Assembly (NCBI GenBank): GCA_013285405.1
Contig: CP053446.1
Location: 1,463,985 to 1,527,984 of the forward strand
Source of the DNA: Ignavibacteriota bacterium
GTDB taxonomy: Bacteria > Bacteroidota > Ignavibacteria > Ignavibacteriales > Ignavibacteriaceae
Length of the DNA: 64,000 nt
Direction of reading: 5' to 3'
Under the pieces are notes generated by a model, which worked only from the letters and a program-made list of their open reading frames with translations, did no database searches and was not told where the DNA came from. Below, in pieces: positions 1 to 64,000 of the stretch; position 1 is the stretch's first letter; every line of letters begins with the position of its first letter. The translations under genes and the position numbers were made by a program.

Positions 1-1703
1 CCAACCAACTTCATAAGTAGAATATTTTTCTATTTTGTAACTACCACCAGAAAGTACATCCGGTTCTTGGTTTGCATTCCAGGATAAGTACGGGTGGTAG
101 TTTTGACTAACTCCTACTTGAAGAAATGTAGGTTTAGATGGAGGAAGATTCTGCGCAGAAGTTGAGGTAGTATATGCTTTCACAGTTATATTTGTTCCAT
201 TTTTACTGTACACTTGTAATGCTACATTTGTAGTAGCTCCAAAGTAAGAGCTCGGGTTACTCCAGTTAGAGAAGATTTCATTATATCCTAAATTAAAGGC
301 GTCTGTTTCATCTCCCATTACATTACGGCGAAGCCACCAATTTCCATATCCATCAGTATCACACCATTTGGCAGCCCAGTGGTTATTCCAGTAAATGTGC
401 AGCGGGTACCTGTCAGTTTTGCCACTGTTTCTATTAACTGCTATACGTTTAGTTTTGGGTACCCAGCCTTGCCAAGGATAACCGACATAAAATCCTTCGC
501 CAGCCCAAAAATCTCCAACGTATTCCCAGTCAAATCTTCCGTCGGCAGTTGCCATATCAAATGTCGGACTGCCGGAAGCACCATTTGTAACTTTCCAGAT
601 ATAAATACCCGCTCCAAGTGTATTCCATTGAAAGCCGGGATTTGTGCCTCCTTGTTTTATCTGATCATAGTGGCTTAGCCGTTGATGATTTTCCACTAAG
701 AAATAGTTTGACCCAGATACCGGTATTCTTAATATATCTCCGTCAGAAATAAAATCGCCAAGAACCGCAGTGAAATTATCCTGTGTGACATCTGTATAAG
801 CAACATATCCAACTCGCTCTCTTTCCCATCCGCTCATCGCAAAAGTATAACCGCCCATAATTCCTCCGGCTCCTACATTCCAGTGAACCGCACCAAAAAT
901 ATAGTGCCCGAATTCATGAGCACTGAGACCTATCATCCCAGAATGACCTGCTGTCATACCAACTCTGAATGTAATTCCTGTGCTTTCTCTTGTTGGCCAG
1001 TATCTTGCTCTTACTATTTTACCTTCGCCTGTGGTATAGTCAAATTGATGATTTAAATCGCAAAGATTTGCTATTGCACTAAAACCATTACTCAAACCAC
1101 CATCATTTGTAAACCAAACTGGATCTGGATTTCTATAAATGATATAAATCATATCAACAAACCCGTCAGGGGTAAATTGGAAAGATTGAGTTTGAGTATT
1201 ATATCTCCATTTATCATAGTCATTGAAATTGACGTTGGGATCAATTGCCGCCAAAACATCCTGGTTGCACTGTGTCCAATTATATCCATGTGATTGATAA
1301 TACGATTCTGGAGGAAGAGTAACAAGACTGGAATAAACGTTTCCAATGAAATCAAAGTTACCTTGAGTCATTTGCTTCCAATAATCCGATACTGTCATAT
1401 CAGGATAACTTGATGAAGAAGACGATGCAATAAACTCGTTTGCCTGGTCAGCCCAAGTGGGTAGGCTATTTAAAGGCCAATCGTCATCCGTTCTTATATC
1501 ACCTGAGAACTTAACGAATACAACTAGTGTCCTAATGTATTCACCTGGCCCATTCATAGCCGGTTTATACAAGCTGCCTGTTTGTATAAGTCCTTGTTCT
1601 CTTGGATTATTGCTCAACCCACATTTGAAATCATCTGCTGAGAGTATATTTCAGACAGAAAAAAGAAAGGAAGAAAAACCAAAAGTAAAATGAGCGCTTT
1701 CAT
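1..1703 (-). pseudogene. Secreted M6-like zinc metalloprotease, partial and frameshifted
   Basis: The gene leaves the window at the left edge, so its C-terminus is missing. A start at 1703 has a good Shine-Dalgarno (AAAAGGAG, 5 bases upstream) and encodes a signal peptide (MKALILLLVFLPFF), but that frame stops at 1614-1616 after 29 residues. The mature protein is in another frame, open from about 1650 to base 1. It starts SADDFKCGLSNNP and contains the zinc site SAHEFGHYIFG near 904-918, a C-rich and W-rich region, and the start of a fibronectin type III domain near the left edge. Gain of one base near 1640 would join the signal peptide to the mature frame. Family (known): immune-inhibitor-A-like M6 proteases, exported and degradative. 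Whether the break is a real mutation or a sequence error cannot be decided here. Confidence 0.7.
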
Positions 1704-1820
1704 ATGATCTCCTTTTCTATTTAAATTCATTCTACATTCAGGTTACCAGCCTGTTCTGAAATTAATAGTTAGTTAATTGTTTTAATATTTGGTATTCACC
1801 ACCCAATTAGTTATAAGAAA

Positions 1821-2672
1821 TTATTTTACTAACTGCATTTTTTTCGTTTCAATATAGTTCTCAACTTTAAGTTGATAAAAATATACACCGCTTGCCAAGC
1901 CCGAAGCATCAAATTTAACTTCATATTTTCCAACAGGTTTAAATCCATCAACAAGCGTTGCTATCTCGTTTCCAAGTACATCATAAATTTTAAGTGTCTG
2001 CCAATTGCCGAACGGTAACTCCCAACTTAAAGTAGTGCTTGGGTTAAAAGGATTTGGAAAATTTTGAGCCAAGTAAAAGCTGCTCGGTGTTTCAGATTCG
2101 TCTTCAACGCTTACAATGGTAAAAGTAGTGTCGCCATAAACTATTCCATCTATAACGCATCCCTGTAAGTCATCAATTATTCCACCAAAATCTTGGCTGC
2201 TTAATTTCCCGAACTTTTCTGTCCAATACTCTTGAATATAAACTAATCCATTATCGCGTGTTAAAAGTTTGATAGTGGTTTGTTCACCAAATACGTTAGC
2301 TACAAATGTATCTTCTATTGCATATACTGTGTTACCACCTATAGTCCAAGTATCACCGATTACAGCATTTTTCTTATAATAAATATGAGTTTCAGTAGAA
2401 TCAAATTCATTGAATAGCACGTAAAAACTATCTATCCTTAAGCGTGCATATTTATAATATTGTAACCCGCTATAATTTAATTCACGGTAAAGTTTACAAT
2501 ATGCAATTGTATCAAAATAAACACTAGTATCCACAACTGTTGTTCTTGAAAGATGAGAGATTTCATCATAAACCTAAATATTCCCAAGCTTTAATGGTGC
2601 GACATTTTGTGCTTTGGTGATTTGTACAAACAGCAGTATAGCAATTGCAGATATAATTGTAAAATTTTTCAT
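1821..2672 (-). pseudogene. Type IX-secreted protein interrupted by an in-frame TAG
   Basis: A start at 2672 gives a signal peptide (MKNFTIISAIAILLFVQ...AQ) followed by VAPLKLGNI and then TAG at 2574-2576. The same frame continues without other stops for about 250 codons to a C-terminal type IX sorting domain (NFPNPFNPSTTLSW, VLGNEIATLV, SGVYFYQLKVENY). Relatives of this kind usually read GNxWxY at that point, so the stop most simply reflects TGG (Trp) changed to TAG; that is inference. A downstream GTG at 2534 would give a 237-residue protein, but without a signal peptide it could not reach the secretion system. Paralogous to the next gene upstream on the same strand (2691-3659); both have the YGDTT motif before the sorting domain. 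Confidence 0.75.
1831..1985. repeat. 155-bp direct repeat, copy 1 (sorting-domain coding segment)
   Basis: This segment and 2701-2855 lie 870 bases apart and differ at only one base that I can find (T at 1977, A at 2847). They encode the last ~50 residues of two neighbouring secreted proteins. Outside the segment the two genes diverge clearly. Confidence 0.9.
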
Positions 2673-2690
2673 AATGTTTTCCTTCCAATG

Positions 2691-3659
2691 TTATTTCGTT
2701 AACTGCATTTTTTTCGTTTCAATATAGTTCTCAACTTTAAGTTGATAAAAATATACACCGCTTGCCAAGCCCGAAGCATCAAATTTAACTTCATATTTTC
2801 CAACAGGTTTAAATCCATCAACAAGCGTTGCTATCTCGTTTCCAAGAACATCATAGATGGCTATTGAAACTTCTCCTTCCTTGTTCAGTTGAAGTGGAAT
2901 TTTAGTTGAACTATTAAAAGGATTCGGGTAATTTGGGGAAAGAACGAAATCATTAATAAAATAATTATAGTCGTGCAATTCGTCCACAGAAGTAACAATT
3001 TGAGTTGTGTCACCATATAATTCTCCACTAATAACACAGCCGTGTTGGTATATTTGAGCATCTAGCTCTGCACCACCTCTAAAATAAAATCCAAAGCCTT
3101 TTGCTAATTGATCATAATAACGATATAACCTTATTGTATCTATTCCATCAAAATATTCCCAAAAATAAGACAAATACATTAAGTCAGTATTCAGTCCAAA
3201 TAAATTGACTTCCTTAATTGAATCTATTTTAGCCATTTCAAATGGTCCAGCTCCAGTTTGACTATAATCCCACATTACCCATTGATCACCTGCATTTCCG
3301 TTCAGTCTGAAAACATTTATCCATTGCCCGTAATTGAAATCGAAGTAACGATGGTACACGTACAAACTTGTATCAATTTTATAAACTAAAGTATCTGTTA
3401 ACAGTACAGGAGGTGGTTCAATTGGATTTATAGCTCTTGAAAAGTAAGTGGTATAAATATTACCAGCTTCATCTACAGAATCATCAATTACTATTGTCTG
3501 AAGCGTATCTATTTCGGGCCAATAGTATAAAGTGTACTCCCACATATCACCAGTTTGCCAGGGGAAGTAATCAGCATTGCTCTGGCTAAATGTATTGGGT
3601 ATTTGTATGATAAATAAAAAAACGCAAATTAGTTTTATGTAATTCATTTTAATAACCAT
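2691..3659 (-). CDS. Type IX-secreted protein of unknown function
   Basis: 322 residues. The N-terminus has a hydrophobic signal sequence ending near PNTFSQ, then a W-rich start (YFPWQTGDMWEYTLYYWPEID) typical of Ignavibacteria secreted proteins that open with a 'level of W-x-Y' strand pattern. The C-terminal ~85 residues are a type A type IX sorting domain (LSPNYPNPFNSSTKIP, IYDVLGNEIATLV, SGVYFYQLKVENYI, ending KKMQLTK). The sorting domain directs passage across the outer membrane and is cleaved or anchored; the middle has no domain I recognise. Start at 3659 or the internal ATG at 3647; neither has a clear Shine-Dalgarno. A 13-base G tract lies ~130 bases upstream. Intact, unlike its paralogue at 1821-2672. 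Confidence 0.85.
   Translation of the reverse strand: MVIKMNYIKLICVFLFIIQIPNTFSQSNADYFPWQTGDMWEYTLYYWPEIDTLQTIVIDDSVDEAGNIYTTYFSRAINPIEPPPVLLTDTLVYKIDTSLYVYHRYFDFNYGQWINVFRLNGNAGDQWVMWDYSQTGAGPFEMAKIDSIKEVNLFGLNTDLMYLSYFWEYFDGIDTIRLYRYYDQLAKGFGFYFRGGAELDAQIYQHGCVISGELYGDTTQIVTSVDELHDYNYFINDFVLSPNYPNPFNSSTKIPLQLNKEGEVSIAIYDVLGNEIATLVDGFKPVGKYEVKFDASGLASGVYFYQLKVENYIETKKMQLTK
2701..2855. repeat. 155-bp direct repeat, copy 2 (sorting-domain coding segment)
   Basis: Partner of 1831-1985. Near identity limited to the sorting-domain end, against low similarity of the rest of the two proteins, suggests recent gene conversion or segment duplication. Confidence 0.9.
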
Positions 3660-4097
3660 TGAAAAATTTAAGAATTGTTTTTTAGTTTCTTAAGCTATGT
3701 AAAACCAGTTGGATAATTTCTCCCTGCAACAATTTGACTTGTCTTTTTCATAATTGGTGGACAAATTTGTGAAGAGAAATTTCTGGGGGGGGGGGGGTAA
3801 AAATATAACAGGAATTTAATAACTCAATTAAAGTTGAGTTCAATAAAATAGAACCGTATTTAAGATAATTAAACATTTGGTCCCAAGCCGTATAAATTCC
3901 AAAAGCAACCTAATGAATGAATTTGGTAAAGTCAAGAGGCACGAAGAAACGAGCAAATAGTATTCCGTAGTCAAAGATAATAAAACAAATTTTATAGTTT
4001 CAAATGTTGCTTGGTAAGATTGAAATACTTCTGAGGAAAAGATTACCAAATCTGCAATAAAATATTCCCATCCAATCCGTTTAACAGAAAATAAATT
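3660..4097. other. 438-bp intergenic region
   Basis: No convincing gene. It contains the G13 tract and a small inverted repeat (AACTCAA ... TTGAGTT, 3821-3840). A 69-codon minus-strand frame at 3840-4049 has no Shine-Dalgarno and a Leu/Phe/Ser-rich sequence without protein character, so I treat it as chance. It presumably holds the promoter of 2691-3659. Confidence 0.6.
3785..3797. repeat. G13 homopolymer tract
   Basis: Thirteen consecutive G residues in otherwise AT-rich intergenic DNA. The tract lies 126-138 bases upstream of the start of the minus-strand secreted gene at 2691-3659 and downstream of the mscS-like gene. On the transcribed strand it is C13. Confidence 0.95.
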
Positions 4098-5162
4098 TTA
4101 GTTCTGCGTTTTTTCTTCTTTATTCAGATAAAGAGTTTGTGTAGGATAAGCAAATCCTATTCCTCTTTGCTCAAACGTATCATAAATTTTCATGTTTATC
4201 GCTTGTTGAATATTCATATACTTATTGTAATCTGCTTCCAAAACAAAATAAACAAACTCGAAGTTAAGACTGAAGTCGCCGTACGAAGCAAAATGCCCAC
4301 GGTCAAATGCTACATCCTGCTGTGATTCAATTATCTCCCGGACAAGTTTAGGTATTGACTCAATCTGTTCTGCGGTTGTTTGATAAATAACTCTGAGAGT
4401 AAATACAACTCTTCTTCTTTCCATTTTTTTATAATTATGGATTCGAGAGTTTGTAAGATCATGATTAGAGAAAACGAGTTGTTCACCGCTCAGTGATCTG
4501 AGCCGGGTTGTTTTAATTCCGGTATATTCAACCGTTCCTGATTTATCCTGAACAGTAATAAAATCTCCAACCTCAAAAGGACGATCAAAGAAAATTACAA
4601 AATAACTGAATAGATCGCCAAGTATCGTTTGTGCTGCAAGAGCAATTGCAATTCCACCGATTCCAAGTCCTGCAATCACAGCAGAAATATCAAAACCAAG
4701 GTTATCCATCAAAAAAACAAAACCAACAACCCAGACAAAAATATTTATCAGCACGGTCATTCCGCGAAGTTGTCTTGCTTTTTCTTCACCGCGCTCTTGC
4801 TTTCTTATAAAATATGTTATTGTGAACATTATCGTTGAACTGATGAAACGCACGATGAAGAAAGTTATTATAAAAAGTGAAACTACTTTAAGAATCTTTG
4901 CAGTACTTTCACTTAACGCAAGGCTGTGTAATGCAGAATAAAAAACTGCGTAAAACAAAAGAGGGATAATAGATTTCTCAATGCTTTTTATAAGCAGATC
5001 GTCTATTGTTGTTTCGGTTTTCGCCGCCCATTTTTTCAGTCGAAATAATACAATCTTTTGTAATACTTTAACAATGAGAACACCGATTATAAATATTCCA
5101 AGGGCAATTAAATAACTTTGAATAGTATTGCCCCAGAAAGTTTGGTTTAAGAATTCTTGCAT
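4098..5162 (-). CDS. MscS-family mechanosensitive channel
   Basis: 354 residues, close to small MscS/YnaI-type channels with extra N-terminal helices. About five membrane segments are visible (near residues 15-35, 68-88, 92-118, 138-157 and 163-193). The last is the pore helix: GLGIGGIAIALAAQTILGD, Gly/Ala-rich as in MscS TM3. It runs straight into FFDRPFEVGDFITV, the signature start of the beta domain. The cytosolic alpha/beta end follows. The role is release of solutes through the inner membrane on hypo-osmotic shock. The start is supported by AAGGAG nine bases upstream. Single transcription unit; no regulator nearby. Confidence 0.93.
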   Translation of the reverse strand: MQEFLNQTFWGNTIQSYLIALGIFIIGVLIVKVLQKIVLFRLKKWAAKTETTIDDLLIKSIEKSIIPLLFYAVFYSALHSLALSESTAKILKVVSLFIITFFIVRFISSTIMFTITYFIRKQERGEEKARQLRGMTVLINIFVWVVGFVFLMDNLGFDISAVIAGLGIGGIAIALAAQTILGDLFSYFVIFFDRPFEVGDFITVQDKSGTVEYTGIKTTRLRSLSGEQLVFSNHDLTNSRIHNYKKMERRRVVFTLRVIYQTTAEQIESIPKLVREIIESQQDVAFDRGHFASYGDFSLNFEFVYFVLEADYNKYMNIQQAINMKIYDTFEQRGIGFAYPTQTLYLNKEEKTQN

Positions 5163-5263
5163 TGGTTTAATCTCCTTATTTTATTCAAACCATCTGAAGA
5201 CGATGGAGAAATTTTCTAAAGTGTGTTCAAAAGATAATGGTATGTAAAAAGAAATGCGAAAAA

Positions 5264-7237
5264 TCAGAAACGATGTGAATAAGTAAGGCTTGATTGAATT
5301 TCATTAAACTTTCCGCCGGTTAGTGAATTTCCATTGAAGACGGTATAAGATAATATAAAGGAAATAGCATCATTAGCAGAAAAATTATAACTGCTGTTCA
5401 ATCCAGTTCTGAACGACGTATTTTTTTCTGATAGTGAGGTGCCGATTAACAGAGAAGATGAAAGTTGATTATCAAATTCTCTGTGTTGAAAACTTATTGA
5501 ATATGTTTGTGTAAGCGTGGTCAAAGTATCAAACACTTCGCTGCTTACCAAACCAGCCGATAAAGCCGAGTTTAAGTTACTCAGAAGTGAAAAATTCATA
5601 GCAAAATTAATCGTGTGAATGTTCGTCGTATTGTTTTTCAACAGAACGGATTCGTTATTGGAACTCTGGAAAAAATAATTTACAGTTATTGCCCGTAATA
5701 ATTCAGTCTGGCTTAGAAGAAAGTTTTGGTTTAGTCCAATTACAAGATTTGAAAAATCAGTTTTGGTCGTATCGTTTTTTGAATCGTTTCTCATTCCAAG
5801 AATGTTTGCCATTGCACCAATCGTCCAGATATCAGTCAGCATACCACTAACGGAAAAATTAAATATGTTCCGGGCAGTAGTGAATAACTTCTGGTCAAGA
5901 AGATTATCGGATTGATTTATCCAGCCTGCACCAAATGAAAATCTGTCAACTCTGAAATTTCCATTGAGTGAAATTTCCTGCTGATCATTTAGCAGATAAG
6001 CAACGCCAAGCGAGTAATAACCCGGACCGGTGTATTTGTACCCTGCCTTAAAACTTGCCGTGGAAAGATTTACAGTAAAAAGCGTGTTAATTGCATAATC
6101 ATAGTTTGTTCCCACATAAGGATCATAAAACGCGGTTACAATTTTAGGGACGTCAACCGAATCCTGATTAATTTTATTTGCACGAATATCCCGCGAATAA
6201 ATACTTCCACCGGCTTCATAATCAAGCACGAATTTGTTTTCTCCAAATGTAACTTTTCCTTTCGCAGCAAGTAATAAATTTTCCTGAGGTGTAACAGCAT
6301 TTGAATTTAATATCTGGTCAGTTACACTTATTCCTTGTTTATATTCAACACCAGCTGCTATCCTGAAAACAAAATTACTGATATCATAAACTGATGAATC
6401 TTCCTTACTTGTAATTTTTATTAATGCCTGGAAGGTTTCCGGACCCGTAATCGTCCAATTGTAATAACCAATATTGGGTTGATCATTTGCTACTAATTCG
6501 TAATTGTTTCCACCATCGCGGGAGAGTTCAATTTTTAACAATCCGCCAATACTTGAAGAAGTCCATTTGATTGAAGTAAGTGAACCGAGCGGTAAAATAT
6601 CATCCCCGTTGGGAGAAATTACGGTTATTGATTTAACATTTTGAGGAAGAGAGCTTGTTTCGTCACGTGCTTTGAGAAATATCAAATCGAAATAAGTTTG
6701 ATCCTCTTTGCCGTAACCAAGTTTTGCAGCAAGAAGAAACCTTTTATAACTTCCATCCTGAGCACCACCGGGAACACTCCTTTGTGTGAATCCTGAAACT
6801 AAGGATATTCTGAATAAATCCGGTTTAAAATTAATACCACCGCCTCTGATTTTTATTCCACTTAATGATAAAGGAGAATATTCTTTATTGAAATCACCAA
6901 CGTTGGCTGAGCCCCAGCCCCAATCAGGATTTATTCCGAACTGATTAATATTTTGTCTTGCCGAACTTCCCTCGGTTGATAATAAAAAACTGAATGGTAA
7001 CTGAAACACACCGTAGAAATCAACTACGGGATTAAAGAATAATCTGCCTGTTGCTGATGGTCTTCTTTTGGGCTGACCGGATATGCTATACAATTCACCA
7101 TAAGCACCAAGATCACCGTTAATACTAATGATATCTCTTGATGAACCTTCAGTTGAATCCGATGATGTTTGGGCAAAAATTGCAGAAGCAAAAATCAGCG
7201 ATGAAAAAAACAGCAGAGAGATAAATAGTATTTTCAT
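5264..7237 (-). CDS. Outer-membrane beta-barrel protein with an embedded Ig-like domain
   Basis: 657 residues with a signal peptide (MKILFISLLFFSSLIFASA...AQ). Residues ~205-300 hold an Ig-like module (VISPNGDDILPLGSLTSIKW ... YYNWTITG ... IKITSKEDSSVYD) of the kind found in many Ignavibacteria surface proteins. The rest is rich in alternating polar/aromatic strands and ends SSLTYSHRF, a C-terminal phenylalanine typical of outer-membrane barrels. It is the last gene of a tightly packed minus-strand operon (6 bases after 7244-9229). It may form the outer-membrane component for the two large surface proteins encoded before it; that role is inference. No catalytic motif recognised. Confidence 0.7.
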   Translation of the reverse strand: MKILFISLLFFSSLIFASAIFAQTSSDSTEGSSRDIISINGDLGAYGELYSISGQPKRRPSATGRLFFNPVVDFYGVFQLPFSFLLSTEGSSARQNINQFGINPDWGWGSANVGDFNKEYSPLSLSGIKIRGGGINFKPDLFRISLVSGFTQRSVPGGAQDGSYKRFLLAAKLGYGKEDQTYFDLIFLKARDETSSLPQNVKSITVISPNGDDILPLGSLTSIKWTSSSIGGLLKIELSRDGGNNYELVANDQPNIGYYNWTITGPETFQALIKITSKEDSSVYDISNFVFRIAAGVEYKQGISVTDQILNSNAVTPQENLLLAAKGKVTFGENKFVLDYEAGGSIYSRDIRANKINQDSVDVPKIVTAFYDPYVGTNYDYAINTLFTVNLSTASFKAGYKYTGPGYYSLGVAYLLNDQQEISLNGNFRVDRFSFGAGWINQSDNLLDQKLFTTARNIFNFSVSGMLTDIWTIGAMANILGMRNDSKNDTTKTDFSNLVIGLNQNFLLSQTELLRAITVNYFFQSSNNESVLLKNNTTNIHTINFAMNFSLLSNLNSALSAGLVSSEVFDTLTTLTQTYSISFQHREFDNQLSSSLLIGTSLSEKNTSFRTGLNSSYNFSANDAISFILSYTVFNGNSLTGGKFNEIQSSLTYSHRF

Positions 7238-7243
7238 GTTGTT

Positions 7244-9229
7244 TTATGGTCTGATTGAAACCGTATAGCTTGATAAACTTTCCTGCTGATTTTTATCTAA
7301 AGCAGTAACCGAATAAAAATATAACTCCCCGCTCTTCACACCACGATCATTCATCTGGAGTGGTTTCCCTTTCTTCACAGAACCAAGAAATTCTTTTTCT
7401 TCATCTCTCTGCTGGCGATATACTCTGTATTCAGTAATATCTTCTTCAATCACAGGGTCCCATTTTATGATCACGCCTTCTTTATCTCTTGAAACATACA
7501 AACCGACTGGTGATTTTACTTCAGCCAGCGGTTTAAGCAACTGAACTGGATTGCTCAATGAACTCTGTCCTCCAAACAGATCAATAGATTGAACAACATA
7601 TTCATAAGTTTTCCCGGTTTCAGTAGTCGTATCAATGAATAAATTATTATCGCTGGAAAGAGCAGAATCAATCAGCAGTTCATATTCAGAAGTTGTTTTC
7701 CCTGATGGGTCAATTGTTTTTCTGAAGATCAGATAATAACCAACTGAGCTTTCAATTTCAGTCATATCATCCCAAAGTATTCGGATAGAATTATCATCCT
7801 GCAGAAAAGCGACAAGTCCTGTTGGAGCCGGAGGAACAGTTTCAATTTCAGGTCTGATTGCTATCGTATCAGAAAAATTACTTAGAGCATGACTAGTACT
7901 CGATGACCTGATGCTGTAGAGATAAGTTAGTTTTCCTGAAAGTTCTTCACTCGTGTCTGAATAAACAGTAAATGGTTTTTCTTCATTAATCAGATTTGAA
8001 ATAAGCGCAAGCGAATCACTGAAGCCATTACTTCTGTAAACCCAAAATCCTTCAATAAAATCTTCAGTGTTTTGCCATTGGAGCTTAACTCCGTTTGACA
8101 AAGATTCTGCGTTAATATTTTCCGGTGGAACAGGCGGAATAATGCTTTGGTGAAATCCTCCGAATCTTGCTGATGCAGGAGAATTTTCTCCTAAAGGACC
8201 GGTAAGTTGAAAGTAATAATAATACCGTTTCATAGGCTCAGTCATAATATCGACGTAGTTATTTAATTTGGGAGAAAGCTCTGCGATCTGTACAAAACCA
8301 GAATCAAATATTTCACTTCTGAAAATTTTCACACTTACTACTGCATCGGGATTTGGAAGAAACCAGGACAATCTAAATGCGTCGGATGAATCATCCGAAA
8401 CTATCTGAACATTATGCGGCAGAGGAACATTTTGAAAATTATAAGCACCGATAAAAATTGTGTCAGAAGGAGTCCCTTCGTTTCCGAACAGATCTAACGG
8501 CAAAATAAAATAGTTATAAAAGTTATAGGCAGAAACGGAAGTATCTGTTAATATAAAAGATAAAGTATCATTGGTTATGTTGAAGCCATTTATGGTGCTG
8601 ATTTTCTGATAACCCCCTGCTCCATTATCTCTTCTGAATATTTTGAACGCAGATGGAGTAACCTCGCCGGAAACTCTGAACTCTAAAAATATTTTATTCA
8701 CTTCAGCGGAAGACGAATAAAAATTAATTCTATCATTTCTAAAAACCTGAGGAAAGGAAACCGAACCAGTGAATTCTTTCTGCTGAACATTCACAGCATT
8801 TGAAATGCGATATTGATATTTGGTATTCAAATTTGCTGATGCATCAAAATACATTGTGCCGAGGGCTATTTTGATAAAAGGAATATTTCCCCAGTAAGGA
8901 ATTGAATCAACACGATTTGTTCTCTGCCAGATATTCCAGATTTGTGATGCTTGTTTCTCATTGGGAAAATTAAAATCAGAGAACTGAGTACTTAATGCAG
9001 ATAACTTTCCTGCGAACTCAACTTCGGACAAAGGATTAATGGTTTTACCAAGTTCGATCCAGTTTTCAACCGATGTTTCTGTTCTTTCGATAATGTAGCT
9101 GCCGGATGAATTTGCAATATCAATAAAAATTCCGAAAGCACCTCCTATTGCTGCCGGATATTCCTGCTGACTGAAAAGATTACCATTGCAAAAAGCTAAC
9201 AGACAAATAAATAATTTTATTCTGATCAT
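7244..9229 (-). CDS. Multi-domain fibronectin type III surface protein
   Basis: About 661 residues with a signal peptide (MIRIKLFICLLAFCNGNLFSQ). Repeating FN3-like modules are spaced at about 90-100 residues: PHNVQIVSDDSSDAFRLSWF, PPENINAESLSNGVKLQWQN, PAPTGLVAFLQDDNSIRILW, SPVGLYVSRDKEGVIIKWDP, each followed by a YRxx or IFRKT strand. I chose the ATG at 9229 because GGAG ends seven bases before it. The ATG at 9235 lies one base after the same GGAG and is too close. Located between the 1971-residue protein and the barrel protein, with 7- and 13-base gaps, so translation is probably coupled. Role probably adhesion or assembly of the surface complex; no enzyme motif. Confidence 0.8.
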   Translation of the reverse strand: MIRIKLFICLLAFCNGNLFSQQEYPAAIGGAFGIFIDIANSSGSYIIERTETSVENWIELGKTINPLSEVEFAGKLSALSTQFSDFNFPNEKQASQIWNIWQRTNRVDSIPYWGNIPFIKIALGTMYFDASANLNTKYQYRISNAVNVQQKEFTGSVSFPQVFRNDRINFYSSSAEVNKIFLEFRVSGEVTPSAFKIFRRDNGAGGYQKISTINGFNITNDTLSFILTDTSVSAYNFYNYFILPLDLFGNEGTPSDTIFIGAYNFQNVPLPHNVQIVSDDSSDAFRLSWFLPNPDAVVSVKIFRSEIFDSGFVQIAELSPKLNNYVDIMTEPMKRYYYYFQLTGPLGENSPASARFGGFHQSIIPPVPPENINAESLSNGVKLQWQNTEDFIEGFWVYRSNGFSDSLALISNLINEEKPFTVYSDTSEELSGKLTYLYSIRSSSTSHALSNFSDTIAIRPEIETVPPAPTGLVAFLQDDNSIRILWDDMTEIESSVGYYLIFRKTIDPSGKTTSEYELLIDSALSSDNNLFIDTTTETGKTYEYVVQSIDLFGGQSSLSNPVQLLKPLAEVKSPVGLYVSRDKEGVIIKWDPVIEEDITEYRVYRQQRDEEKEFLGSVKKGKPLQMNDRGVKSGELYFYSVTALDKNQQESLSSYTVSIRP

Positions 9230-9242
9230 CTTCATTCTCCTT

Positions 9243-12200
9243 TTAATTCCCGCTGCAGGTTCCTGATTGAAAACCGAAGCTCATATTCCCGCCGCTGTCA
9301 AGATGCATAAGTGCGCCGAATGCAAAATCTTTACTAATATTTAAAATCTCATACGTACAGCCGCATCCATCAAGATCACAGCCATAGAATTTTTGGATTA
9401 TATGTCCCCCAATGCTAAAGCTTGTGCAACCATCGAGATTAAAAGTTCCGGCACCGGTTTGATAACTTCCTTCAACTCCCATTTCAAGGGTTGCTTCTCC
9501 GGTTAATTCAGTACAGGTTATTGACTGCATAGTTAAGAAAGCTTTTACAAATCCGAGTGCTCCAATTCCATAAGTTGAACCTCCCGCATCAAAACCTTTA
9601 TATACCTTAATATCTCCGCCGGCGTTAATTCCGAACTTTAGAACAAATACTCCAAGTTCAAGATCAATGTTTGGTATGAGTATAGGAATTGACATCGCAC
9701 CTGATAAAAGGAAGCCGCTTATATTATCTTGAAATGAATTTGGCAGACTTTTTTTGTAAGATGCTTTTGCAAATTTTTCTTTTACCGAGCTTGTCATAGA
9801 AGGATAATCTCCAAACAGCATTGCAGCATATCCAGGACCAACTCCCGGAACTGTCATCGTTCCGCCCCCAAGAAAATACCAGCCGGAGCCATCAATCAGC
9901 ATTTCAGCGAGACCAGTGAGATTAATACCACCCATATTCTGATTGATATCCATTGTCCCAATTAATCGGCTGTTTTCAAATTCATAAATCCAATTCATTC
10001 CACCGAATGGAGTTGGAACATCTTTAACAGAAATTTGCTGGTTGTCTGCTTTTATTTCACCATACACTGTAAACGCAAGTCGTTTCTTGTCATTGGTAAT
10101 TCCTTTTGTTCCTGTAAGATCACCTTCGAAGTGGAAATTATTCCATTTATTGGCTGCCACTTTCATTCCACCGGTAAGTTTATCGAGATAGGTTTTTGCC
10201 TCGCCGATTTTCAATGTCTGAAATGAATTCAAAGTAGTAAACGGTGTTGAAGGAGTTTCAACCAAAACAGAAGTTGAATCTGCAGTGTGGTATAACCAGC
10301 AATTAGTTTCGAATTTATTTTCTTCACCCACAACGCCGTGGGATCTGAATCCTGATTCATCAAGAACCTGTGAAAGCTGCTGCTCTTCAGTTACGCCGAA
10401 CTGCATATAAACACCATTGCCTGCCGCAGTATTTATATTTATTCCTTTCATCTTAAAAGCTAACTGACCGCCGCTTCCTTTGTAATATTGAACTGCAGTG
10501 CTTTGGGATACATTCGGTATGCTGAAACCAAGTCCCGGGATGTGCAGGTAATCATTATAAGCAAGCAATGCAGAAGTAAGATTAAGATTTCCAACTTTGT
10601 AAAGTTTGATTATCTGGTTTTGTTCGGGGGTAAGTGAGAAGAAATCACTTTTACTGTTGATAGTAAAATTACTCATCCGCATAAGTGCATTCGGTTCCAT
10701 TCCTGGCAAGCTTTTAAAATATGCTGCGTATGGATCGTTCAGATTTTTTTTGCTGATAGATATATACCAGTATTTTTTTGCATTATCATATCCAAAGTAA
10801 GGGTTGCCTGTGATTGTAATTGGAACAATTCCTGAAATAAGCATTGAATTAAAATTAAAATCTGCAAACTGAAATCCCGTTGGAGTAACATCAAGACTTT
10901 TTATCGGGATATCAGTTCCCGTTTTCAGAATTCCTTCGGTTATAATCAAATTGCTTTTGCTGAACACCCACTTAGATGCAGATAAAGACCAGTTATCAAG
11001 ATTAAAGTTAAAAGGTTTATCGCCTGCAATCGGTTCAATTCCAACCTGATGAAATACAACATCTCCGATCGGAAGTTTAATGTCTGATGGTGCTGCATTC
11101 TGTATGTTCGTATGAAGAGTTGTTCTAAGCTTAACATCATTATCTTTTAAAAACGAACTATCAGCATTTGCATCGGCTGTAAAAGTATTTATTTTGAAAT
11201 TGAGGTTACCACCATTTTCATTCGTCACATTGAATCCGTCCGTTAAATTTAATGGAACAGAAGCATCAGCAGTGATTGTCGGGATAAGTATTTTATTCTG
11301 TCCCGAAGAATTAGGATCTGCAAGATAAATTCCACTGTATCCGCTTAAACTGCCTTGTGTGTTAAATGATGAAGCATTAACAAATACCTTTCCCTTTAAT
11401 ACACCAGAACCTGTCCCTGCTTCATACATCCTGACACCACTGCTGACATCACCAAGCTTGCTTCCATATTTTTTATATACTTTCAGTTCCATTGAAGCTT
11501 CATCAAATATCAGCGGAGGATTAGAAAGTTCAGCGTACGGAATTCCTTTTGGATTTTTATTTGTTCCGGGTTGAATAGGTATATCTGTGAAGTTCAAAAT
11601 AGCAGTTGTTGAATCGAAAACTTCAAAGAGATTGTTTTTCTTAAACTTTTTTATTGTCCCTTTTATTTTTACACCACCATTCGGTTCTTCAGTTAAACCG
11701 GTGAGGTTAACAGGAAATCCGAGAAGCTTTGTAATATCCATCCCATTATAAACTGTGAGGAAAAGATCAACACCCGATTTACCAGCATCAGTAGTATAAA
11801 CATTTGCACTATCACCGATGATGGTTTCTTCATCAGAATGTTTTGAACCATAAACAATTACACCTTCACCGATTGGAACGTTTGGAAGAATGTACTCACC
11901 AATCTCATCAGTTTTGGTAGAGATATTCAAATCAGGATTACCGAAATCAATCCATACATCAGCGTCCTTAACTGGCTGGCTGCCAGCGACGTAAACTGAT
12001 CCGCTAATGTAAGTTGCTTTGTCGAGGGCTATTGTATAATACTCATCGTACTTGGACGGTTTATTAATCATCGTTCCAACTTTTTTCACATAGTATTTCC
12101 CGTTTGGAGCTTCCACAATAACCTTAAAGTTTGTTGCATCACTTGCAAATTCAAACTTTGCAATTCCACTTGAGTTCGTAGTTTTTTCAAGATAACTGCC

Positions 12201-15158
12201 AAGTAACTGAATTTTTATTTTTGCATTTTGTATTGGAGGCCATTGATAAACCTTTGGATAAGGATTTTCCGGTGTTGGTATCCATGGCTGGCTTTCTTTA
12301 ATCACAAAAACCATCCTGTGAAGTTTGTGATAAACTTTTAGCGTTCCGAGATCCTGTTTGTCTTTTGTGATGGTCACATAGCTTGTATCTATTATATAAC
12401 TTGCAGGATTATCAACCGGGGTAATTATCAGTGGCTGATGATTTAGCTTTGCGACAGGAAATTCAAATGAGCCGGGTGTTATTACGAACTGTTTAGTTTT
12501 TATATTATAGAAATAACCGGCAGGTTTAACTGTTTTTTCAGGACTATCACCAATTTTTATTTTTGCTGTTATTCCGTTCCCATATTCATCACTGATTTTT
12601 CCAAATACAATTGCCCCTGGGTCTAATGGTAAATCTCCCATTTGCTTTTTCTCACCCATCTGCAGAGCCCCATTCTGTGCTTGTCCCTGTATTTGCCATA
12701 TCTTTGACTTAAATCCATTTGCGGTCAAGAATAAACTTCTAACAGGACCATTAATCGGATAAGGTGAAGTGGGAGAGTACTCAACTGGTAAAAAAGCGAA
12801 TTTAAAATCACCGGTTGCATTTGTTGTATAAGTTCTCTCTATGATTGGCAAAGGAAGGTTACCAATAAATTTCAACTTCATCAGGTTTACTTTAACATTA
12901 GTTAATCCTGCACCAGTTTGATCAGACCTCACAACTCTGCCTTTAACCAGCGGCAGTAAAGGTGTCGCATAAAAATTTTTGTTTACAGTTGGATAAACAT
13001 ATTGTGAATTGTATGTCGCGTTGTCTATGGCTGATAAAACAATTCCACCTTTTTCAATCTTTTCAACAAACTCAACTAATCCTGCTTTCTTTTCAGTGTA
13101 AAGATTTATATCGGCACCATAACCATAACTGAATGTAAATTTCTCGAGCATAGTTTTGTAATTGTGCGGCGCGTTTTCAGTACTTTTGGCATAAATGTAA
13201 TACCGATCTGAAGGGCTGATATTAACAATCAGTCGCTTGAAAATTATTTTTCCATTCTGATTTGTAATTCCCTTTGCAACCACTTCATAGCCGAACATTG
13301 TTTCTCCCGGTGACTGTTCCGGGAGCCCCTCATTATCCGGTAAATAGTAAGCCCGGAATTTTCTTAAAAGATACACATCCATTTGTTCGAGCGGCAGATG
13401 AGAATATTGTTCTGAGAATTTTTCTTCCTTCGATGGTTTAATCGTTGCCTCGAGTTGATAGCTTCGTATATACGAAGTAAGGCTGCCGATATTTTTCGTT
13501 TCCCATGGTTGAATTATTATATCTTCATCCGGACTGGTGTAATAAGGATGGTCAACAATTATTCTTGCAACTCTATAAACATCTCCAATGTATGTATAAC
13601 AATTTTCTCCAGAGGTACAATTTGATAATGTATGATTTGCTTTCACCAGAATCATACTATCCGGACAGATATAATTGAATTGAAAATTTCCGTTCTGATC
13701 GGTTGTAGCTGTAGCAAGCAATTTATCGTTATCAGTAGGATTGCCAGGGATATTACCGTCTTTAAGAATTAATGTGCCTTGGGGAGCTTCATCCTCATAT
13801 TGAGTTCCTGTATGGCTTGTATATTTCAAAATATATTTTATAACAAGTTTAATGTTTGTATTTGGCAGCGCCCATTTTTCATTATCCTGCAAATCAGCAT
13901 ATTTATAATTAAGCTGTCCGGAAACTTTACACCATGCAGGAAGAACAAATGTACCTCCTTGTACATATCCACCAATAATCTGAGAAATTCCGGATATGTA
14001 TTTGAACTTCCAGACTGCGCTTGATTTCAATTCGTTGTTTGTATTTGCATCAATTACTTTAACCTGCCAGGCATATTCTTTTCCATTCAAAAAATTAATC
14101 GGAGTAACAGGTGTTGTAGTGTTCGAAGGCGGATTAACAACAGGAATGAATATAGGATAATTATTCATCGCTGTCTCGGGAGATTGTCCCTGCAATATCT
14201 CACAAACTTTAACCAAATATTTTATTACCTCTCCTTGCTTGGGTGTATATGACCATTTAAATACGGGAGTCTTTGTGTTTAAATCAGAATTGTTTTCGGG
14301 CTCTGTAAGTAATGGAAAATCAAGTGTGTTTGTTATTATAACTATTGAAGGCATTTTTTTTACAAATGTGAATATTTCACTCTTACCTTCATTCTGCGCG
14401 GGAGGAAATCCAAACTGATCAAGTGCCTGAACCTGCCAGACATAAGTTTTATTAAAGTCAAGCGGCAACGCATCTATCGGATAAGTGAAGGTATTTAAAC
14501 TAATCTGATTATTTAAATAATGAGGATAATTTGCGCTTAATGCTTGAGCAGGAGTTTGCCCTTGCAGAAGTTCAACAATCTTTAAAGAATAGTTAATAAT
14601 ATATGCCGGCGGAACAATTACAGGTGTCCATTGTAACGTCGGATAATTAATTTCGCCGGGCAGAGAATCCTGGTTTGCAGGATAAATAAGATGTGGAGGT
14701 TCAGGATAAATTATTGTAAAGTCTCCGCAAACATTTGCAGCAAGTATTAAACCGTTCATATCTTCAATAGTCATACACGCAGTATATTTGCCCTCGGGAA
14801 GTCTCCCGGTTCTTCTTACCTGAGTTTTCAACACAGAATTTGGAAAAGTCGCTTCATCGAGATCGAAAAGAGTTGTATTGTCCAAAACAGTAACCGGCGC
14901 CTCAGAAATTACTAATGGGTTTGTTACACAGGTAAATATATTTCCTTGTGATTGATGTGTTACAACTGATTTAATACTGACGGTATTGTTTCTTCCTGAA
15001 TTGTTAAATATGGTCATTGAACCAATTGCCGCAGGATTTGTTTCCCAATCGCTGATATATGGTGAAGGAAATGGATTGAGATTTAAAGTCGCATTCCAGC
15101 CCTGTGAGTAAATTAATGAAGATGAAAAAATAATCAGCAGTGGTAATAAACTTTTCAT
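9243..15158 (-). CDS. Giant (1971-residue) secreted surface protein
   Basis: It has a signal peptide (MKSLLPLLIIFSSSLIYSQ). The N-terminal ~390 residues contain two copies of a module with the pattern P.L.W.P ... Y.(L/V)K(I/V).E.LQGQ(T/S)P..A. The middle (~400-1100) has several carboxypeptidase-regulatory-like beta sandwiches (KGRVVRSDQTGAGLTNVKV, FGKISDEYGNGITAKIKIG, ISGSVYVAGSQPVKDADVWI). A long beta-rich section follows, and the last ~100 residues are Gly- and Cys-rich (CDLDGCGCTYEILN). No type IX sorting domain is visible, so export or anchoring differs from the other secreted proteins here. The layout resembles giant Bacteroidota surface proteins such as TANFOR-domain proteins, but I cannot confirm that family by eye. 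Second gene of a four-gene operon. Confidence 0.75.
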   Translation of the reverse strand: MKSLLPLLIIFSSSLIYSQGWNATLNLNPFPSPYISDWETNPAAIGSMTIFNNSGRNNTVSIKSVVTHQSQGNIFTCVTNPLVISEAPVTVLDNTTLFDLDEATFPNSVLKTQVRRTGRLPEGKYTACMTIEDMNGLILAANVCGDFTIIYPEPPHLIYPANQDSLPGEINYPTLQWTPVIVPPAYIINYSLKIVELLQGQTPAQALSANYPHYLNNQISLNTFTYPIDALPLDFNKTYVWQVQALDQFGFPPAQNEGKSEIFTFVKKMPSIVIITNTLDFPLLTEPENNSDLNTKTPVFKWSYTPKQGEVIKYLVKVCEILQGQSPETAMNNYPIFIPVVNPPSNTTTPVTPINFLNGKEYAWQVKVIDANTNNELKSSAVWKFKYISGISQIIGGYVQGGTFVLPAWCKVSGQLNYKYADLQDNEKWALPNTNIKLVIKYILKYTSHTGTQYEDEAPQGTLILKDGNIPGNPTDNDKLLATATTDQNGNFQFNYICPDSMILVKANHTLSNCTSGENCYTYIGDVYRVARIIVDHPYYTSPDEDIIIQPWETKNIGSLTSYIRSYQLEATIKPSKEEKFSEQYSHLPLEQMDVYLLRKFRAYYLPDNEGLPEQSPGETMFGYEVVAKGITNQNGKIIFKRLIVNISPSDRYYIYAKSTENAPHNYKTMLEKFTFSYGYGADINLYTEKKAGLVEFVEKIEKGGIVLSAIDNATYNSQYVYPTVNKNFYATPLLPLVKGRVVRSDQTGAGLTNVKVNLMKLKFIGNLPLPIIERTYTTNATGDFKFAFLPVEYSPTSPYPINGPVRSLFLTANGFKSKIWQIQGQAQNGALQMGEKKQMGDLPLDPGAIVFGKISDEYGNGITAKIKIGDSPEKTVKPAGYFYNIKTKQFVITPGSFEFPVAKLNHQPLIITPVDNPASYIIDTSYVTITKDKQDLGTLKVYHKLHRMVFVIKESQPWIPTPENPYPKVYQWPPIQNAKIKIQLLGSYLEKTTNSSGIAKFEFASDATNFKVIVEAPNGKYYVKKVGTMINKPSKYDEYYTIALDKATYISGSVYVAGSQPVKDADVWIDFGNPDLNISTKTDEIGEYILPNVPIGEGVIVYGSKHSDEETIIGDSANVYTTDAGKSGVDLFLTVYNGMDITKLLGFPVNLTGLTEEPNGGVKIKGTIKKFKKNNLFEVFDSTTAILNFTDIPIQPGTNKNPKGIPYAELSNPPLIFDEASMELKVYKKYGSKLGDVSSGVRMYEAGTGSGVLKGKVFVNASSFNTQGSLSGYSGIYLADPNSSGQNKILIPTITADASVPLNLTDGFNVTNENGGNLNFKINTFTADANADSSFLKDNDVKLRTTLHTNIQNAAPSDIKLPIGDVVFHQVGIEPIAGDKPFNFNLDNWSLSASKWVFSKSNLIITEGILKTGTDIPIKSLDVTPTGFQFADFNFNSMLISGIVPITITGNPYFGYDNAKKYWYISISKKNLNDPYAAYFKSLPGMEPNALMRMSNFTINSKSDFFSLTPEQNQIIKLYKVGNLNLTSALLAYNDYLHIPGLGFSIPNVSQSTAVQYYKGSGGQLAFKMKGININTAAGNGVYMQFGVTEEQQLSQVLDESGFRSHGVVGEENKFETNCWLYHTADSTSVLVETPSTPFTTLNSFQTLKIGEAKTYLDKLTGGMKVAANKWNNFHFEGDLTGTKGITNDKKRLAFTVYGEIKADNQQISVKDVPTPFGGMNWIYEFENSRLIGTMDINQNMGGINLTGLAEMLIDGSGWYFLGGGTMTVPGVGPGYAAMLFGDYPSMTSSVKEKFAKASYKKSLPNSFQDNISGFLLSGAMSIPILIPNIDLELGVFVLKFGINAGGDIKVYKGFDAGGSTYGIGALGFVKAFLTMQSITCTELTGEATLEMGVEGSYQTGAGTFNLDGCTSFSIGGHIIQKFYGCDLDGCGCTYEILNISKDFAFGALMHLDSGGNMSFGFQSGTCSGN

Positions 15159-15172
15159 AATCTTTCTTTCGA

Positions 15173-16198
15173 TTAATGATACTGGAGAATCCGGAGACCT
15201 GAGTTATAATCTGCAACAAATATTTTATCATTATTTACAAAAACGGAAAATGCAAGATCGGGAGTTGCAGAAGAACCAACTTGTTTTGGGTTTGCCGGAT
15301 CACTTATGTTATATACGAGAATTCCATCTGTATTTGCTGCTACAAAAAGCAGATCGCCTTTTAAGAAAAGTTTTCTTCCGGCGGCAGGTAATTCGTGTCT
15401 CTTGATTTGTACCGGTTTAGTCTTGTCTGTAATATCAACTATGTGAAGATTTTGAATTGAAGCTATGAAGCAATAATTCCCACTGACTACAACATCATCA
15501 AATTCAGAATAATCCCAGTAATTTTCTTCTTTAAATCTTCCTTTTAACTGAGGCGAAGAAATATTGCTCACGTCAATTACAAACAATCCGGAATCCTGAT
15601 CCAGCACGTAAGCGAAGTTCCCCTCAACATAAACAGCATCTGATTTATTTCCGGAAAGATCAAGATAGCTTTGAACAAACGGTGCAGATTTATTAGAAAC
15701 GTTGAAGATACAAAAATCTTTATCCTTGCATGCTGCATACGAGTAGTTGTTAATCACAACAGCATTCGAGATGACAGGGGCAAATGAAAAATCCTGACCA
15801 ACCTGCAAAGGAACGGCTGGATTACTGATGTCTAAAATTATTAATCCGCTTCCGCTTGTGGCGAGATATGCGTAATTACCATCAACATAACATTTTTGAA
15901 CAAATGATTTGTAAAAGACACTTTTCTCGGTCGGGTTTTTCGGATCGCTGATGTCGATAATTCTTAATCCCCATTGATCAAGAGCAACATTTGTAAAGTT
16001 GTCAGCAATGTAAGCAAAATTGTTCTGAACAAATACATCTTCAAAGTATGGTGTCAGATTAGAATATGTGAAAGAACCAATTTCACTTATTGATAATTGA
16101 TTATCGTCATTTGGATTATTAGGATCTTCTTCACTGCAACTGATGATTACAAGAGATATAAAAGTTAAAACCGCTAAAAATTTGTTATTGAATTTCAT
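15173..16198 (-). CDS. LVIVD-repeat beta-propeller lipoprotein
   Basis: About 341 residues from the ATG at 16198, which has the purine-rich GAAGAGAAAAGAG directly upstream. A longer frame from a TTG at 16213 is less likely. Lipobox LVIISC gives a lipid-anchored Cys. Eight or so LVIVD-type repeats follow (WGLRIIDISDPKNPT, SGLIILDISNPAVP, SGLFVIDVSNISSPQ, LHIVDITDKTKP, GILVYNISDPANPK), predicting a seven-bladed propeller at the cell surface. First gene of the operon that continues with the 1971-residue protein 14 bases downstream. Family members are surface proteins of unknown biochemical role. Confidence 0.85.
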   Translation of the reverse strand: MKFNNKFLAVLTFISLVIISCSEEDPNNPNDDNQLSISEIGSFTYSNLTPYFEDVFVQNNFAYIADNFTNVALDQWGLRIIDISDPKNPTEKSVFYKSFVQKCYVDGNYAYLATSGSGLIILDISNPAVPLQVGQDFSFAPVISNAVVINNYSYAACKDKDFCIFNVSNKSAPFVQSYLDLSGNKSDAVYVEGNFAYVLDQDSGLFVIDVSNISSPQLKGRFKEENYWDYSEFDDVVVSGNYCFIASIQNLHIVDITDKTKPVQIKRHELPAAGRKLFLKGDLLFVAANTDGILVYNISDPANPKQVGSSATPDLAFSVFVNNDKIFVADYNSGLRILQYH

Positions 16199-16380
16199 CT
16201 CTTTTCTCTTCAAATATTTTTATAATAATTAGCCAAACGATAATCTATTTGTTCTGTCATTTGGGAATGAAAAAATTCAGTACAAAGAGCAATCATAAAT
16301 TTGATCAAATAATTTTTCATACCAGCCTCTTTTAATTAATAATCTTTATAAAAATATTATTTTGAATTATGAATTTCTGA

Positions 16381-16974
16381 TTAATGAAAAATTTTCATCA
16401 CTTCTTCTACAACTTTTCTTGATACATTCAATGTGTTATCATCAAATCCCAAATCCTTTCCATAACTGGATATATGAATCTGGTAGTAATCCTTATAGAC
16501 CACGATGAGATTATAAATTCCTCCAAGATCATAAAAGTATGCTGCATCACCAAGATCTGTAACAGTTTTGCATGTCTTTAAAGCATTTTCCTGAAGCTCA
16601 TCAATTTCGGCATCGCCGGTCTTATCACCACCAATAATTTTTTCTTTTTCTTTTGGAAAGCTTGTGTTACCAAATCTTCGCACCAAAACAGCAATATTTT
16701 TACCCGGAGAATAATATCCGCATTGCGATACGTACTTACCCATGCTTTCATCAGTTTGATGAACTGTACTTATTTCTTCGTTGAAAACAATTCCTGTTAT
16801 TGAACTCATCTTACTCATTGGAAGAAGTTCACACATAGTCTTTTGAGGGACTTCAAAAGCAGAGTCCGATTTATTTTGATTTGATTCTGGTTTATCTTCG
16901 GCACAACCGTAGAATAAAAACGGTAAAAGGGAAAGAGTTAAAAGCTTAATAAAGTATTTCAATGCAGACTCCAT
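16381..16974 (-). CDS. Putative lipoprotein of unknown function
   Basis: 197 residues from the ATG at 16974 (MESALKYFIKLL). A TTG at 17025 would add 17 residues before the signal peptide and overlap the palindrome upstream, so I reject it. The lipobox-like end is LFYGC, then a Ser/Asn-rich linker. The conserved core (CELLPMSKMSSITG, VSQCGYYSPG, FYDLGGIYNLIVVYKDYYQIHIS) holds two cysteines that could pair. I do not recognise the family. It follows the response regulator and has the same palindrome upstream as that gene, so it may be a regulon member or a periplasmic partner of the kinase. Confidence 0.6.
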   Translation of the reverse strand: MESALKYFIKLLTLSLLPFLFYGCAEDKPESNQNKSDSAFEVPQKTMCELLPMSKMSSITGIVFNEEISTVHQTDESMGKYVSQCGYYSPGKNIAVLVRRFGNTSFPKEKEKIIGGDKTGDAEIDELQENALKTCKTVTDLGDAAYFYDLGGIYNLIVVYKDYYQIHISSYGKDLGFDDNTLNVSRKVVEEVMKIFH

Positions 16975-17021
16975 TTTGGAATAAAATATTGGATGTAAAC
17001 TAAGGCGATACGTCGGAGGTA

Positions 17022-17041
17022 TCAATCACATAAAGATGTGA
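17022..17041. promoter_or_regulatory. Palindromic candidate operator upstream of the lipoprotein gene
   Basis: The core is TCACAT-AAAG-ATGTGA, an inverted repeat with 6-bp arms, 48-67 bases upstream of the ATG at 16974 and 16 bases after the regulator stop. The whole 20-mer matches 17755-17774 at 19 of 20 positions. Confidence 0.55.
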
Positions 17042-17057
17042 ATTTTAATAGGAGTGA

Positions 17058-17699
17058 TTAAAAGATTTTATCTTTCAGTGCTTTGGCAACCGCTCCGGAT
17101 TTTGAACTTACGTGAAGTTTTTGGTAAATGTTTTTGATGTGTGAACGAACTGTATCAAGACTGATGAAAAGTGTGTCTGCAATTTTTTTATAACTTAAAC
17201 CATTGACAAGCTCCTGCAGGATTTCTTTTTCCCGTCGTGTAAGATTATACTCAATTGTTTTTTTATCCGGTTCATTAAAGAAACTTAAAACTCGTTTAGC
17301 AATACTCGGTGTCATTGGCGCACCACCTGCATTAACATCTTTTATTGCATCAAGAATTTGTTCAAGGGGAGTTCTTTTAAGAATGTATCCGGAAGCACCA
17401 GCACGCAGCGAATCAAATATTTGTGCGTCGTCTTCATAAACAGTCAGCATAACGATATTAGCTGCCGGATAGATGCTTTTGATTTTAGAAACACATTCGA
17501 TTCCCGACATACCAGGCATTGAAATATCCATAATAAATACGTCGGGAAGAATATCATCAAGTTTACTTAGTAAAGTCTGACAATCTGCAAAAGCACCTTT
17601 TAATACGAATTCATCTGCCGATTCAATCAGTGCGGAAATACCTTTCCGTATCTGTTCATCGTCTTCAACTATTACAACTGATATTTTTTTATCATTCAT
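17058..17699 (-). CDS. NarL/FixJ-type response regulator
   Basis: 213 residues. The receiver domain (about 5-120) has the acidic pair E12/D13/D14, the phospho-acceptor D58 (VFIMDISMPGMSG), T86 and K109 (LKRTP). A LuxR-type HTH follows (about 147-210: LTRREKEILQELVNGLSYKKIADTLF in two halves, then SLDTVRSHIKNIYQKL). DNA-binding output makes it a transcription factor. It lies 79 bases downstream of the HisKA_3 sensor kinase gene, its evident partner. The gap before it and the gap after it each contain the same palindrome, so autoregulation is likely (inference). Confidence 0.95.
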   Translation of the reverse strand: MNDKKISVVIVEDDEQIRKGISALIESADEFVLKGAFADCQTLLSKLDDILPDVFIMDISMPGMSGIECVSKIKSIYPAANIVMLTVYEDDAQIFDSLRAGASGYILKRTPLEQILDAIKDVNAGGAPMTPSIAKRVLSFFNEPDKKTIEYNLTRREKEILQELVNGLSYKKIADTLFISLDTVRSHIKNIYQKLHVSSKSGAVAKALKDKIF

Positions 17700-17754
17700 T
17701 ATAGATTTAGAAAATTATTAACTGTATCTAAAGTCACTAATAATTTAAAAATAG

Positions 17755-17774
17755 TCAATCACATATAGATGTGA
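17755..17774. promoter_or_regulatory. Palindromic candidate operator upstream of the response regulator
   Basis: ATCACAT-ATAG-ATGTGAT, a perfect inverted repeat with 7-bp arms (17758-17775), lies 56-75 bases upstream of the regulator ATG and a few bases after the kinase stop codon. The near-identical copy at 17022-17041 is at a similar distance from the next gene. Inverted heptamers are the type of site bound by NarL-family regulators. An RNA hairpin acting as an attenuator is the alternative. Confidence 0.55.
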
Positions 17775-17778
17775 TTTA

Positions 17779-20766
17779 TCAAATTGGTATTTCAATTATT
17801 ACTTTCGTTCCCTTGCCGGGCGATGAGTTTAGCTGAAGTTTAGCATTAATTTCATTTGACCTGTGTTTAATATTTTTCAATCCATTCCCCTCAACTTGTT
17901 TGATTATGTCAAACCCAACACCATTATCCTCAATTGATAGCAAAATTTTCCGAGTGGGTTTTTCATAAAATCTCAAGTCAATTCTTACAGTTGAAGCATT
18001 TGAATACTTAGCAGAATTTGTAACCACCTCTTTAAATATGGAAAGCAGATTTCTTCTGACATCCATCGGCAAAATTATTTTTTCGTTTCCTGCTTTAAGA
18101 TTAAACTCCAGGTTTATTCCTTTTGATTCGAGAATTTTTACTGAATAATCTTTTAACTTAAGCAGTGCATCTTCAAATTTGTCATTGCCTGGATTTACAG
18201 CCCATACAATGTCACTCATTTTATCTATTAAATCACGTGATGTATTTTCAATTCTTTCTAACAATTCAACCGCCCGGATAGAACCGGATTTGGATTCTCG
18301 TTTAATGAGCTGTGTAAATATTGCAATGCTTGATAAGCTGGTACCAATCTCATCGTGTAAATCGCTGGAGATTTTTGTCCTTAATATTTCGACTTTAAGC
18401 GCCTGCCGGATTTTATATTGATAGATAATATAATTGACAAGTGAAACAACCAGTACAAAAACAATTATTGACAGTGCGATAAACCACCAGCGCTGCCAAA
18501 ATGGAGCCAGAATTATAAAGTTGAAAACTGCAGGATTAGAACTTTTAAGACCTTCCTTATTTATCGCATAAACTTTGAAGGAATATTTTCCGGGAGGAAG
18601 ATGTGTATAGCTGAGATAATTTCTTTGTGTGTTGAACGTCCAGTTTTTATCAAATCCTTCTAATATATAATCATACCTGACATTAGATTCATCTTTGAAA
18701 CTTGTTCCTGCAAACTCAAAGAATAACGTATTGTTTGAATATGTTAATTCGATGATTTCATTTTTCGAAATAGTCTGTTTGCCCAGATCTTCAAATCGAA
18801 ATTCTCCAGTTGAATCGGAGTTCGGGTTGTCGGGAAGCTCTCCATCCAATAATCTGATCTGCGTAAAATGGATATTAGGTTTTGAATCGAATGCATAGTT
18901 GTTTCCGGTATTATAGCAAAAAATCTGACTCCAGGAACAAAACCATAAATCACTTTCAACTTTTGTAGAGAATTTTATTTCACCCGAAGAGATACCATCG
19001 CTCGCATCAAATTTTAACCAATGTTTACCGTCAAATTTATTTACTCCATTGGCTGTAGAGAACCAATAGTTATTAAAATCATCTTCCAGAATTGAGAATA
19101 CCCAGTTACTACTTAACCCATCTTTAATTGAAAGCTGCTGAAAATTTCCGTTGTCACAAATAAAAACTCCGCCATAACGTGTTCCCACCCACAACTTTTT
19201 CTTGCTGTCTATATACAGTCCTCTGATATGAAGATCATTCAGCCCGTTCTTTTCAGTAAAGCGAAAGATGGAATCAGCTTTAATCCTGAACAATCCGTCA
19301 GCCCACGAACCAACCCAAACAGAATTATCCTCACCTACTATCAACCATCTGATGCTTGTATTAGAAAGAATATTTTTACTTTTTGAGTCAGAGAAATTCC
19401 ATTTTTCTTCCGACTTGTTACTAAAGTTGAAGATCTGTCCATTCCTACAATAAGCCAATCCGGACTGAGAGCCTATCCAAACTATTCCGTTTAAATCCTG
19501 CTTAATATTGTAAATGAAATTGTGGGGCAAGCCGTCTTTTTTGGTAAAATGCAAAACGCCGGATTTATTTTTTACAAATACACCTCTGTCTGTAGCAAAC
19601 CACAGGTCATTATTAAATCTGCCGATTCTATTATATGATGCTTTCCCGATTCCTACAGTAAAAGTTGAAGGTGCAAGAGAGAAATCTTTGATTTCGTATA
19701 AGTCTAAATTCGAACCAATTAATAGCTTATCGTCAATCTGAGTTACATCAGACGTAAAATATGTTTGTGGCTTTTGATTTTTAATGAACTTCAGATTTGT
19801 GTTCGTAAGTTTGCTCATTCCGTCAAGCGATCCTATCCAAAGATTATTTTCATTATCATAGAATAAGCTGATTATACTTGTCTCGGTTAATCCGTTATTA
19901 TGATTAATTGTTTCCAGCCTGTTGCCATTAAATAAGAAAATACTTCCGAGCATACCAATTCTTAAATTACCATATCTATCCTCACAATAGGAAATTGAAG
20001 GCACTGTGATTTCAGGATGAGATTTAGAAAAATCGGTTATTTTATTTTCTTTAAGGAAGTAAAGTTTATTTATAGTAGTGAACCAGAGTCTTTTATCTTT
20101 ATCAAAATAAACATAAAACACCGGTTCTTTTTTTTGTGTGGAATCAGGATAAACGAATTCGTATTGATCATTGTGTTTTCGTACGAGACCAATATCAGTA
20201 GCGTAATAACTTTCACCATTGTCAGTAAATGCTGCACGTAATATGTTAAGTTTACCAAGTTTGCCAAATTTATCCTGATGTCTGACTTGGGTAAAAACAC
20301 TATCTTTAAAAATCCATTCTGAAATTCCTTCATCTGTAAAAATCCAGATATTTCCTTTTGCGTCTCTGGTAATTTGACTAACGTATGGACTTATCAGGTA
20401 TTTTTTATTGTTTAAAATCGTTTTAATAATATCTTTTTTAAAGGGAGTTTTTTCAAAAACAGCAATTCCGCTTCCCAGCGTACCGACCAGCATAACACCA
20501 GGAGCTACTTCAAGAAAACTTGTTATTACAGGAACTGGCAATCCATCATCTATTCCATAATTATAAAAAGAAAATCCGTCATATATGCTTACACCTTCTG
20601 CCGTTCCAAACCACATTCTTCCGAAAGAATCTTGTGAAATAACTCGTATTGTTCCCTGAACAAGTCCATCTGACGTGGTGTATTTTTTGAAATAGTAAAC
20701 TTGTGCTGTTAAGTTTGATAGCAGAGATATGAAAATAAAACCGGAAGTCAGTATTTTTTTGAACAT
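17779..20766 (-). CDS. Sensor histidine kinase with periplasmic propeller (HisKA_3)
   Basis: 995 residues. Signal peptide (MFKKILTSGFIFISLLSNLTAQ), then about 650 residues of regulator-propeller repeats (RMWFGTAEGVSIYDG, NLWIGSLDGMSKLTN, IVWIGSQSGLAY, SVWVGSWADGLFRI, KLWVGTRYGGVFI) and a Y_Y_Y domain (~690-770, YDYILEGFDKNW). One membrane helix follows (~778-800, WWFIALSIIVFVLVVSLVNY), then a HisKA_3 dimerisation helix with phospho-acceptor His804 (SSDLHDEIGTSLSSI) and a HATPase domain (VVTNSAKYSNAS, IEDNGVGFD, GNGLKNI). A periplasmic ligand would be sensed and the phosphate passed to the NarL-type regulator downstream. No Shine-Dalgarno at the start. Confidence 0.95.
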   Translation of the reverse strand: MFKKILTSGFIFISLLSNLTAQVYYFKKYTTSDGLVQGTIRVISQDSFGRMWFGTAEGVSIYDGFSFYNYGIDDGLPVPVITSFLEVAPGVMLVGTLGSGIAVFEKTPFKKDIIKTILNNKKYLISPYVSQITRDAKGNIWIFTDEGISEWIFKDSVFTQVRHQDKFGKLGKLNILRAAFTDNGESYYATDIGLVRKHNDQYEFVYPDSTQKKEPVFYVYFDKDKRLWFTTINKLYFLKENKITDFSKSHPEITVPSISYCEDRYGNLRIGMLGSIFLFNGNRLETINHNNGLTETSIISLFYDNENNLWIGSLDGMSKLTNTNLKFIKNQKPQTYFTSDVTQIDDKLLIGSNLDLYEIKDFSLAPSTFTVGIGKASYNRIGRFNNDLWFATDRGVFVKNKSGVLHFTKKDGLPHNFIYNIKQDLNGIVWIGSQSGLAYCRNGQIFNFSNKSEEKWNFSDSKSKNILSNTSIRWLIVGEDNSVWVGSWADGLFRIKADSIFRFTEKNGLNDLHIRGLYIDSKKKLWVGTRYGGVFICDNGNFQQLSIKDGLSSNWVFSILEDDFNNYWFSTANGVNKFDGKHWLKFDASDGISSGEIKFSTKVESDLWFCSWSQIFCYNTGNNYAFDSKPNIHFTQIRLLDGELPDNPNSDSTGEFRFEDLGKQTISKNEIIELTYSNNTLFFEFAGTSFKDESNVRYDYILEGFDKNWTFNTQRNYLSYTHLPPGKYSFKVYAINKEGLKSSNPAVFNFIILAPFWQRWWFIALSIIVFVLVVSLVNYIIYQYKIRQALKVEILRTKISSDLHDEIGTSLSSIAIFTQLIKRESKSGSIRAVELLERIENTSRDLIDKMSDIVWAVNPGNDKFEDALLKLKDYSVKILESKGINLEFNLKAGNEKIILPMDVRRNLLSIFKEVVTNSAKYSNASTVRIDLRFYEKPTRKILLSIEDNGVGFDIIKQVEGNGLKNIKHRSNEINAKLQLNSSPGKGTKVIIEIPI

Positions 20767-20930
20767 AATAATTAATATTAACTAAGAATTCTATCTATCA
20801 AAAGTCTCTTCAAATAAAAATAAAATCAGGAATAATAATTTCTATGAAGATTAGATTTTTATTCAATCACTTTATCGTTTTCAATATCTGATCTTTCAAT
20901 TTATAAAGTCAAAGAAAACAAATAAATAAA

Positions 20931-22916
20931 ATGTCAGACAACACTCAATTTTATAATAGTATTTCATTCCAACAGGAAAAACCCGAAAATAATATTTTCA
21001 GAGCCTCTGAAGAATTTAAAGAGGAAGCTCATTTTTCTTCTCACAATCAATATAAAAATGTTTATGAATTTTCTGTTGCCGATAAAGAAAGATTCTGGAG
21101 CGGCGAAGCAAGGGAATTATTCTGGTTTAACTTGTGGAAAGAAGTAAAACAAGGCAAAGCTTTTAATTCAAAATGGTTTGTCGGCGGAAAAACTAATCTT
21201 AGCTATAATTGTCTTGACAGACACTTACCAACCGAAAAAAGAAATAAAGCCGCGGTAATCTGGGAAAGTGAAACAGGCGAAAGCCAAATACTCACTTATC
21301 AATTGCTTTATACCAAGGTATGCAAATTTGCAAATGTTCTGAAGAAATACGGTGTGCAAAATGGTGATAATGTAATTATTTATATGGGGGTAATTCCGGA
21401 ATCGATAATTGCAATGCTAGCTTGTTCAAGAATTGGAGCAATTCATTCTGTTGTGAACACTGACCTCAGCAGTATTGCGCTTTCCGAAAGGATAAATCAT
21501 CTCTCCTGCAGGTTATTGATTACACAAGATTATGTTTTCAAAAAAGGTAATCAGCTTGACATAAGAAGCAAAGTGGATTCCGCACTTAAGAACACAAACT
21601 TAATAGAAAAAGTTATTTTGTTCAGAAGGTTAAAAGTACAGGAAACAAAACCGATTCAGGAAAACGAAATAAACTGGCAAAACGAAATTGATAAAATATC
21701 CGATGAATGTGAAGCAGTCCCGCTGCAATCTCAACACCCGATGTTCAGCTTGTTCACAAACGGACCAAAAGGAGATCTTGTAAACATTCTTCATTCAACC
21801 GGCGGTTATATGGTTCAAACTTACCTGACTGCTAAATGGATTTTTGATCTCAAAGGGAATGATATTCTATGGACAGCTTCCGATATCAGCAAAATATCAG
21901 CACACAGTTACAGCATTTATGGTCCTCTTCTAAATGGAATAACAACATTTCTTTATGAAGGAGTTCCTATACATCCTGAGCCAGATAAATACTGGCAGTT
22001 AATTTCAAAATATAAAATAAATGTATTTTACGTGAACCCAACAACCGTGCGGGCATTACTTAAACTTGGTGATGAATGGGTATTCAAACACGATTTGTCA
22101 AGTCTGAGATTAATTGGACTAAAAGGAGAAACTATACAAAGCAATACGTGGCTTTGGTTATATAAGAACATCGGAAATCAAAAATGTCCGGTTGTGGATA
22201 CATGGCTTCAAACAGAAACAGGTTCTATAATAATTTCACCATTGCCCGGCGCATCTGAATTTCGTCCCGGCTATACTGGTTATCCTTTTCCCGGAGTGGA
22301 GGTGGATATCGTGGATTTAAATGGAAAATCTGTCGCTGAAGGTGAAGCTGGTTATTTTATTATTAAAGATAGTTGCCCATCAATGTTTACAACGAAAAAA
22401 GATAACAAAGAAGAAACAAGTCTGAATTGCTGGAAGCAATTTAAAGGGAGTTATTTTACTGGTGATGCAGCAGTGAGGGAGAATGAAAATTTCATAAAGA
22501 TTCTCGGAAGAGTTGATGATGTTATAAAAGCTGCTGGTAACCGAGTCGGAGGCTCTGAAATTGAAAAAGTGCTTCTGACACATCCATCAGTTTCAGAAGC
22601 AGCGGTTGTGAAAAGATCTGACGAAATTACTGAAAACGCGATTGTTGTATTTGTAACTCTCAATAATCTGGAAAGCACACCTCTTCTGAAAGAAGAACTA
22701 AGAAATTATATCTCTGATAAAATCGGAACGATTGCGAAACCAGACGAATTAATTTTTCTGAAGGAATTTCCCAGAATCGAAAATGGGGAAATAGATCGGA
22801 GCTTGCTCAGGGAAAAAGCCAAAGAGGGATTAAAGGAATTAACAGGAAAAGAAAGCGAATACCAGAAAATTCTTGAAAAATTGAGAGAGGATTATCAGAG
22901 AATTCAATTCGAATAA
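20931..22916 (+). CDS. Acetyl-CoA synthetase-like protein lacking key catalytic residues
   Basis: 661 residues aligning by eye along the whole length of acetyl-CoA synthetase (AMP-forming): N-terminal ACAS_N (YKNVYEFSVADKERFW), GGY after HST (290-292), WLQTETG (425-431), PLPGASEFRPG, YFTGD (508-512) and GRVDDVIKAAGNRVG (526-540). The ATP P-loop is degenerate: the family's YTSGSTGKPKG is FTNGPKGDLVN at 275-285. The C-terminal catalytic lysine (family SGKIMRR) is Glu620 (NGEIDRS). DVGWVTGHSY is DISKISAHSY. All frames are intact, so this is not simple decay. I infer loss of adenylation or of acetate activation, leaving CoA/acyl binding, regulation or a changed chemistry. Divergent from the sensor kinase across a 164-bp gap. 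Confidence 0.85.
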   Translation: MSDNTQFYNSISFQQEKPENNIFRASEEFKEEAHFSSHNQYKNVYEFSVADKERFWSGEARELFWFNLWKEVKQGKAFNSKWFVGGKTNLSYNCLDRHLPTEKRNKAAVIWESETGESQILTYQLLYTKVCKFANVLKKYGVQNGDNVIIYMGVIPESIIAMLACSRIGAIHSVVNTDLSSIALSERINHLSCRLLITQDYVFKKGNQLDIRSKVDSALKNTNLIEKVILFRRLKVQETKPIQENEINWQNEIDKISDECEAVPLQSQHPMFSLFTNGPKGDLVNILHSTGGYMVQTYLTAKWIFDLKGNDILWTASDISKISAHSYSIYGPLLNGITTFLYEGVPIHPEPDKYWQLISKYKINVFYVNPTTVRALLKLGDEWVFKHDLSSLRLIGLKGETIQSNTWLWLYKNIGNQKCPVVDTWLQTETGSIIISPLPGASEFRPGYTGYPFPGVEVDIVDLNGKSVAEGEAGYFIIKDSCPSMFTTKKDNKEETSLNCWKQFKGSYFTGDAAVRENENFIKILGRVDDVIKAAGNRVGGSEIEKVLLTHPSVSEAAVVKRSDEITENAIVVFVTLNNLESTPLLKEELRNYISDKIGTIAKPDELIFLKEFPRIENGEIDRSLLREKAKEGLKELTGKESEYQKILEKLREDYQRIQFE

Positions 22917-23057
22917 ATAATTCATTTGGTCAGTCTGACAACATATATTAATTGATATTTGTTTATTAATTATTCTTCTCTAATTTACAATTGCGATAAC
23001 GTAAGTCATTTTTTTATACGCTATCATAAAACATATACATAAACTAAAGAGGCATTG

Positions 23058-23672
23058 ATGATTAAAAGTAAAATCTTTTTACTGTTTTTCCTGCTATCGG
23101 CGGGTTTTCTTTACTCCCAAACAACACACAATGTTGCGGTTCAAAATTTTTCTTTCACTCCACAATATCTGACAATCTCGGTTGGAGATATTGTAAAATG
23201 GACAAACACTTCAGGATCACATAATGTTCGCGCTGAAGATAATAGTTTCTTCAGCGGACCAGCAGCACCAGCACCCTGGGAATTTACTCACACATTTACC
23301 ACTGTGGACAGTTTCCCATATTATTGTGAACCTCACCAGTCTATGGGAATGACGGGAGCGATAGTAGTTCGAAATCCTGTTGGAGTTAATGATGACGAAA
23401 CAATTGTTAATCAATTTAAATTAGAACAAAACTTTCCAAATCCATTTAATCCAAGTACAATAATTAATTATTCAGTTCCGGTAACTGCTTTTGTTACACT
23501 GAAAGTGTATGATATTCTTGGAAACGAAATTGCGGTATTGGTAAATGAAACAAAACAAGCTGCTGATTATCAGATTAATTTTAATGCTTCGGAATTAAAA
23601 TCAGGAATTTATTTTTATCAGTTAAGAGCTGGCTCTTTGGTCGAAACCCAAAAAATGACACTGATCAGATAG
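23058..23672 (+). CDS. Secreted plastocyanin-like cupredoxin with type IX sorting domain
   Basis: 204 residues. I chose the ATG at 23058, with AAGAGG five bases before it, over an upstream TTG. Signal peptide (IFLLFFLLSAGFLYSQ), then a single cupredoxin domain (about 22-108) with all type 1 copper ligands: His55 (GSHNV), then Cys90, His93 and Met98 (YYCEPHQSMGMTG). The C-terminal ~80 residues are a type IX sorting domain (NFPNPFNPSTIINYS, VYDILGNEIAVLV, SGIYFYQL). It would act as an extracellular or surface-attached electron carrier. No oxidase or reductase partner is encoded next to it. Confidence 0.93.
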   Translation: MIKSKIFLLFFLLSAGFLYSQTTHNVAVQNFSFTPQYLTISVGDIVKWTNTSGSHNVRAEDNSFFSGPAAPAPWEFTHTFTTVDSFPYYCEPHQSMGMTGAIVVRNPVGVNDDETIVNQFKLEQNFPNPFNPSTIINYSVPVTAFVTLKVYDILGNEIAVLVNETKQAADYQINFNASELKSGIYFYQLRAGSLVETQKMTLIR

Positions 23673-23713
23673 CGAAGTCAATTAATATCAGACATTTAAA
23701 TAAAAAATTATTA

Positions 23714-23851
23714 ATGGACGCTAAAACCAATATAGAGGGAGATATTTTTTCAAAAGCAATTGCGATTGAAACCGGCGCTATATTTAATGGCAATTGTAAA
23801 ATGGGGAACGTCGAAAATATTAAAACCACAACTGAACCAGCCAAAAATTAA
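23714..23851 (+). pseudogene. Bactofilin-like C-terminal fragment
   Basis: A 45-codon frame encodes NIEGDIFSKAIAIETGAIFN followed by GNCKM. This is the pattern of the last beta-helix rungs of bactofilins (G-I-(x)6-I-E-x-GA-x-F-x-G). A bactofilin has ~110-150 residues with an N-terminal half that is absent here; upstream is the cupredoxin gene. There is no Shine-Dalgarno. I read it as a remnant, or possibly a micro-protein capping a bactofilin filament. Confidence 0.45.
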
Positions 23852-24250
23852 ATCTATTTCTGTGCAGGAGAATTATATAAAATTAATTCTTCTGCATCTT
23901 CAATATTGATTTTTATCGTGATAGTTTAACACATTAATTTCTTACTTATGGAAAAAATAGCCCGATAAAAACCAGTCAGTTCATTCGTTATACAAATCCT
24001 TCTCAAATAATAGATTCACATTAAAAATTAATATTTAAATGAGTCGCCCATTGTTTTTAAAAAATAAAATGGACATATTAGGATTAAAATCTGATAAAAT
24101 GCAGAAGAAGGTTTATAGTTCTAAATTATCTATCCCTCCCGATTTAATTCACAACAAATTTTGATTCAGATATAAAATTTTCATTTTATATTCAGCACCC
24201 AATAAGGCACTAATATTTGTTTTTATAAACTATACAACTGAGGTGATTAT
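23852..24250. other. 399-bp intergenic region before a large secreted protein
   Basis: AT-rich, no recognised gene. A 41-codon frame at 24039-24164 has no ribosome site and no family resemblance. The Shine-Dalgarno GAGGTGA just before 24251 and the promoter of the 1048-residue protein must lie at its right end. Confidence 0.5.
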
Positions 24251-27200
24251 ATGAAATCTAATCTACTCAAATCTTCAATGCTGGGAATTATAATACCACT
24301 CATCATAAGCTCAATCTCCTTTTCTCAATATAAGGACAGGCTTAGCCAGGTTAGAGACCTTGTAAATTCTAATGAGTTAATAATGATATGGAGCCAGGGA
24401 GAAAATTCAACGAATCAGTTTTGTTATCAGAGAATTTATGATCTGGATTTAACACATCCAGGAGGAGTTGATTCTACTTTAAGAAAGAAATCACTTCAAA
24501 TAGATTCATCAATTACCGGCAGAAAAACGATTGCTGTTGCTACCGGAAACTTTCTAAATAAAAATTGTAAGAATATTGTGGCCGCTTGGGAATCAGGCGA
24601 CAATACAGTCCGGATTTCTGTTCCCGAAATTGACTCTGCAACTTTATCTTGGTCAAACACTAATGAATTAACGTTGAGCGGACTTGCATCTTATCAAAAA
24701 AATAAAATACACGTTGAGACAGGAAATTTTTTCGGGAATTTGCAGGATGAATTTATTGTTGCATTTCAGGGTGCGGATACAACAATACATCTTCAGCTAT
24801 GTTCTTTTAACCCCGATGATCTCGACCCTAATCTGCAAGGAAGTATTAATGACGAGACAACTTTTACAGCAAGTTTATTTCTAAATAATTTTGATATAGT
24901 TTCCGGAGATTTTAACAGCGATGGTTACGATGACATTGCTTTAATGTTTTTAAAACCAGTTGGTTCAAACAATTGGGCACTATGGATTACGATTTATACA
25001 ATAGATGATAATGGCAATTTTGTTAGAAAATCTTCACAGGAAGTATTTCAAGAACCTGCTTATAATGTAACCGAGGTAAACATTGACGGCATAACTGGTT
25101 CATTTGATAGTGATTCAGAAGAGGAAGCAGCATTCGGATTTTCTTTCTTCCAGGGTGAAGAGCCGGGAAACGACACATACGTATATCTTATTGACATAAG
25201 TGATAATCTGGATGTTCTGACAATCGATGATACAAAAAGAGTTGCACGAAATGTAGTTGGTCCTAACGAAATGCCGCAGATGAATGTTGGTGCAGGAGAT
25301 TTTGATAAGAATAATCACGATGAACTGGTTTTAATGTCTGGCTCAACATTCTATGTATATGCAATTGATAGTGATCTCAATACTCAATACAAATCGCAGC
25401 AAAATGTGTCAACGGAAGGATCGAATTTTTATTCCGATGCCTTTCTTGCTGTTGATGATATGGATCTTGATCGCAGTTCAGAAATTGTAGTTGTAAAAAG
25501 TTTTATCGATAACGAACCAGGCGGACTTCAGCATTTTGAGATGCACGTATTTAGTCTTGACACAACACTCACCACATACACACTAAAAGCCAGAAGATTA
25601 TTCGAAGAGCCGATTTCATCAAATTTTAATGAAAGAAAATATGCAATTGCTTTAGGAGATTTTGATGGCGATAGAGTAAGATTGGGCGATCCTGTTCATT
25701 ATCGAAGAAGCGGAGTAATGCAACCAACTGTTGTGTTATATACTCCACCAATTCATTATGACATTTTAAATGGAACTACTCATGATCTTAGTGATTGTTA
25801 TCCTGATCAGAATTGTGGTTTTACATCAACATATATTCAATCAACTACTACGGATACAACTATTACAACAGAAGTTCATGAAGACTGGGGCGGCGATGCA
25901 AGTATAACGTCATCACAACTTATCCTCAAAGAAAAAGTAAAAGCAACTTATGGAGATAAATTCAGTGCTAAAGAATCTTCAGGCACATCTTATACAATAA
26001 CAACCGGAAGAGTGGCCGCAGGTGACGACTGGATTTATTCAAATGTCTATGATATAGATTTTTATGAATACCCGGTGTATGATGGTGTTGATCCAGCACC
26101 CATTGGATATTTTCTTGTCACAATCCCGCAAAACGCACGACCATTATGGATAGAACTTAGGGATGATGATTTACTTGGCAGTCAATTCAAACCTGATCAC
26201 GAAACAGGTAATGTACTTTCATACCGATCATCAAATACATTCGATACATCACGGGTAATAGTAGATTTTCCGGAACAAACAATCGGCTCAACAGGTAACA
26301 GTTTTGTTTCATTATTAATTTCCTCATTCCGTGAAAATAGTATTGATACAAGTTGGGATGCAGGTTTGGAAGTTGGTGCAACTTTAGATTTGTCAGGAGA
26401 TTTTGGTGGTTTCGAAGCAGGAGTTGAAGTCGAAGTAAATGGTCACTACAATTATGGAGAAATGTACACACAAACAGTTCGGGTTCAGCAATCACTTGAA
26501 GTAAGAGGAGACTTGGGCCACCTTGATCCACAATACGGAACCAGCGGTACTTATTATGTTAAACCGTACGCTTATTGGACTTCCTATGGTGCGCTTGCAT
26601 TGGATTATAAAGTTACTCAACTTCCTTCCGGAGGAAATTCATTCTGGCAAAACAATTACGGTGGTAAAACAGATCTCGCGTTTAGTCTGCCGTGGCGATA
26701 CGATCCGGAGAAAGGTTATCCACTTCCCGGAAATGATACAACATACCGATACCGATCAAGAGATATTTTTCTTTCAAAAATAAATCCCAAGGGTGGCGAT
26801 TCAGTTTATATAATGGCTAAGGTAAGAAATTTTGGATTACAGAATATAACATCACCATTCACTTTAAAATTTTATGATGGCATTCCAAACAATGGCGGCA
26901 ACTTGATAGCCGAGACTACGGTTGACACAACAATTGCAGCACGCGGTTACAGAAATGTTTTTGTACCATGGTTAATTCCGTTAAATCAGCCGATGAATAA
27001 TTTAAGAATTTATGTTGTCATTGATCAGGAAAATGCAGTAACAAATGAAGTTCATGAAAATAATAATCTTGGATGGGCTCCAGCAATCGGCTATGGTTCA
27101 ATAGTGAGCGTTGAAGTTGAACAGACAATTCCTGAAGATTATTTTCTTTATCAATCATACCCAAACCCATTCAATCCATCAACAACAATTAAGTACTCAA

Positions 27201-27397
27201 TTCCGAATGGCGATAATGTTAGTTTAAAAATATTTGACATTCTTGGAAGAGAAGTTGAAGTACTGGTTGATGAATATAAAAACGCAGGAACGTATTCAGT
27301 TGAATTTAATGCAAGCAGGTTTGCGAGTGGAGTTTATTTTTATCAATTGCAATCAGGAAGATTCATTGAAACGAAGAAGATGATTTTACTTCGATAA
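24251..27397 (+). CDS. Large type IX-secreted protein with FG-GAP/VCBS-like repeats
   Basis: 1048 residues, start supported by GAGGTGA nearby. Signal sequence (LGIIIPLIISSISFSQ). At least four FG-GAP/VCBS-like calcium-type motifs: VSGDFNSDGYDDIALMF, VGAGDFDKNNHDELVLM, AVDDMDLDRSSEIVVVKS, ALGDFDGDRVRLGD. They suggest an integrin-like propeller over residues ~90-480. A Thr/Ser-rich beta region follows, then a CARDB-like module near 850-930 (VYIMAKVRNFGLQNITSPF) and a C-terminal type IX sorting domain (SYPNPFNPSTTIKYS, FDILGREVEVLVD, SGVYFYQL, KKMILLR). Extracellular; ligand unknown. Monocistronic, followed by a hairpin at 27476. Confidence 0.9.
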   Translation: MKSNLLKSSMLGIIIPLIISSISFSQYKDRLSQVRDLVNSNELIMIWSQGENSTNQFCYQRIYDLDLTHPGGVDSTLRKKSLQIDSSITGRKTIAVATGNFLNKNCKNIVAAWESGDNTVRISVPEIDSATLSWSNTNELTLSGLASYQKNKIHVETGNFFGNLQDEFIVAFQGADTTIHLQLCSFNPDDLDPNLQGSINDETTFTASLFLNNFDIVSGDFNSDGYDDIALMFLKPVGSNNWALWITIYTIDDNGNFVRKSSQEVFQEPAYNVTEVNIDGITGSFDSDSEEEAAFGFSFFQGEEPGNDTYVYLIDISDNLDVLTIDDTKRVARNVVGPNEMPQMNVGAGDFDKNNHDELVLMSGSTFYVYAIDSDLNTQYKSQQNVSTEGSNFYSDAFLAVDDMDLDRSSEIVVVKSFIDNEPGGLQHFEMHVFSLDTTLTTYTLKARRLFEEPISSNFNERKYAIALGDFDGDRVRLGDPVHYRRSGVMQPTVVLYTPPIHYDILNGTTHDLSDCYPDQNCGFTSTYIQSTTTDTTITTEVHEDWGGDASITSSQLILKEKVKATYGDKFSAKESSGTSYTITTGRVAAGDDWIYSNVYDIDFYEYPVYDGVDPAPIGYFLVTIPQNARPLWIELRDDDLLGSQFKPDHETGNVLSYRSSNTFDTSRVIVDFPEQTIGSTGNSFVSLLISSFRENSIDTSWDAGLEVGATLDLSGDFGGFEAGVEVEVNGHYNYGEMYTQTVRVQQSLEVRGDLGHLDPQYGTSGTYYVKPYAYWTSYGALALDYKVTQLPSGGNSFWQNNYGGKTDLAFSLPWRYDPEKGYPLPGNDTTYRYRSRDIFLSKINPKGGDSVYIMAKVRNFGLQNITSPFTLKFYDGIPNNGGNLIAETTVDTTIAARGYRNVFVPWLIPLNQPMNNLRIYVVIDQENAVTNEVHENNNLGWAPAIGYGSIVSVEVEQTIPEDYFLYQSYPNPFNPSTTIKYSIPNGDNVSLKIFDILGREVEVLVDEYKNAGTYSVEFNASRFASGVYFYQLQSGRFIETKKMILLR

Positions 27398-27475
27398 CAC
27401 CAGGTAATGTTTCATGGCTCCGTTATAACTTTTAGTGAAATAGTTGCAATTATTTAGTGGTTATAATTTATGCAG

Positions 27476-27508
27476 AGGCGGGTTAGCCACTCGCCTTTAA
27501 TTTTTTTT
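27476..27508 (+). terminator. Probable intrinsic terminator
   Basis: AGGCG and CGCCT (27476-27480, 27492-27496) enclose an 11-base loop with a possible inner GG/CC pairing, followed by a TTTTTTTT run. The stem is short, so strength is uncertain. Confidence 0.45.
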
Positions 27509-27675
27509 CCGCCGGATAATATTTAAACAATTTGTATTACTAGTTTAATCCTGACGAATAATGATTGCGTGTTGTCAATTACCTCGCTGTCCAAAAATAA
27601 TATTCGTGATGGATTTCTGTCTAATAATAAATCACCAACCATAAGACAATCCTGCATTTTTAATCATTCATTGGC

Positions 27676-27691
27676 TGGCACACACATTGTC
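27676..27691 (+). promoter_or_regulatory. Sigma-54-like -24/-12 promoter candidate for the STAS gene
   Basis: TGGCACACACATTGTC fits the sigma-54 pattern TGGCAC-N5-TTGC except that the final C of the -12 GC is T. The element ends 36 bases before the ATG at 27728. A similar element at 28260 has the same distance to its gene. Confidence 0.3.
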
Positions 27692-27727
27692 TGATATTTA
27701 TCACTTGTTGTAAAAATTGTTGGAAAC

Positions 27728-28069
27728 ATGGAAGCAATCAATAAAACTATTCATAATGGAATAGTAATCGAGAAAGTTAATTTAATCAGAGCTACATTGA
27801 ATGAAGCTCATGATATAAAAGAGATTTTAAGTGAGGATATGTTTGACTATCAGAAAATAATAGTGGATTTAGCCGCTTGTGAATATGTTGACAGCACTTT
27901 TCTTGGCGCATTAGTTTATTCTTATCGTAAAATGAAAGAACGCAACGGGACTATAGTACTGGTTATTAACGATAACTTTTTATCGAAATCTATTGTCTTT
28001 AGTGGAATATCATCAGTCTTTAAAGTTTATTACACCTTCAAAGATGCGCTTGCAAGCTTAACTGAATAA
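27728..28069 (+). CDS. STAS-domain anti-sigma-factor antagonist
   Basis: 113 residues, a stand-alone STAS fold. The segment IIVDLAACEYVDSTFLGALV contains the DS(T/S)xLG motif with the serine that anti-sigma kinases phosphorylate in SpoIIAA/RsbV proteins. It would bind an anti-sigma factor when unphosphorylated and free the sigma factor. No RsbW/SpoIIAB-type kinase lies within the window. PP2C phosphatases that could dephosphorylate it are encoded at 29490-30659 and 55076-56305. Confidence 0.9.
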   Translation: MEAINKTIHNGIVIEKVNLIRATLNEAHDIKEILSEDMFDYQKIIVDLAACEYVDSTFLGALVYSYRKMKERNGTIVLVINDNFLSKSIVFSGISSVFKVYYTFKDALASLTE

Positions 28070-28259
28070 ATTATAAAAGAGTTGTTAGTGATTAACGAAC
28101 ACAACGCAAATCTCGATTCAGTGACGACTAATTTGTCCATCAATCTCATCAATAAATTATCAATCAATTATTATTCAGTAAAATTAACCGCAAATATCCA
28201 CTAATTGCGACGACAAAAATGGTTGCTTCTGGAAATACTTTCTAAGTTTGAGGGTTCAT

Positions 28260-28275
28260 TGGCACACAGGTTGGG
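28260..28275 (+). promoter_or_regulatory. Sigma-54-like promoter candidate for the 43-residue protein
   Basis: TGGCACACAGGTTGGG has the TGGCAC -24 half and TTGG where TTGC would be expected. It ends 35 bases before the ATG at 28311. It shares the flanking TTCATTGG with the element at 27676. Confidence 0.3.
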
Positions 28276-28310
28276 AAGCATAAGAAACTAATAACTATAG
28301 CAGGAGAACA

Positions 28311-28442
28311 ATGACAACTTTTTTCATATTACTCGGGATACTGCTTACAAGCATCATCATCCTGACTGTTCAAATCAAGTCATCGCAAAAGAAAGAAATA
28401 GAAGAAATAGATCAGCTATTTAAGGAAACAGATAACGTTTAA
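28311..28442 (+). CDS. 43-residue single-pass membrane micro-protein
   Basis: A short gene with a strong ribosome site (CAGGAG, five bases before ATG). The protein starts MTTFFILLGILLTSIIIL, one membrane helix with few residues before it. A charged tail follows (QIKSSQKKEIEEIDQLFKET). It is directly followed by two strong hairpins, the second a classic terminator, which supports it as a real, separately transcribed gene. Family unknown. It may be a regulator of a membrane enzyme or a stress-induced peptide; both are guesses. Confidence 0.65.
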   Translation: MTTFFILLGILLTSIIILTVQIKSSQKKEIEEIDQLFKETDNV

Positions 28443-28469
28443 CGACCAATCATAATCATTGATTGTCGT
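28442..28469 (+). other. Inverted repeat overlapping the stop codon of the micro-protein
   Basis: ACGACCAATCA pairs with TGATTGTCGT around a short loop, with one bulged C. It begins at the last base of the TAA and precedes the terminator hairpin, giving a double-hairpin 3' end. Confidence 0.6.
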
Positions 28470-28477
28470 CTTAAAAA

Positions 28478-28520
28478 CCCCGCTGCACAATAGGGTGAGT
28501 GCTGTGGGGCTTTTTATTTT
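28478..28520 (+). terminator. Strong Rho-independent terminator
   Basis: CCCCGCTGCAC and GTGCTGTGGGG form an 11-bp stem with one mismatch and a wobble, loop of 10, followed by CTTTTTATTTTT. An A tract before the stem could make it act in both directions. Confidence 0.85.
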
Positions 28521-28697
28521 TAGCTCATAATTTTCATAGCAAGAATTCAATTTCGTTCTGGTGGGAATTAAATTAAATTTAGTGAATTGAAGTGGTGGAT
28601 AATAAATTTTGCGATATTAAAATGAAAAATATTTCAATGTTGATGAAAAGGTATTCAGAATGAAACCAAAATCAAATAAAATCGTTTTCCCAAAATT

Positions 28698-29447
28698 TTA
28701 TCCATTAACTTTTCCAACTCTCAAATATAAAGTCCAGTTAATTTTTCTTCTTAGTTTTTCATCTCCCCAAGCTAAAAGCAACTCTTCCCAAATTTCTTTT
28801 AGTGGATGATAACCTTTTTTCTGCTGAAATATTTTTGTTCCTGACCAACTACTTAAAAATCCAGCAACCTGATTAAGATCCCATTCAGTTATCATTTCAA
28901 ATTCGGGTGGAGATAATTCATCAAATGGGAAAGGCAAATCTGCATAGCGATTATCAACATAATGGAATTGTTCAGGCCAGTAATCTTTTAAAATCTCTCT
29001 GTAATATTTAATTAATAGTTTGTCTATTTCCGGAGTGATTGTAAAAAGATGATATCCCCAAACAGCAATAATTCCATCAGGTTTTAAAACTCTTTTTACT
29101 TCCGAATAAAATTTTTCAAAATCGAACCAGTGAACTGCCGAAGCAACTGTAACCAGATCAGCACTTGAATTTTCAACAGAAACTTTTTCAGCCGGTTCGT
29201 TTTTAAAAATTATTTTTGGATGTTTTGATGATTGTTCTAACTGCTCTTTACTTGCATCGGTTGCAATAATTTTATCAAAATAGTCTGCAAGTGAAATTGC
29301 TGCTTGTCCATTTCCAGTTCCGCAATCCCATGCTAATTGATGTTGTTTGCAAATACTTGCAAGATATTCAAAAAGTTTTTTAGGATATGAAGGTCTGTAT
29401 CTGGAATATGTTTCCGCCAGCTCAGAAAAATGATCTTCGAATTTCAT
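28698..29447 (-). CDS. Class I SAM-dependent methyltransferase
   Basis: 249 residues. Motif I is LAWDCGTGNGQAAISLA (about 38-54), acidic loop IIATDAS, motif IV-like DLVTVASAVHWFDF and post-motif VLKPDGIIAVWGY. The layout matches small trans-aconitate-methyltransferase-like proteins of Bacteroidota. The substrate cannot be deduced. Stands alone between the micro-protein terminator and the signalling operon, on the same strand as the latter. Confidence 0.85.
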   Translation of the reverse strand: MKFEDHFSELAETYSRYRPSYPKKLFEYLASICKQHQLAWDCGTGNGQAAISLADYFDKIIATDASKEQLEQSSKHPKIIFKNEPAEKVSVENSSADLVTVASAVHWFDFEKFYSEVKRVLKPDGIIAVWGYHLFTITPEIDKLLIKYYREILKDYWPEQFHYVDNRYADLPFPFDELSPPEFEMITEWDLNQVAGFLSSWSGTKIFQQKKGYHPLKEIWEELLLAWGDEKLRRKINWTLYLRVGKVNG

Positions 29448-29489
29448 AAAAATTGAATGTTGGATTAAATGTATCTTTTAATGATTAAA

Positions 29490-30659
29490 CTATCTCTTCA
29501 AATATTTTAATGCCAGGCAGGTAATATCATCAGATTGCTCAACACCGTTTGTAAAATTTTTCACTGTCTCAAAAACATTCGCAACTATTTTTTCAGCGCT
29601 TGAAACACTATTTATTTTAAGTGATTGAAGTAATCTCTCTTCTTTAAAATCTTCTTCATTGCTGTTGAAAGCCTCTGTTACTCCATCAGTATAGAAAAAA
29701 ATACTTTCTCCCGGCTTTAGCATAATTATGTTTGATTGATATTCTGTTGACTTAATGGTCCCGAGCAATAATCCTCCAACATCATCAAGCAGTTTAGTGG
29801 TTCCATCATTAGAGATTAAATAAGGTGAATTGTGACCACCATTTGCATACTCAAAAGCTCCGTTTCTTGTATCGAGCACTCCATAAAAAACTGTAACAAA
29901 CATATTCGGCGGACTTTCATCAACGAGCAAATTGTTTACTTCAAATAGAACCGAGTCAGTCGGCAAACCTTTGTATGCAGTTGCTTTAATTAATGTTTTG
30001 CAAACAGCCATCAGAAGTGCAGCAGCAATTCCTTTACCGGAAACATCGCCGATTACAACTCCCAGCCTGTATTTATCAATTAAGAAAAAATCATAGAGAT
30101 CGCCACCCACTTCTTTTGCAGGAATCATCTTTGCGTAAATATCAAATTCTTTTCTGTCGGGGAATGCAGGAAAAGTTTTTGGAAGTATTGATGTCTGAAT
30201 TGTGGTTGCAATGTCAAGCTCCTGCTGAAGTGCAACAAGTTTATTATGGCTCACCATTGCTTGTTTGTAAAGATTAATCTCGCTCAGGGATTTTTCAATG
30301 GTGATCTCAAGATCTTTTAAATCTATTGGCTTTGTGATGAAATCATAAGCACCTCTGTTCATTGCAGTTCTGATATTTTCCATATCGCCATACGCAGAAA
30401 CTATGATAGACTTCATCAATTTGTTATTGAGCTCATTTATTTTAGAAAGCAAAGTAAGCCCATCCATCACAGGCATATTAATATCGGTAAGAATCAGATC
30501 GATCGTTCCATCATTTGCAATTTTATCCAAAGCTTCAGATCCATTTTGAGCAAAATGAAATTCGTATTCTTTTGCTTTAATCTTGCTTCGAAACTTCTGG
30601 AGAATAAGTGATTCCAAATCCGGTTCATCATCAACAACTAAAATTTTTGCTAATTGCAT
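29490..30659 (-). CDS. Response regulator with PP2C (RsbU/SpoIIE-type) phosphatase output
   Basis: 389 residues. Receiver domain (1-125) with D10/D11, phospho-acceptor D59 (LILTDINMPVMDG), then a coiled linker (~130-155) and a PP2C_SIG domain (160-389) with GGDLYDFF, GDVSGKGIAAALLM, YANGGHNSPYL, FFYTDGVTEAF and the final SDDITCLAL. The metal-binding Asp residues are all present. It would dephosphorylate a STAS anti-anti-sigma factor when its receiver is phosphorylated. Last gene of the kinase-kinase-propeller-receiver operon, 12 bases after the CheY-like gene. Its receiver resembles that of the neighbour (shared LQKFR/QQKFR start). Confidence 0.93.
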   Translation of the reverse strand: MQLAKILVVDDEPDLESLILQKFRSKIKAKEYEFHFAQNGSEALDKIANDGTIDLILTDINMPVMDGLTLLSKINELNNKLMKSIIVSAYGDMENIRTAMNRGAYDFITKPIDLKDLEITIEKSLSEINLYKQAMVSHNKLVALQQELDIATTIQTSILPKTFPAFPDRKEFDIYAKMIPAKEVGGDLYDFFLIDKYRLGVVIGDVSGKGIAAALLMAVCKTLIKATAYKGLPTDSVLFEVNNLLVDESPPNMFVTVFYGVLDTRNGAFEYANGGHNSPYLISNDGTTKLLDDVGGLLLGTIKSTEYQSNIIMLKPGESIFFYTDGVTEAFNSNEEDFKEERLLQSLKINSVSSAEKIVANVFETVKNFTNGVEQSDDITCLALKYLKR

Positions 30660-30671
30660 TTTAAACTTCCC

Positions 30672-31049
30672 TTAAATTGCATTTGGATAATTTAGTTTTT
30701 CTTTCAGCAGGTCGAATTGGAGCGGCTTGGTGAAATAATCCGTTGCTCCAAGATTTCTTGTCATCCGGAAATTTTCTTCATCTCCGTATGCTGTAATCAT
30801 ATAAACTTTTAGGTCAGGATAACGAGCTTTAATTTCTCTCAGTAACTCTATTCCATTCATCTCTGGCATATTGATGTCGGTCAATATCAGGTACTCGTGG
30901 CGATTATCAATCGACTCCAATAATTCAAGTGCAGAAGTCCCATTGAGAGCAAAGTTAATTACTACCTCACCAGATTTAATTTCTTTCCTGAACTTTTGCT
31001 GGAACAGGAATTGAACATCGCTTTCATCATCAACCACTAATAGTTTCAT
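30672..31049 (-). CDS. Single-domain CheY-like receiver
   Basis: 125 residues: D7/D8, phospho-acceptor D58 (LILTDINMPEMNG), T87 region (MITAYGDEE), K108 (FTKPL). No output domain. Likely an intermediate or phosphate sink between the kinases upstream and the receiver-PP2C protein downstream. AAGGAAG precedes the ATG; 13 bases separate it from the repeat-propeller gene. Confidence 0.93.
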   Translation of the reverse strand: MKLLVVDDESDVQFLFQQKFRKEIKSGEVVINFALNGTSALELLESIDNRHEYLILTDINMPEMNGIELLREIKARYPDLKVYMITAYGDEENFRMTRNLGATDYFTKPLQFDLLKEKLNYPNAI

Positions 31050-31062
31050 TTTTCTTCCTTAT

Positions 31063-32520
31063 TTAAAAACTTTCTTCAACCAAGTAAATGCTTGTTCCTT
31101 TTACAACGAGGTAATGGAAACTTTCCGGAGAGTCAAATATGATCTTGTCTCCACCAGCGATAACAATTTCATCATACTCGTTCATCCATTTTTCATCTGC
31201 GACTACAAAGTTTTTATTTCCCCTGACGGCTATATATGCAGTGTGTTTTCCATCGGGACTGAATGTTACATTACCAACGTTTACAAAATTTTCTCCTTGC
31301 TTGCCATCTATAACAGCGAATGCATTGTTTGCGTAAGCGATGTAAGCCATCCTTTTGCCATCCGGACTAAATTGGATCTGACGAACCTCTACGTATGGGC
31401 CTTCTTCTTTACCATCAATGATCATATAAAATTGTTCTGAAAGAGTTGCTAAATAAGCAAAATGCTTACCATCCGGGCTGAAAGTTAAAGTACCGGCTGT
31501 GTAATCATCATAACTTTTACCTTCGATTCCGTCAACGACAACCAACCATTTATCTCCAGATTTTACCGGATACGCCAGTCGATTTCCATCAGGGCTAAAC
31601 CATGTTCCTACTATAAAATCATATTGTTTCCCTTCTTTTCCATCCAGCACAACAAATGATTTATTAACATCATTAGCCAAATAAACTAAATGCTTGCTGT
31701 CATCGCTGAATTGAAGATCACTTATGCCGTTATATTTTTTTTGTTCTTTGTCATCAACAACTACAAATGCGGAGCTGTCCTGCAATACAACAAAAGCCAA
31801 CCGGCTGCCATCCGGACTAAAATGGTTCCAGCTATCTAAATTATCGTAATTATTTATTTCTTTTCCATCAACAATTAAAAATTTTTTTTCACCTTCATCT
31901 GCCATATACTTATAATGTCTACTGTCAGCGCTAAATACAGGTGAATATATGTAATCGTATTGCTTTTCTTCAACTTCGTCAACAACTACAGAAGAATAAG
32001 GTAGAAGCGAAGCTCTATACATAAAACGTTTGCTGTCCGGACTAAAAATAAATTCATATATAATGTCATATGGCTTACTTTCTTTTTCATCAACCACCAT
32101 AATTTGTTTTAAGTCGTTTGATGCAACATAAGCCGTTCGTTTGCCATCAGGGCTGAACATAAAATTTTCCACACTTTTGTAATGCTTTCCTTTAGCACCG
32201 TCAACAACTGCAAAATATTCGTCATTTAATTTTGCTATATAAGCCAGTCTGTTTCCCTCAGGGCTAAATACAAGTGGATTCATAATATCGTCGTATTTAT
32301 TTTCAGGTTTACCATCCAGCACCGCACAGAGCCCGCCTTCTGATCTGATAACATAGGCAATATGTTTGCCGTTAGGACTTACAATGAATGATTCTCTTAT
32401 GAAGGTAGATGTATCAACCTCTGCAAGAAGTGTTTCTTCGACTTCTCTTTGAGGAAAAATATTTGTTGAGTTTGTACAAAAAATAAAAATTAACAGGAGT
32501 GGCTGAAAAATTTTTTTCAT
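31063..32520 (-). CDS. Periplasmic repeat protein, 11 WD40-like/TolB-like units
   Basis: 485 residues with a signal peptide (MKKIFQPLLLIFIFCTNSTN...PQ). Eleven units of about 40 residues follow the pattern (V/I)VDGKExKxYDxI ... FSPDGKxxAYxA. Variants are SPNGK, SPEGN, SPDSK and SADSR. The number exceeds a single 6-8-bladed propeller, so two rings or a superhelix are possible. It is encoded inside a signalling operon between the propeller kinase and the receiver, so it could be a co-sensor. No enzymatic motif. Confidence 0.85.
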   Translation of the reverse strand: MKKIFQPLLLIFIFCTNSTNIFPQREVEETLLAEVDTSTFIRESFIVSPNGKHIAYVIRSEGGLCAVLDGKPENKYDDIMNPLVFSPEGNRLAYIAKLNDEYFAVVDGAKGKHYKSVENFMFSPDGKRTAYVASNDLKQIMVVDEKESKPYDIIYEFIFSPDSKRFMYRASLLPYSSVVVDEVEEKQYDYIYSPVFSADSRHYKYMADEGEKKFLIVDGKEINNYDNLDSWNHFSPDGSRLAFVVLQDSSAFVVVDDKEQKKYNGISDLQFSDDSKHLVYLANDVNKSFVVLDGKEGKQYDFIVGTWFSPDGNRLAYPVKSGDKWLVVVDGIEGKSYDDYTAGTLTFSPDGKHFAYLATLSEQFYMIIDGKEEGPYVEVRQIQFSPDGKRMAYIAYANNAFAVIDGKQGENFVNVGNVTFSPDGKHTAYIAVRGNKNFVVADEKWMNEYDEIVIAGGDKIIFDSPESFHYLVVKGTSIYLVEESF

Positions 32521-32586
32521 AAAGAGGAATCCTTATTAAATTATTTTAAATGGGTAAATTGTAAGTATTAAGTTTGGTATTAATAA

Positions 32587-35500
32587 TTAATTTTCATTCT
32601 TCGGGAGAATAATAATAAACTCAGTGAATTTTCCTTCTTCACTTTCAAATCTGAGTTCACCTTTGTGCTGTTTTACGATAATGTCATAGCTAATTGATAA
32701 TCCCAAACCAGTGCCTTCGCCAGCCGGCTTCGTAGTGAAGAATGGATTAAAAATATTTTTCCTTGTTGACTGAGGAATTCCGCAGCCATTATCCCGTATC
32801 CGGATTTCAACTTTACCTTGCAGATTTTTTGTCGATACTTTAAGTATCGGGGAAAAATCATTCCCGCTTTTTCGTTTCTTTTGGTTTGCTGCATAACAGG
32901 CATTATTAACTAAATTTAGAATTACCCTGCTTATATCCTGCGGCACAAAATTTATTTTTTCAATTGATCTGTCATAATCTTTTTCAATTGTTATGTTGAA
33001 ATCTTTATCCTGCGCCCTGAGACCATGGTATGCAAGGTTTATATCCTGATCAACCAGTTCATTCACATCTACAAGCGCTTTTTCGCCGGAATTTCCCCGT
33101 GAGTGGAGAAGCATTCCCTTAACGATTGAATCAGCACGTTTTCCATGCTGATTTATCTTCTCAAGGTTTTGTTTTAAATTTTCGAGTAATTCAATAACGT
33201 CTTCGGTATTATTATTCTGAAGTTCTATTTTCATTTCATCGAGAAGTTCGCGGCTAACTTCGGAAAAATTGTTTACAAAGTTCAATGGGTTTTTAATTTC
33301 GTGTGCGATGCCGGCAGTTAAAGCTCCCAATGATGCAAGTTTTTGTTGTGTTACAAGTTGTTCCTGAGTTCTTACTATTTCGTCATTTTTGTCACGAAGT
33401 ATTTTAATTGACTGAGCTTTTGATATTGCGGATATAGCATGTTCCCGGAATCTGTTCAGTAACCTTGCAGCCGATCGATCGAAAGGTTTTTCATCTGAAA
33501 AACTATCAAATACAACATATGCTTCAGTAGTTGAATCTCTTTCGACTGCCATTATCAGCATTGATTTGGGCTTTCTAATTTCAGACAGTTTTTCGTCCCC
33601 AAATAACCTTCCCGGAGAATTTATAATATAAATTCCTTTCTCAACTTCATCTGAATTTAATGTATAGCGCTTTGCTAATTCTTCTGCGGTGAAAGATATT
33701 TTATCAAGCTCGTTTAATTTATAACCAGCGGTGAATGCAACTTTAAAAAGATTGTCTTTTTTATCCAGCAGAAATACAGCAGCCATTTCAGCCTGCGGAA
33801 TAAAGTTCATCGTTTGTTTTAGTAAAGAGTTGAAAAGATTGTCAAGATCTTCGGCATTGTTTATTATTCTGACTAATCGATCTACTGTTTCAAGTTCGTC
33901 AGCCTGCTGTTTTAATAATTCTGCTTCACGTAACTTAGCCTTATCACGTTCTTTCCTGATTACTTTCCGACGCATAATTCTGTCTGTTGCAAAAATTCCT
34001 AACAGGATAAGAAATCCATAAAAAGCATAAGCCCAGTTAGTTCGCCACCAAGGCGGTGTAATAATAATAATAAATGGTTTACTATTTTCGTTCCAGGTTC
34101 CATCGTTACCTGAAGATTTAACAATCAAAGTATATTCGCCGGGTTTAAGATTTGTTAAGGTAACATCTCTTTTGTTTCCAAGGATAATCCAATTATTATT
34201 ATAACCTTCAAGTTTATATGCGTAGTTACTCTTTCCTGTGCTGTAATAATTCAGTGCCGAGAATTCAAAATTCAAAATGTTATTCTGGTATGAGAGAATC
34301 AATTTCTCTTTTTCAGAAATTCCTTTTTCTTCAACCATTTCACCGGTGTCTTCATTATATCTTTTCAAAGATGTTATAAGAATTTCTGGTTTAAAGAAAT
34401 TGCCTTTTATGTCTTTAGGGTCAAATACATTAATTCCACCAATACCGCCAAAATATATTTTACCATTTTTCTTGCTTCTGAAAGAAACATCTTCGAACTT
34501 AATTGTTTTTAAACCATCGGACTGATCAAAATTCAGAAAAGTGTTATCGTCCGGATTGAACCGGGATAATCCATAAGCAGTACCAATCCATAATTTTCCT
34601 GAATCATCCTGGAGAATTCCTCTCACAATATCATTTGGTAAACCATCTCGCTGTCTGTAATGAATAAATTTAGCAGTGTCATTATCATTCTTTGGAGGAA
34701 TAAATTTATTTAATCCTCCCCCAAATGTCCCCAGCCAAAGAATTCCTTTCGCATCAATTAAAATTGTTCTCACATCATTACCACTAATGCTGTTAGGATC
34801 TTTAGGATTATGCTTATAACTTTTAAATTTAGGCTGGATGATTGAACCATCTTTATTAAAACGATAATCTGAGATAAGCATATTTAATCCGCCGTCAGCA
34901 GTTCCGATCCATAATTGTCCATCGGAACTCTCTGCAATGCTCATAATTCTGTTGTCGCTTATGCTGCCCGGATAATCTTTATCAAATTTATAATGAAGAA
35001 ATTTAGGTTTTTTTTCATTTGGTGTAGAGATTAGTTTATTCAATCCGCCATTCCAGCTTCCAAACCATAAATTACCTTTTGAATCAGAAAATATTTTTAT
35101 TATTTCACCATTACTTATACTACTGGGGTCTTTAGGATTATGACGATAATGGGTGAAAGAATTTGTTAAAGGATTATATTTATCAAGTCCATCAGAAGTA
35201 CCAATCCAGATTGTTCCCTGAGTATCCTGGAGCAAGCTGTAAACTATGTTGGAACTTGTTCCGTTTACTTCATTATCATTATTAAAGTGATTAAATTTTT
35301 TTGTAACCGGGTTGTATTTATCCAGACCAAGTTCAGTTCCGATCCAAACATTTCCATCTTTATCTTCTAAAACACTCAGCACGTTATCACTAATTAATGA
35401 ATTTTGATCAAAAGCATTATTATGAAAGCTAAAGAATTTTTTCGTATCCTTGTTATGGATATATAAGCCGTTAGTATTAGTCCCAATCCAGATTAAACCG

Positions 35501-36540
35501 GATTTATCCTCGTAAAAGTTGGTAATATTAGGTGCATAAATTCCCAGAGGATCCAACGGATCGATATTTAAATGATCAATCTTTTCTAAGGCTGAATTTT
35601 TATTAGGGTTAAATACATATATTCCCAATGCGTGAGTTCCTAACCAATACTCGCCGTCTGAATCAAGTAAAATACTCATAACATTTTCAAGCGGAATACT
35701 TTTACTAAAGTCAGAGTAAGGATATTGATAAAGAAATTTTCCGGATTTGCTGTCGAACCAGACAATTCCTTTGTAATAATCATTAATCCAAAACAATCCT
35801 GAATGGATCTTATCCTCAATAATAAAATCAATTAAGTTGCTGGGAGATATTTTAGATTCCGAATAATAGCTGATAAACTCATAACCTTTTTTATCTGGTA
35901 AGAGTTTAATTAAAGCTCCTTCATAAGTACTAAGCCATATCACTCCGGATTTATCTTCAAAAACATCAAACACACTATTATTTATAATGTCAGGATTTTG
36001 CGGATCAAATTTGAAATTGATAAAATTAATTTTCTTATTTGATTTAAAAGCCGTGTTTTTTTCTATTAAAGAAAGACCTGTGCGTGTTCCAATCCAAATT
36101 CTCTTTTGATTATCCTCAAAAATTGAATTTATAAGATCTGAAGAGATACTTGAACTTATTTCCGGATTATGAATGTAATTAGTAAAAGTTTCATCTTCCC
36201 TGTTGAACAGACTCAACCCACCTCCAAAAGTACCAATCCACAATCTTCCTTCTTTATCTTCTGATAAACAGGAAATTTTATTTATTCTTAAACTAGTTGA
36301 ATCACCATCAATATGTTTGTAAACTTTAAAATTATAGCCATCGAATCTGTTCAGTCCATCCCATGTAGCAATCCAGATAAACCCTTTGCTGTCCTGTAGA
36401 ATATCTTTAATCATATTCTGTGAAAGTCCCTGTTCTATATCTATATGCTTAAATCGTAAGTTTGGATTTTGAGCAGAAATAAATTCACAAAAAATAATAG
36501 TGATGAATTGAATTAAATATATAGAGATCGGAAAGTTCAT
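32587..36540 (-). CDS. Propeller sensor histidine kinase with cytosolic GAF domain
   Basis: 1317 residues from the ATG at 36540. A TTG at 36552 would overlap the previous stop; I prefer the ATG because the signal peptide (NFPISIYLIQFITIIFCEFISA) starts there. About 720 periplasmic residues of WIGT-type propeller repeats are followed by Y_Y_Y (~745-850), one membrane helix (~865, YAFYGFLILLGIFATD), a coiled coil, a GAF-like domain (~900-1040), HisKA with phospho-acceptor His1080 (GIAHEIKNPLNF) and HATPase (NACYAAN, DNGCGIP, GEGTGLGLS). The phosphate could go to the receivers at 30672 or 29490. The 238-residue end matches that of the neighbouring kinase without gaps. Confidence 0.95.
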   Translation of the reverse strand: MNFPISIYLIQFITIIFCEFISAQNPNLRFKHIDIEQGLSQNMIKDILQDSKGFIWIATWDGLNRFDGYNFKVYKHIDGDSTSLRINKISCLSEDKEGRLWIGTFGGGLSLFNREDETFTNYIHNPEISSSISSDLINSIFEDNQKRIWIGTRTGLSLIEKNTAFKSNKKINFINFKFDPQNPDIINNSVFDVFEDKSGVIWLSTYEGALIKLLPDKKGYEFISYYSESKISPSNLIDFIIEDKIHSGLFWINDYYKGIVWFDSKSGKFLYQYPYSDFSKSIPLENVMSILLDSDGEYWLGTHALGIYVFNPNKNSALEKIDHLNIDPLDPLGIYAPNITNFYEDKSGLIWIGTNTNGLYIHNKDTKKFFSFHNNAFDQNSLISDNVLSVLEDKDGNVWIGTELGLDKYNPVTKKFNHFNNDNEVNGTSSNIVYSLLQDTQGTIWIGTSDGLDKYNPLTNSFTHYRHNPKDPSSISNGEIIKIFSDSKGNLWFGSWNGGLNKLISTPNEKKPKFLHYKFDKDYPGSISDNRIMSIAESSDGQLWIGTADGGLNMLISDYRFNKDGSIIQPKFKSYKHNPKDPNSISGNDVRTILIDAKGILWLGTFGGGLNKFIPPKNDNDTAKFIHYRQRDGLPNDIVRGILQDDSGKLWIGTAYGLSRFNPDDNTFLNFDQSDGLKTIKFEDVSFRSKKNGKIYFGGIGGINVFDPKDIKGNFFKPEILITSLKRYNEDTGEMVEEKGISEKEKLILSYQNNILNFEFSALNYYSTGKSNYAYKLEGYNNNWIILGNKRDVTLTNLKPGEYTLIVKSSGNDGTWNENSKPFIIIITPPWWRTNWAYAFYGFLILLGIFATDRIMRRKVIRKERDKAKLREAELLKQQADELETVDRLVRIINNAEDLDNLFNSLLKQTMNFIPQAEMAAVFLLDKKDNLFKVAFTAGYKLNELDKISFTAEELAKRYTLNSDEVEKGIYIINSPGRLFGDEKLSEIRKPKSMLIMAVERDSTTEAYVVFDSFSDEKPFDRSAARLLNRFREHAISAISKAQSIKILRDKNDEIVRTQEQLVTQQKLASLGALTAGIAHEIKNPLNFVNNFSEVSRELLDEMKIELQNNNTEDVIELLENLKQNLEKINQHGKRADSIVKGMLLHSRGNSGEKALVDVNELVDQDINLAYHGLRAQDKDFNITIEKDYDRSIEKINFVPQDISRVILNLVNNACYAANQKKRKSGNDFSPILKVSTKNLQGKVEIRIRDNGCGIPQSTRKNIFNPFFTTKPAGEGTGLGLSISYDIIVKQHKGELRFESEEGKFTEFIIILPKNEN

Positions 36541-36548
36541 TTTTAAAA

Positions 36549-39500
36549 TCAATTATTTTCTTTAGACAGTGTAATAATAAATTCTGTAAATTTACCTTCT
36601 TCTGTCTCAACTTCTAAATTTCCCTGATGTTGTTTAACAATAATATCATAACTCAACGATAAACCTAATCCTGTTCCCTCTCCGGTTGGTTTAGTGGTAA
36701 AGAATGGTTGAAAAATTTTATCCAGATGATCGGGCTGAATTCCGTTCCCATTGTCGCCAATTTTTATTTCAACCTTTCCGTTTAAGTTCTTTGTTGAAAC
36801 TTTTAGAATTGGATTAAAAATATTTTCACTATTCTTTTTCTTATCATAAGCTGCATAGCAGGCATTATTAATTATATTCAAAAATACTCTGCTAATATCC
36901 TGTGGAACAACATTAATTTTCTCGAGGGATTTATCATAATCCTTTTCAATTGTAATATTGAATTCCTTGTCCTGCGCTCTCAACCCATGGTATGCAAGTG
37001 TAACATACTGATCAAGAAGATCATTAATATTTGTTAAAACTTTTTCACCTGAAGTTCCTCTTGAATGAAGAAGCATTCCCTTAACGATTGAATCAGCACG
37101 TTTTCCATGCTGATTTATCTTCTCAAGGTTTTGTTTTAAATTTTCAAGCAGTTCAATAACTTCTGTTTCATTTTTATTCTGCAATTCTGTTTTTACATCA
37201 TCTATTAATTCTCTGGAAAGTTCAGAAAAATTATTTACAAAGTTCAATGGGTTTTTAATTTCGTGTGCAATGCCTGCTGTTAACACACCAAGTGATGCCA
37301 TTTTTTCTGAATGAATAAGCTGTACCTGAGCCGCTTTTAATTCATCTAATGTTACTTCGATTTTATTTTTTGCATCTTCTAAATTACTGAAGTCTTCATA
37401 TCGTGCATATGCCATTGAAAATGCTTCGGCTAATGTTCTTACTAAATCAAGTTTGTCTTCTGCGAGTGGTTTAACATCGCCAATGTAAAGCATTCCTTGT
37501 GCAAAAGGTACAAAATGTAAATCCAGCGATTTGGGTGGTTCTGCTGCACCTTGATATGTTTCTGCATTTGGTACCTGTCCGCTATTAATTAATGATTTAG
37601 TCCAATTTATAAAATCTTCTTTATTCCAATGTGCTATGTAAACCAACTTATTTCTCCAATGGTCAATCGTCCTACTAATAATCTCGTTCGTGTCGAAAGA
37701 TAAGTTTAGCACTCCGAGTGATTTGCCATCTGGTGTTGTTAGATAAACATTCACTCTTTCTGACTTCTCGTAAATAATGTAAACGCCACATCGGAAAAAA
37801 GGCACACCAAGTGTTTTTAATTCGCGCCAGATAATCGGTGTGATCCGGTTAAGATCATCACATGTTCTCATCGAAGCAATCTCTGCACGAACACGATCAA
37901 GAGAGGCTTGTTTTATTGCTTCAACTGTACGCGCTTCTGCTTCTTTCAAATCCAGATATCGTCTATATGTAAGACTGAGTACAGAACTAAACCTTCTGAA
38001 TATTTGAAGTTCATCTTCAGACAACTTGTTCTCCGTCCAAGCAAAAATAAATCCTTCTTTGAATGGAATGTTATGGCCGTATTGTACGACATCAAGCGGA
38101 TAATCAGGATAAGCAATCTGAGGTTTTATTATTGAATAATATTTATTTATCTCTACTCCACGAAGTACCGGGAAATATTCTTTCTGAGTTTTCCAGTGAT
38201 CAAAAATTCCATCAAGAACGGGATGACCTGTTTGTTTCAATTTTCCGGAAACTTCAATAATATCTCCATCTTTCGTAATAGATGTTGTTGTGAGATAAGT
38301 TGTACGTGTTTCCTCATCAATTCTTCCAACACCGCATCTCCATGGTAAAACATTCAGTGATTTTAATTCCTTAAAAAATAAACTAACGGTTTCGGATAAG
38401 TCTTCAGAAGTATGCATAGCCATTGCTTTTGCACGTACGCGTTCTAACGCTGCTTCAATTTTTGCTTCTCTTGCCTGAGCTTCTGCTTTTTGCAAGTCGA
38501 GGAAACGGGTATAAGTTTGCTGAAATACTTTTCCAAAACGCAAAAGTATTTTATTCTCATCATCGGTGTAAGGAATAGCGGAAAAATTTTCAATGTACAA
38601 TCCAACAGTATCTAATAACACTGTGGAAACAGCAAGACCCTTGCATTGCAAATAAAATTTCTTTGCTTCTTCAGGTATCTCAAATAGTTTAAAAAGGGAT
38701 AGATAGAAATCATTTTTTTCTTTGAAATTCAACAGGTCGGTGTGAAAGGGGATTTCCTTTGCTTTTGCCTCCAAAAAACTGTTCCAGGTTGGTGTATCAA
38801 AGTATGGAATGATAGCAAAGAATGGTTCAATGTTGGGGTCAGCCAGCCAGATGTGCATGTCATCGTGAACTTTATAATCAATATAAAAACCTGCGTGTTC
38901 TGCATTGATTTTGAGATGCACAAATTGTTCAAGCACCACCCGAATCACATCTTTCAGCTCGTCACTTTTATGCATTGCCAAAGACCGGCTTCTTACTCTT
39001 TCCAATGCTGCTTCAATCTGAGCTTCTCTTGCTTGAGCGATTGCCAGTTCAATATCCAGAAATCGTTGATACGCAAGTTCAAATACTTTTAGAAATCTCT
39101 TGAATAAATTAATTTCTTCTTCAGTTAAAAGATGATACGTTGAAATTCCGAGTGCAACCGGACCAAGCGAGAACCAATAATAGCTAAGCGAGGAAGCCGT
39201 CTTTAAATATTTATCAATAAAAACATTCGTAGTTTTTTGGTAGTCAATCCAGTCTTTAACTTTTTTGCCTTTTATATGGGTGATGAAAGTTTCTCCCTTA
39301 CCCTTAAGCATTTGTTGAGCAAATTTTTTATGAAGTTTATTGTTGGTATAAATTGTTTCGGTGATAATTGTTTTATTATGCTTTGCATAATATTCATAGT
39401 TCATATATGTACCACGTTCTTCGTAGAAGATGGCAGTCTGAACATTGCGTATTTCTTTAACATTTAATAATTGAAGCTGAAGGAAGACTGTCTTACAAAC

Positions 39501-40205
39501 ATCGAGCATATCAGAAGGAATTTTCATTCCCATTGCAACAGCCCGCACTCTTTCAAGTGAAGCTTCAATCTTTGCTTCCCTTGTCTGTACTTCGGCAAGA
39601 GCGATATCAGTATATCTTTTGTAAGCGAGTTCAAATACGTTACGGAATTTTTTAAGTAAACTTATTTCTTCAGCACAGAGTGGATTATCATACATTGATA
39701 AACCCAATGCACCAGGTCCGATGGAATAAAAATAAAAGTGAACTGATTTGGCTTTATCTAATTTTGGATCAGCAAATTGATTATCTAATTTCCTGTAATT
39801 ACGGAACACCTCCAGTGATTTCCCATTGAAACTATCATTTAGAAATGCATTTGCTGACTTTTTAATTGTCTCCGCCAGATTGCGGGCCCTGGGATGTTTA
39901 TTGTATTCTGCTTCTTCAACTATACCTTTTTTATAAGCCGTGAAGTATTGATAATTGAAATAAGAATTTTTATGTTCAATGAGAATAACAGTCTGCACAT
40001 TACGAAGGTTTTTCACGCCAAATGTTTTGAACTGGTCTGAAATGATCTTACAGACTTTTACCATATCTGAGGGACGTTTCATTGCAAGAGCTGAAGTCCG
40101 AACTTTTTCCAGGGCAGATTCAATTTTAAGTTCGAACTTTTTTGCCGACAATTCTTTTTCAAGCTTTGTAAGCTTACGTGTATCCTGCTGCAATTTTTTT
40201 TTCAT
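36549..40205 (-). CDS. Cytosolic sensor kinase with five tandem GAF-like modules
   Basis: 1218 residues; no signal peptide or membrane helix. Five homologous ~186-residue modules each start with a helical motif (A)LERVR..A.AM..S.(D/E)(D/L): about 28-209, 213-396, 398-582, 586-765 and 766-945. Modules 1 and 2 are closest to each other, as are 4 and 5. A coiled linker leads to HisKA with phospho-acceptor His981 and a complete HATPase (NACYAAY, DNGNGI, GEGTGLGLS). Modules of this type are common in Bacteroidota and probably bind small molecules. The gene heads the operon, with only 8 bases to the propeller kinase. Ligands unknown. Confidence 0.93.
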   Translation of the reverse strand: MKKKLQQDTRKLTKLEKELSAKKFELKIESALEKVRTSALAMKRPSDMVKVCKIISDQFKTFGVKNLRNVQTVILIEHKNSYFNYQYFTAYKKGIVEEAEYNKHPRARNLAETIKKSANAFLNDSFNGKSLEVFRNYRKLDNQFADPKLDKAKSVHFYFYSIGPGALGLSMYDNPLCAEEISLLKKFRNVFELAYKRYTDIALAEVQTREAKIEASLERVRAVAMGMKIPSDMLDVCKTVFLQLQLLNVKEIRNVQTAIFYEERGTYMNYEYYAKHNKTIITETIYTNNKLHKKFAQQMLKGKGETFITHIKGKKVKDWIDYQKTTNVFIDKYLKTASSLSYYWFSLGPVALGISTYHLLTEEEINLFKRFLKVFELAYQRFLDIELAIAQAREAQIEAALERVRSRSLAMHKSDELKDVIRVVLEQFVHLKINAEHAGFYIDYKVHDDMHIWLADPNIEPFFAIIPYFDTPTWNSFLEAKAKEIPFHTDLLNFKEKNDFYLSLFKLFEIPEEAKKFYLQCKGLAVSTVLLDTVGLYIENFSAIPYTDDENKILLRFGKVFQQTYTRFLDLQKAEAQAREAKIEAALERVRAKAMAMHTSEDLSETVSLFFKELKSLNVLPWRCGVGRIDEETRTTYLTTTSITKDGDIIEVSGKLKQTGHPVLDGIFDHWKTQKEYFPVLRGVEINKYYSIIKPQIAYPDYPLDVVQYGHNIPFKEGFIFAWTENKLSEDELQIFRRFSSVLSLTYRRYLDLKEAEARTVEAIKQASLDRVRAEIASMRTCDDLNRITPIIWRELKTLGVPFFRCGVYIIYEKSERVNVYLTTPDGKSLGVLNLSFDTNEIISRTIDHWRNKLVYIAHWNKEDFINWTKSLINSGQVPNAETYQGAAEPPKSLDLHFVPFAQGMLYIGDVKPLAEDKLDLVRTLAEAFSMAYARYEDFSNLEDAKNKIEVTLDELKAAQVQLIHSEKMASLGVLTAGIAHEIKNPLNFVNNFSELSRELIDDVKTELQNKNETEVIELLENLKQNLEKINQHGKRADSIVKGMLLHSRGTSGEKVLTNINDLLDQYVTLAYHGLRAQDKEFNITIEKDYDKSLEKINVVPQDISRVFLNIINNACYAAYDKKKNSENIFNPILKVSTKNLNGKVEIKIGDNGNGIQPDHLDKIFQPFFTTKPTGEGTGLGLSLSYDIIVKQHQGNLEVETEEGKFTEFIITLSKENN

Positions 40206-40409
40206 TTAAGATTGACGGATCAGTTTAAATAGTAAAATATGAAGTAATACTTTTAATGATATAAATTCCTTTTCTTAAGTAACTTACTTCAAAAACAAAA
40301 AATCAGCAACTATTGGTGATTGGCAACACAAACCAGACATTTCTTTCAGGTGATATACCAATCCACCAACCGATTTTAGTTGAATTATGAGATTACAGAT
40401 AAAATCAAT

Positions 40410-42080
40410 TCAGATATGTGTCGCTAAACTTTTGGCGTGTACTATCTGTTGTCTTGTTGAACTGTTATTTAGTTTCAATAGTTGATTATAATAATATTCT
40501 GTTTTCTTTTTATCGCCAATTAATTCGGCTGATCTTCCAGCACCGAAAATTGAGTTGAATCGATTCGGATTTTTTTTCAACGATAACTCATATTGAATTA
40601 GTGCATCCTTTGGACGATTCAATTCCATATACAGATCTCCAAGCATTTCTCTTGCAGGCAATAAAGTTCCCGGTGTAACGGGATTTTTTTCTGTTGCATC
40701 TTCAAGATCTGCTGCAACAATCATCATTTCTAAAGATTTCTCCATTTCATTTTGTGTATATAGTTCCCACGCTTTAACAACTTTCTTTTGTATTTCTATT
40801 TGATTAATCCAGTACCTGTTTGATTCAACATCTGTGAAAGTTTTTTGAAGCTCTTCTAATTTTTGAATTGATTGTTTTGTAATTTCTAAGTTCTTGATTC
40901 TTCCGGCTCCGATTCCTCTTGCATAATAAATAAGAGCTTCATACTGTGGAAATTTTTCCCAAGGAAAGTTTAAATGTGAAAGAGATATATGTGCTGCTTC
41001 GGTCCAGTTCTGGTATTCAAGAGCCATTCTGCCAGGAATCGCAGCAAGCGAATATGCAATTTGGGGTAATGGCTGAAATGATCCATGGAGCGTATCAAGT
41101 ATATCAGAGATTTCTTTTGCCTTTTCGAATTGTGATAGTTGTAAATATGCATATACTGCATAGTCGAGAGCATGGAAATAGTGATTTGATATTTGACCAT
41201 TGACAGGCATTTTCCATGCAGCAGCAGCAGATCTCAAATTCAGGTCGATAGATTCCTGCCAGTAACCAAGCCTTGTAAAGATATGGGTGGGCATATGCAA
41301 TGCATGAGGGACTTCCGGTGCAAGCATATAATATTCTCGTGCAACTCTGATTGCATTTAGTGCAAGCGGAGGATAGTCATACGCGTGAATCGCATAATGA
41401 AATGCAGCAGGATGATCGGGAATTATTTTCATTACTTCTTCGCAAATCGCACCAGCTTCAATTTGTTCCTTGTACGATTTATCAGTTGGATTGACTGTTG
41501 CAAGCATTGATAACACAGAAAACATTTTTGCTTCAATATCATCAGGCAATTGTTCTGATGCAGTCTTCCACCCAATTCTGAATGCTTCTAATCTTTCCGG
41601 CTCTGTTTTATTTACTCCATCTTCAAAGAATGAAGCAACAGCAGCCCCATAAAGTTTTTCCTTTTCAGTCTCTGCAAGCTTTAAAGCATTCTGACAAAGT
41701 GCAAAACCATCGTTTAAAGTTTTCTCATCGGGAATGTCCGGCCATAGAGGATGAATCAATGTCATTGCCTTCCCCCAGTATCCCCAGAAACAATCTTTAT
41801 CCAGTTCTATAACTTTATTGAAAGTATATTCTGCATCGTCGTAAGTCATATGATGAATCAATGCAATTCCGAAAGCGATTAGAGTATCAAGTTTCGGACT
41901 ACATCCATCAGAAAACTGAACTGTACCACACATAATATCTGGAGTCAAGTAGGTTTTTTGTGTATTGGATACTTTTTGATCTGAACAAGATATCGTGAAG
42001 AGTAATAAAAATATAACCGAGAAAATTAATTTCGTTAAGAGATTTTCCTCTGTAGTTTGTTCGGAGAGCACTCGTTTCAT
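40410..42080 (-). CDS. Tetratricopeptide-repeat lipoprotein
   Basis: 556 residues. A strong Shine-Dalgarno (TTAGGAGGATTAAA-ATG) fixes the start. N-terminal hydrophobic stretch ends in the lipobox TISC (FLLLFTISCSDQK). TPR-like helical pairs follow (YDDAEYTFNKVIELDKDCFWGYWGKAM, here given in part; ALIQYELSLKKNPNRFN near the C-terminus). HHMTYDD and HALHMPTHIF are conserved His-rich patches shared with a Bacteroidota family of unknown role. Monocistronic; divergent in orientation from nothing nearby. Confidence 0.85.
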   Translation of the reverse strand: MKRVLSEQTTEENLLTKLIFSVIFLLLFTISCSDQKVSNTQKTYLTPDIMCGTVQFSDGCSPKLDTLIAFGIALIHHMTYDDAEYTFNKVIELDKDCFWGYWGKAMTLIHPLWPDIPDEKTLNDGFALCQNALKLAETEKEKLYGAAVASFFEDGVNKTEPERLEAFRIGWKTASEQLPDDIEAKMFSVLSMLATVNPTDKSYKEQIEAGAICEEVMKIIPDHPAAFHYAIHAYDYPPLALNAIRVAREYYMLAPEVPHALHMPTHIFTRLGYWQESIDLNLRSAAAAWKMPVNGQISNHYFHALDYAVYAYLQLSQFEKAKEISDILDTLHGSFQPLPQIAYSLAAIPGRMALEYQNWTEAAHISLSHLNFPWEKFPQYEALIYYARGIGAGRIKNLEITKQSIQKLEELQKTFTDVESNRYWINQIEIQKKVVKAWELYTQNEMEKSLEMMIVAADLEDATEKNPVTPGTLLPAREMLGDLYMELNRPKDALIQYELSLKKNPNRFNSIFGAGRSAELIGDKKKTEYYYNQLLKLNNSSTRQQIVHAKSLATHI

Positions 42081-42242
42081 TTAATCCTCCTAAAATTATT
42101 GACCTACAATTCCGACAAAGATAAACTCATTATTTTTTTGATTTAAATTACTGCTGACCGGAAAGGTTCGTTTAAAGTAACGACTTAATGCAGTGACTGA
42201 AAATTAGTAATAAAAGAATTGAAGGCAAATTGCGATGATAAA

Positions 42243-43457
42243 TTAATTTTTTACTGACTGCTTGATATCTTTTGCCCAAACAGCAAACCAAACTGTACCT
42301 ATCACTCCGCAAACAGATGCAGTCATAAAATTTGTAAACGGCGAAATATTCCAAAGGAATGCACTGCTTAAAGCTGCCCCCGAAACAATTACATCTCTGA
42401 ATAAATAATAAGTTCCGAATGTTTCTGCTTTCGCACCATCCGGTGCAAGATCCATTATTAATGATTTTCGTGTTGGTTCCCCAAATTCTTTCAATCCTCG
42501 TACAACGAATGCAAACACAAGGGCTGTAAATGATTCAGAAAAATAAATTATTATTGGAAAGATTGTAAAAAAGATAAAAGTTATCAGAATGAAAGGCTTC
42601 TTGAAATGTCTGTCCGCGTAATAAGCAACCGGAATGTAAATCAACATTGAAGTTATCATTTCAACAGCAGTTAAAATTCCAAACTGAAACGCACTGATGC
42701 CAAGATAATTCACGCACCAGATTACCACAAAAGCGTATGGAATTTGCTCAGCAAATCTTATGAGCATATCAGACACTAATAAATTTTTAAGTGACGGGTT
42801 AAAATATTTTAACCTGAGCAATTCTTTTATGTTACTGCTTTTAGGAGCAACAATTTCATCTTCCATTAGAAAATAGACCACAAGAAGAGATATAATTCCA
42901 AGGACAAAAGCAGCAATGAATGAAATTCTTATTCCTGATGTAGTTCCATAAATCGAAATAATAGTTCCCCCAAGCAAAGGACCAAGCGACATCGGAATTC
43001 TTTTTACAATTGAATGAACTGAAACTCCCATCGCTCTTCTGTTTGAAGGAACAGCCTTTGAAATTAAGCTCATAATTGCCGGAAGCGAAACCGCGCTCCA
43101 CGAAATAAAAAAAACAGACCCGATAAAAACAGCTTGCCATGATTGAAAAATAATTACGATAAGATATCCAAGCATCGCAACTGAAGTAAACAACATCAAT
43201 GCTTTTTTGTATCCTATTCTATCGCTCAAATATCCACCGGGGAATGAATACAATGCACTTAAAAGATTATCCATTGCATTTAAGAATCCAACCGCAAGGT
43301 TTGTTCCACCGATTGCAAGAATGTAAAGAGGAAGAAATCGTTCCCCCATTTTTTCTCCAAGCATAATTAGTACGACCATTATAATCATACCTGTCATGCT
43401 TTTGTTAAGCCCGAAGAAGTTAATGATACGTTTTCTTAATGAAGTTGACTGATTCAT
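42243..43457 (-). CDS. Major facilitator superfamily transporter
   Basis: 404 residues with about 12 membrane helices in two halves. The loop between helices 2 and 3 has the family motif as GGYLSDRIGYKKAL, and AYYADRHFKKPF is the equivalent in the second half. The sequence VSVHSIVKRIPMSLGPLLGG matches drug/sugar-type MFS proteins in which helix 4-5 carries such a motif. Substrate unknown. No Shine-Dalgarno at 43457. Not in an operon with the TPR gene (162-bp gap). Confidence 0.9.
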   Translation of the reverse strand: MNQSTSLRKRIINFFGLNKSMTGMIIMVVLIMLGEKMGERFLPLYILAIGGTNLAVGFLNAMDNLLSALYSFPGGYLSDRIGYKKALMLFTSVAMLGYLIVIIFQSWQAVFIGSVFFISWSAVSLPAIMSLISKAVPSNRRAMGVSVHSIVKRIPMSLGPLLGGTIISIYGTTSGIRISFIAAFVLGIISLLVVYFLMEDEIVAPKSSNIKELLRLKYFNPSLKNLLVSDMLIRFAEQIPYAFVVIWCVNYLGISAFQFGILTAVEMITSMLIYIPVAYYADRHFKKPFILITFIFFTIFPIIIYFSESFTALVFAFVVRGLKEFGEPTRKSLIMDLAPDGAKAETFGTYYLFRDVIVSGAALSSAFLWNISPFTNFMTASVCGVIGTVWFAVWAKDIKQSVKN

Positions 43458-43714
43458 AAGTTTAAGCTGAAAATTCAGGTGTGTAAGTTCGCTATTCGTT
43501 TTCTTGTTTCAAAAAGCTGCTGATCATAATCAAGAGAAAAATTATTTTGATGCCTGAATCAAAGTTGGCTAAACTTAAAACTTTATAAGCAATATCAAAA
43601 AATATTTTAAGCAATGGACGAAAAATTAAAGGGCGGGACTTATGTAGTAATGCTCATCTCTTGAAGTGTTTTTAATTGGAGATTCATTTTCATCATTTGA
43701 AGAAGGATAACATA

Positions 43715-44527
43715 TTATTTTTGAGACGTGTTACTTTTTTCCCGTTGTATTTGAAATTCCTTTTTTGGCATTAAAATATTATCTCTCACTCGTTGAGAGC
43801 TTTTTACGATTCTTTTGTTTTCATCAGGAGACAAAGTCATTTTTTGAATTTGTCTTGGAGGCAGTTTAACCTTTTCATGATTTATCATTACATCTGAAAC
43901 GTTCCTTCCAGTTGATTGTTCGATAGTGAACTTGCTCGGTGGAACTCTGTTATTTTTTTTCGTACCGTCTAACTCATTAATTCTGGCAGGTGGATTAGAT
44001 ATTGCATAATCATGAATATCATCCTTTGTGAAGTCAGCAAGTTTAACAACATGCCAATGACTATGTTCACCGCTCTCCCATGGGTTTCCATAAATAATTC
44101 CCGGTGGAGGCAAAGGTGCCCAGCCAACAAAATCATCATAGGTTATCCACATTACATTTGCTGGCGCCCAATTATTGTCAGAAGGTATCCAAACCCAGCC
44201 GTAAAACGGATCGTTGTACCAATATCCATAATGATATACAATCCAGCCAAAAGGTTCATAAGAAATCCATGTCCAGTTTCCATCTGCAAAAGCCCAATGT
44301 CCATAATCAAAAGGTATCCATCCATTTACAACAAACGGCTGCCATGCTTCACCATAAGGATTTACATCTACCCATTCTCCATAGGTATTAAGATCATCAA
44401 TATCATAGCTACTATGACCGGAATAATCTGAAATGTTTTCAGTTGAAGAGCAGCTCACAGCTAACAGAAACAAAAGCCCTGCCGATACCAGATGAAATAT
44501 CTTCAATAAAATTTTTCTCTTATTCAT
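43715..44527 (-). CDS. W/Y-rich lipoprotein with YxWxP-type repeats (DUF6600-like)
   Basis: 270 residues. Lipobox LLAVSC gives a lipid-anchored Cys. Residues ~40-150 contain repeated aromatic motifs: YGEWVDVNPYGEAWQPF, GWIPFDYGHWAFADGNWTW, YGWVWIPSDNNWAPANVMW, VGWAPLPP. This is the DUF6600-type pattern of envelope proteins often found with FecR-like or BON proteins. The C-terminus is basic and Lys/Gln-rich. It follows the BON protein by 22 bases, so the two are one operon. Likely envelope stress or cell-wall contact; inference. Confidence 0.8.
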   Translation of the reverse strand: MNKRKILLKIFHLVSAGLLFLLAVSCSSTENISDYSGHSSYDIDDLNTYGEWVDVNPYGEAWQPFVVNGWIPFDYGHWAFADGNWTWISYEPFGWIVYHYGYWYNDPFYGWVWIPSDNNWAPANVMWITYDDFVGWAPLPPPGIIYGNPWESGEHSHWHVVKLADFTKDDIHDYAISNPPARINELDGTKKNNRVPPSKFTIEQSTGRNVSDVMINHEKVKLPPRQIQKMTLSPDENKRIVKSSQRVRDNILMPKKEFQIQREKSNTSQK

Positions 44528-44549
44528 TTTAATATTTTATTTATGATTT

Positions 44550-45293
44550 TTATGAATTGTTTATAATTTTCATTTCATTTACAACATTCTTAACTCCAAT
44601 AATACGTTGGATATCTTCCTGAATATGGTTCTTTGCATACAAGTCGTTCACCGTACCATACAGATTAACGGAACCATTATTTATATCAAACATAATATTT
44701 TTCTCAAGTGGAAAATTATTATTAAGCAGGTCAATTATAATTTCAGTTAAGTTGGCATCACTTTTTGCAGCTGACGGTGACATTACGCTTATGTGATCTA
44801 TTAAATCAGATACTCCATCCTGCCAGGATGCAATAGTCTGCATCATTAGTTTCTCCCTGAAATAACTTACTGTCCCTGACAAAGTTACTACTCCATTATT
44901 AACTTCAATTTTGATTTTTTCTGGTTCGAGAATAGCGTCATTTAATTTAGTTTCATTTTCTATGTTAGCTTTAATTATATCATCTGCAGTAATAACGTTT
45001 TGAACCTGTATGTTGTTATGTATTTCTTTAACGCCTTTAACTTCAGAGACCAATTCACCAATTTTTAATTTGTCAAACAGAGTATTGACTTCTCCGCTAA
45101 TTGATACAATTCCGTTTTTGTCGGCTGAAATCTTAAAATTTTCTGTGTAATAATTTTCAATTTTGTTTTCAACATCGGTTACTAATTTGCCCGTGTCGAT
45201 TTGTGAAACACCTCTGTTAGTTACCATCAGAGAGAGCATTGTTGAAAGAAACAGCAGACTTTTAATAGAAATTAATCTTCTTAATGCGTTCAT
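44550..45293 (-). CDS. Three-BON-domain periplasmic protein
   Basis: 247 residues. Start at 45293 has AAAGGAATTT upstream. A signal peptide (LLFLSTMLSLMVTNRGVSQ) is followed by three BON domains of ~70 residues: (~35-98) GIVSISGEVNTLFDKLKIGE, (~108-172) NNGVVTLSGTVSYFREKLM, (~180-245) NNGSVNLYGTVNDLYAKNHI. BON domains bind phospholipid in OsmY-like proteins. Likely protects or bridges the envelope. Operon with the YxWxP lipoprotein. Confidence 0.93.
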   Translation of the reverse strand: MNALRRLISIKSLLFLSTMLSLMVTNRGVSQIDTGKLVTDVENKIENYYTENFKISADKNGIVSISGEVNTLFDKLKIGELVSEVKGVKEIHNNIQVQNVITADDIIKANIENETKLNDAILEPEKIKIEVNNGVVTLSGTVSYFREKLMMQTIASWQDGVSDLIDHISVMSPSAAKSDANLTEIIIDLLNNNFPLEKNIMFDINNGSVNLYGTVNDLYAKNHIQEDIQRIIGVKNVVNEMKIINNS

Positions 45294-45658
45294 TTTAAAT
45301 TCCTTTTAAATATTATTTCATTATACAGAGGTAAATTTGTTATGGAATAATTAACAACTGGTTAACAACGAATTAAAATATTTTAATGTTTGTGAAATTG
45401 GCATTATTCACTCTAATAGAAGTCATTATCAAAAAGATCAAAATGGGTTGCTGAGGAGAAATTAGTTAGGCTTTTGTCTGGTAAATCCTGTTATTTTATT
45501 TCGAGGTGATGAAACCATCAATAAGATCAGGTTGGTAACAGACAGGAATTAGAAGAGTTTATGTCAAAAAGATGATTGAATCTATTTTTTTGTAAAGAGA
45601 ATTTTCAGATAGTAGAAATTTAGTGGTTGTACTATCAGCAATTCGATATGTTTTATTT
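45294..45658. other. 365-bp intergenic region
   Basis: AT-rich; no gene or strong hairpin recognised. The right part (45600-45658) abuts the stop of the site-2 protease gene and the left part must contain the BON operon promoter. Confidence 0.5.
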
Positions 45659-46777
45659 TTAATGACCAATTCTGTGAAGTTCAAACATAAATTTGATTAC
45701 AGTATCACGACTTAAAATTCCCACATACGTTTCTCCCTCAGTTACTGGTAATTGTGCGATACCATTTTCATCCATTAATTTTAATGCATTTAATAATTGT
45801 GCGTCAGCATTAATTTTAATAATGTTTGTCTCGGGAATCATTAAATCTTTTATGGTTTTGAATTGTCTCTCTTCTTTGGGAACAGAATTAATCTGATTGG
45901 GTGTTATAAAACCAACAACCGAATTATTTTCTTTGACAAGTAAACATCTTCGATTGGCGCCAATAAAATGATTATCAATTATCTCCTGAATATTTGAATC
46001 TGGATACACTATACCAAAATCAGTTGACATTGCTTCACTAACAAGATGTCCGGACAGAAGTTCGTCCAAAGCCTGTCTTCTAATCTGAGATACTGCAGCA
46101 TTGTCAAGAAACCAACCGATAAATGCTATCCACACACCATCTATAAAATTATTTTGGAAAATTTGGAATATGCCGATCATAATAAATAAGAAACCGAAAA
46201 ACCTTCCAACATTTGCCGCGATTGTGGTGGCTTTTTTAATATTCTTTGTTATACCCCAAACAATTGCTCTAAAAACTCTTCCGCCATCCAGCGGAAAACC
46301 CGGAATTAAATTGAACACTGCTAAAATAAAATTTATATATGAAAGGTAATGAAAAGGTGCAGCAAGATATTCACTGCCTTTAAAGGCTTTGTCTAATAAA
46401 TAAAAAATTCCGGCAAGTAAAAAACTTGTAATCGGACCAGCAATTGCAATCCAAAATTCGGCTGATGATTTGGGTGGTTCTTTGGTAATCTCAGCAACAC
46501 CGCCAAATATAAAAAGAGTTATTCTTCTAACTCTAAGCTTATATTTTTTTGCAATAATTGAATGACCGAGTTCATGAAGCACTATACTCAAAAAGAAAAT
46601 AAATGAAGTTACAAGTCCTACAAACCAGTAAGAGAATTTTGTCCAGTCTTTATATTCTTGAGGAAAATAATTTTGAGCAAGCATCCAGGTTAGCAATACC
46701 AAAATTAAAAACCATGAATAATCCAGATAAATAGGCACACCAATAATTTTTCCAATAGAAATATGATTGTCTTTCAT
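45659..46777 (-). CDS. Site-2 protease (M50) with CBS domain pair
   Basis: 372 residues. Membrane zinc protease with HELGH at 68-72 and the third ligand Asp164 in NLIPGFPLDGGRVFRA. About five or six membrane segments precede residues ~230. Two CBS motifs follow (~245-365: VSEAMSTDFGIVYPDS, IKDLMIPETNIIKINADA). This is the SpoIVFB-type rather than the RseP-type layout, with no PDZ domain. It would cleave membrane-bound regulators such as anti-sigma factors, gated by adenine nucleotides at the CBS pair (known for the family). It is 17 bases downstream of the MtfA-like gene. Confidence 0.93.
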   Translation of the reverse strand: MKDNHISIGKIIGVPIYLDYSWFLILVLLTWMLAQNYFPQEYKDWTKFSYWFVGLVTSFIFFLSIVLHELGHSIIAKKYKLRVRRITLFIFGGVAEITKEPPKSSAEFWIAIAGPITSFLLAGIFYLLDKAFKGSEYLAAPFHYLSYINFILAVFNLIPGFPLDGGRVFRAIVWGITKNIKKATTIAANVGRFFGFLFIMIGIFQIFQNNFIDGVWIAFIGWFLDNAAVSQIRRQALDELLSGHLVSEAMSTDFGIVYPDSNIQEIIDNHFIGANRRCLLVKENNSVVGFITPNQINSVPKEERQFKTIKDLMIPETNIIKINADAQLLNALKLMDENGIAQLPVTEGETYVGILSRDTVIKFMFELHRIGH

Positions 46778-46794
46778 AAAATTTTTTTCCTGCT

Positions 46795-47568
46795 TTACTT
46801 TTTCAGAAACATTCCGGCGGTATCTAATTTATAGAAACTTTTGAATTGTTCATATAACTCCGGATGTAAATTCTTAAGTTCCATTGGTCTTTCAAAAAAA
46901 AATTCAGTTGCCACAGCAAAGAATTCTGCAGGATTAGTAGCTCCGTAATTATCAAGTAAGTGATGTTTATGTTGAATGATTTCACTTAATAATTTATTGT
47001 ATTCTTTTGTTAATACCCTTGCCCAAACAATATAAGATGAACGCTTATCAAATTCAGGAATACCCTCGGCAGCTCCTGATTCGTTATCAAGCTGGTGAGC
47101 AAATTCATGAAAAATAAGATTATGACCATCATGAATATCGTTAGTGTCTTTTAAAATCTCGTTCCAAGCTAATACAATTTGTCCACGTGACCAGGATTCA
47201 CCAAGTCTTGCCTGATATCCTTCTATTACTGAACCATCTTCCATTCTCTGATTGAATGGTGCATAATAAGCATCGGGATAAACAAGAATAGTTTTTAAAG
47301 TCGGGTAGATATCATTCTGTCTTCCTAATAGTAAGAGACACGCTTGAGCAGCGATAGTTATTTTAATTTCATCTGTTATTAAAAGACCTTCACAACCTTC
47401 AAATATTTTTTCATTTAGAAAAATTTGTATTAATCCATGAAGTTCTGTTTTCAAATCATCGGAAAGGTAATTATAGAATCTGACATTTCTATTTATTATT
47501 TCTTTCCATTCTGATTTCAACTCTGTTGCACGAAGTTTTTCTCTTTTCCTTTTTCTAAATCCGAACAA
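46795..47568 (-). CDS. mtfA: MtfA-like zinc peptidase (M90)
   Basis: About 257 residues. HEFAH (154-158) plus the conserved TNPAEFFAVATEFFFERP region (~211-228) match the MtfA family: a soluble zinc aminopeptidase/ Mlc-binding protein of E. coli. Other family features are LLITDEIKITIAAQACLLLLG and ILVYPDAYY. The start is TTG at 47568, with AAAGAG seven bases ahead; I find no in-frame ATG nearby. Paired with the site-2 protease gene. No Mlc homologue is visible here, so a target is unknown. Confidence 0.85.
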   Translation of the reverse strand: MFGFRKRKREKLRATELKSEWKEIINRNVRFYNYLSDDLKTELHGLIQIFLNEKIFEGCEGLLITDEIKITIAAQACLLLLGRQNDIYPTLKTILVYPDAYYAPFNQRMEDGSVIEGYQARLGESWSRGQIVLAWNEILKDTNDIHDGHNLIFHEFAHQLDNESGAAEGIPEFDKRSSYIVWARVLTKEYNKLLSEIIQHKHHLLDNYGATNPAEFFAVATEFFFERPMELKNLHPELYEQFKSFYKLDTAGMFLKK

Positions 47569-47791
47569 ATGTTGCTCTTTAATTTTATCGAATATTAATT
47601 ATTTGCTGACTTCAAATTTATTACCAGTCTTTTTTAAAATATTTTTTATTCCAAGCTCTGTTTTAAAAGAATAAATTACTAATAAAGATAAATTGTGCTA
47701 TTTGTTGTCTTGATTAAAAAACTTAGCGATATCATTAAAAGAAAAGCAATAAGAATAACCTGTTTTTTACAAATTTTTATTCGAAATTAAT

Positions 47792-48844
47792 TTAAACCTC
47801 AGCAATACTCTTCAAACCGAAAATTTTAACTTTCATCTCTTTTCCCTTTAACTGGAGTTCGCCAACAAATTCAGAGCGAAGATATTCAGGAAGCTCAATA
47901 TTTTGAAACATATATTCACTAATTAAAAACGTCTGATCATACTTATTACATTCTTCCTGTATTCTTGCAGTTGTGTTAATTACATCACCATGATAAACAA
48001 TTTCTTTTTTTATTGTACCAATCCATGTTACAGAAACAAATCCTGCATGTAAAGCTGCTTTGAATTGTGGATGAACTCCATATTTTTTCATGTACTCGTT
48101 TTTATTCCACTCAATAGCGGTCAGAATATCAAAAAAACAATTAATACATCTGGCGTACTTCACCCCCTGATTAAAAGACCATGTTAAAATAATTTCATCA
48201 CCAATGTATTGATAGATCTCCGCTTTTGACATAAGAATTGCGCCAGTCATATCATGGAAATAGTCAATCAGAAAAGAACTGTATTTTGTATTTCCAATCC
48301 TTTCGGCGATTGCTGTGGATGATTTTAAATCAATAAAAAGAAAAATTTTATTTACTTCCTCAGGAAGATGATATCTGCCGGTAACATATTTTAAAAGATC
48401 GCCAGGTCTGTGAAGTCTTCTTATCTGCAATATTGCAATAGATGCTGTTGAAATTAATGCAATGATCGAGATATCTCTTGGAAAATTTTCCCTGTTGATA
48501 GCACTATAGAGTGATTCACTGATTGGCAGATCTTTTATTAAAAAATTACTCGCTGTATTAATTAATATTTCGTGAAATACAATCACAGCCGAGTAAACTA
48601 TTGTTCTGAACAGGAGTAGAAAGAAATATGGTTTTCGTCTGAATCTATCTAAAAATAAAAATTCTTCACACAAACCAATGGAGGTACCAACTAAAAATCC
48701 AATGAAAAATCCTCTGATCGTTGGTTCAGGAATATCAAGGTTATCTGTGTAATGTATCAGAAATCCGATTATAGTACCGGTTACAGTTCCGATTACGGTG
48801 TAGATTAATACATTAGATAATTTGTAATTCCTGGTTACAAACAT
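47792..48844 (-). CDS. Membrane-bound class III adenylate/guanylate cyclase
   Basis: 350 residues. Four to six membrane helices occupy residues 1-140; the cyclase homology domain covers ~160-345. Both metal-binding aspartates are present: D172 (FLFIDLKSST) and D216 (YIGDEI). The transition-state pair is N290/R294 (DVINTTARI). It would make a cyclic nucleotide from ATP (or GTP) at the membrane. The substrate-specifying residues do not match the mammalian-type pattern, so I do not choose between them. No effector neighbours. Confidence 0.9.
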   Translation of the reverse strand: MFVTRNYKLSNVLIYTVIGTVTGTIIGFLIHYTDNLDIPEPTIRGFFIGFLVGTSIGLCEEFLFLDRFRRKPYFFLLLFRTIVYSAVIVFHEILINTASNFLIKDLPISESLYSAINRENFPRDISIIALISTASIAILQIRRLHRPGDLLKYVTGRYHLPEEVNKIFLFIDLKSSTAIAERIGNTKYSSFLIDYFHDMTGAILMSKAEIYQYIGDEIILTWSFNQGVKYARCINCFFDILTAIEWNKNEYMKKYGVHPQFKAALHAGFVSVTWIGTIKKEIVYHGDVINTTARIQEECNKYDQTFLISEYMFQNIELPEYLRSEFVGELQLKGKEMKVKIFGLKSIAEV

Positions 48845-48971
48845 TTCTTTCTAATTATGATGATTGAAGACAGTACAGAATTAAACTGATAGCGATGGTA
48901 CAAGTTAAAGAAAAGTTTAGGATCGTTGAAAATTTTTTATGATGAACGGAATCAGAAGCAATTTCTGTGAA

Positions 48972-49361
48972 CTACTTTTTAATTTTACCGCTTATTAGTG
49001 GTGCAGAAAGATTATTAATTAAAACTAATACCCACAATCTGCCATCTAACAAATTATAATCAGCGAAAAGTTTCTGCCAGGAATTTCCCATTACGTAATG
49101 CCCGAATAAAAACTCGAAAATTATTGTTATCACAACCCAGAATAATCCGACGCCGAGCAAAGTTTTTGTTTCCTTAACTTTCATCTTTTTTATGAAGAAG
49201 TAAATTATAATAAATTGAACAATGAGAAAGAGTATTGTTCCGATTTGATGTGCAGTCTGTTCGCCGAATTGCGGAAGTAGAACATTAACCCGGAATGTTG
49301 CAACAATAATTGCACTAATTGTAAGTATGAACCAGATGCCGAGTGATTTTATGTAAAGCAA
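48972..49361 (-). CDS. Small four-helix membrane protein
   Basis: About 129 residues, four hydrophobic segments (IWFILTISAIIVATF, GTILFLIVQFIIIYFFI, LFWVVITIIFEFLFG, LWVLVLINNLSA). No ATG near the start: TTG at 49361 is the best candidate, and the N-terminus is uncertain. 17 bases downstream of the SulP carrier gene, likely co-transcribed. Function unknown. Confidence 0.7.
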   Translation of the reverse strand: MLYIKSLGIWFILTISAIIVATFRVNVLLPQFGEQTAHQIGTILFLIVQFIIIYFFIKKMKVKETKTLLGVGLFWVVITIIFEFLFGHYVMGNSWQKLFADYNLLDGRLWVLVLINNLSAPLISGKIKK

Positions 49362-49378
49362 ATTATAAAAGTTTTGAA

Positions 49379-51091
49379 TTATTTATTTCGATCTCTGGCA
49401 ACAGTTGGATAAAAATCTGAAGGTCTTCCAAGTTTTGGTAACCCAAGAATTTCTCTTGTGCGATCAAGAGCATCATCAATATTCCCGTGAACATTCTCTT
49501 CCCCAATCTTTTCAATAAAATCTGCCTGAGCCAAGGCTATTAATGGTTGAGTATGAACACCTGATAAAACCAGATGAGTCCCATGTTTTTTTGTGTCTTT
49601 CAAAAGCTGTTCAAGTGCATGAATTCCTGTTGAATCAATTGCGGGTACATCGCGCATTCTGATTATTATAATCTTTGGTGGATTTTCAATAATTCTCACT
49701 GTATCTCTGAACTTTGAAACCGCACCAAAAAAGAAAGGACCATTAATTTCAAAAACTTCAACGCCATCGGGAACTTTTTTATTCTGTATCGAATTAATAT
49801 CAACTACTTCATCCACATCTTTCAATTCTTTTGTGATAATTCCAACATTGGTGACCATTGCCATCCTTCTCATAAATAAAAATACCGCCAATATCATTCC
49901 TATCTGAATTGCGATTGTCAGATCGAAAATTATTGTGAGAAAAAATGTTGTCAGCAAAACAGCCAGATCACTTTTGGGGTATTTAAAGACTTCAACAAAA
50001 GATCTCCACTCACTCATATTATAAGCAACAACAATTAAAATTGCAGCAAGTGTCGCCATTGGGATAAGTTTTGCCCACGTTCCGAAGAATAACATTATTA
50101 ATAAAAGAACAATTGCATGAATAATTCCAGCGACAGGTGTTCGTCCTCCGTTTTTGATATTCGTTGCAGTTCTTGCAATTGCACCAGTTGCAGGAATTCC
50201 TCCAAACAAAGGAGTTACAATATTTGCAGCACCTTGAGCAACTAATTCCATATTTGAACGATGTCTTCCACCAATCATTCCATCGGCAACTACAGCCGAA
50301 AGTAACGATTCAATTGCAGCAAGTAAAGCAATTGTAGTGGCAGGACTAATCAAATTTCTGATTACTTCAAGATCAAAGTGTGGAAGAGTTGGCGAAGGAA
50401 TTGATGATGGAATTTCTCCAAACCTGCTTCCGATAGTTTCAACAGGTAGATGAAATATTTGAACAAGCAAAGTTGATATAATTATTGCAACTATTGAACC
50501 GGGAATCTTGTGAGTTATTTTTGGAAATATTAAGATTGTGATTAAGGAAATTGCACCAATCAATAGCGACCAGTAATTAATAGAAAATAAATTCTGTGAA
50601 TAAATAATCCACTTCTGAAAAAATTCTGATGGGACTGTTCCTATGTTCAATCCTAAAAAATCATTTATCTGGGATGAAAAAATTATCAGTGCAATTCCAC
50701 TGGTGAATCCAATAACAACAGGATGAGGGATAAATTTTATAATCGAACCAAACCTGGCAAAACCCATAATCACCAGAATTACACCAGCCATTACTGTTGC
50801 AAGTATTAATCCATTCATTCCATATTGCTGAACAATTCCATATACGATTATGATGAAAGCACCGGTTGGTCCGCCAATCTGAACTTTACTGCCTCCGAGA
50901 AAAGAAATTATGAATCCGGCAATGATTGCAGTAATTAATCCTTTTTCAGGAGTGACACCTGAAGCAATTCCAAAAGCAATAGCCAATGGTAAAGCAACAA
51001 TACCTACAATAATTCCAGCGGTTAAATCGGAAGTGAATTGCTTTTTTGAGTAGCCTTTAAGAGTGGTGAATAGTTTTGGTTTAAGTATCAA
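49379..51091 (-). CDS. SulP-family inorganic anion carrier with STAS domain
   Basis: 570 residues with about 12-14 membrane segments and a SulP signature ([21 protein letters not shown] in part, then IGGPTGAFI). The C-terminal ~445-560 is a STAS domain with [15 protein letters not shown]26/SulP carriers move sulfate, bicarbonate or related anions across the inner membrane. The start codon is probably TTG at 51091. The STAS domain suits regulation by interaction, possibly with other signal proteins. Confidence 0.93.
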
Positions 51092-51245
51092 TAAATAAGC
51101 TAAACCTTAAATAGTTATTAATAATTGAGCAAAGATAATTTGAATTTATTTTCTCATCAATACGTTATTTATTCTTTAACGCGAATTTAGCAGTACACGT
51201 CAATTTTCTTTAAGTTCACAAAAACAAAAAAGGAAAATATTTTTT

Positions 51246-51860
51246 ATGAAATCAGTTCTTATAATTTTATTTGCTATTGTACTTATTGCCGGATGCAGCT
51301 CTTCCAATAAAATTTCAAATAGCTGGAAAAACCCTGAAGCCACGGCAGAATCAATAAAGTTTCAAACAGTTGCTGTTTTTGCGATGGTTAAAAATCCTGA
51401 TATGCGAATGCAAACAGAAGAAACAATCGCCAGTCAAATGCCAAACACTATAGCAGTTCCTGCATACAAGCTTGTTACCAATGAAGAACTTGCTGATATA
51501 AGTGAAGTAAAGAAAAAACTTAGTGAAAGAGGAATTGAGGGCGCACTTGTCCTATCGGTAAGAAATGTTGATCAAAAAACAACTTACTATTCTTCAGGTA
51601 TGTATCCTTCAGCTTATTATAGTTTTGGCGGTTATTACAATTACGCCTGGAATTATATGTACGATCCGTATATGTATTCCAGTTCCAATGTTTATGTGGA
51701 TATTGAAATTCTTATTTATTCATTGAAAGATGATAAGCTTGTCTGGTATGGAGAAAGCACTTCAATTAATCCTGAGAGCATCGAACAAACAATTTCGGAG
51801 CTTGCTGTTGCGGTAAAAAATCAATTGATAACGGATGGATTACTTGATTCAACTCAATAA
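51246..51860 (+). CDS. DUF4136-like lipoprotein
   Basis: 204 residues. The N-terminus has a lipobox (LIAGCSSSNK). A DUF4136-type core follows (SWKNPEATAESIKFQTVAVFA, then YKLVTNEELADISEVKKKL). Residues ~118-150 are Tyr-rich (SGMYPSAYYSFGGYYNYAW in part). Envelope protein of unknown role. The strand and spacing (37 bases) suggest one unit with the methyltransferase. Confidence 0.8.
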   Translation: MKSVLIILFAIVLIAGCSSSNKISNSWKNPEATAESIKFQTVAVFAMVKNPDMRMQTEETIASQMPNTIAVPAYKLVTNEELADISEVKKKLSERGIEGALVLSVRNVDQKTTYYSSGMYPSAYYSFGGYYNYAWNYMYDPYMYSSSNVYVDIEILIYSLKDDKLVWYGESTSINPESIEQTISELAVAVKNQLITDGLLDSTQ

Positions 51861-51897
51861 GAAATGATTGGTCAAATTGCAAAGTGGAGAATCTAAA

Positions 51898-52884
51898 ATG
51901 AATGATATTAAGTCTGCTGAAGATATCCGTGAATTAGCAAATGCTTTCAGGGAGAGCCGGACATTTTTAACAGCATTCGAATTAAAAATATTTACCTCCC
52001 TTGATAAACACTTGATGACTTCTGATGATGTGGCACAAAAATTAAATTCAGATCCGAGAGCAACTGACCGGCTGATGAATGCTTTGTGTGCAATGGGATT
52101 GTTGAAAAAAGTTCACGGAAAATTTTATAACTCAGATTTGTCTGCCAAATATCTTGTGGAGGGCAAACCTGATTTTATGGGGAATATTTATCACGCGAAT
52201 AATCTCTGGAATGACTGGAGCAGTCTTACCGATTCAGTAATTAAAGGAAGTTCACAGCGCAGTATTATAAATAAGTCAGAAAACGATAACTGGGTTGAAT
52301 CATTCATTGGGGCAATGCACTACCGTGGAGTTAATCAGGGAAAAATTCTTGCGATGATGATTGATATTTCCAATGTTAAAAATATGCTTGATGTTGGCGG
52401 TGGTTCAGCAGCTTTTTCTATGGAAATTGTGAAAAAGAATCCCTCTATCAGTGCGGTTGTGCTGGATCTTCCTTACGTTATTCCTTTAACAAAAAAATAT
52501 GTGAGTGGAGCCGGTTTGTCAGATAAATTCAATTTTATTGAAGGCGATTATCTTACAACAGAACTTAAAGACAATTATGATTTGATTCTTCTTTCAGCAA
52601 TAGTTCATATAAATAATTACGATCAAAATAAAATGCTTGTAAAAAAATGCGCTGATGTTTTAAACAAAAACGGTATGATTATAATAAATGATTTTGTTAT
52701 GAATGAAGACAGAACTCAACCGCGACAAAGTGCGTTGTTTGCTTTAAATATGCTCGTTGGAACTGAGAATGGTGATACATATACAGAAAAAGAAATGAGA
52801 GAGTGGTTTGAATCGGCTGGTCTTTCAAAAATCGAAAGAAAAAATACTTCCTTCGGTTCTGATCTGATGATTGCAGTAAAATAA
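51898..52884 (+). CDS. O-methyltransferase with N-terminal winged-helix dimerisation domain
   Basis: 328 residues from the ATG at 51898, which has GTGGAG eight bases upstream. A TTG further up is less likely. Domain 1 (~10-95) is a winged helix (SDDVAQKLNSDPRATDRLM); domain 2 has DVGGGSAAFSMEIV (motif I), VLDLP, and IINDFVMNE at the end. It fits hydroxyneurosporene/caffeate-type O-methyltransferases. Natural substrate not deducible. Presumably co-transcribed with 51246-51860. Confidence 0.88.
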   Translation: MNDIKSAEDIRELANAFRESRTFLTAFELKIFTSLDKHLMTSDDVAQKLNSDPRATDRLMNALCAMGLLKKVHGKFYNSDLSAKYLVEGKPDFMGNIYHANNLWNDWSSLTDSVIKGSSQRSIINKSENDNWVESFIGAMHYRGVNQGKILAMMIDISNVKNMLDVGGGSAAFSMEIVKKNPSISAVVLDLPYVIPLTKKYVSGAGLSDKFNFIEGDYLTTELKDNYDLILLSAIVHINNYDQNKMLVKKCADVLNKNGMIIINDFVMNEDRTQPRQSALFALNMLVGTENGDTYTEKEMREWFESAGLSKIERKNTSFGSDLMIAVK

Positions 52885-53002
52885 AAAGTTTCGTAAAAAC
52901 TATTGGTTTCGAAGCGTTATCAAAATCAACAAATCGTTTCGCTCATATCGTTTATGATAATCATCGGCTTCTTTTTAACCAATCAGAATAAGAGTTGACT
53001 TA

Positions 53003-53353
53003 TTACTTTTTATTATAGAAACTAACTCCTTCTTTTTTCAGTTTTTCGATCCACATATCCTCCAGAGTTAACAGCTCTTTATCTATTTCCTGTTCTGTTT
53101 CATCTTTTAATTCAAGCTTATCAATTACTTTTACTTTAAAATTTTTCTCACCGAGTCTTTTGTAATCATCAATCAACTGTTGAAACGGAAAACTTCCCAT
53201 CTTTAAAGTGAATTCAAATCTTCTTAATACAGCAGGAAGATCTTTACTTGTACCAATAAACATATTATTATCAACAACATTATGAACTGCAAAAATTCCC
53301 GCAGGTTGTTTCTTCAATTTATAATCTTCTTTAATTTGTTTTTTGTTTATCAT
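53003..53353 (-). CDS. GIY-YIG-like protein with Phe replacing both Tyr
   Basis: 116 residues. The pattern GIF-x10-FIG (GIFAVHNVVDNNMFIG) aligns to GIY-YIG, with Arg (VLRRFEF) and Glu (LLTLEDMWIEKL) at the expected spacing. Both catalytic tyrosines appear as Phe. Similar small proteins in Bacteroidota are annotated GIY-YIG nucleases; activity here is uncertain. Its ATG overlaps the preceding stop (ATGA at 53353-53350), so it is translationally coupled to the membrane protein gene. Confidence 0.75.
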   Translation of the reverse strand: MINKKQIKEDYKLKKQPAGIFAVHNVVDNNMFIGTSKDLPAVLRRFEFTLKMGSFPFQQLIDDYKRLGEKNFKVKVIDKLELKDETEQEIDKELLTLEDMWIEKLKKEGVSFYNKK

Positions 53354-54000
53354 TCAGCCATCCTGTTTTTATCAATCCAATATCCCCAAAGAATTATCAG
53401 CCATTGTGCATTACCAACAATTCCAATTGCTTTAACCGAATCTGGTGGTGGACCGAAAAGGTTTGAAATATAAATCAGAATTAAAAAAACGACCAGTCCG
53501 ATCAATGAATAAGTTCCTGTTTTATTTTTAGTCTTTGTGACTTTGTAATAGAGATAAATACCTATTCCGAAAATCAGTCCTTCTAAAATGATCGTTGCAG
53601 TAAAACTGTTCCACAAACCGAGTCCAACTTTTAATTCAGACCCGGGAAATATTGGCAAATCTGGAATGTGAACCAGAAAATCTAAAACCCAATGACTTAC
53701 TACAAATACACCGAGAATGATTGAAGTCTTCGCATTTTTTTTAATTAAAAAATAAATTACTCCGAATATCACTCCCCAAATGATTGCAGCAGCCAGACTG
53801 TGAGTAAAAGGATAGTAATTAAAATTAAGCGGAGTAACGTTAGAAATTCCCGGTTCAATTTTAACTTTTTCAATTCCGAGCAAAAGAAGTATTGGCCATA
53901 GAAGATCAATCCATTGTGCAGCCATAAAGTAAGTTCCAAGAGAAGCAGACTTGCTGAATTTCTTTCCGGCAAATCCAGCACCGAAATGTCCAAGGAACAT
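53350..54000 (-). CDS. Multi-pass membrane protein (metal-dependent hydrolase-like)
   Basis: 216 residues with about five to six membrane helices and His motifs GHFGAGF (4-10), FTHSLAAA and SHWVLDFLVH. This layout is often annotated 'metal-dependent hydrolase' (DUF457-like). The ribosome site TTAAGGAGG lies five bases before ATG. Role unknown. Coupled to the GIY-YIG-like gene by a 4-base overlap. Confidence 0.75.
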   Translation of the reverse strand: MFLGHFGAGFAGKKFSKSASLGTYFMAAQWIDLLWPILLLLGIEKVKIEPGISNVTPLNFNYYPFTHSLAAAIIWGVIFGVIYFLIKKNAKTSIILGVFVVSHWVLDFLVHIPDLPIFPGSELKVGLGLWNSFTATIILEGLIFGIGIYLYYKVTKTKNKTGTYSLIGLVVFLILIYISNLFGPPPDSVKAIGIVGNAQWLIILWGYWIDKNRMAE

Positions 54001-54080
54001 AATTACCTCCTTAAGTAAAAAATTATCGTCGTTTACAAGTGTAACAATTTAAAATAATCGAACTGAATTGACAATCACAA

Positions 54081-54114
54081 AATAAAAAACCGCAGATAAA
54101 TTATTCTGCGGTTT
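54081..54114 (-). terminator. Rho-independent terminator of the peroxiredoxin gene
   Basis: Perfect 10-bp inverted repeat AAACCGCAGA / TCTGCGGTTT, loop of 8, followed on the minus strand by a run of T (AAAAAA on plus, 54084-54089). It lies 25 bases after the peroxiredoxin stop. Confidence 0.88.
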
Positions 54115-54138
54115 ATAAGAAACAATTGAAAATAATTT

Positions 54139-54858
54139 TTACTTTTTCTTTAATACTCTTTTAATTATTTCGTCCTTTGCAACTGGTTTTGTACAGAAGA
54201 ACCAGTCATGGCATTTAACATCCTTATCTTTTCCCTCCATCCTGTCTTTTGCTGTTCCGCACGAACCGGCTGTAGGAACAATCACATCATCACCAGGTCT
54301 CCAATCAGCAGGAGTTGCGACACTAAACTCATCTGCTGTCTGAAGCGCCACCAAAACCCTGTAAAGTTCGTCAAAGTTTCTACCGAGACTTAAAGGATAA
54401 TAGATAATTGTTCTGATAATTCCTTTAGGATCTATGAAGAAGACAGCACGTACTGCTTTAGTTGTACTTTCACCCGGTTGAAGCATTCCATAAGTTTTAG
54501 CAACATTCATTGTAATGTCTTCAATCAATGGAAAAGTTACTTCAACATTCTTCATTCCTTTATATTCAATTTTTTCTTTTATCGTTCTCAACCATGCAAT
54601 GTGACTGTATAACCCATCAACTGAAAGCCCAACAAGCTGGCAGTTTGCTTCGTTGAATTGTTTTTCCATTGTTGCGAAAGTCATAAACTCAGAAGTACAT
54701 ACTGGCGTAAAATCTGCAGGATGACTGAAGAGAATTACCCATTTGCCTGAATAATCTGCGGGGAAGTTTATTTCGCCCTGAGTTGTTACGGCTTTAAATG
54801 CTGGTGCTTTTTCACCTATTCGTGGCATTGATATTAAGTTTTGAGTTGTTTGTTCCAT
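54139..54858 (-). CDS. Peroxiredoxin (archaeal/Prx6-like)
   Basis: 239 residues. Peroxidatic Cys54 in DFTPVCTSEF, with Thr51 and Arg139 region (AVRAVFFIDPKG). The C-terminus carries Cys200, Cys216 and Cys222 (CHDWFFC), as in the archaeal thioredoxin-peroxidase type, where a C-terminal Cys acts in resolution. It reduces hydroperoxides in the cytosol. GGAG precedes ATG. Single gene with a strong terminator. Confidence 0.95.
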   Translation of the reverse strand: MEQTTQNLISMPRIGEKAPAFKAVTTQGEINFPADYSGKWVILFSHPADFTPVCTSEFMTFATMEKQFNEANCQLVGLSVDGLYSHIAWLRTIKEKIEYKGMKNVEVTFPLIEDITMNVAKTYGMLQPGESTTKAVRAVFFIDPKGIIRTIIYYPLSLGRNFDELYRVLVALQTADEFSVATPADWRPGDDVIVPTAGSCGTAKDRMEGKDKDVKCHDWFFCTKPVAKDEIIKRVLKKK

Positions 54859-55075
54859 TGAAATGTCTCCACTGTTAAATTAATGTTTTAAGTTACAGTA
54901 ATATGATGCGTCACAGCAAATTAAGATTCCTTCCAGCAAAATATTGTTAATCAAAATTTTGCAAAACGATCGTCAGTGTCCACTGCTAATTACATCAATA
55001 AATATTCTTTGTTAATTGTTTTTTAATATCTATAATTGCACAACTTCAAACATCTGTTTATCATCATCAAAAATT

Positions 55076-56305
55076 ATGGACCAGGAAAGACGAATTAAAG
55101 AACTTTTACTATTGCAGCGCTCTGCACAAAAGCTAAACTTAATTTTAGATCTTGAAGTTCTTCTTGAAGAAATCGCTAATGATGTGGGAGAAACTTTTGG
55201 TTATCTGCGAACCGGGATTTTATTGAAAGACAACGAATCAAATGAGCTTGAAATTGCTGCTGTTCGTGGCTGGACAAAAAATTATCATATTAAAGGAGAT
55301 CGTTTTAAGATTGGCGAATATGGAATTATTGGGCAAGTTGCCGCAACAAAGAGAACTTACTATGCACCAGATGTTACAATAGATCCATACTACAAAGTGA
55401 GTGAAGAATCCACCCGTTCAGAGGTAGATATTCCTCTTATGATTAATGAGAGATTGATTGGAGTATTTAGCATTCAGCATCATGAGACTAACGCATTTGA
55501 TCAGGCGAGAATTCATTTACTTGAGTCATTAGCCGCTAACATTTCGATTGCAATAGAAAATGCAAGATTGTTCCGCAGCGAGAAACTTGAACGCGAAAGA
55601 ATTTCCAACGAACTGAAAGACGCCCGAAATATTCAGCTTCATCTTTTCCCTCAAAAGTCTCCCGAATTAGCCGGGTTTAATATTAACGGAATATGTCTTC
55701 CCTGTCTTGAAGCAGGAGGGGACTGGTTTGACTACATTTCTCTCGGAGATGGTAGAATCGGAATTGTACTTGCAGATGTTTCAGGAAAAGGTATGGGCGC
55801 TGCATTATTGATGTCTTCAACCAGAAGTATGCTCAGACTTGTAGCAGATAAAGAATCTTCTCCCGGCATAGTTTTGAAACTTGTAAATGAACTGCTGATT
55901 AAGGATTTCCCTACCACAAAATTTGTAACGATAATCTATGCAATTTTGAATCCAAACAATAAAACTCTTGTCATTGCAAATGCCGGACATCTTTCTCCTG
56001 TATTATCTGATGTATCCGGTACAATATTGTTGAATACGAACTCGGGGCTTCCACTTGGCATCAGTGAAAGCATATTCGGTGAGACTGAAATCAAGTTATC
56101 ATCCGGAGATAAATTGCTCTTTTATTCCGATGGTGTAACGGAAGCGATGAACAAATCTGAGGAAGAATTTGGGACAGAAAGACTTATTGAACTTGTGCGG
56201 ATGAAATCATTAACGGTTAATGATGTAATTAATAAAGTAAAAGAATATACAGCCGGTCATCCGCAGAGCGATGATATTACTGTGGTGATGATTGAAGCGG
56301 AATGA
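55076..56305 (+). CDS. GAF-PP2C (RsbU/SpoIIE-type) serine phosphatase
   Basis: 409 residues from ATG 55076. A longer frame from a TTG at 55016 has no support. GAF domain (about 12-165) is followed by a coiled coil and a PP2C_SIG domain (~185-408) with EAGGDWFDYI, LADVSGKGMGAALLMSS, IANAGHLSPVL, LLFYSDGVTEAMN and SDDITVVM. It would dephosphorylate STAS anti-anti-sigma factors in response to a small ligand. A candidate activator for the STAS protein at 27728, 27 kb away. Confidence 0.93.
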   Translation: MDQERRIKELLLLQRSAQKLNLILDLEVLLEEIANDVGETFGYLRTGILLKDNESNELEIAAVRGWTKNYHIKGDRFKIGEYGIIGQVAATKRTYYAPDVTIDPYYKVSEESTRSEVDIPLMINERLIGVFSIQHHETNAFDQARIHLLESLAANISIAIENARLFRSEKLERERISNELKDARNIQLHLFPQKSPELAGFNINGICLPCLEAGGDWFDYISLGDGRIGIVLADVSGKGMGAALLMSSTRSMLRLVADKESSPGIVLKLVNELLIKDFPTTKFVTIIYAILNPNNKTLVIANAGHLSPVLSDVSGTILLNTNSGLPLGISESIFGETEIKLSSGDKLLFYSDGVTEAMNKSEEEFGTERLIELVRMKSLTVNDVINKVKEYTAGHPQSDDITVVMIEAE

Positions 56306-56341
56306 CAATTTACTATTCCACTCTAAATTTTCTGTAAAGAA

Positions 56342-57121
56342 TTAAATTTTAATTCCTTCTGCTAAAATAAAATTATTGTACATATTTATACTGCCATCTT
56401 TCTTCTTAAACTTTTCGATTGATATTAATACTGCCTGCTTCACTTTATCATAGGATGAATAATTGATTGCTTTCTTTGCCGGACCCGAAGAAAGTATTCC
56501 TGTCAAAGCTGTTTGGGTGTCGGGATAATATCGCTGACAAGTCACAGTTAATTTTCTGCCGAACTTAAACCCTGCATTCGAAACAGATGATTCAATTTCT
56601 CCTTCTTTTGATAAATTGAATGGAACAGTATAATTATCCGGCTGATTTGAAAATTTGTTGAAAACTTTAAAGTAAGAAAACGAATCACATTCATCCGGTT
56701 TTCCCCAAACTGAAATAAGTAAGCTCCCCATATTTTTAAGTATGCGATAAACTTTCAGAAATGTTTTATGCAAATCATCAGCATATTGAAAAGAATTATT
56801 TCCGAATACGAAATCGAAAGTATTATTAGCAAATTCAATTGTTTCCATATTGCCATTAATAAAAGTACCCTTGGGTAAACGTTCTTTTGCTGAATCAACT
56901 GCACTCTGCGATAAATCAATCCCGGTTATTTCACATCCAAACCTTGAGGCTAACATTAAAAAAATTCCAGTGCCGCAACCAATATCAATTATAGAATGTT
57001 TTGGATTTAGATTTATTTGCTCAAGAACTTTTTCATAAAGCGGAATGAAAGTATTTTCCTGAACGCTCCAATGCTGTGCTGATGAATCCCACAAATTTTT
57101 ATTATCTTGATGAATTCTCAC
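56342..57121 (-). CDS. Class I SAM-dependent methyltransferase
   Basis: 259 residues. Motif I IIDIGCGTGIFLMLASRFG, acidic loop ITGIDLS, then NMETIEFANNTFDFVFGNNSF. The likely start is GTG at 57121; no ATG is close. DoxX follows the upstream side after 20 bases. UbiE/COQ5-like by fold, substrate unknown. Ends 36 bases from the convergent phosphatase gene. Confidence 0.85.
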   Translation of the reverse strand: MRIHQDNKNLWDSSAQHWSVQENTFIPLYEKVLEQINLNPKHSIIDIGCGTGIFLMLASRFGCEITGIDLSQSAVDSAKERLPKGTFINGNMETIEFANNTFDFVFGNNSFQYADDLHKTFLKVYRILKNMGSLLISVWGKPDECDSFSYFKVFNKFSNQPDNYTVPFNLSKEGEIESSVSNAGFKFGRKLTVTCQRYYPDTQTALTGILSSGPAKKAINYSSYDKVKQAVLISIEKFKKKDGSINMYNNFILAEGIKI

Positions 57122-57141
57122 AATTTTCTGACAACTGATTC

Positions 57142-57567
57142 TTATGATTTTATCTTCCGGTAAATCAGATTATCAACCGAAAATTTTCCGGCTCCAGCAA
57201 TTGCAAATGTTATAAAGACAGATAGAAACATAAATGCTTTCTCTTTTACAAAATATCCGTCGTCTGCATGAATGATAAATCCGGCGACTATCATTGTGAT
57301 AATTAATGGAACAACAGCAAATCTTGTTGCAAATCCGAAAATCAAGAATAGAGCGCAAAAAAATTCAGCAAATGTTGCGAGGAGAAGTGATGCTGCCTGA
57401 CCGATTCCAATCGGGTTAGCAAATTCAATCGGACCACCTTCAAACAACGACAGCAATTTTCCTGTTCCGTGTACAATTATAAAAACACCAATCGTTATTC
57501 GAAGAAATAATAAAGCAATATTTATTTGATGCTCGTGATTTCCGGGATTTAATAATTTCTTTGTCAT
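57142..57567 (-). CDS. DoxX-family membrane protein
   Basis: 141 residues with four membrane helices; LFLRITIGVFIIVHGTGKL (20-38) and FAEFFCALFLIFGFATRF are typical of DoxX. Such proteins are linked to quinone-coupled or redox functions, but the reaction here is unknown. Co-oriented with the methyltransferase, 20-bp gap. Confidence 0.85.
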   Translation of the reverse strand: MTKKLLNPGNHEHQINIALLFLRITIGVFIIVHGTGKLLSLFEGGPIEFANPIGIGQAASLLLATFAEFFCALFLIFGFATRFAVVPLIITMIVAGFIIHADDGYFVKEKAFMFLSVFITFAIAGAGKFSVDNLIYRKIKS

Positions 57568-57716
57568 TTTGCTTTACCTTTTTTTGAGTTGAAAAAACTT
57601 ACATTGTAAAGATAATATTAGTAATGAGCCCGATCATTCACATAAGATAAAAAAGAGAGTTAACGTAGGTTAATAGCTTGAGAGTTTTTCCTTTATATCA
57701 AATCTATATGAGAAAG

Positions 57717-58202
57717 TTAGAATATTGCATTTAACAAAACTGCACTCACATATAACCCAATTCCGTACATCAGATGAGTGCCTAAACTTTTTAACCGGAG
57801 TAAGTTCGGATTTGGTAACTTGGATGATGCAATCCCAAGTCCAAATGCCGGCTGCATTATAAAAAATGGTCCGACTGCCGTCATTAGACCAATTATAATT
57901 GCAGGAAAGAAACTCGGTCTATCTAGCCAGTTGATTCCATAAACAACAATTAGTATGAAAGCGAAAGTAATACCTATCAAATAATGAACAGCCCAGCCAA
58001 TTATTAACTCGTGTGGTATTGGCGGTGTGTCCTGAATTTTATTGTGCAAGAATTTTCCCTTGGAAAAATTTCCTATCCAGCGACCGACGTATCGATAGTC
58101 AAGAGATTTTATTTTAAATAATTTAAGAAATGAAACCCATAAATCGATTGCCAATGTTGCACCGATTCCAATCGCCATAATTTTCAATATTATAATTATC
58201 AT
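57717..58202 (-). CDS. DUF2938 membrane protein
   Basis: 161 residues with four hydrophobic helices and the conserved YVGRWIGNFSKGKF and HELIIGWAVHYLIG. Matches the DUF2938 pattern; role unknown. Its ATG at 58202 overlaps the TGA of an rsgA-like tail (AGATGATA) in the first tandem repeat unit, so the ribosome site AAGGAAG lies inside that tail. This suggests the gene was once coupled directly to rsgA. Confidence 0.8.
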   Translation of the reverse strand: MIIIILKIMAIGIGATLAIDLWVSFLKLFKIKSLDYRYVGRWIGNFSKGKFLHNKIQDTPPIPHELIIGWAVHYLIGITFAFILIVVYGINWLDRPSFFPAIIIGLMTAVGPFFIMQPAFGLGIASSKLPNPNLLRLKSLGTHLMYGIGLYVSAVLLNAIF

Positions 58203-58206
58203 CTTC

Positions 58207-58887
58207 CTTTCATCTTCTTTACATCTTTCATTGTAGAATGAAAGAACTTGCCAAACTTATTATCCTTCGGTTTGTCAACCTGAACTTGCCTGCCTGACGG
58301 CAAGGCAGGTTTCAGGTTCTCTAATTAATTCAAAAGCTAACAGTGAGATTCCGAAACAAACACAGATCCTGAAATAAATTCAGGATGACCTTTGGTCAGT
58401 TCGGAATGACGACAGGCTGAAAATACTATCTCTCTTTCATCTTCTTCACATCTTTCATTGTGGAATGAAAGAACTTGCCAAACTTTTTATCCTTCGGTTT
58501 GTCAACCTGAACTTGCCTGCCTGACGGCAAGGCAGGTTTCAGGTTCTCTAATTAATTCAAAAGCTAACAGTGAGATTCCGAAACAAACACAGATCCTGAA
58601 ATAAATTCAGGATGACCTTTGGTCAGTTCGGAATGACGACTGACTATGTATATCATCTCCCTTTCATCTTCTTCACATCTTTCATTGTGGAATGAAAGAA
58701 CTTGCCAAACTTATTATCCTTCGGTTTGTCAACCTGAACTTGCCTGCCTGACGGCAAGGCAGGTTTCAGGTTCTCTAATTAATTCAAAAGCTAACAGTGA
58801 GATTCCGAAACAAACACAGATCCTGAAATAAATTCAGGATGACCTTTGGTCAGTTCGGAATGACGACTGACTATGTATATCATCTCC
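58207..58887. repeat. Three 227-bp tandem repeats, each with a copy of the rsgA 3' end
   Basis: Units 58207-58433, 58434-58660 and 58661-58887 have an exact 227-base period and few differences. The first ~66 bases of each unit match the true rsgA end at 58888-58951. Read on the minus strand, they encode KFGKFFHSTMKDVKKMK plus (G/E)R and a stop in every unit. Unit-1 codes for GR and TGA, unit 2 for ER and TAG, unit 3 for GR and TGA. The remaining ~161 bases hold two nested palindromes and no gene. A 61-codon plus-strand frame here is a shadow of the repeat. Confidence 0.95.
58277..58407. repeat. Nested palindromes inside the repeat unit (unit 1 shown)
   Basis: AACCTGAA and TTCAGGTT (58277-58284, 58311-58318) enclose a Cys-poor GCCTGCCTGACGGCAAGGC hairpin core. 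Then ATTCCGAA and TTCGGAAT (58348-58355, 58400-58407) enclose ATCCTGAA-ATAAA-TTCAGGAT (58366-58386). The other two units carry the same arms. The pattern resembles dispersed palindromic intergenic repeats of Bacteroidota; I cannot test copy number elsewhere. Confidence 0.8.
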
Positions 58888-59953
58888 CTTTCATCTTCTT
58901 CACATCTTTCATTGTTGAGTGAAAGAACTTGCCAAACTTTTTGTCCTTCTGTCTTTTTTCAACGTATGACATTTCATTATACAACGATTCTTTATAGATT
59001 TTTATGTAGTTGTTATATCGCTCTTCTGAAATTTCTTTTCGATGTAGAGCATCCAGAACTGCACAACCGATTTCAACTGTATGAGTACAGTCTTTGTATT
59101 TGCATAGAAAAGCCAGATCATCTATTTCGTTGAATGTATCGCCAAGTCCCGACTCATTTGAAATCACTCCAAGCTCGCGCATTCCCGGATTGTCAATTAT
59201 TATCGCTCCGTTTTCAAGAACAATCAGCTCGCGGCGAGTGGTGGTGTGTTTCCCCCTTCCGTCTTTTTCTCTTGTTGGCTGAGTTTTGTAAAGCTCCTGG
59301 TGGATTAAATTATTCAGCAAAGTTGTTTTGCCGACACCGGATGAACCAAGCAAGCAGTAAGTTTTATAGGGCGTGAAGAACGACTTAATGTTTTCAATAT
59401 CGCTGGCAGTGTTATTACTGAAAGCTTCAACATTTACATCAGGAAGGATTTTACGGATGTCATTTTTCTTCTTTTCAATTTCTTCCGGACTGATAAGATC
59501 ACTTTTACTTAAAAATATTACCGGAGTAATTTTGCCTTCGTTTATCATTACGAGGTAACGCTCAAGCCGTCTTAAATTAAAATTAGAATCGAGAGACTGC
59601 ATAATGATCGCAGTATCAATATTCGCAGCGATAAGCTGGTAATCAACTTTTTTGCCAGACGCTTTTCTTTTCAGTAATGATTTACGTGGAAGTATTTCGT
59701 GAATAATTGCAAGCTCATCATCATCGAAGAGTTGTGTATAAACCCAATCACCGACAGCAGGCATATCAAGCGAGTCCTCCGAGTTAAACAAAAACTTTCC
59801 TGTTAGCTCTGCATAAATTTCTTTTATTCCGTTGGAAACAACAAAGCTGTTTTTGTTTACGCTTATTACTCTTGAGATATTAAATTCGGTTTTAGATAAA
59901 TCAACTTTATCTTGAAACCAATTATCGAAGCCAAATTTTTCTGTTTCATTCAT
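58880..59953 (-). CDS. rsgA: Ribosome small-subunit biogenesis GTPase RsgA
   Basis: 357 residues, normal length. N-terminal OB-fold, then a circularly permuted GTPase: LSKSD (G4, 148-152), GSSGVGKT (G1, 203-210), DNPGMREL (G3, 254-261). The C-terminal zinc knuckle is Cys284, Cys289, His291 and Cys297 (CKYKDCTHTVEIGC). It matures the 30S subunit at the decoding region. The last 22 residues are duplicated in the tandem array just downstream. Stop at 58880-58882 (TGA). Confidence 0.97.
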   Translation of the reverse strand: MNETEKFGFDNWFQDKVDLSKTEFNISRVISVNKNSFVVSNGIKEIYAELTGKFLFNSEDSLDMPAVGDWVYTQLFDDDELAIIHEILPRKSLLKRKASGKKVDYQLIAANIDTAIIMQSLDSNFNLRRLERYLVMINEGKITPVIFLSKSDLISPEEIEKKKNDIRKILPDVNVEAFSNNTASDIENIKSFFTPYKTYCLLGSSGVGKTTLLNNLIHQELYKTQPTREKDGRGKHTTTRRELIVLENGAIIIDNPGMRELGVISNESGLGDTFNEIDDLAFLCKYKDCTHTVEIGCAVLDALHRKEISEERYNNYIKIYKESLYNEMSYVEKRQKDKKFGKFFHSTMKDVKKMKGR

Positions 59954-60012
59954 ATTTTACTCTGGTCTGCTAAAGTCGCTCCTTAACAGAGTTTAAAGGA
60001 TACAAAAATAAA

Positions 60013-60669
60013 TTATAATTTTGATTTAATAAGTTTGTTGACATAATCCGGAAGAAGAATTCCTGATTTAAGTTTTGGATCCGCATTTGGTTGTTCAAAC
60101 TTTTTTGAAAATGGTAAAACACCAGCCCAAACCGGCAAATCATAATCTTCTTCTTCATCCTTTGGCGGACCGGATCTTATTTTTGCTGAAGCTTCGTCTA
60201 TCTTAAGTGAAACAACTGAAGTTGCATTAAGTTCTTTTTCGTTTGGCTTTCTTGCATCATCCCATCTGCCCGGAATGATATGATTTGTTATTGCTTCCAG
60301 AGCATTGAGTTTTTCATTTTTATTTTCAATCAATTTGCCTTTACCAAAAATCACCACAGATCTGTAGTTCATTGAATGATGAAAAACCGATCGTGCCAGA
60401 ACAAGTCCATCTAAAATTGTAACTGAGACAGCTATTTCTTCACCACTGGAAATTTGTTTAAGAAGACGGCTGGCTTTTGCTCCGTGAAAAACAAGATGTT
60501 CATTTATTCTTGCGTGAATAGTTGGAATGATAAACGGGTGTCCATCCTGAATAAAACTAATGTGGCAATACAAAGCTTCATCAATAATTTTATTGATCGT
60601 TTCAGAATCGTAAAATCCTCTTTCAGGAATGCGATTGACTTTTATTTTTTTACCTGGTTTATGCTTCAA
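60013..60669 (-). CDS. Pyridoxamine-5'-phosphate-oxidase-like flavin protein
   Basis: 218 residues with the PNPOx-like split barrel (ALYCHISFIQDGHPFIIPTI, EEIAVSVTILDGLVLARSVF, YRSVVIFGKGKLI). Such NimA-type proteins bind FMN and reduce small molecules; C-terminal extension DYDLPVWAGVLPFS is common in the family. Start is probably TTG at 60669 with AGGAAG seven bases upstream. Monocistronic. Confidence 0.88.
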   Translation of the reverse strand: MKHKPGKKIKVNRIPERGFYDSETINKIIDEALYCHISFIQDGHPFIIPTIHARINEHLVFHGAKASRLLKQISSGEEIAVSVTILDGLVLARSVFHHSMNYRSVVIFGKGKLIENKNEKLNALEAITNHIIPGRWDDARKPNEKELNATSVVSLKIDEASAKIRSGPPKDEEEDYDLPVWAGVLPFSKKFEQPNADPKLKSGILLPDYVNKLIKSKL

Positions 60670-60823
60670 GTATTTACTTCCTAAAAAAATTAAATCAACT
60701 TTATTGTCGAATCAATCGTTTTAAACTGAGTGATTGGATGTTGTTCATAGTATATGCTGTTGAAGACGAATAATACAAAAGTGATGTATAAAATAGGATT
60801 TGAAAGATTAGAAATGCTATATA

Positions 60824-61399
60824 CTATAATTTGAATTTTAGCCTCTTTGAAAAAAATTTACTATGAGACTTTGTTTTTAGGATAAACTGTTTTTCATAAC
60901 CAATCATTTCTTGAGCGAATTTCTTAAAAAGAAACCAATATGCACTTTCCTTATTAACAACTTTGGCAACACCACTGTTATCAGTAATATACCAAAAGTT
61001 CTCACTTTGCCAGATGCGAATTGCATGATAAGCAAACATATAAAAAACCACTTCTCTTTTAATGAGTCCGCTGTTCTTCATTAGTGCAAGTTCTTCATAA
61101 AAGCCAAGAAATTTCAATTTTTGTTTATAAGGAATGGTCTTAAGTTTCTCATCGTCATTCTCAATTAAGGTGAACAATCCCTGAAATTCTTTATTATCAA
61201 TATAACGTTCTCGCATCTTTAAAAACTGCTCACTCCTTCTTTGTACTAATCCTTTCCTGTACTGTAAAATGCCAAATAATAATGTGAACAAAGCAACCAA
61301 GGCCACTATGAATGGGGCATAATCTTTAAACTCAATTGTGTTCAAATGAGTCTGAGAATTTTCGTGAACTTGTAATAATATTAATAAAAAGTTTTGCAT
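60824..61399 (-). CDS. Single-pass membrane protein paired with the OLD-type ATPase
   Basis: 191 residues. One N-terminal membrane helix (~27-47, YAPFIVALVALFTLLFGILQY), then a cytosolic helical domain with a conserved-looking core (ERYIDNKEFQGLFTLIEND, FLGFYEELALMKNSGLI, MFAYHAIRIWQSENFWYI). It resembles DUF4760-like membrane proteins but I would not assign it firmly. It starts 24 bases downstream of the OLD-type gene in the same direction, so the two are likely co-transcribed. Candidate membrane effector for a nuclease sensor; inference. Confidence 0.65.
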   Translation of the reverse strand: MQNFLLILLQVHENSQTHLNTIEFKDYAPFIVALVALFTLLFGILQYRKGLVQRRSEQFLKMRERYIDNKEFQGLFTLIENDDEKLKTIPYKQKLKFLGFYEELALMKNSGLIKREVVFYMFAYHAIRIWQSENFWYITDNSGVAKVVNKESAYWFLFKKFAQEMIGYEKQFILKTKSHSKFFSKRLKFKL

Positions 61400-61423
61400 A
61401 TAATTAATTGAACCAAAGGTTTT

Positions 61424-63442
61424 CTATTTCAAAACTTTATTTATTGTCTGGATTAAATTTTTAAATACATCTTTCTCAGTTTGGGTTAAATCTTTTGCAT
61501 CGTGATGTCTTGTCCACTTCACATAAGCCTTAGCTAAATTATATTTTGAAAATCCGGTTACCTCAGTACTAAAAATATCTACAATTGGTCTATCAGGCTG
61601 AAAATTTGCTGTTGTGGAAGTATCAACACCGTATTCCTCTTTTACTATGGAAATTAATGTCTCTCTCAATAAATCCTCTATCTCTGCTTTTGATGGATTT
61701 GAAATGAAATCTTTAGTTCTAAGTATATTTTTATTTCCTAGCGTGTGAACTAAATTTTCCTGTTGAGCAGCTTGGTCACCCGATGCATCAGCATCTAATA
61801 GAGCAGCAACCTTTAGATTATGTGCATGTAATATAGTAGCATAATACACAACTTTACCCGCAGAATTAGCAAATACAAGCGCTATGCTTTCATTTAAATT
61901 TTCAATATTGCTTGATCGTAATAACTCTGCAGTAGAATCTAAATACCAGTAATCAGTTAAACCTTCCAATACTAGATTTCTTTGCTGTGAGAATAAACTT
62001 TGTGCAAGATCATAACCAAGTGCTTCTTGTAATGGGAGTAAACCGGCAGGATCAGTAGAAGAAATTGTAGTGTGTACTTTTGTACCCTCTTTACGACTTT
62101 TCAATTCCATAACTCGAACAAGATCCAATTCATCTGGTCCAACTAAAAATGGGGAATGTGTTGTATAAATCGTCTGGTTTTTTTCTGCAAGTTTCGAAAT
62201 AGTGATTCTAAAATCTCGCTGTTTAAGTCCATGAAGACTTAATCCAGGCTCATCTAAAAGTAGTATAGCATTTTTGTGTTTTCCCATTGCCTCTGTAAAA
62301 AATACAACATAAAAGGAAACCAACCATTGAAATCCTTCGGAACGTTGATCTAATTCAATTTCGACACCAAGATCATCTTCTACGACAACTTTCAAATATT
62401 GTCCATCTGCTACTATTCTTAGATTATCAGCTTCTTGTCTTTTAGGATTTGGCATCCAAACATTCTTAATTTCTTGTGATAGTTTTACACTTGCTGCGTT
62501 TAATTGATAAGTACGCTTGTCTAAGGTATCCTTATATTGTTGAACAGCGCCTGAATTATTTATATCAGGACTTCTTGTGTTACCTATATTTGCTAATTCC
62601 CTGGGAGTGAAGCCGAGAAATTTTAGTAAGCATAAGTTGCCATAATCATAATATTGATCATCCATCAAATTATGTTCGGTTCTGTGTGCTAAGTGTTCAA
62701 GATGAATAGAAGCTTTGACCTTATAATAATTATTAAAAAGTACAAATACCGGCATTCGTTTTTCCATGATTTTGAGCACGTCATTAAATTTATCATTGAA
62801 CTCAATTTGTTCAATTAGTTTTGAATATCTCGTTTCTTCCTTAGAGTTACCTTCCTGAATGAGTGCAAAGTTTTTTTCAAGAAAAGTTTTTAATGCAGAA
62901 GTTTTATCTGAGGAAAGGAAATGTAAATCATTCCAAGTATTAATAATTGGTTTGAGTTGATTACTTGGGTCATTCGTTGCTTCATTCGGATTTTTAATTT
63001 TATTTTGTTCGTCTAAATGTGCTACTAATCGATTTAAATCATTTTTAATATCTTTATACTGAATTTTACGTTGACAATTTTCTAATGCATGGTATCTTTT
63101 ATTATCAATATTTGTCCAAGTCTTATAAATGCATGCCTTAAATTCATCAGGTAAAAGAGTTCTATCTTCATCTTCCAAAGAAAAATAACCTGTTACAACA
63201 GTAATCTCCTTCGGATCAATTTTCTTAGTTGTAATATCATTATATAAGGATCGGGGATAATCTCTTAGTAAATCAAAACCCTGTATTTCTTCCGGCTTAT
63301 TTAATTGTTGTAATGCTTGAAGGAGAACTGTTTTACCGGATTCATTTGGCCCAACCAAAATAGTTTTTAATTTTTCAATTTCGAACTCACCACTATCTAT
63401 GATACTACGGTAGTTCTGAACTCTTGCTTTTATTAGTCGCAT
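61424..63442 (-). CDS. OLD-family ATPase with TOPRIM nuclease domain
   Basis: About 672 residues. Walker A GPNESGKT (31-38), Walker B with D-loop ILLLDEPGLSLH (392-403), and switch His in TTHSPFLV (426-433) form one SMC-like ATPase split by a coiled insert. A C-terminal TOPRIM domain follows with Glu492 (LEGLTD) and the DxD pair 549/551 (ALLDADASGD). Family (known): OLD nucleases, including GajA of Gabija and AriA/AriB-like defence proteins. Both nuclease acidic sites and the ATPase are intact. No UvrD-like helicase (GajB) lies beside it, but a membrane protein gene does. Confidence 0.9.
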   Translation of the reverse strand: MRLIKARVQNYRSIIDSGEFEIEKLKTILVGPNESGKTVLLQALQQLNKPEEIQGFDLLRDYPRSLYNDITTKKIDPKEITVVTGYFSLEDEDRTLLPDEFKACIYKTWTNIDNKRYHALENCQRKIQYKDIKNDLNRLVAHLDEQNKIKNPNEATNDPSNQLKPIINTWNDLHFLSSDKTSALKTFLEKNFALIQEGNSKEETRYSKLIEQIEFNDKFNDVLKIMEKRMPVFVLFNNYYKVKASIHLEHLAHRTEHNLMDDQYYDYGNLCLLKFLGFTPRELANIGNTRSPDINNSGAVQQYKDTLDKRTYQLNAASVKLSQEIKNVWMPNPKRQEADNLRIVADGQYLKVVVEDDLGVEIELDQRSEGFQWLVSFYVVFFTEAMGKHKNAILLLDEPGLSLHGLKQRDFRITISKLAEKNQTIYTTHSPFLVGPDELDLVRVMELKSRKEGTKVHTTISSTDPAGLLPLQEALGYDLAQSLFSQQRNLVLEGLTDYWYLDSTAELLRSSNIENLNESIALVFANSAGKVVYYATILHAHNLKVAALLDADASGDQAAQQENLVHTLGNKNILRTKDFISNPSKAEIEDLLRETLISIVKEEYGVDTSTTANFQPDRPIVDIFSTEVTGFSKYNLAKAYVKWTRHHDAKDLTQTEKDVFKNLIQTINKVLK

Positions 63443-63629
63443 ATATTTACACTATTTTTAATAGAATAATAAAATTGTAGTTAAAATATAACTAAAAATG
63501 TTGTTTTGAATCTTGTTTAAGCCCAAAAATTAGTAGCTATGGTATTATGCTTTAATTAATCACAACTTTAGAAGATTGACAAAAACTTCCCCATTCTTCC
63601 CAAAGAAAACAATAAAGGAGGTTATACAA

Positions 63630-64000
63630 TTAACTTTCATCTACAAGCGATATAATTAAGTTGTCTTTAAATACATAAGTTGATTTTCCATTCATAATCA
63701 AAGTCTCTCTGGCTTTTAATCCAATAGGTAAATCTATAGCCAGTATCCCGCGAAAATTTATTTCAACATTTACCGCATCATTAGATTCTCTGTACGATGT
63801 GATCTTCTGTTTTCTTTCACTAAAGATATTAATTGAATTGTTTGCTAATTCACTGAATTTTTCAATGCCGTTTGTATGAGCATTTTCTACACCATTTGAA
63901 ATGTTCTTAAATTCAATTTCAGGATGAAGATATGCCAGCATACTTTCAACATTAAGTGAATTATATGCTTTAATAAAGTTTTTTACTATTTCAATTTTTT
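63630..64000 (-). CDS. SnoaL/NTF2-like protein, 5' end beyond the window
   Basis: The frame is open to the right edge with no stop, so the true N-terminus is outside. The visible start reads KIEIVKNFIKAYNSLNVESM. An ATG at 63941 would cut the first helix and is therefore unlikely as the start. The later part (LHPEIEFKNISNG, FRGILAIDLPIG, STYVFKDNLIISLVDES) is a cone-shaped NTF2/SnoaL fold. Many such proteins are small cyclases, hydrolases or binding proteins; the ligand is unknown. Confidence 0.7.
   Translation of the reverse strand, partial: KIEIVKNFIKAYNSLNVESMLAYLHPEIEFKNISNGVENAHTNGIEKFSELANNSINIFSERKQKITSYRESNDAVNVEINFRGILAIDLPIGLKARETLIMNGKSTYVFKDNLIISLVDES

Follow-up and report, generated by a model that had tools for sequence, protein, structure and literature searches.

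The gene at positions 20931–22916 of the forward strand, within the 64,000-nucleotide stretch of DNA that was analysed (the window), encodes a protein derived from AMP-forming acetyl-CoA synthetase (Acs) that belongs to a clade in which the consensus of the ATP-binding loop (A3, or P-loop) has been lost throughout. Judged from its sequence, the clade protein is probably a binding or regulatory protein and not a working enzyme.

The reading frame is uninterrupted and codes for 661 amino acids that retain the domain order of Acs across their full length, with ACAS_N (PF16177), AMP-binding (PF00501) and AMP-binding_C (PF13193) domains. Almost the entire chain aligns with Salmonella Acs, at 38% identity. 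The score against the AcsA equivalog model TIGR02188 is 665.4 bits and falls below the cut-off of 724.95 bits; with 688.7 bits the protein clears the threshold of 657 set by NF001208, the looser NCBIfam subfamily model for acetate-CoA ligases. A complete Acs was predicted by AlphaFold2 (pLDDT 87, pTM 0.89), the model being uninformative about ligands and of low confidence in the first 16 residues and at residues 534–536, which follow the hinge. Structural comparison of this model returned the Acs fold (Z 55.8 with 1.5 Å rmsd over 609 aligned residues), and the top match, tied with other Salmonella Acs entries, was a crystal structure of Salmonella Acs with cAMP and CoA (5jrh_A). Both the fold and the hinge are predicted to be intact. 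No match to Rfam was found within the window.

In the alignment to Salmonella enterica Acs, the A3 sequence YTSGSTGKPKG is replaced by FTNGPKGDLVN (residues 275–285; 21753–21785, forward strand), SVGEPIN by LKGETIQ, GWVTGHSY by SKISAHSY, TWWQTETG by TWLQTETG and Lys609 by Glu620, with YFTGD and GRVDDV retained. Signature motif I, TSG(S/T)TGxPKG, is thus absent from the window protein (TNGPKGDLVN), and it is canonical in none of the eleven clade members. The substitutions recur across the clade: S265 has become Asn in 10 of 11, S/T267 Pro in 10, T268 Lys in 9, K270 Asp in 9, K272 Val, Ile or Leu in all 11 and G273 Asn or Lys in all 11. The resulting loop is mostly uniform, N-G-P-K-G-D-(L/P)-(V/I), and the replaced positions (265, 267, 268, 270, 272 and 273) are on average about as conserved within the clade as the rest of the protein. 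All 101 other Acs-family rows sampled, which include a few duplicates, have a TSGxxGxxK(G/A) loop, and S265, K272, W414, D500, R515 and K609 are invariant among them. The sequence-only reading of this DNA had described a full-length Acs homologue with a degenerate A3 loop and Glu620, a description borne out by the reading frame, by the Salmonella alignment and by the comparison rows, none of which departs from S265, K272, W414 or K609, so that chance is a very unlikely source of the differences. The P-loop coordinates the ATP phosphates, and mutation of its conserved residues severely lowers activity (PMC6122825).

Two active-site changes beyond those described earlier were identified. Lys398 (22122–22124, forward strand) stands in place of Val386, which in Salmonella Acs lines the acetate pocket; this position is Lys in seven orthologues, Ile in two, Arg in one and Met in one, and Val or Gly in the 101 other sequences. 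Leu426 (22206–22208, forward strand) replaces Trp414, a position occupied by Leu, Ile or Met in all eleven orthologues and by Trp in all 101 others. Trp414 is the residue that restricts Acs to acetate, and its substitution widens the acyl range (PMC10455477). The WLQTETG segment had been listed among the kept motifs, which is correct for the remainder of the segment but not for its Leu, the very residue that takes the place of the Trp. The FGG sequence of the CoA site (163–165) is also replaced in the clade. Glu620 (GAA, 22788–22790, forward strand), at the position of the A10 lysine Lys609, had been put forward as a defining change and does not hold up as one: the residue is Lys in eight of the eleven orthologues, Arg in one, and Glu only in the window protein and one neighbour. 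Even between the closest relatives the residue varies, and Glu620 was rejected as the key feature. Orthologues with canonical A3 and A10 residues had been named as grounds for abandoning the idea, and here the two motifs part: A10 is canonical in most orthologues, A3 in none. Loss of R584, a CoA residue, was considered and set aside as not diagnostic, canonical relatives in the present sample lacking it too; the reference chain for residue numbering, 2p20, is itself the R584A variant.

Much of the adenylate-binding side is preserved. W413, Q415, E417, D500, R515, D517, D518 and R526 are invariant in all eleven clade members. Asp529 (22515–22517, forward strand) is the counterpart of Asp517, the hinge of Acs. 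Motif III (A7, Y-x-T-G-D) is present as YFTGD (22452–22466, forward strand) and carries the ribose-binding Asp512, equivalent to Asp500. Published work places Asp500, Trp413, Gln415 and Arg515 at the ribose, which they contact or position (PMC3438747), and Arg526 in contact with the phosphate of the acyl-adenylate (PMC10455477). Residues of the ATP/Mg site that persist in the clade are T264 (10 of 11), G266, G269 and Glu417. In a small alignment of canonical sequences and the clade, 175 columns are invariant among the canonical sequences, of which 87 are kept in all clade members and 24 are lost in all.

A family search of 80 genomes returned orthologues, 58–76% identical, in all six genomes of the genus to which the window belongs (g1) and in five of six genomes of a second genus (g3); in the sixth g3 genome, which is 80% complete, only the other, canonical type of Acs was detected. 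The total is therefore eleven, in two neighbouring genera of one Ignavibacteria family, each with a full-length open frame and each with the non-canonical loop, so that the search for orthologues sharing the A3 substitutions, proposed in the earlier reading, was successful. Named records among them comprise one Ignavibacteriaceae MAG and two 'Bacteroidetes' MAGs. Profile searches across the order and the phylum (a phylum sample of 395 genomes) returned no members outside the two genera, and the scores drop from 1242 to 891 bits at the edge of the clade, a gap that is partly by construction as clade members trained the profile. A wider contig search gave at least three loci above 45% identity among the matches listed, and no relatives were found in the viral contigs searched.

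Maximum-likelihood analysis recovers the eleven sequences as monophyletic (support 100/100), with a stem about 1.0 substitution per site long. They branch from inside the native Acs lineage that occurs across the phylum, next to a group of the L028–L032 type (98/91). The nearest relatives in the tree, L018–L026 and L027–L032, are sister Acs of the same gene lineage with 44–50% identity; they differ from the clade in that all have TSGTxGK/R(P/A)KG loops and the A10 Lys. L027–L032 (genera g2, g13 and g27), with a near-intact P-loop, are changed only at acyl-pocket residues (V386G, V310S/A and T412G/S/A) and are probably ligases that act on a different acid. The clade genomes' canonical Acs (L002 and relatives; in the window genome at G000:C1:118296–120089) comes from another lineage, clearly set apart in the tree (100/100). 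Eight of the eleven genomes carry it, among them every one with a completeness of at least 90%, and it was not detected in three incomplete ones (G036, G038 and G007; 81–89% complete). As far as surveyed, no genome of the family holds a fully canonical native type together with the second lineage.

The clade protein evolves about three times faster than the canonical Acs by dN in the same genome pairs, yet is clearly constrained. For the pair G035 and G037, dN/dS of the clade gene is 0.073–0.082 at a dS of about 1.1, and the same pair gives 0.02 for the canonical Acs and 0.07 for a neighbouring MscS-type gene; for other pairs dS is mostly saturated and dN/dS is indicative only. With dN/dS near 0.07–0.08 and all frames open, the gene is functional and not decaying, and the earlier remark that the changes are unlike random decay is upheld by this purifying selection. 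It is very improbable that the gene is a pseudogene in decay or an artefact of sequencing: the faster evolution would fit (76% identity for the clade protein versus 93% for the canonical paralogue in one genome pair), but eleven separate assemblies carry full open frames with the same kind of new loop, and dN/dS is far below 1. Random decay and a frameshift artefact were both rejected on these grounds.

The protein keeps its contacts to adenosine and ribose, to Mg and to the acyl phosphate; the P-loop, which grips the ATP phosphates, is replaced, as are the acetate pocket and FGG. With the P-loop and acetate pocket gone and the AMP side and hinge still present, a pseudo-Acs that binds a nucleotide is the simplest reading. 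The native Acs gene may have become redundant when acetate activation passed to a second Acs lineage, and would then have been repurposed in the ancestor of the two genera; we infer this displacement and repurposing from the lineage distribution, which it fits. Formation of acetyl-adenylate would have been lost, and the protein would bind an adenosine nucleotide, whether AMP, an acyl-adenylate or a cyclic nucleotide, the hinge converting binding into a domain movement that is read by a putative partner. On the sequence evidence, we give an even chance to a nucleotide-responsive pseudo-Acs that acts on such a partner through domain movement. Two attributes of a pseudoenzyme are present: an enzyme homologue lacks conserved catalytic residues, a lack common to its orthologues, and the protein is under selection with eleven intact frames. 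The fuller account, in which a displaced Acs became a conserved adenylate-sensing pseudoenzyme of two genera with graded relatives still extant (pocket changed, P-loop lost, A10 Lys lost), is offered tentatively, as somewhat less probable than otherwise.

Several observations count against a pseudo-Acs. The A10 Lys, which is needed for adenylation, is kept in eight of eleven members, and T264, G266, G269 and Glu417 persist; a pure non-catalyst need not keep any of these. W414L and V386K, moreover, also look like a substrate change. The clade could instead comprise active acid-CoA (or acid-AMP) ligases in which a pocket widened by W414L/I/M and made positive by V386K/R takes a larger or dicarboxylic acid, and in which the N-G-P-K-G-D loop holds ATP via Lys280 and the two retained glycines. 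Such a ligase would account for the retained K609, T264, G266, G269, E417 and R526, and is in keeping with the wider acyl range obtained on substitution of W414 (PMC10455477). As the pocket of the closest canonical-loop relatives, L027–L032, is altered with the P-loop near-intact, the pocket change may have come first. However, K272 is lost in all eleven members, and the equivalent P-loop lysine is 97% conserved in a superfamily survey; activity drops severely when conserved residues of the loop are mutated (PMC6122825). The hydroxyl residues at 265, 267 and 268 are mostly gone, the window protein has Glu for the A10 Lys, and position 386 is Lys or Arg in eight members but Ile or Met in three, so that no single new substrate chemistry is conserved. 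An altered ligase, for which the persistence of Lys609 in most orthologues speaks, is the main rival reading, although from the sequences we consider it rather unlikely.

Less probable still is that the clade gene is functional and the window copy, which has diverged more than the rest of its subclade, is beginning an additional loss confined to its own lineage. The window copy carries W309K, G312A and K609E and sits on the longest tip, 0.25 against 0.09–0.14 for its four closest relatives, its upstream element deviates from the shared form, and it lies about 15.5 kb from its MscS neighbour. Its frame is nevertheless intact, and NG86 dN/dS with G035 and G037 is still 0.05–0.07, at saturated dS.

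Compared with known AMP-forming Acs/AcsA (S. enterica 1PG4/5JRH, Chloroflexota 8RPL), the window protein is alike in whole-length homology (Z ~55), domains, motif III, hinge and adenylate contacts, and differs in the A3 consensus, W414, V386 and FGG; the window copy has lost the A10 Lys as well. Medium-chain acyl-CoA synthetases (Macs) have also lost the Trp at 414 and widened the pocket, but they keep the P-loop and have Gly at that position, whereas the window sequence is of Acs type overall. The combination of a kept fold, a lost catalytic motif and retained selection resembles pseudoenzymes generally, such as pseudokinases without ATP-binding motifs (PMC7586955). No Acs-type pseudoenzyme is described in the limited collection of literature searched. 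Annotation pipelines will label the gene an acetate-CoA ligase. Metabolic models of these bacteria, which are largely uncultured, would add a second acetate-activating enzyme, probably wrongly. The clade and its canonical-loop sisters together lay out a natural succession in which an enzyme of central metabolism can lose its ATP chemistry and keep its fold.

The neighbourhood had been characterized as signalling-rich, which proves to be a local feature. An MscS-type mechanosensitive channel gene (4098–5162, reverse strand; PF00924/PF21082) is the divergently oriented neighbour of the orthologues, adjoining the clade gene or sitting one gene away in all eight other genomes in which the contig reaches; the intervening gene in some is thioesterase-like or a gamma-glutamyltransferase. 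Only in the window genome are the two conserved neighbours separated by a block of about 15.5 kb (5264–20766, reverse strand), which encodes, by its domains, secreted-type proteins, a LuxR-type response regulator and a two-component propeller histidine kinase. No homologues of this block were found at orthologous loci, so that a conserved tie to two-component genes was rejected. The channel was likewise rejected as a dedicated partner; its link is positional only, since MscS orthologues exist in many family members, including other genera, without this Acs.

Aligned upstream regions of the orthologues share a promoter-like element, TTGNNTTT-N12-ATCTAAT (for example at L162:14727, L160:8725, L163:2562 and L165:4746). 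Across about 0.35 Mb of loci from the family its strict form occurs eight times, in each case just upstream of this gene. The window copy (20867–20892, forward strand) has diverged to TCACTTTA ... ATCTGAT. In some copies of the element an inverted repeat, ATTGC...GCAAT, is present in imperfect form. In G036 the orthologue is followed downstream by three tandem paralogues (L164:2860–12616) of a 1048-aa FG-GAP/T9SS protein that is encoded in the window at 24251–27397. A HisH-like glutamine amidotransferase homologue that has lost the catalytic Cys (L038:11992–12579, reverse strand; L185–L189 and L191) is a neighbour of the pseudo-Acs in four genomes and is encoded at other places in further ones. 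It has GIGTGM, GIGLGM or IDSGM for GICLGM, some copies also lacking the triad His/Glu, and these homologues are possibly a second pseudoenzyme family in these bacteria.
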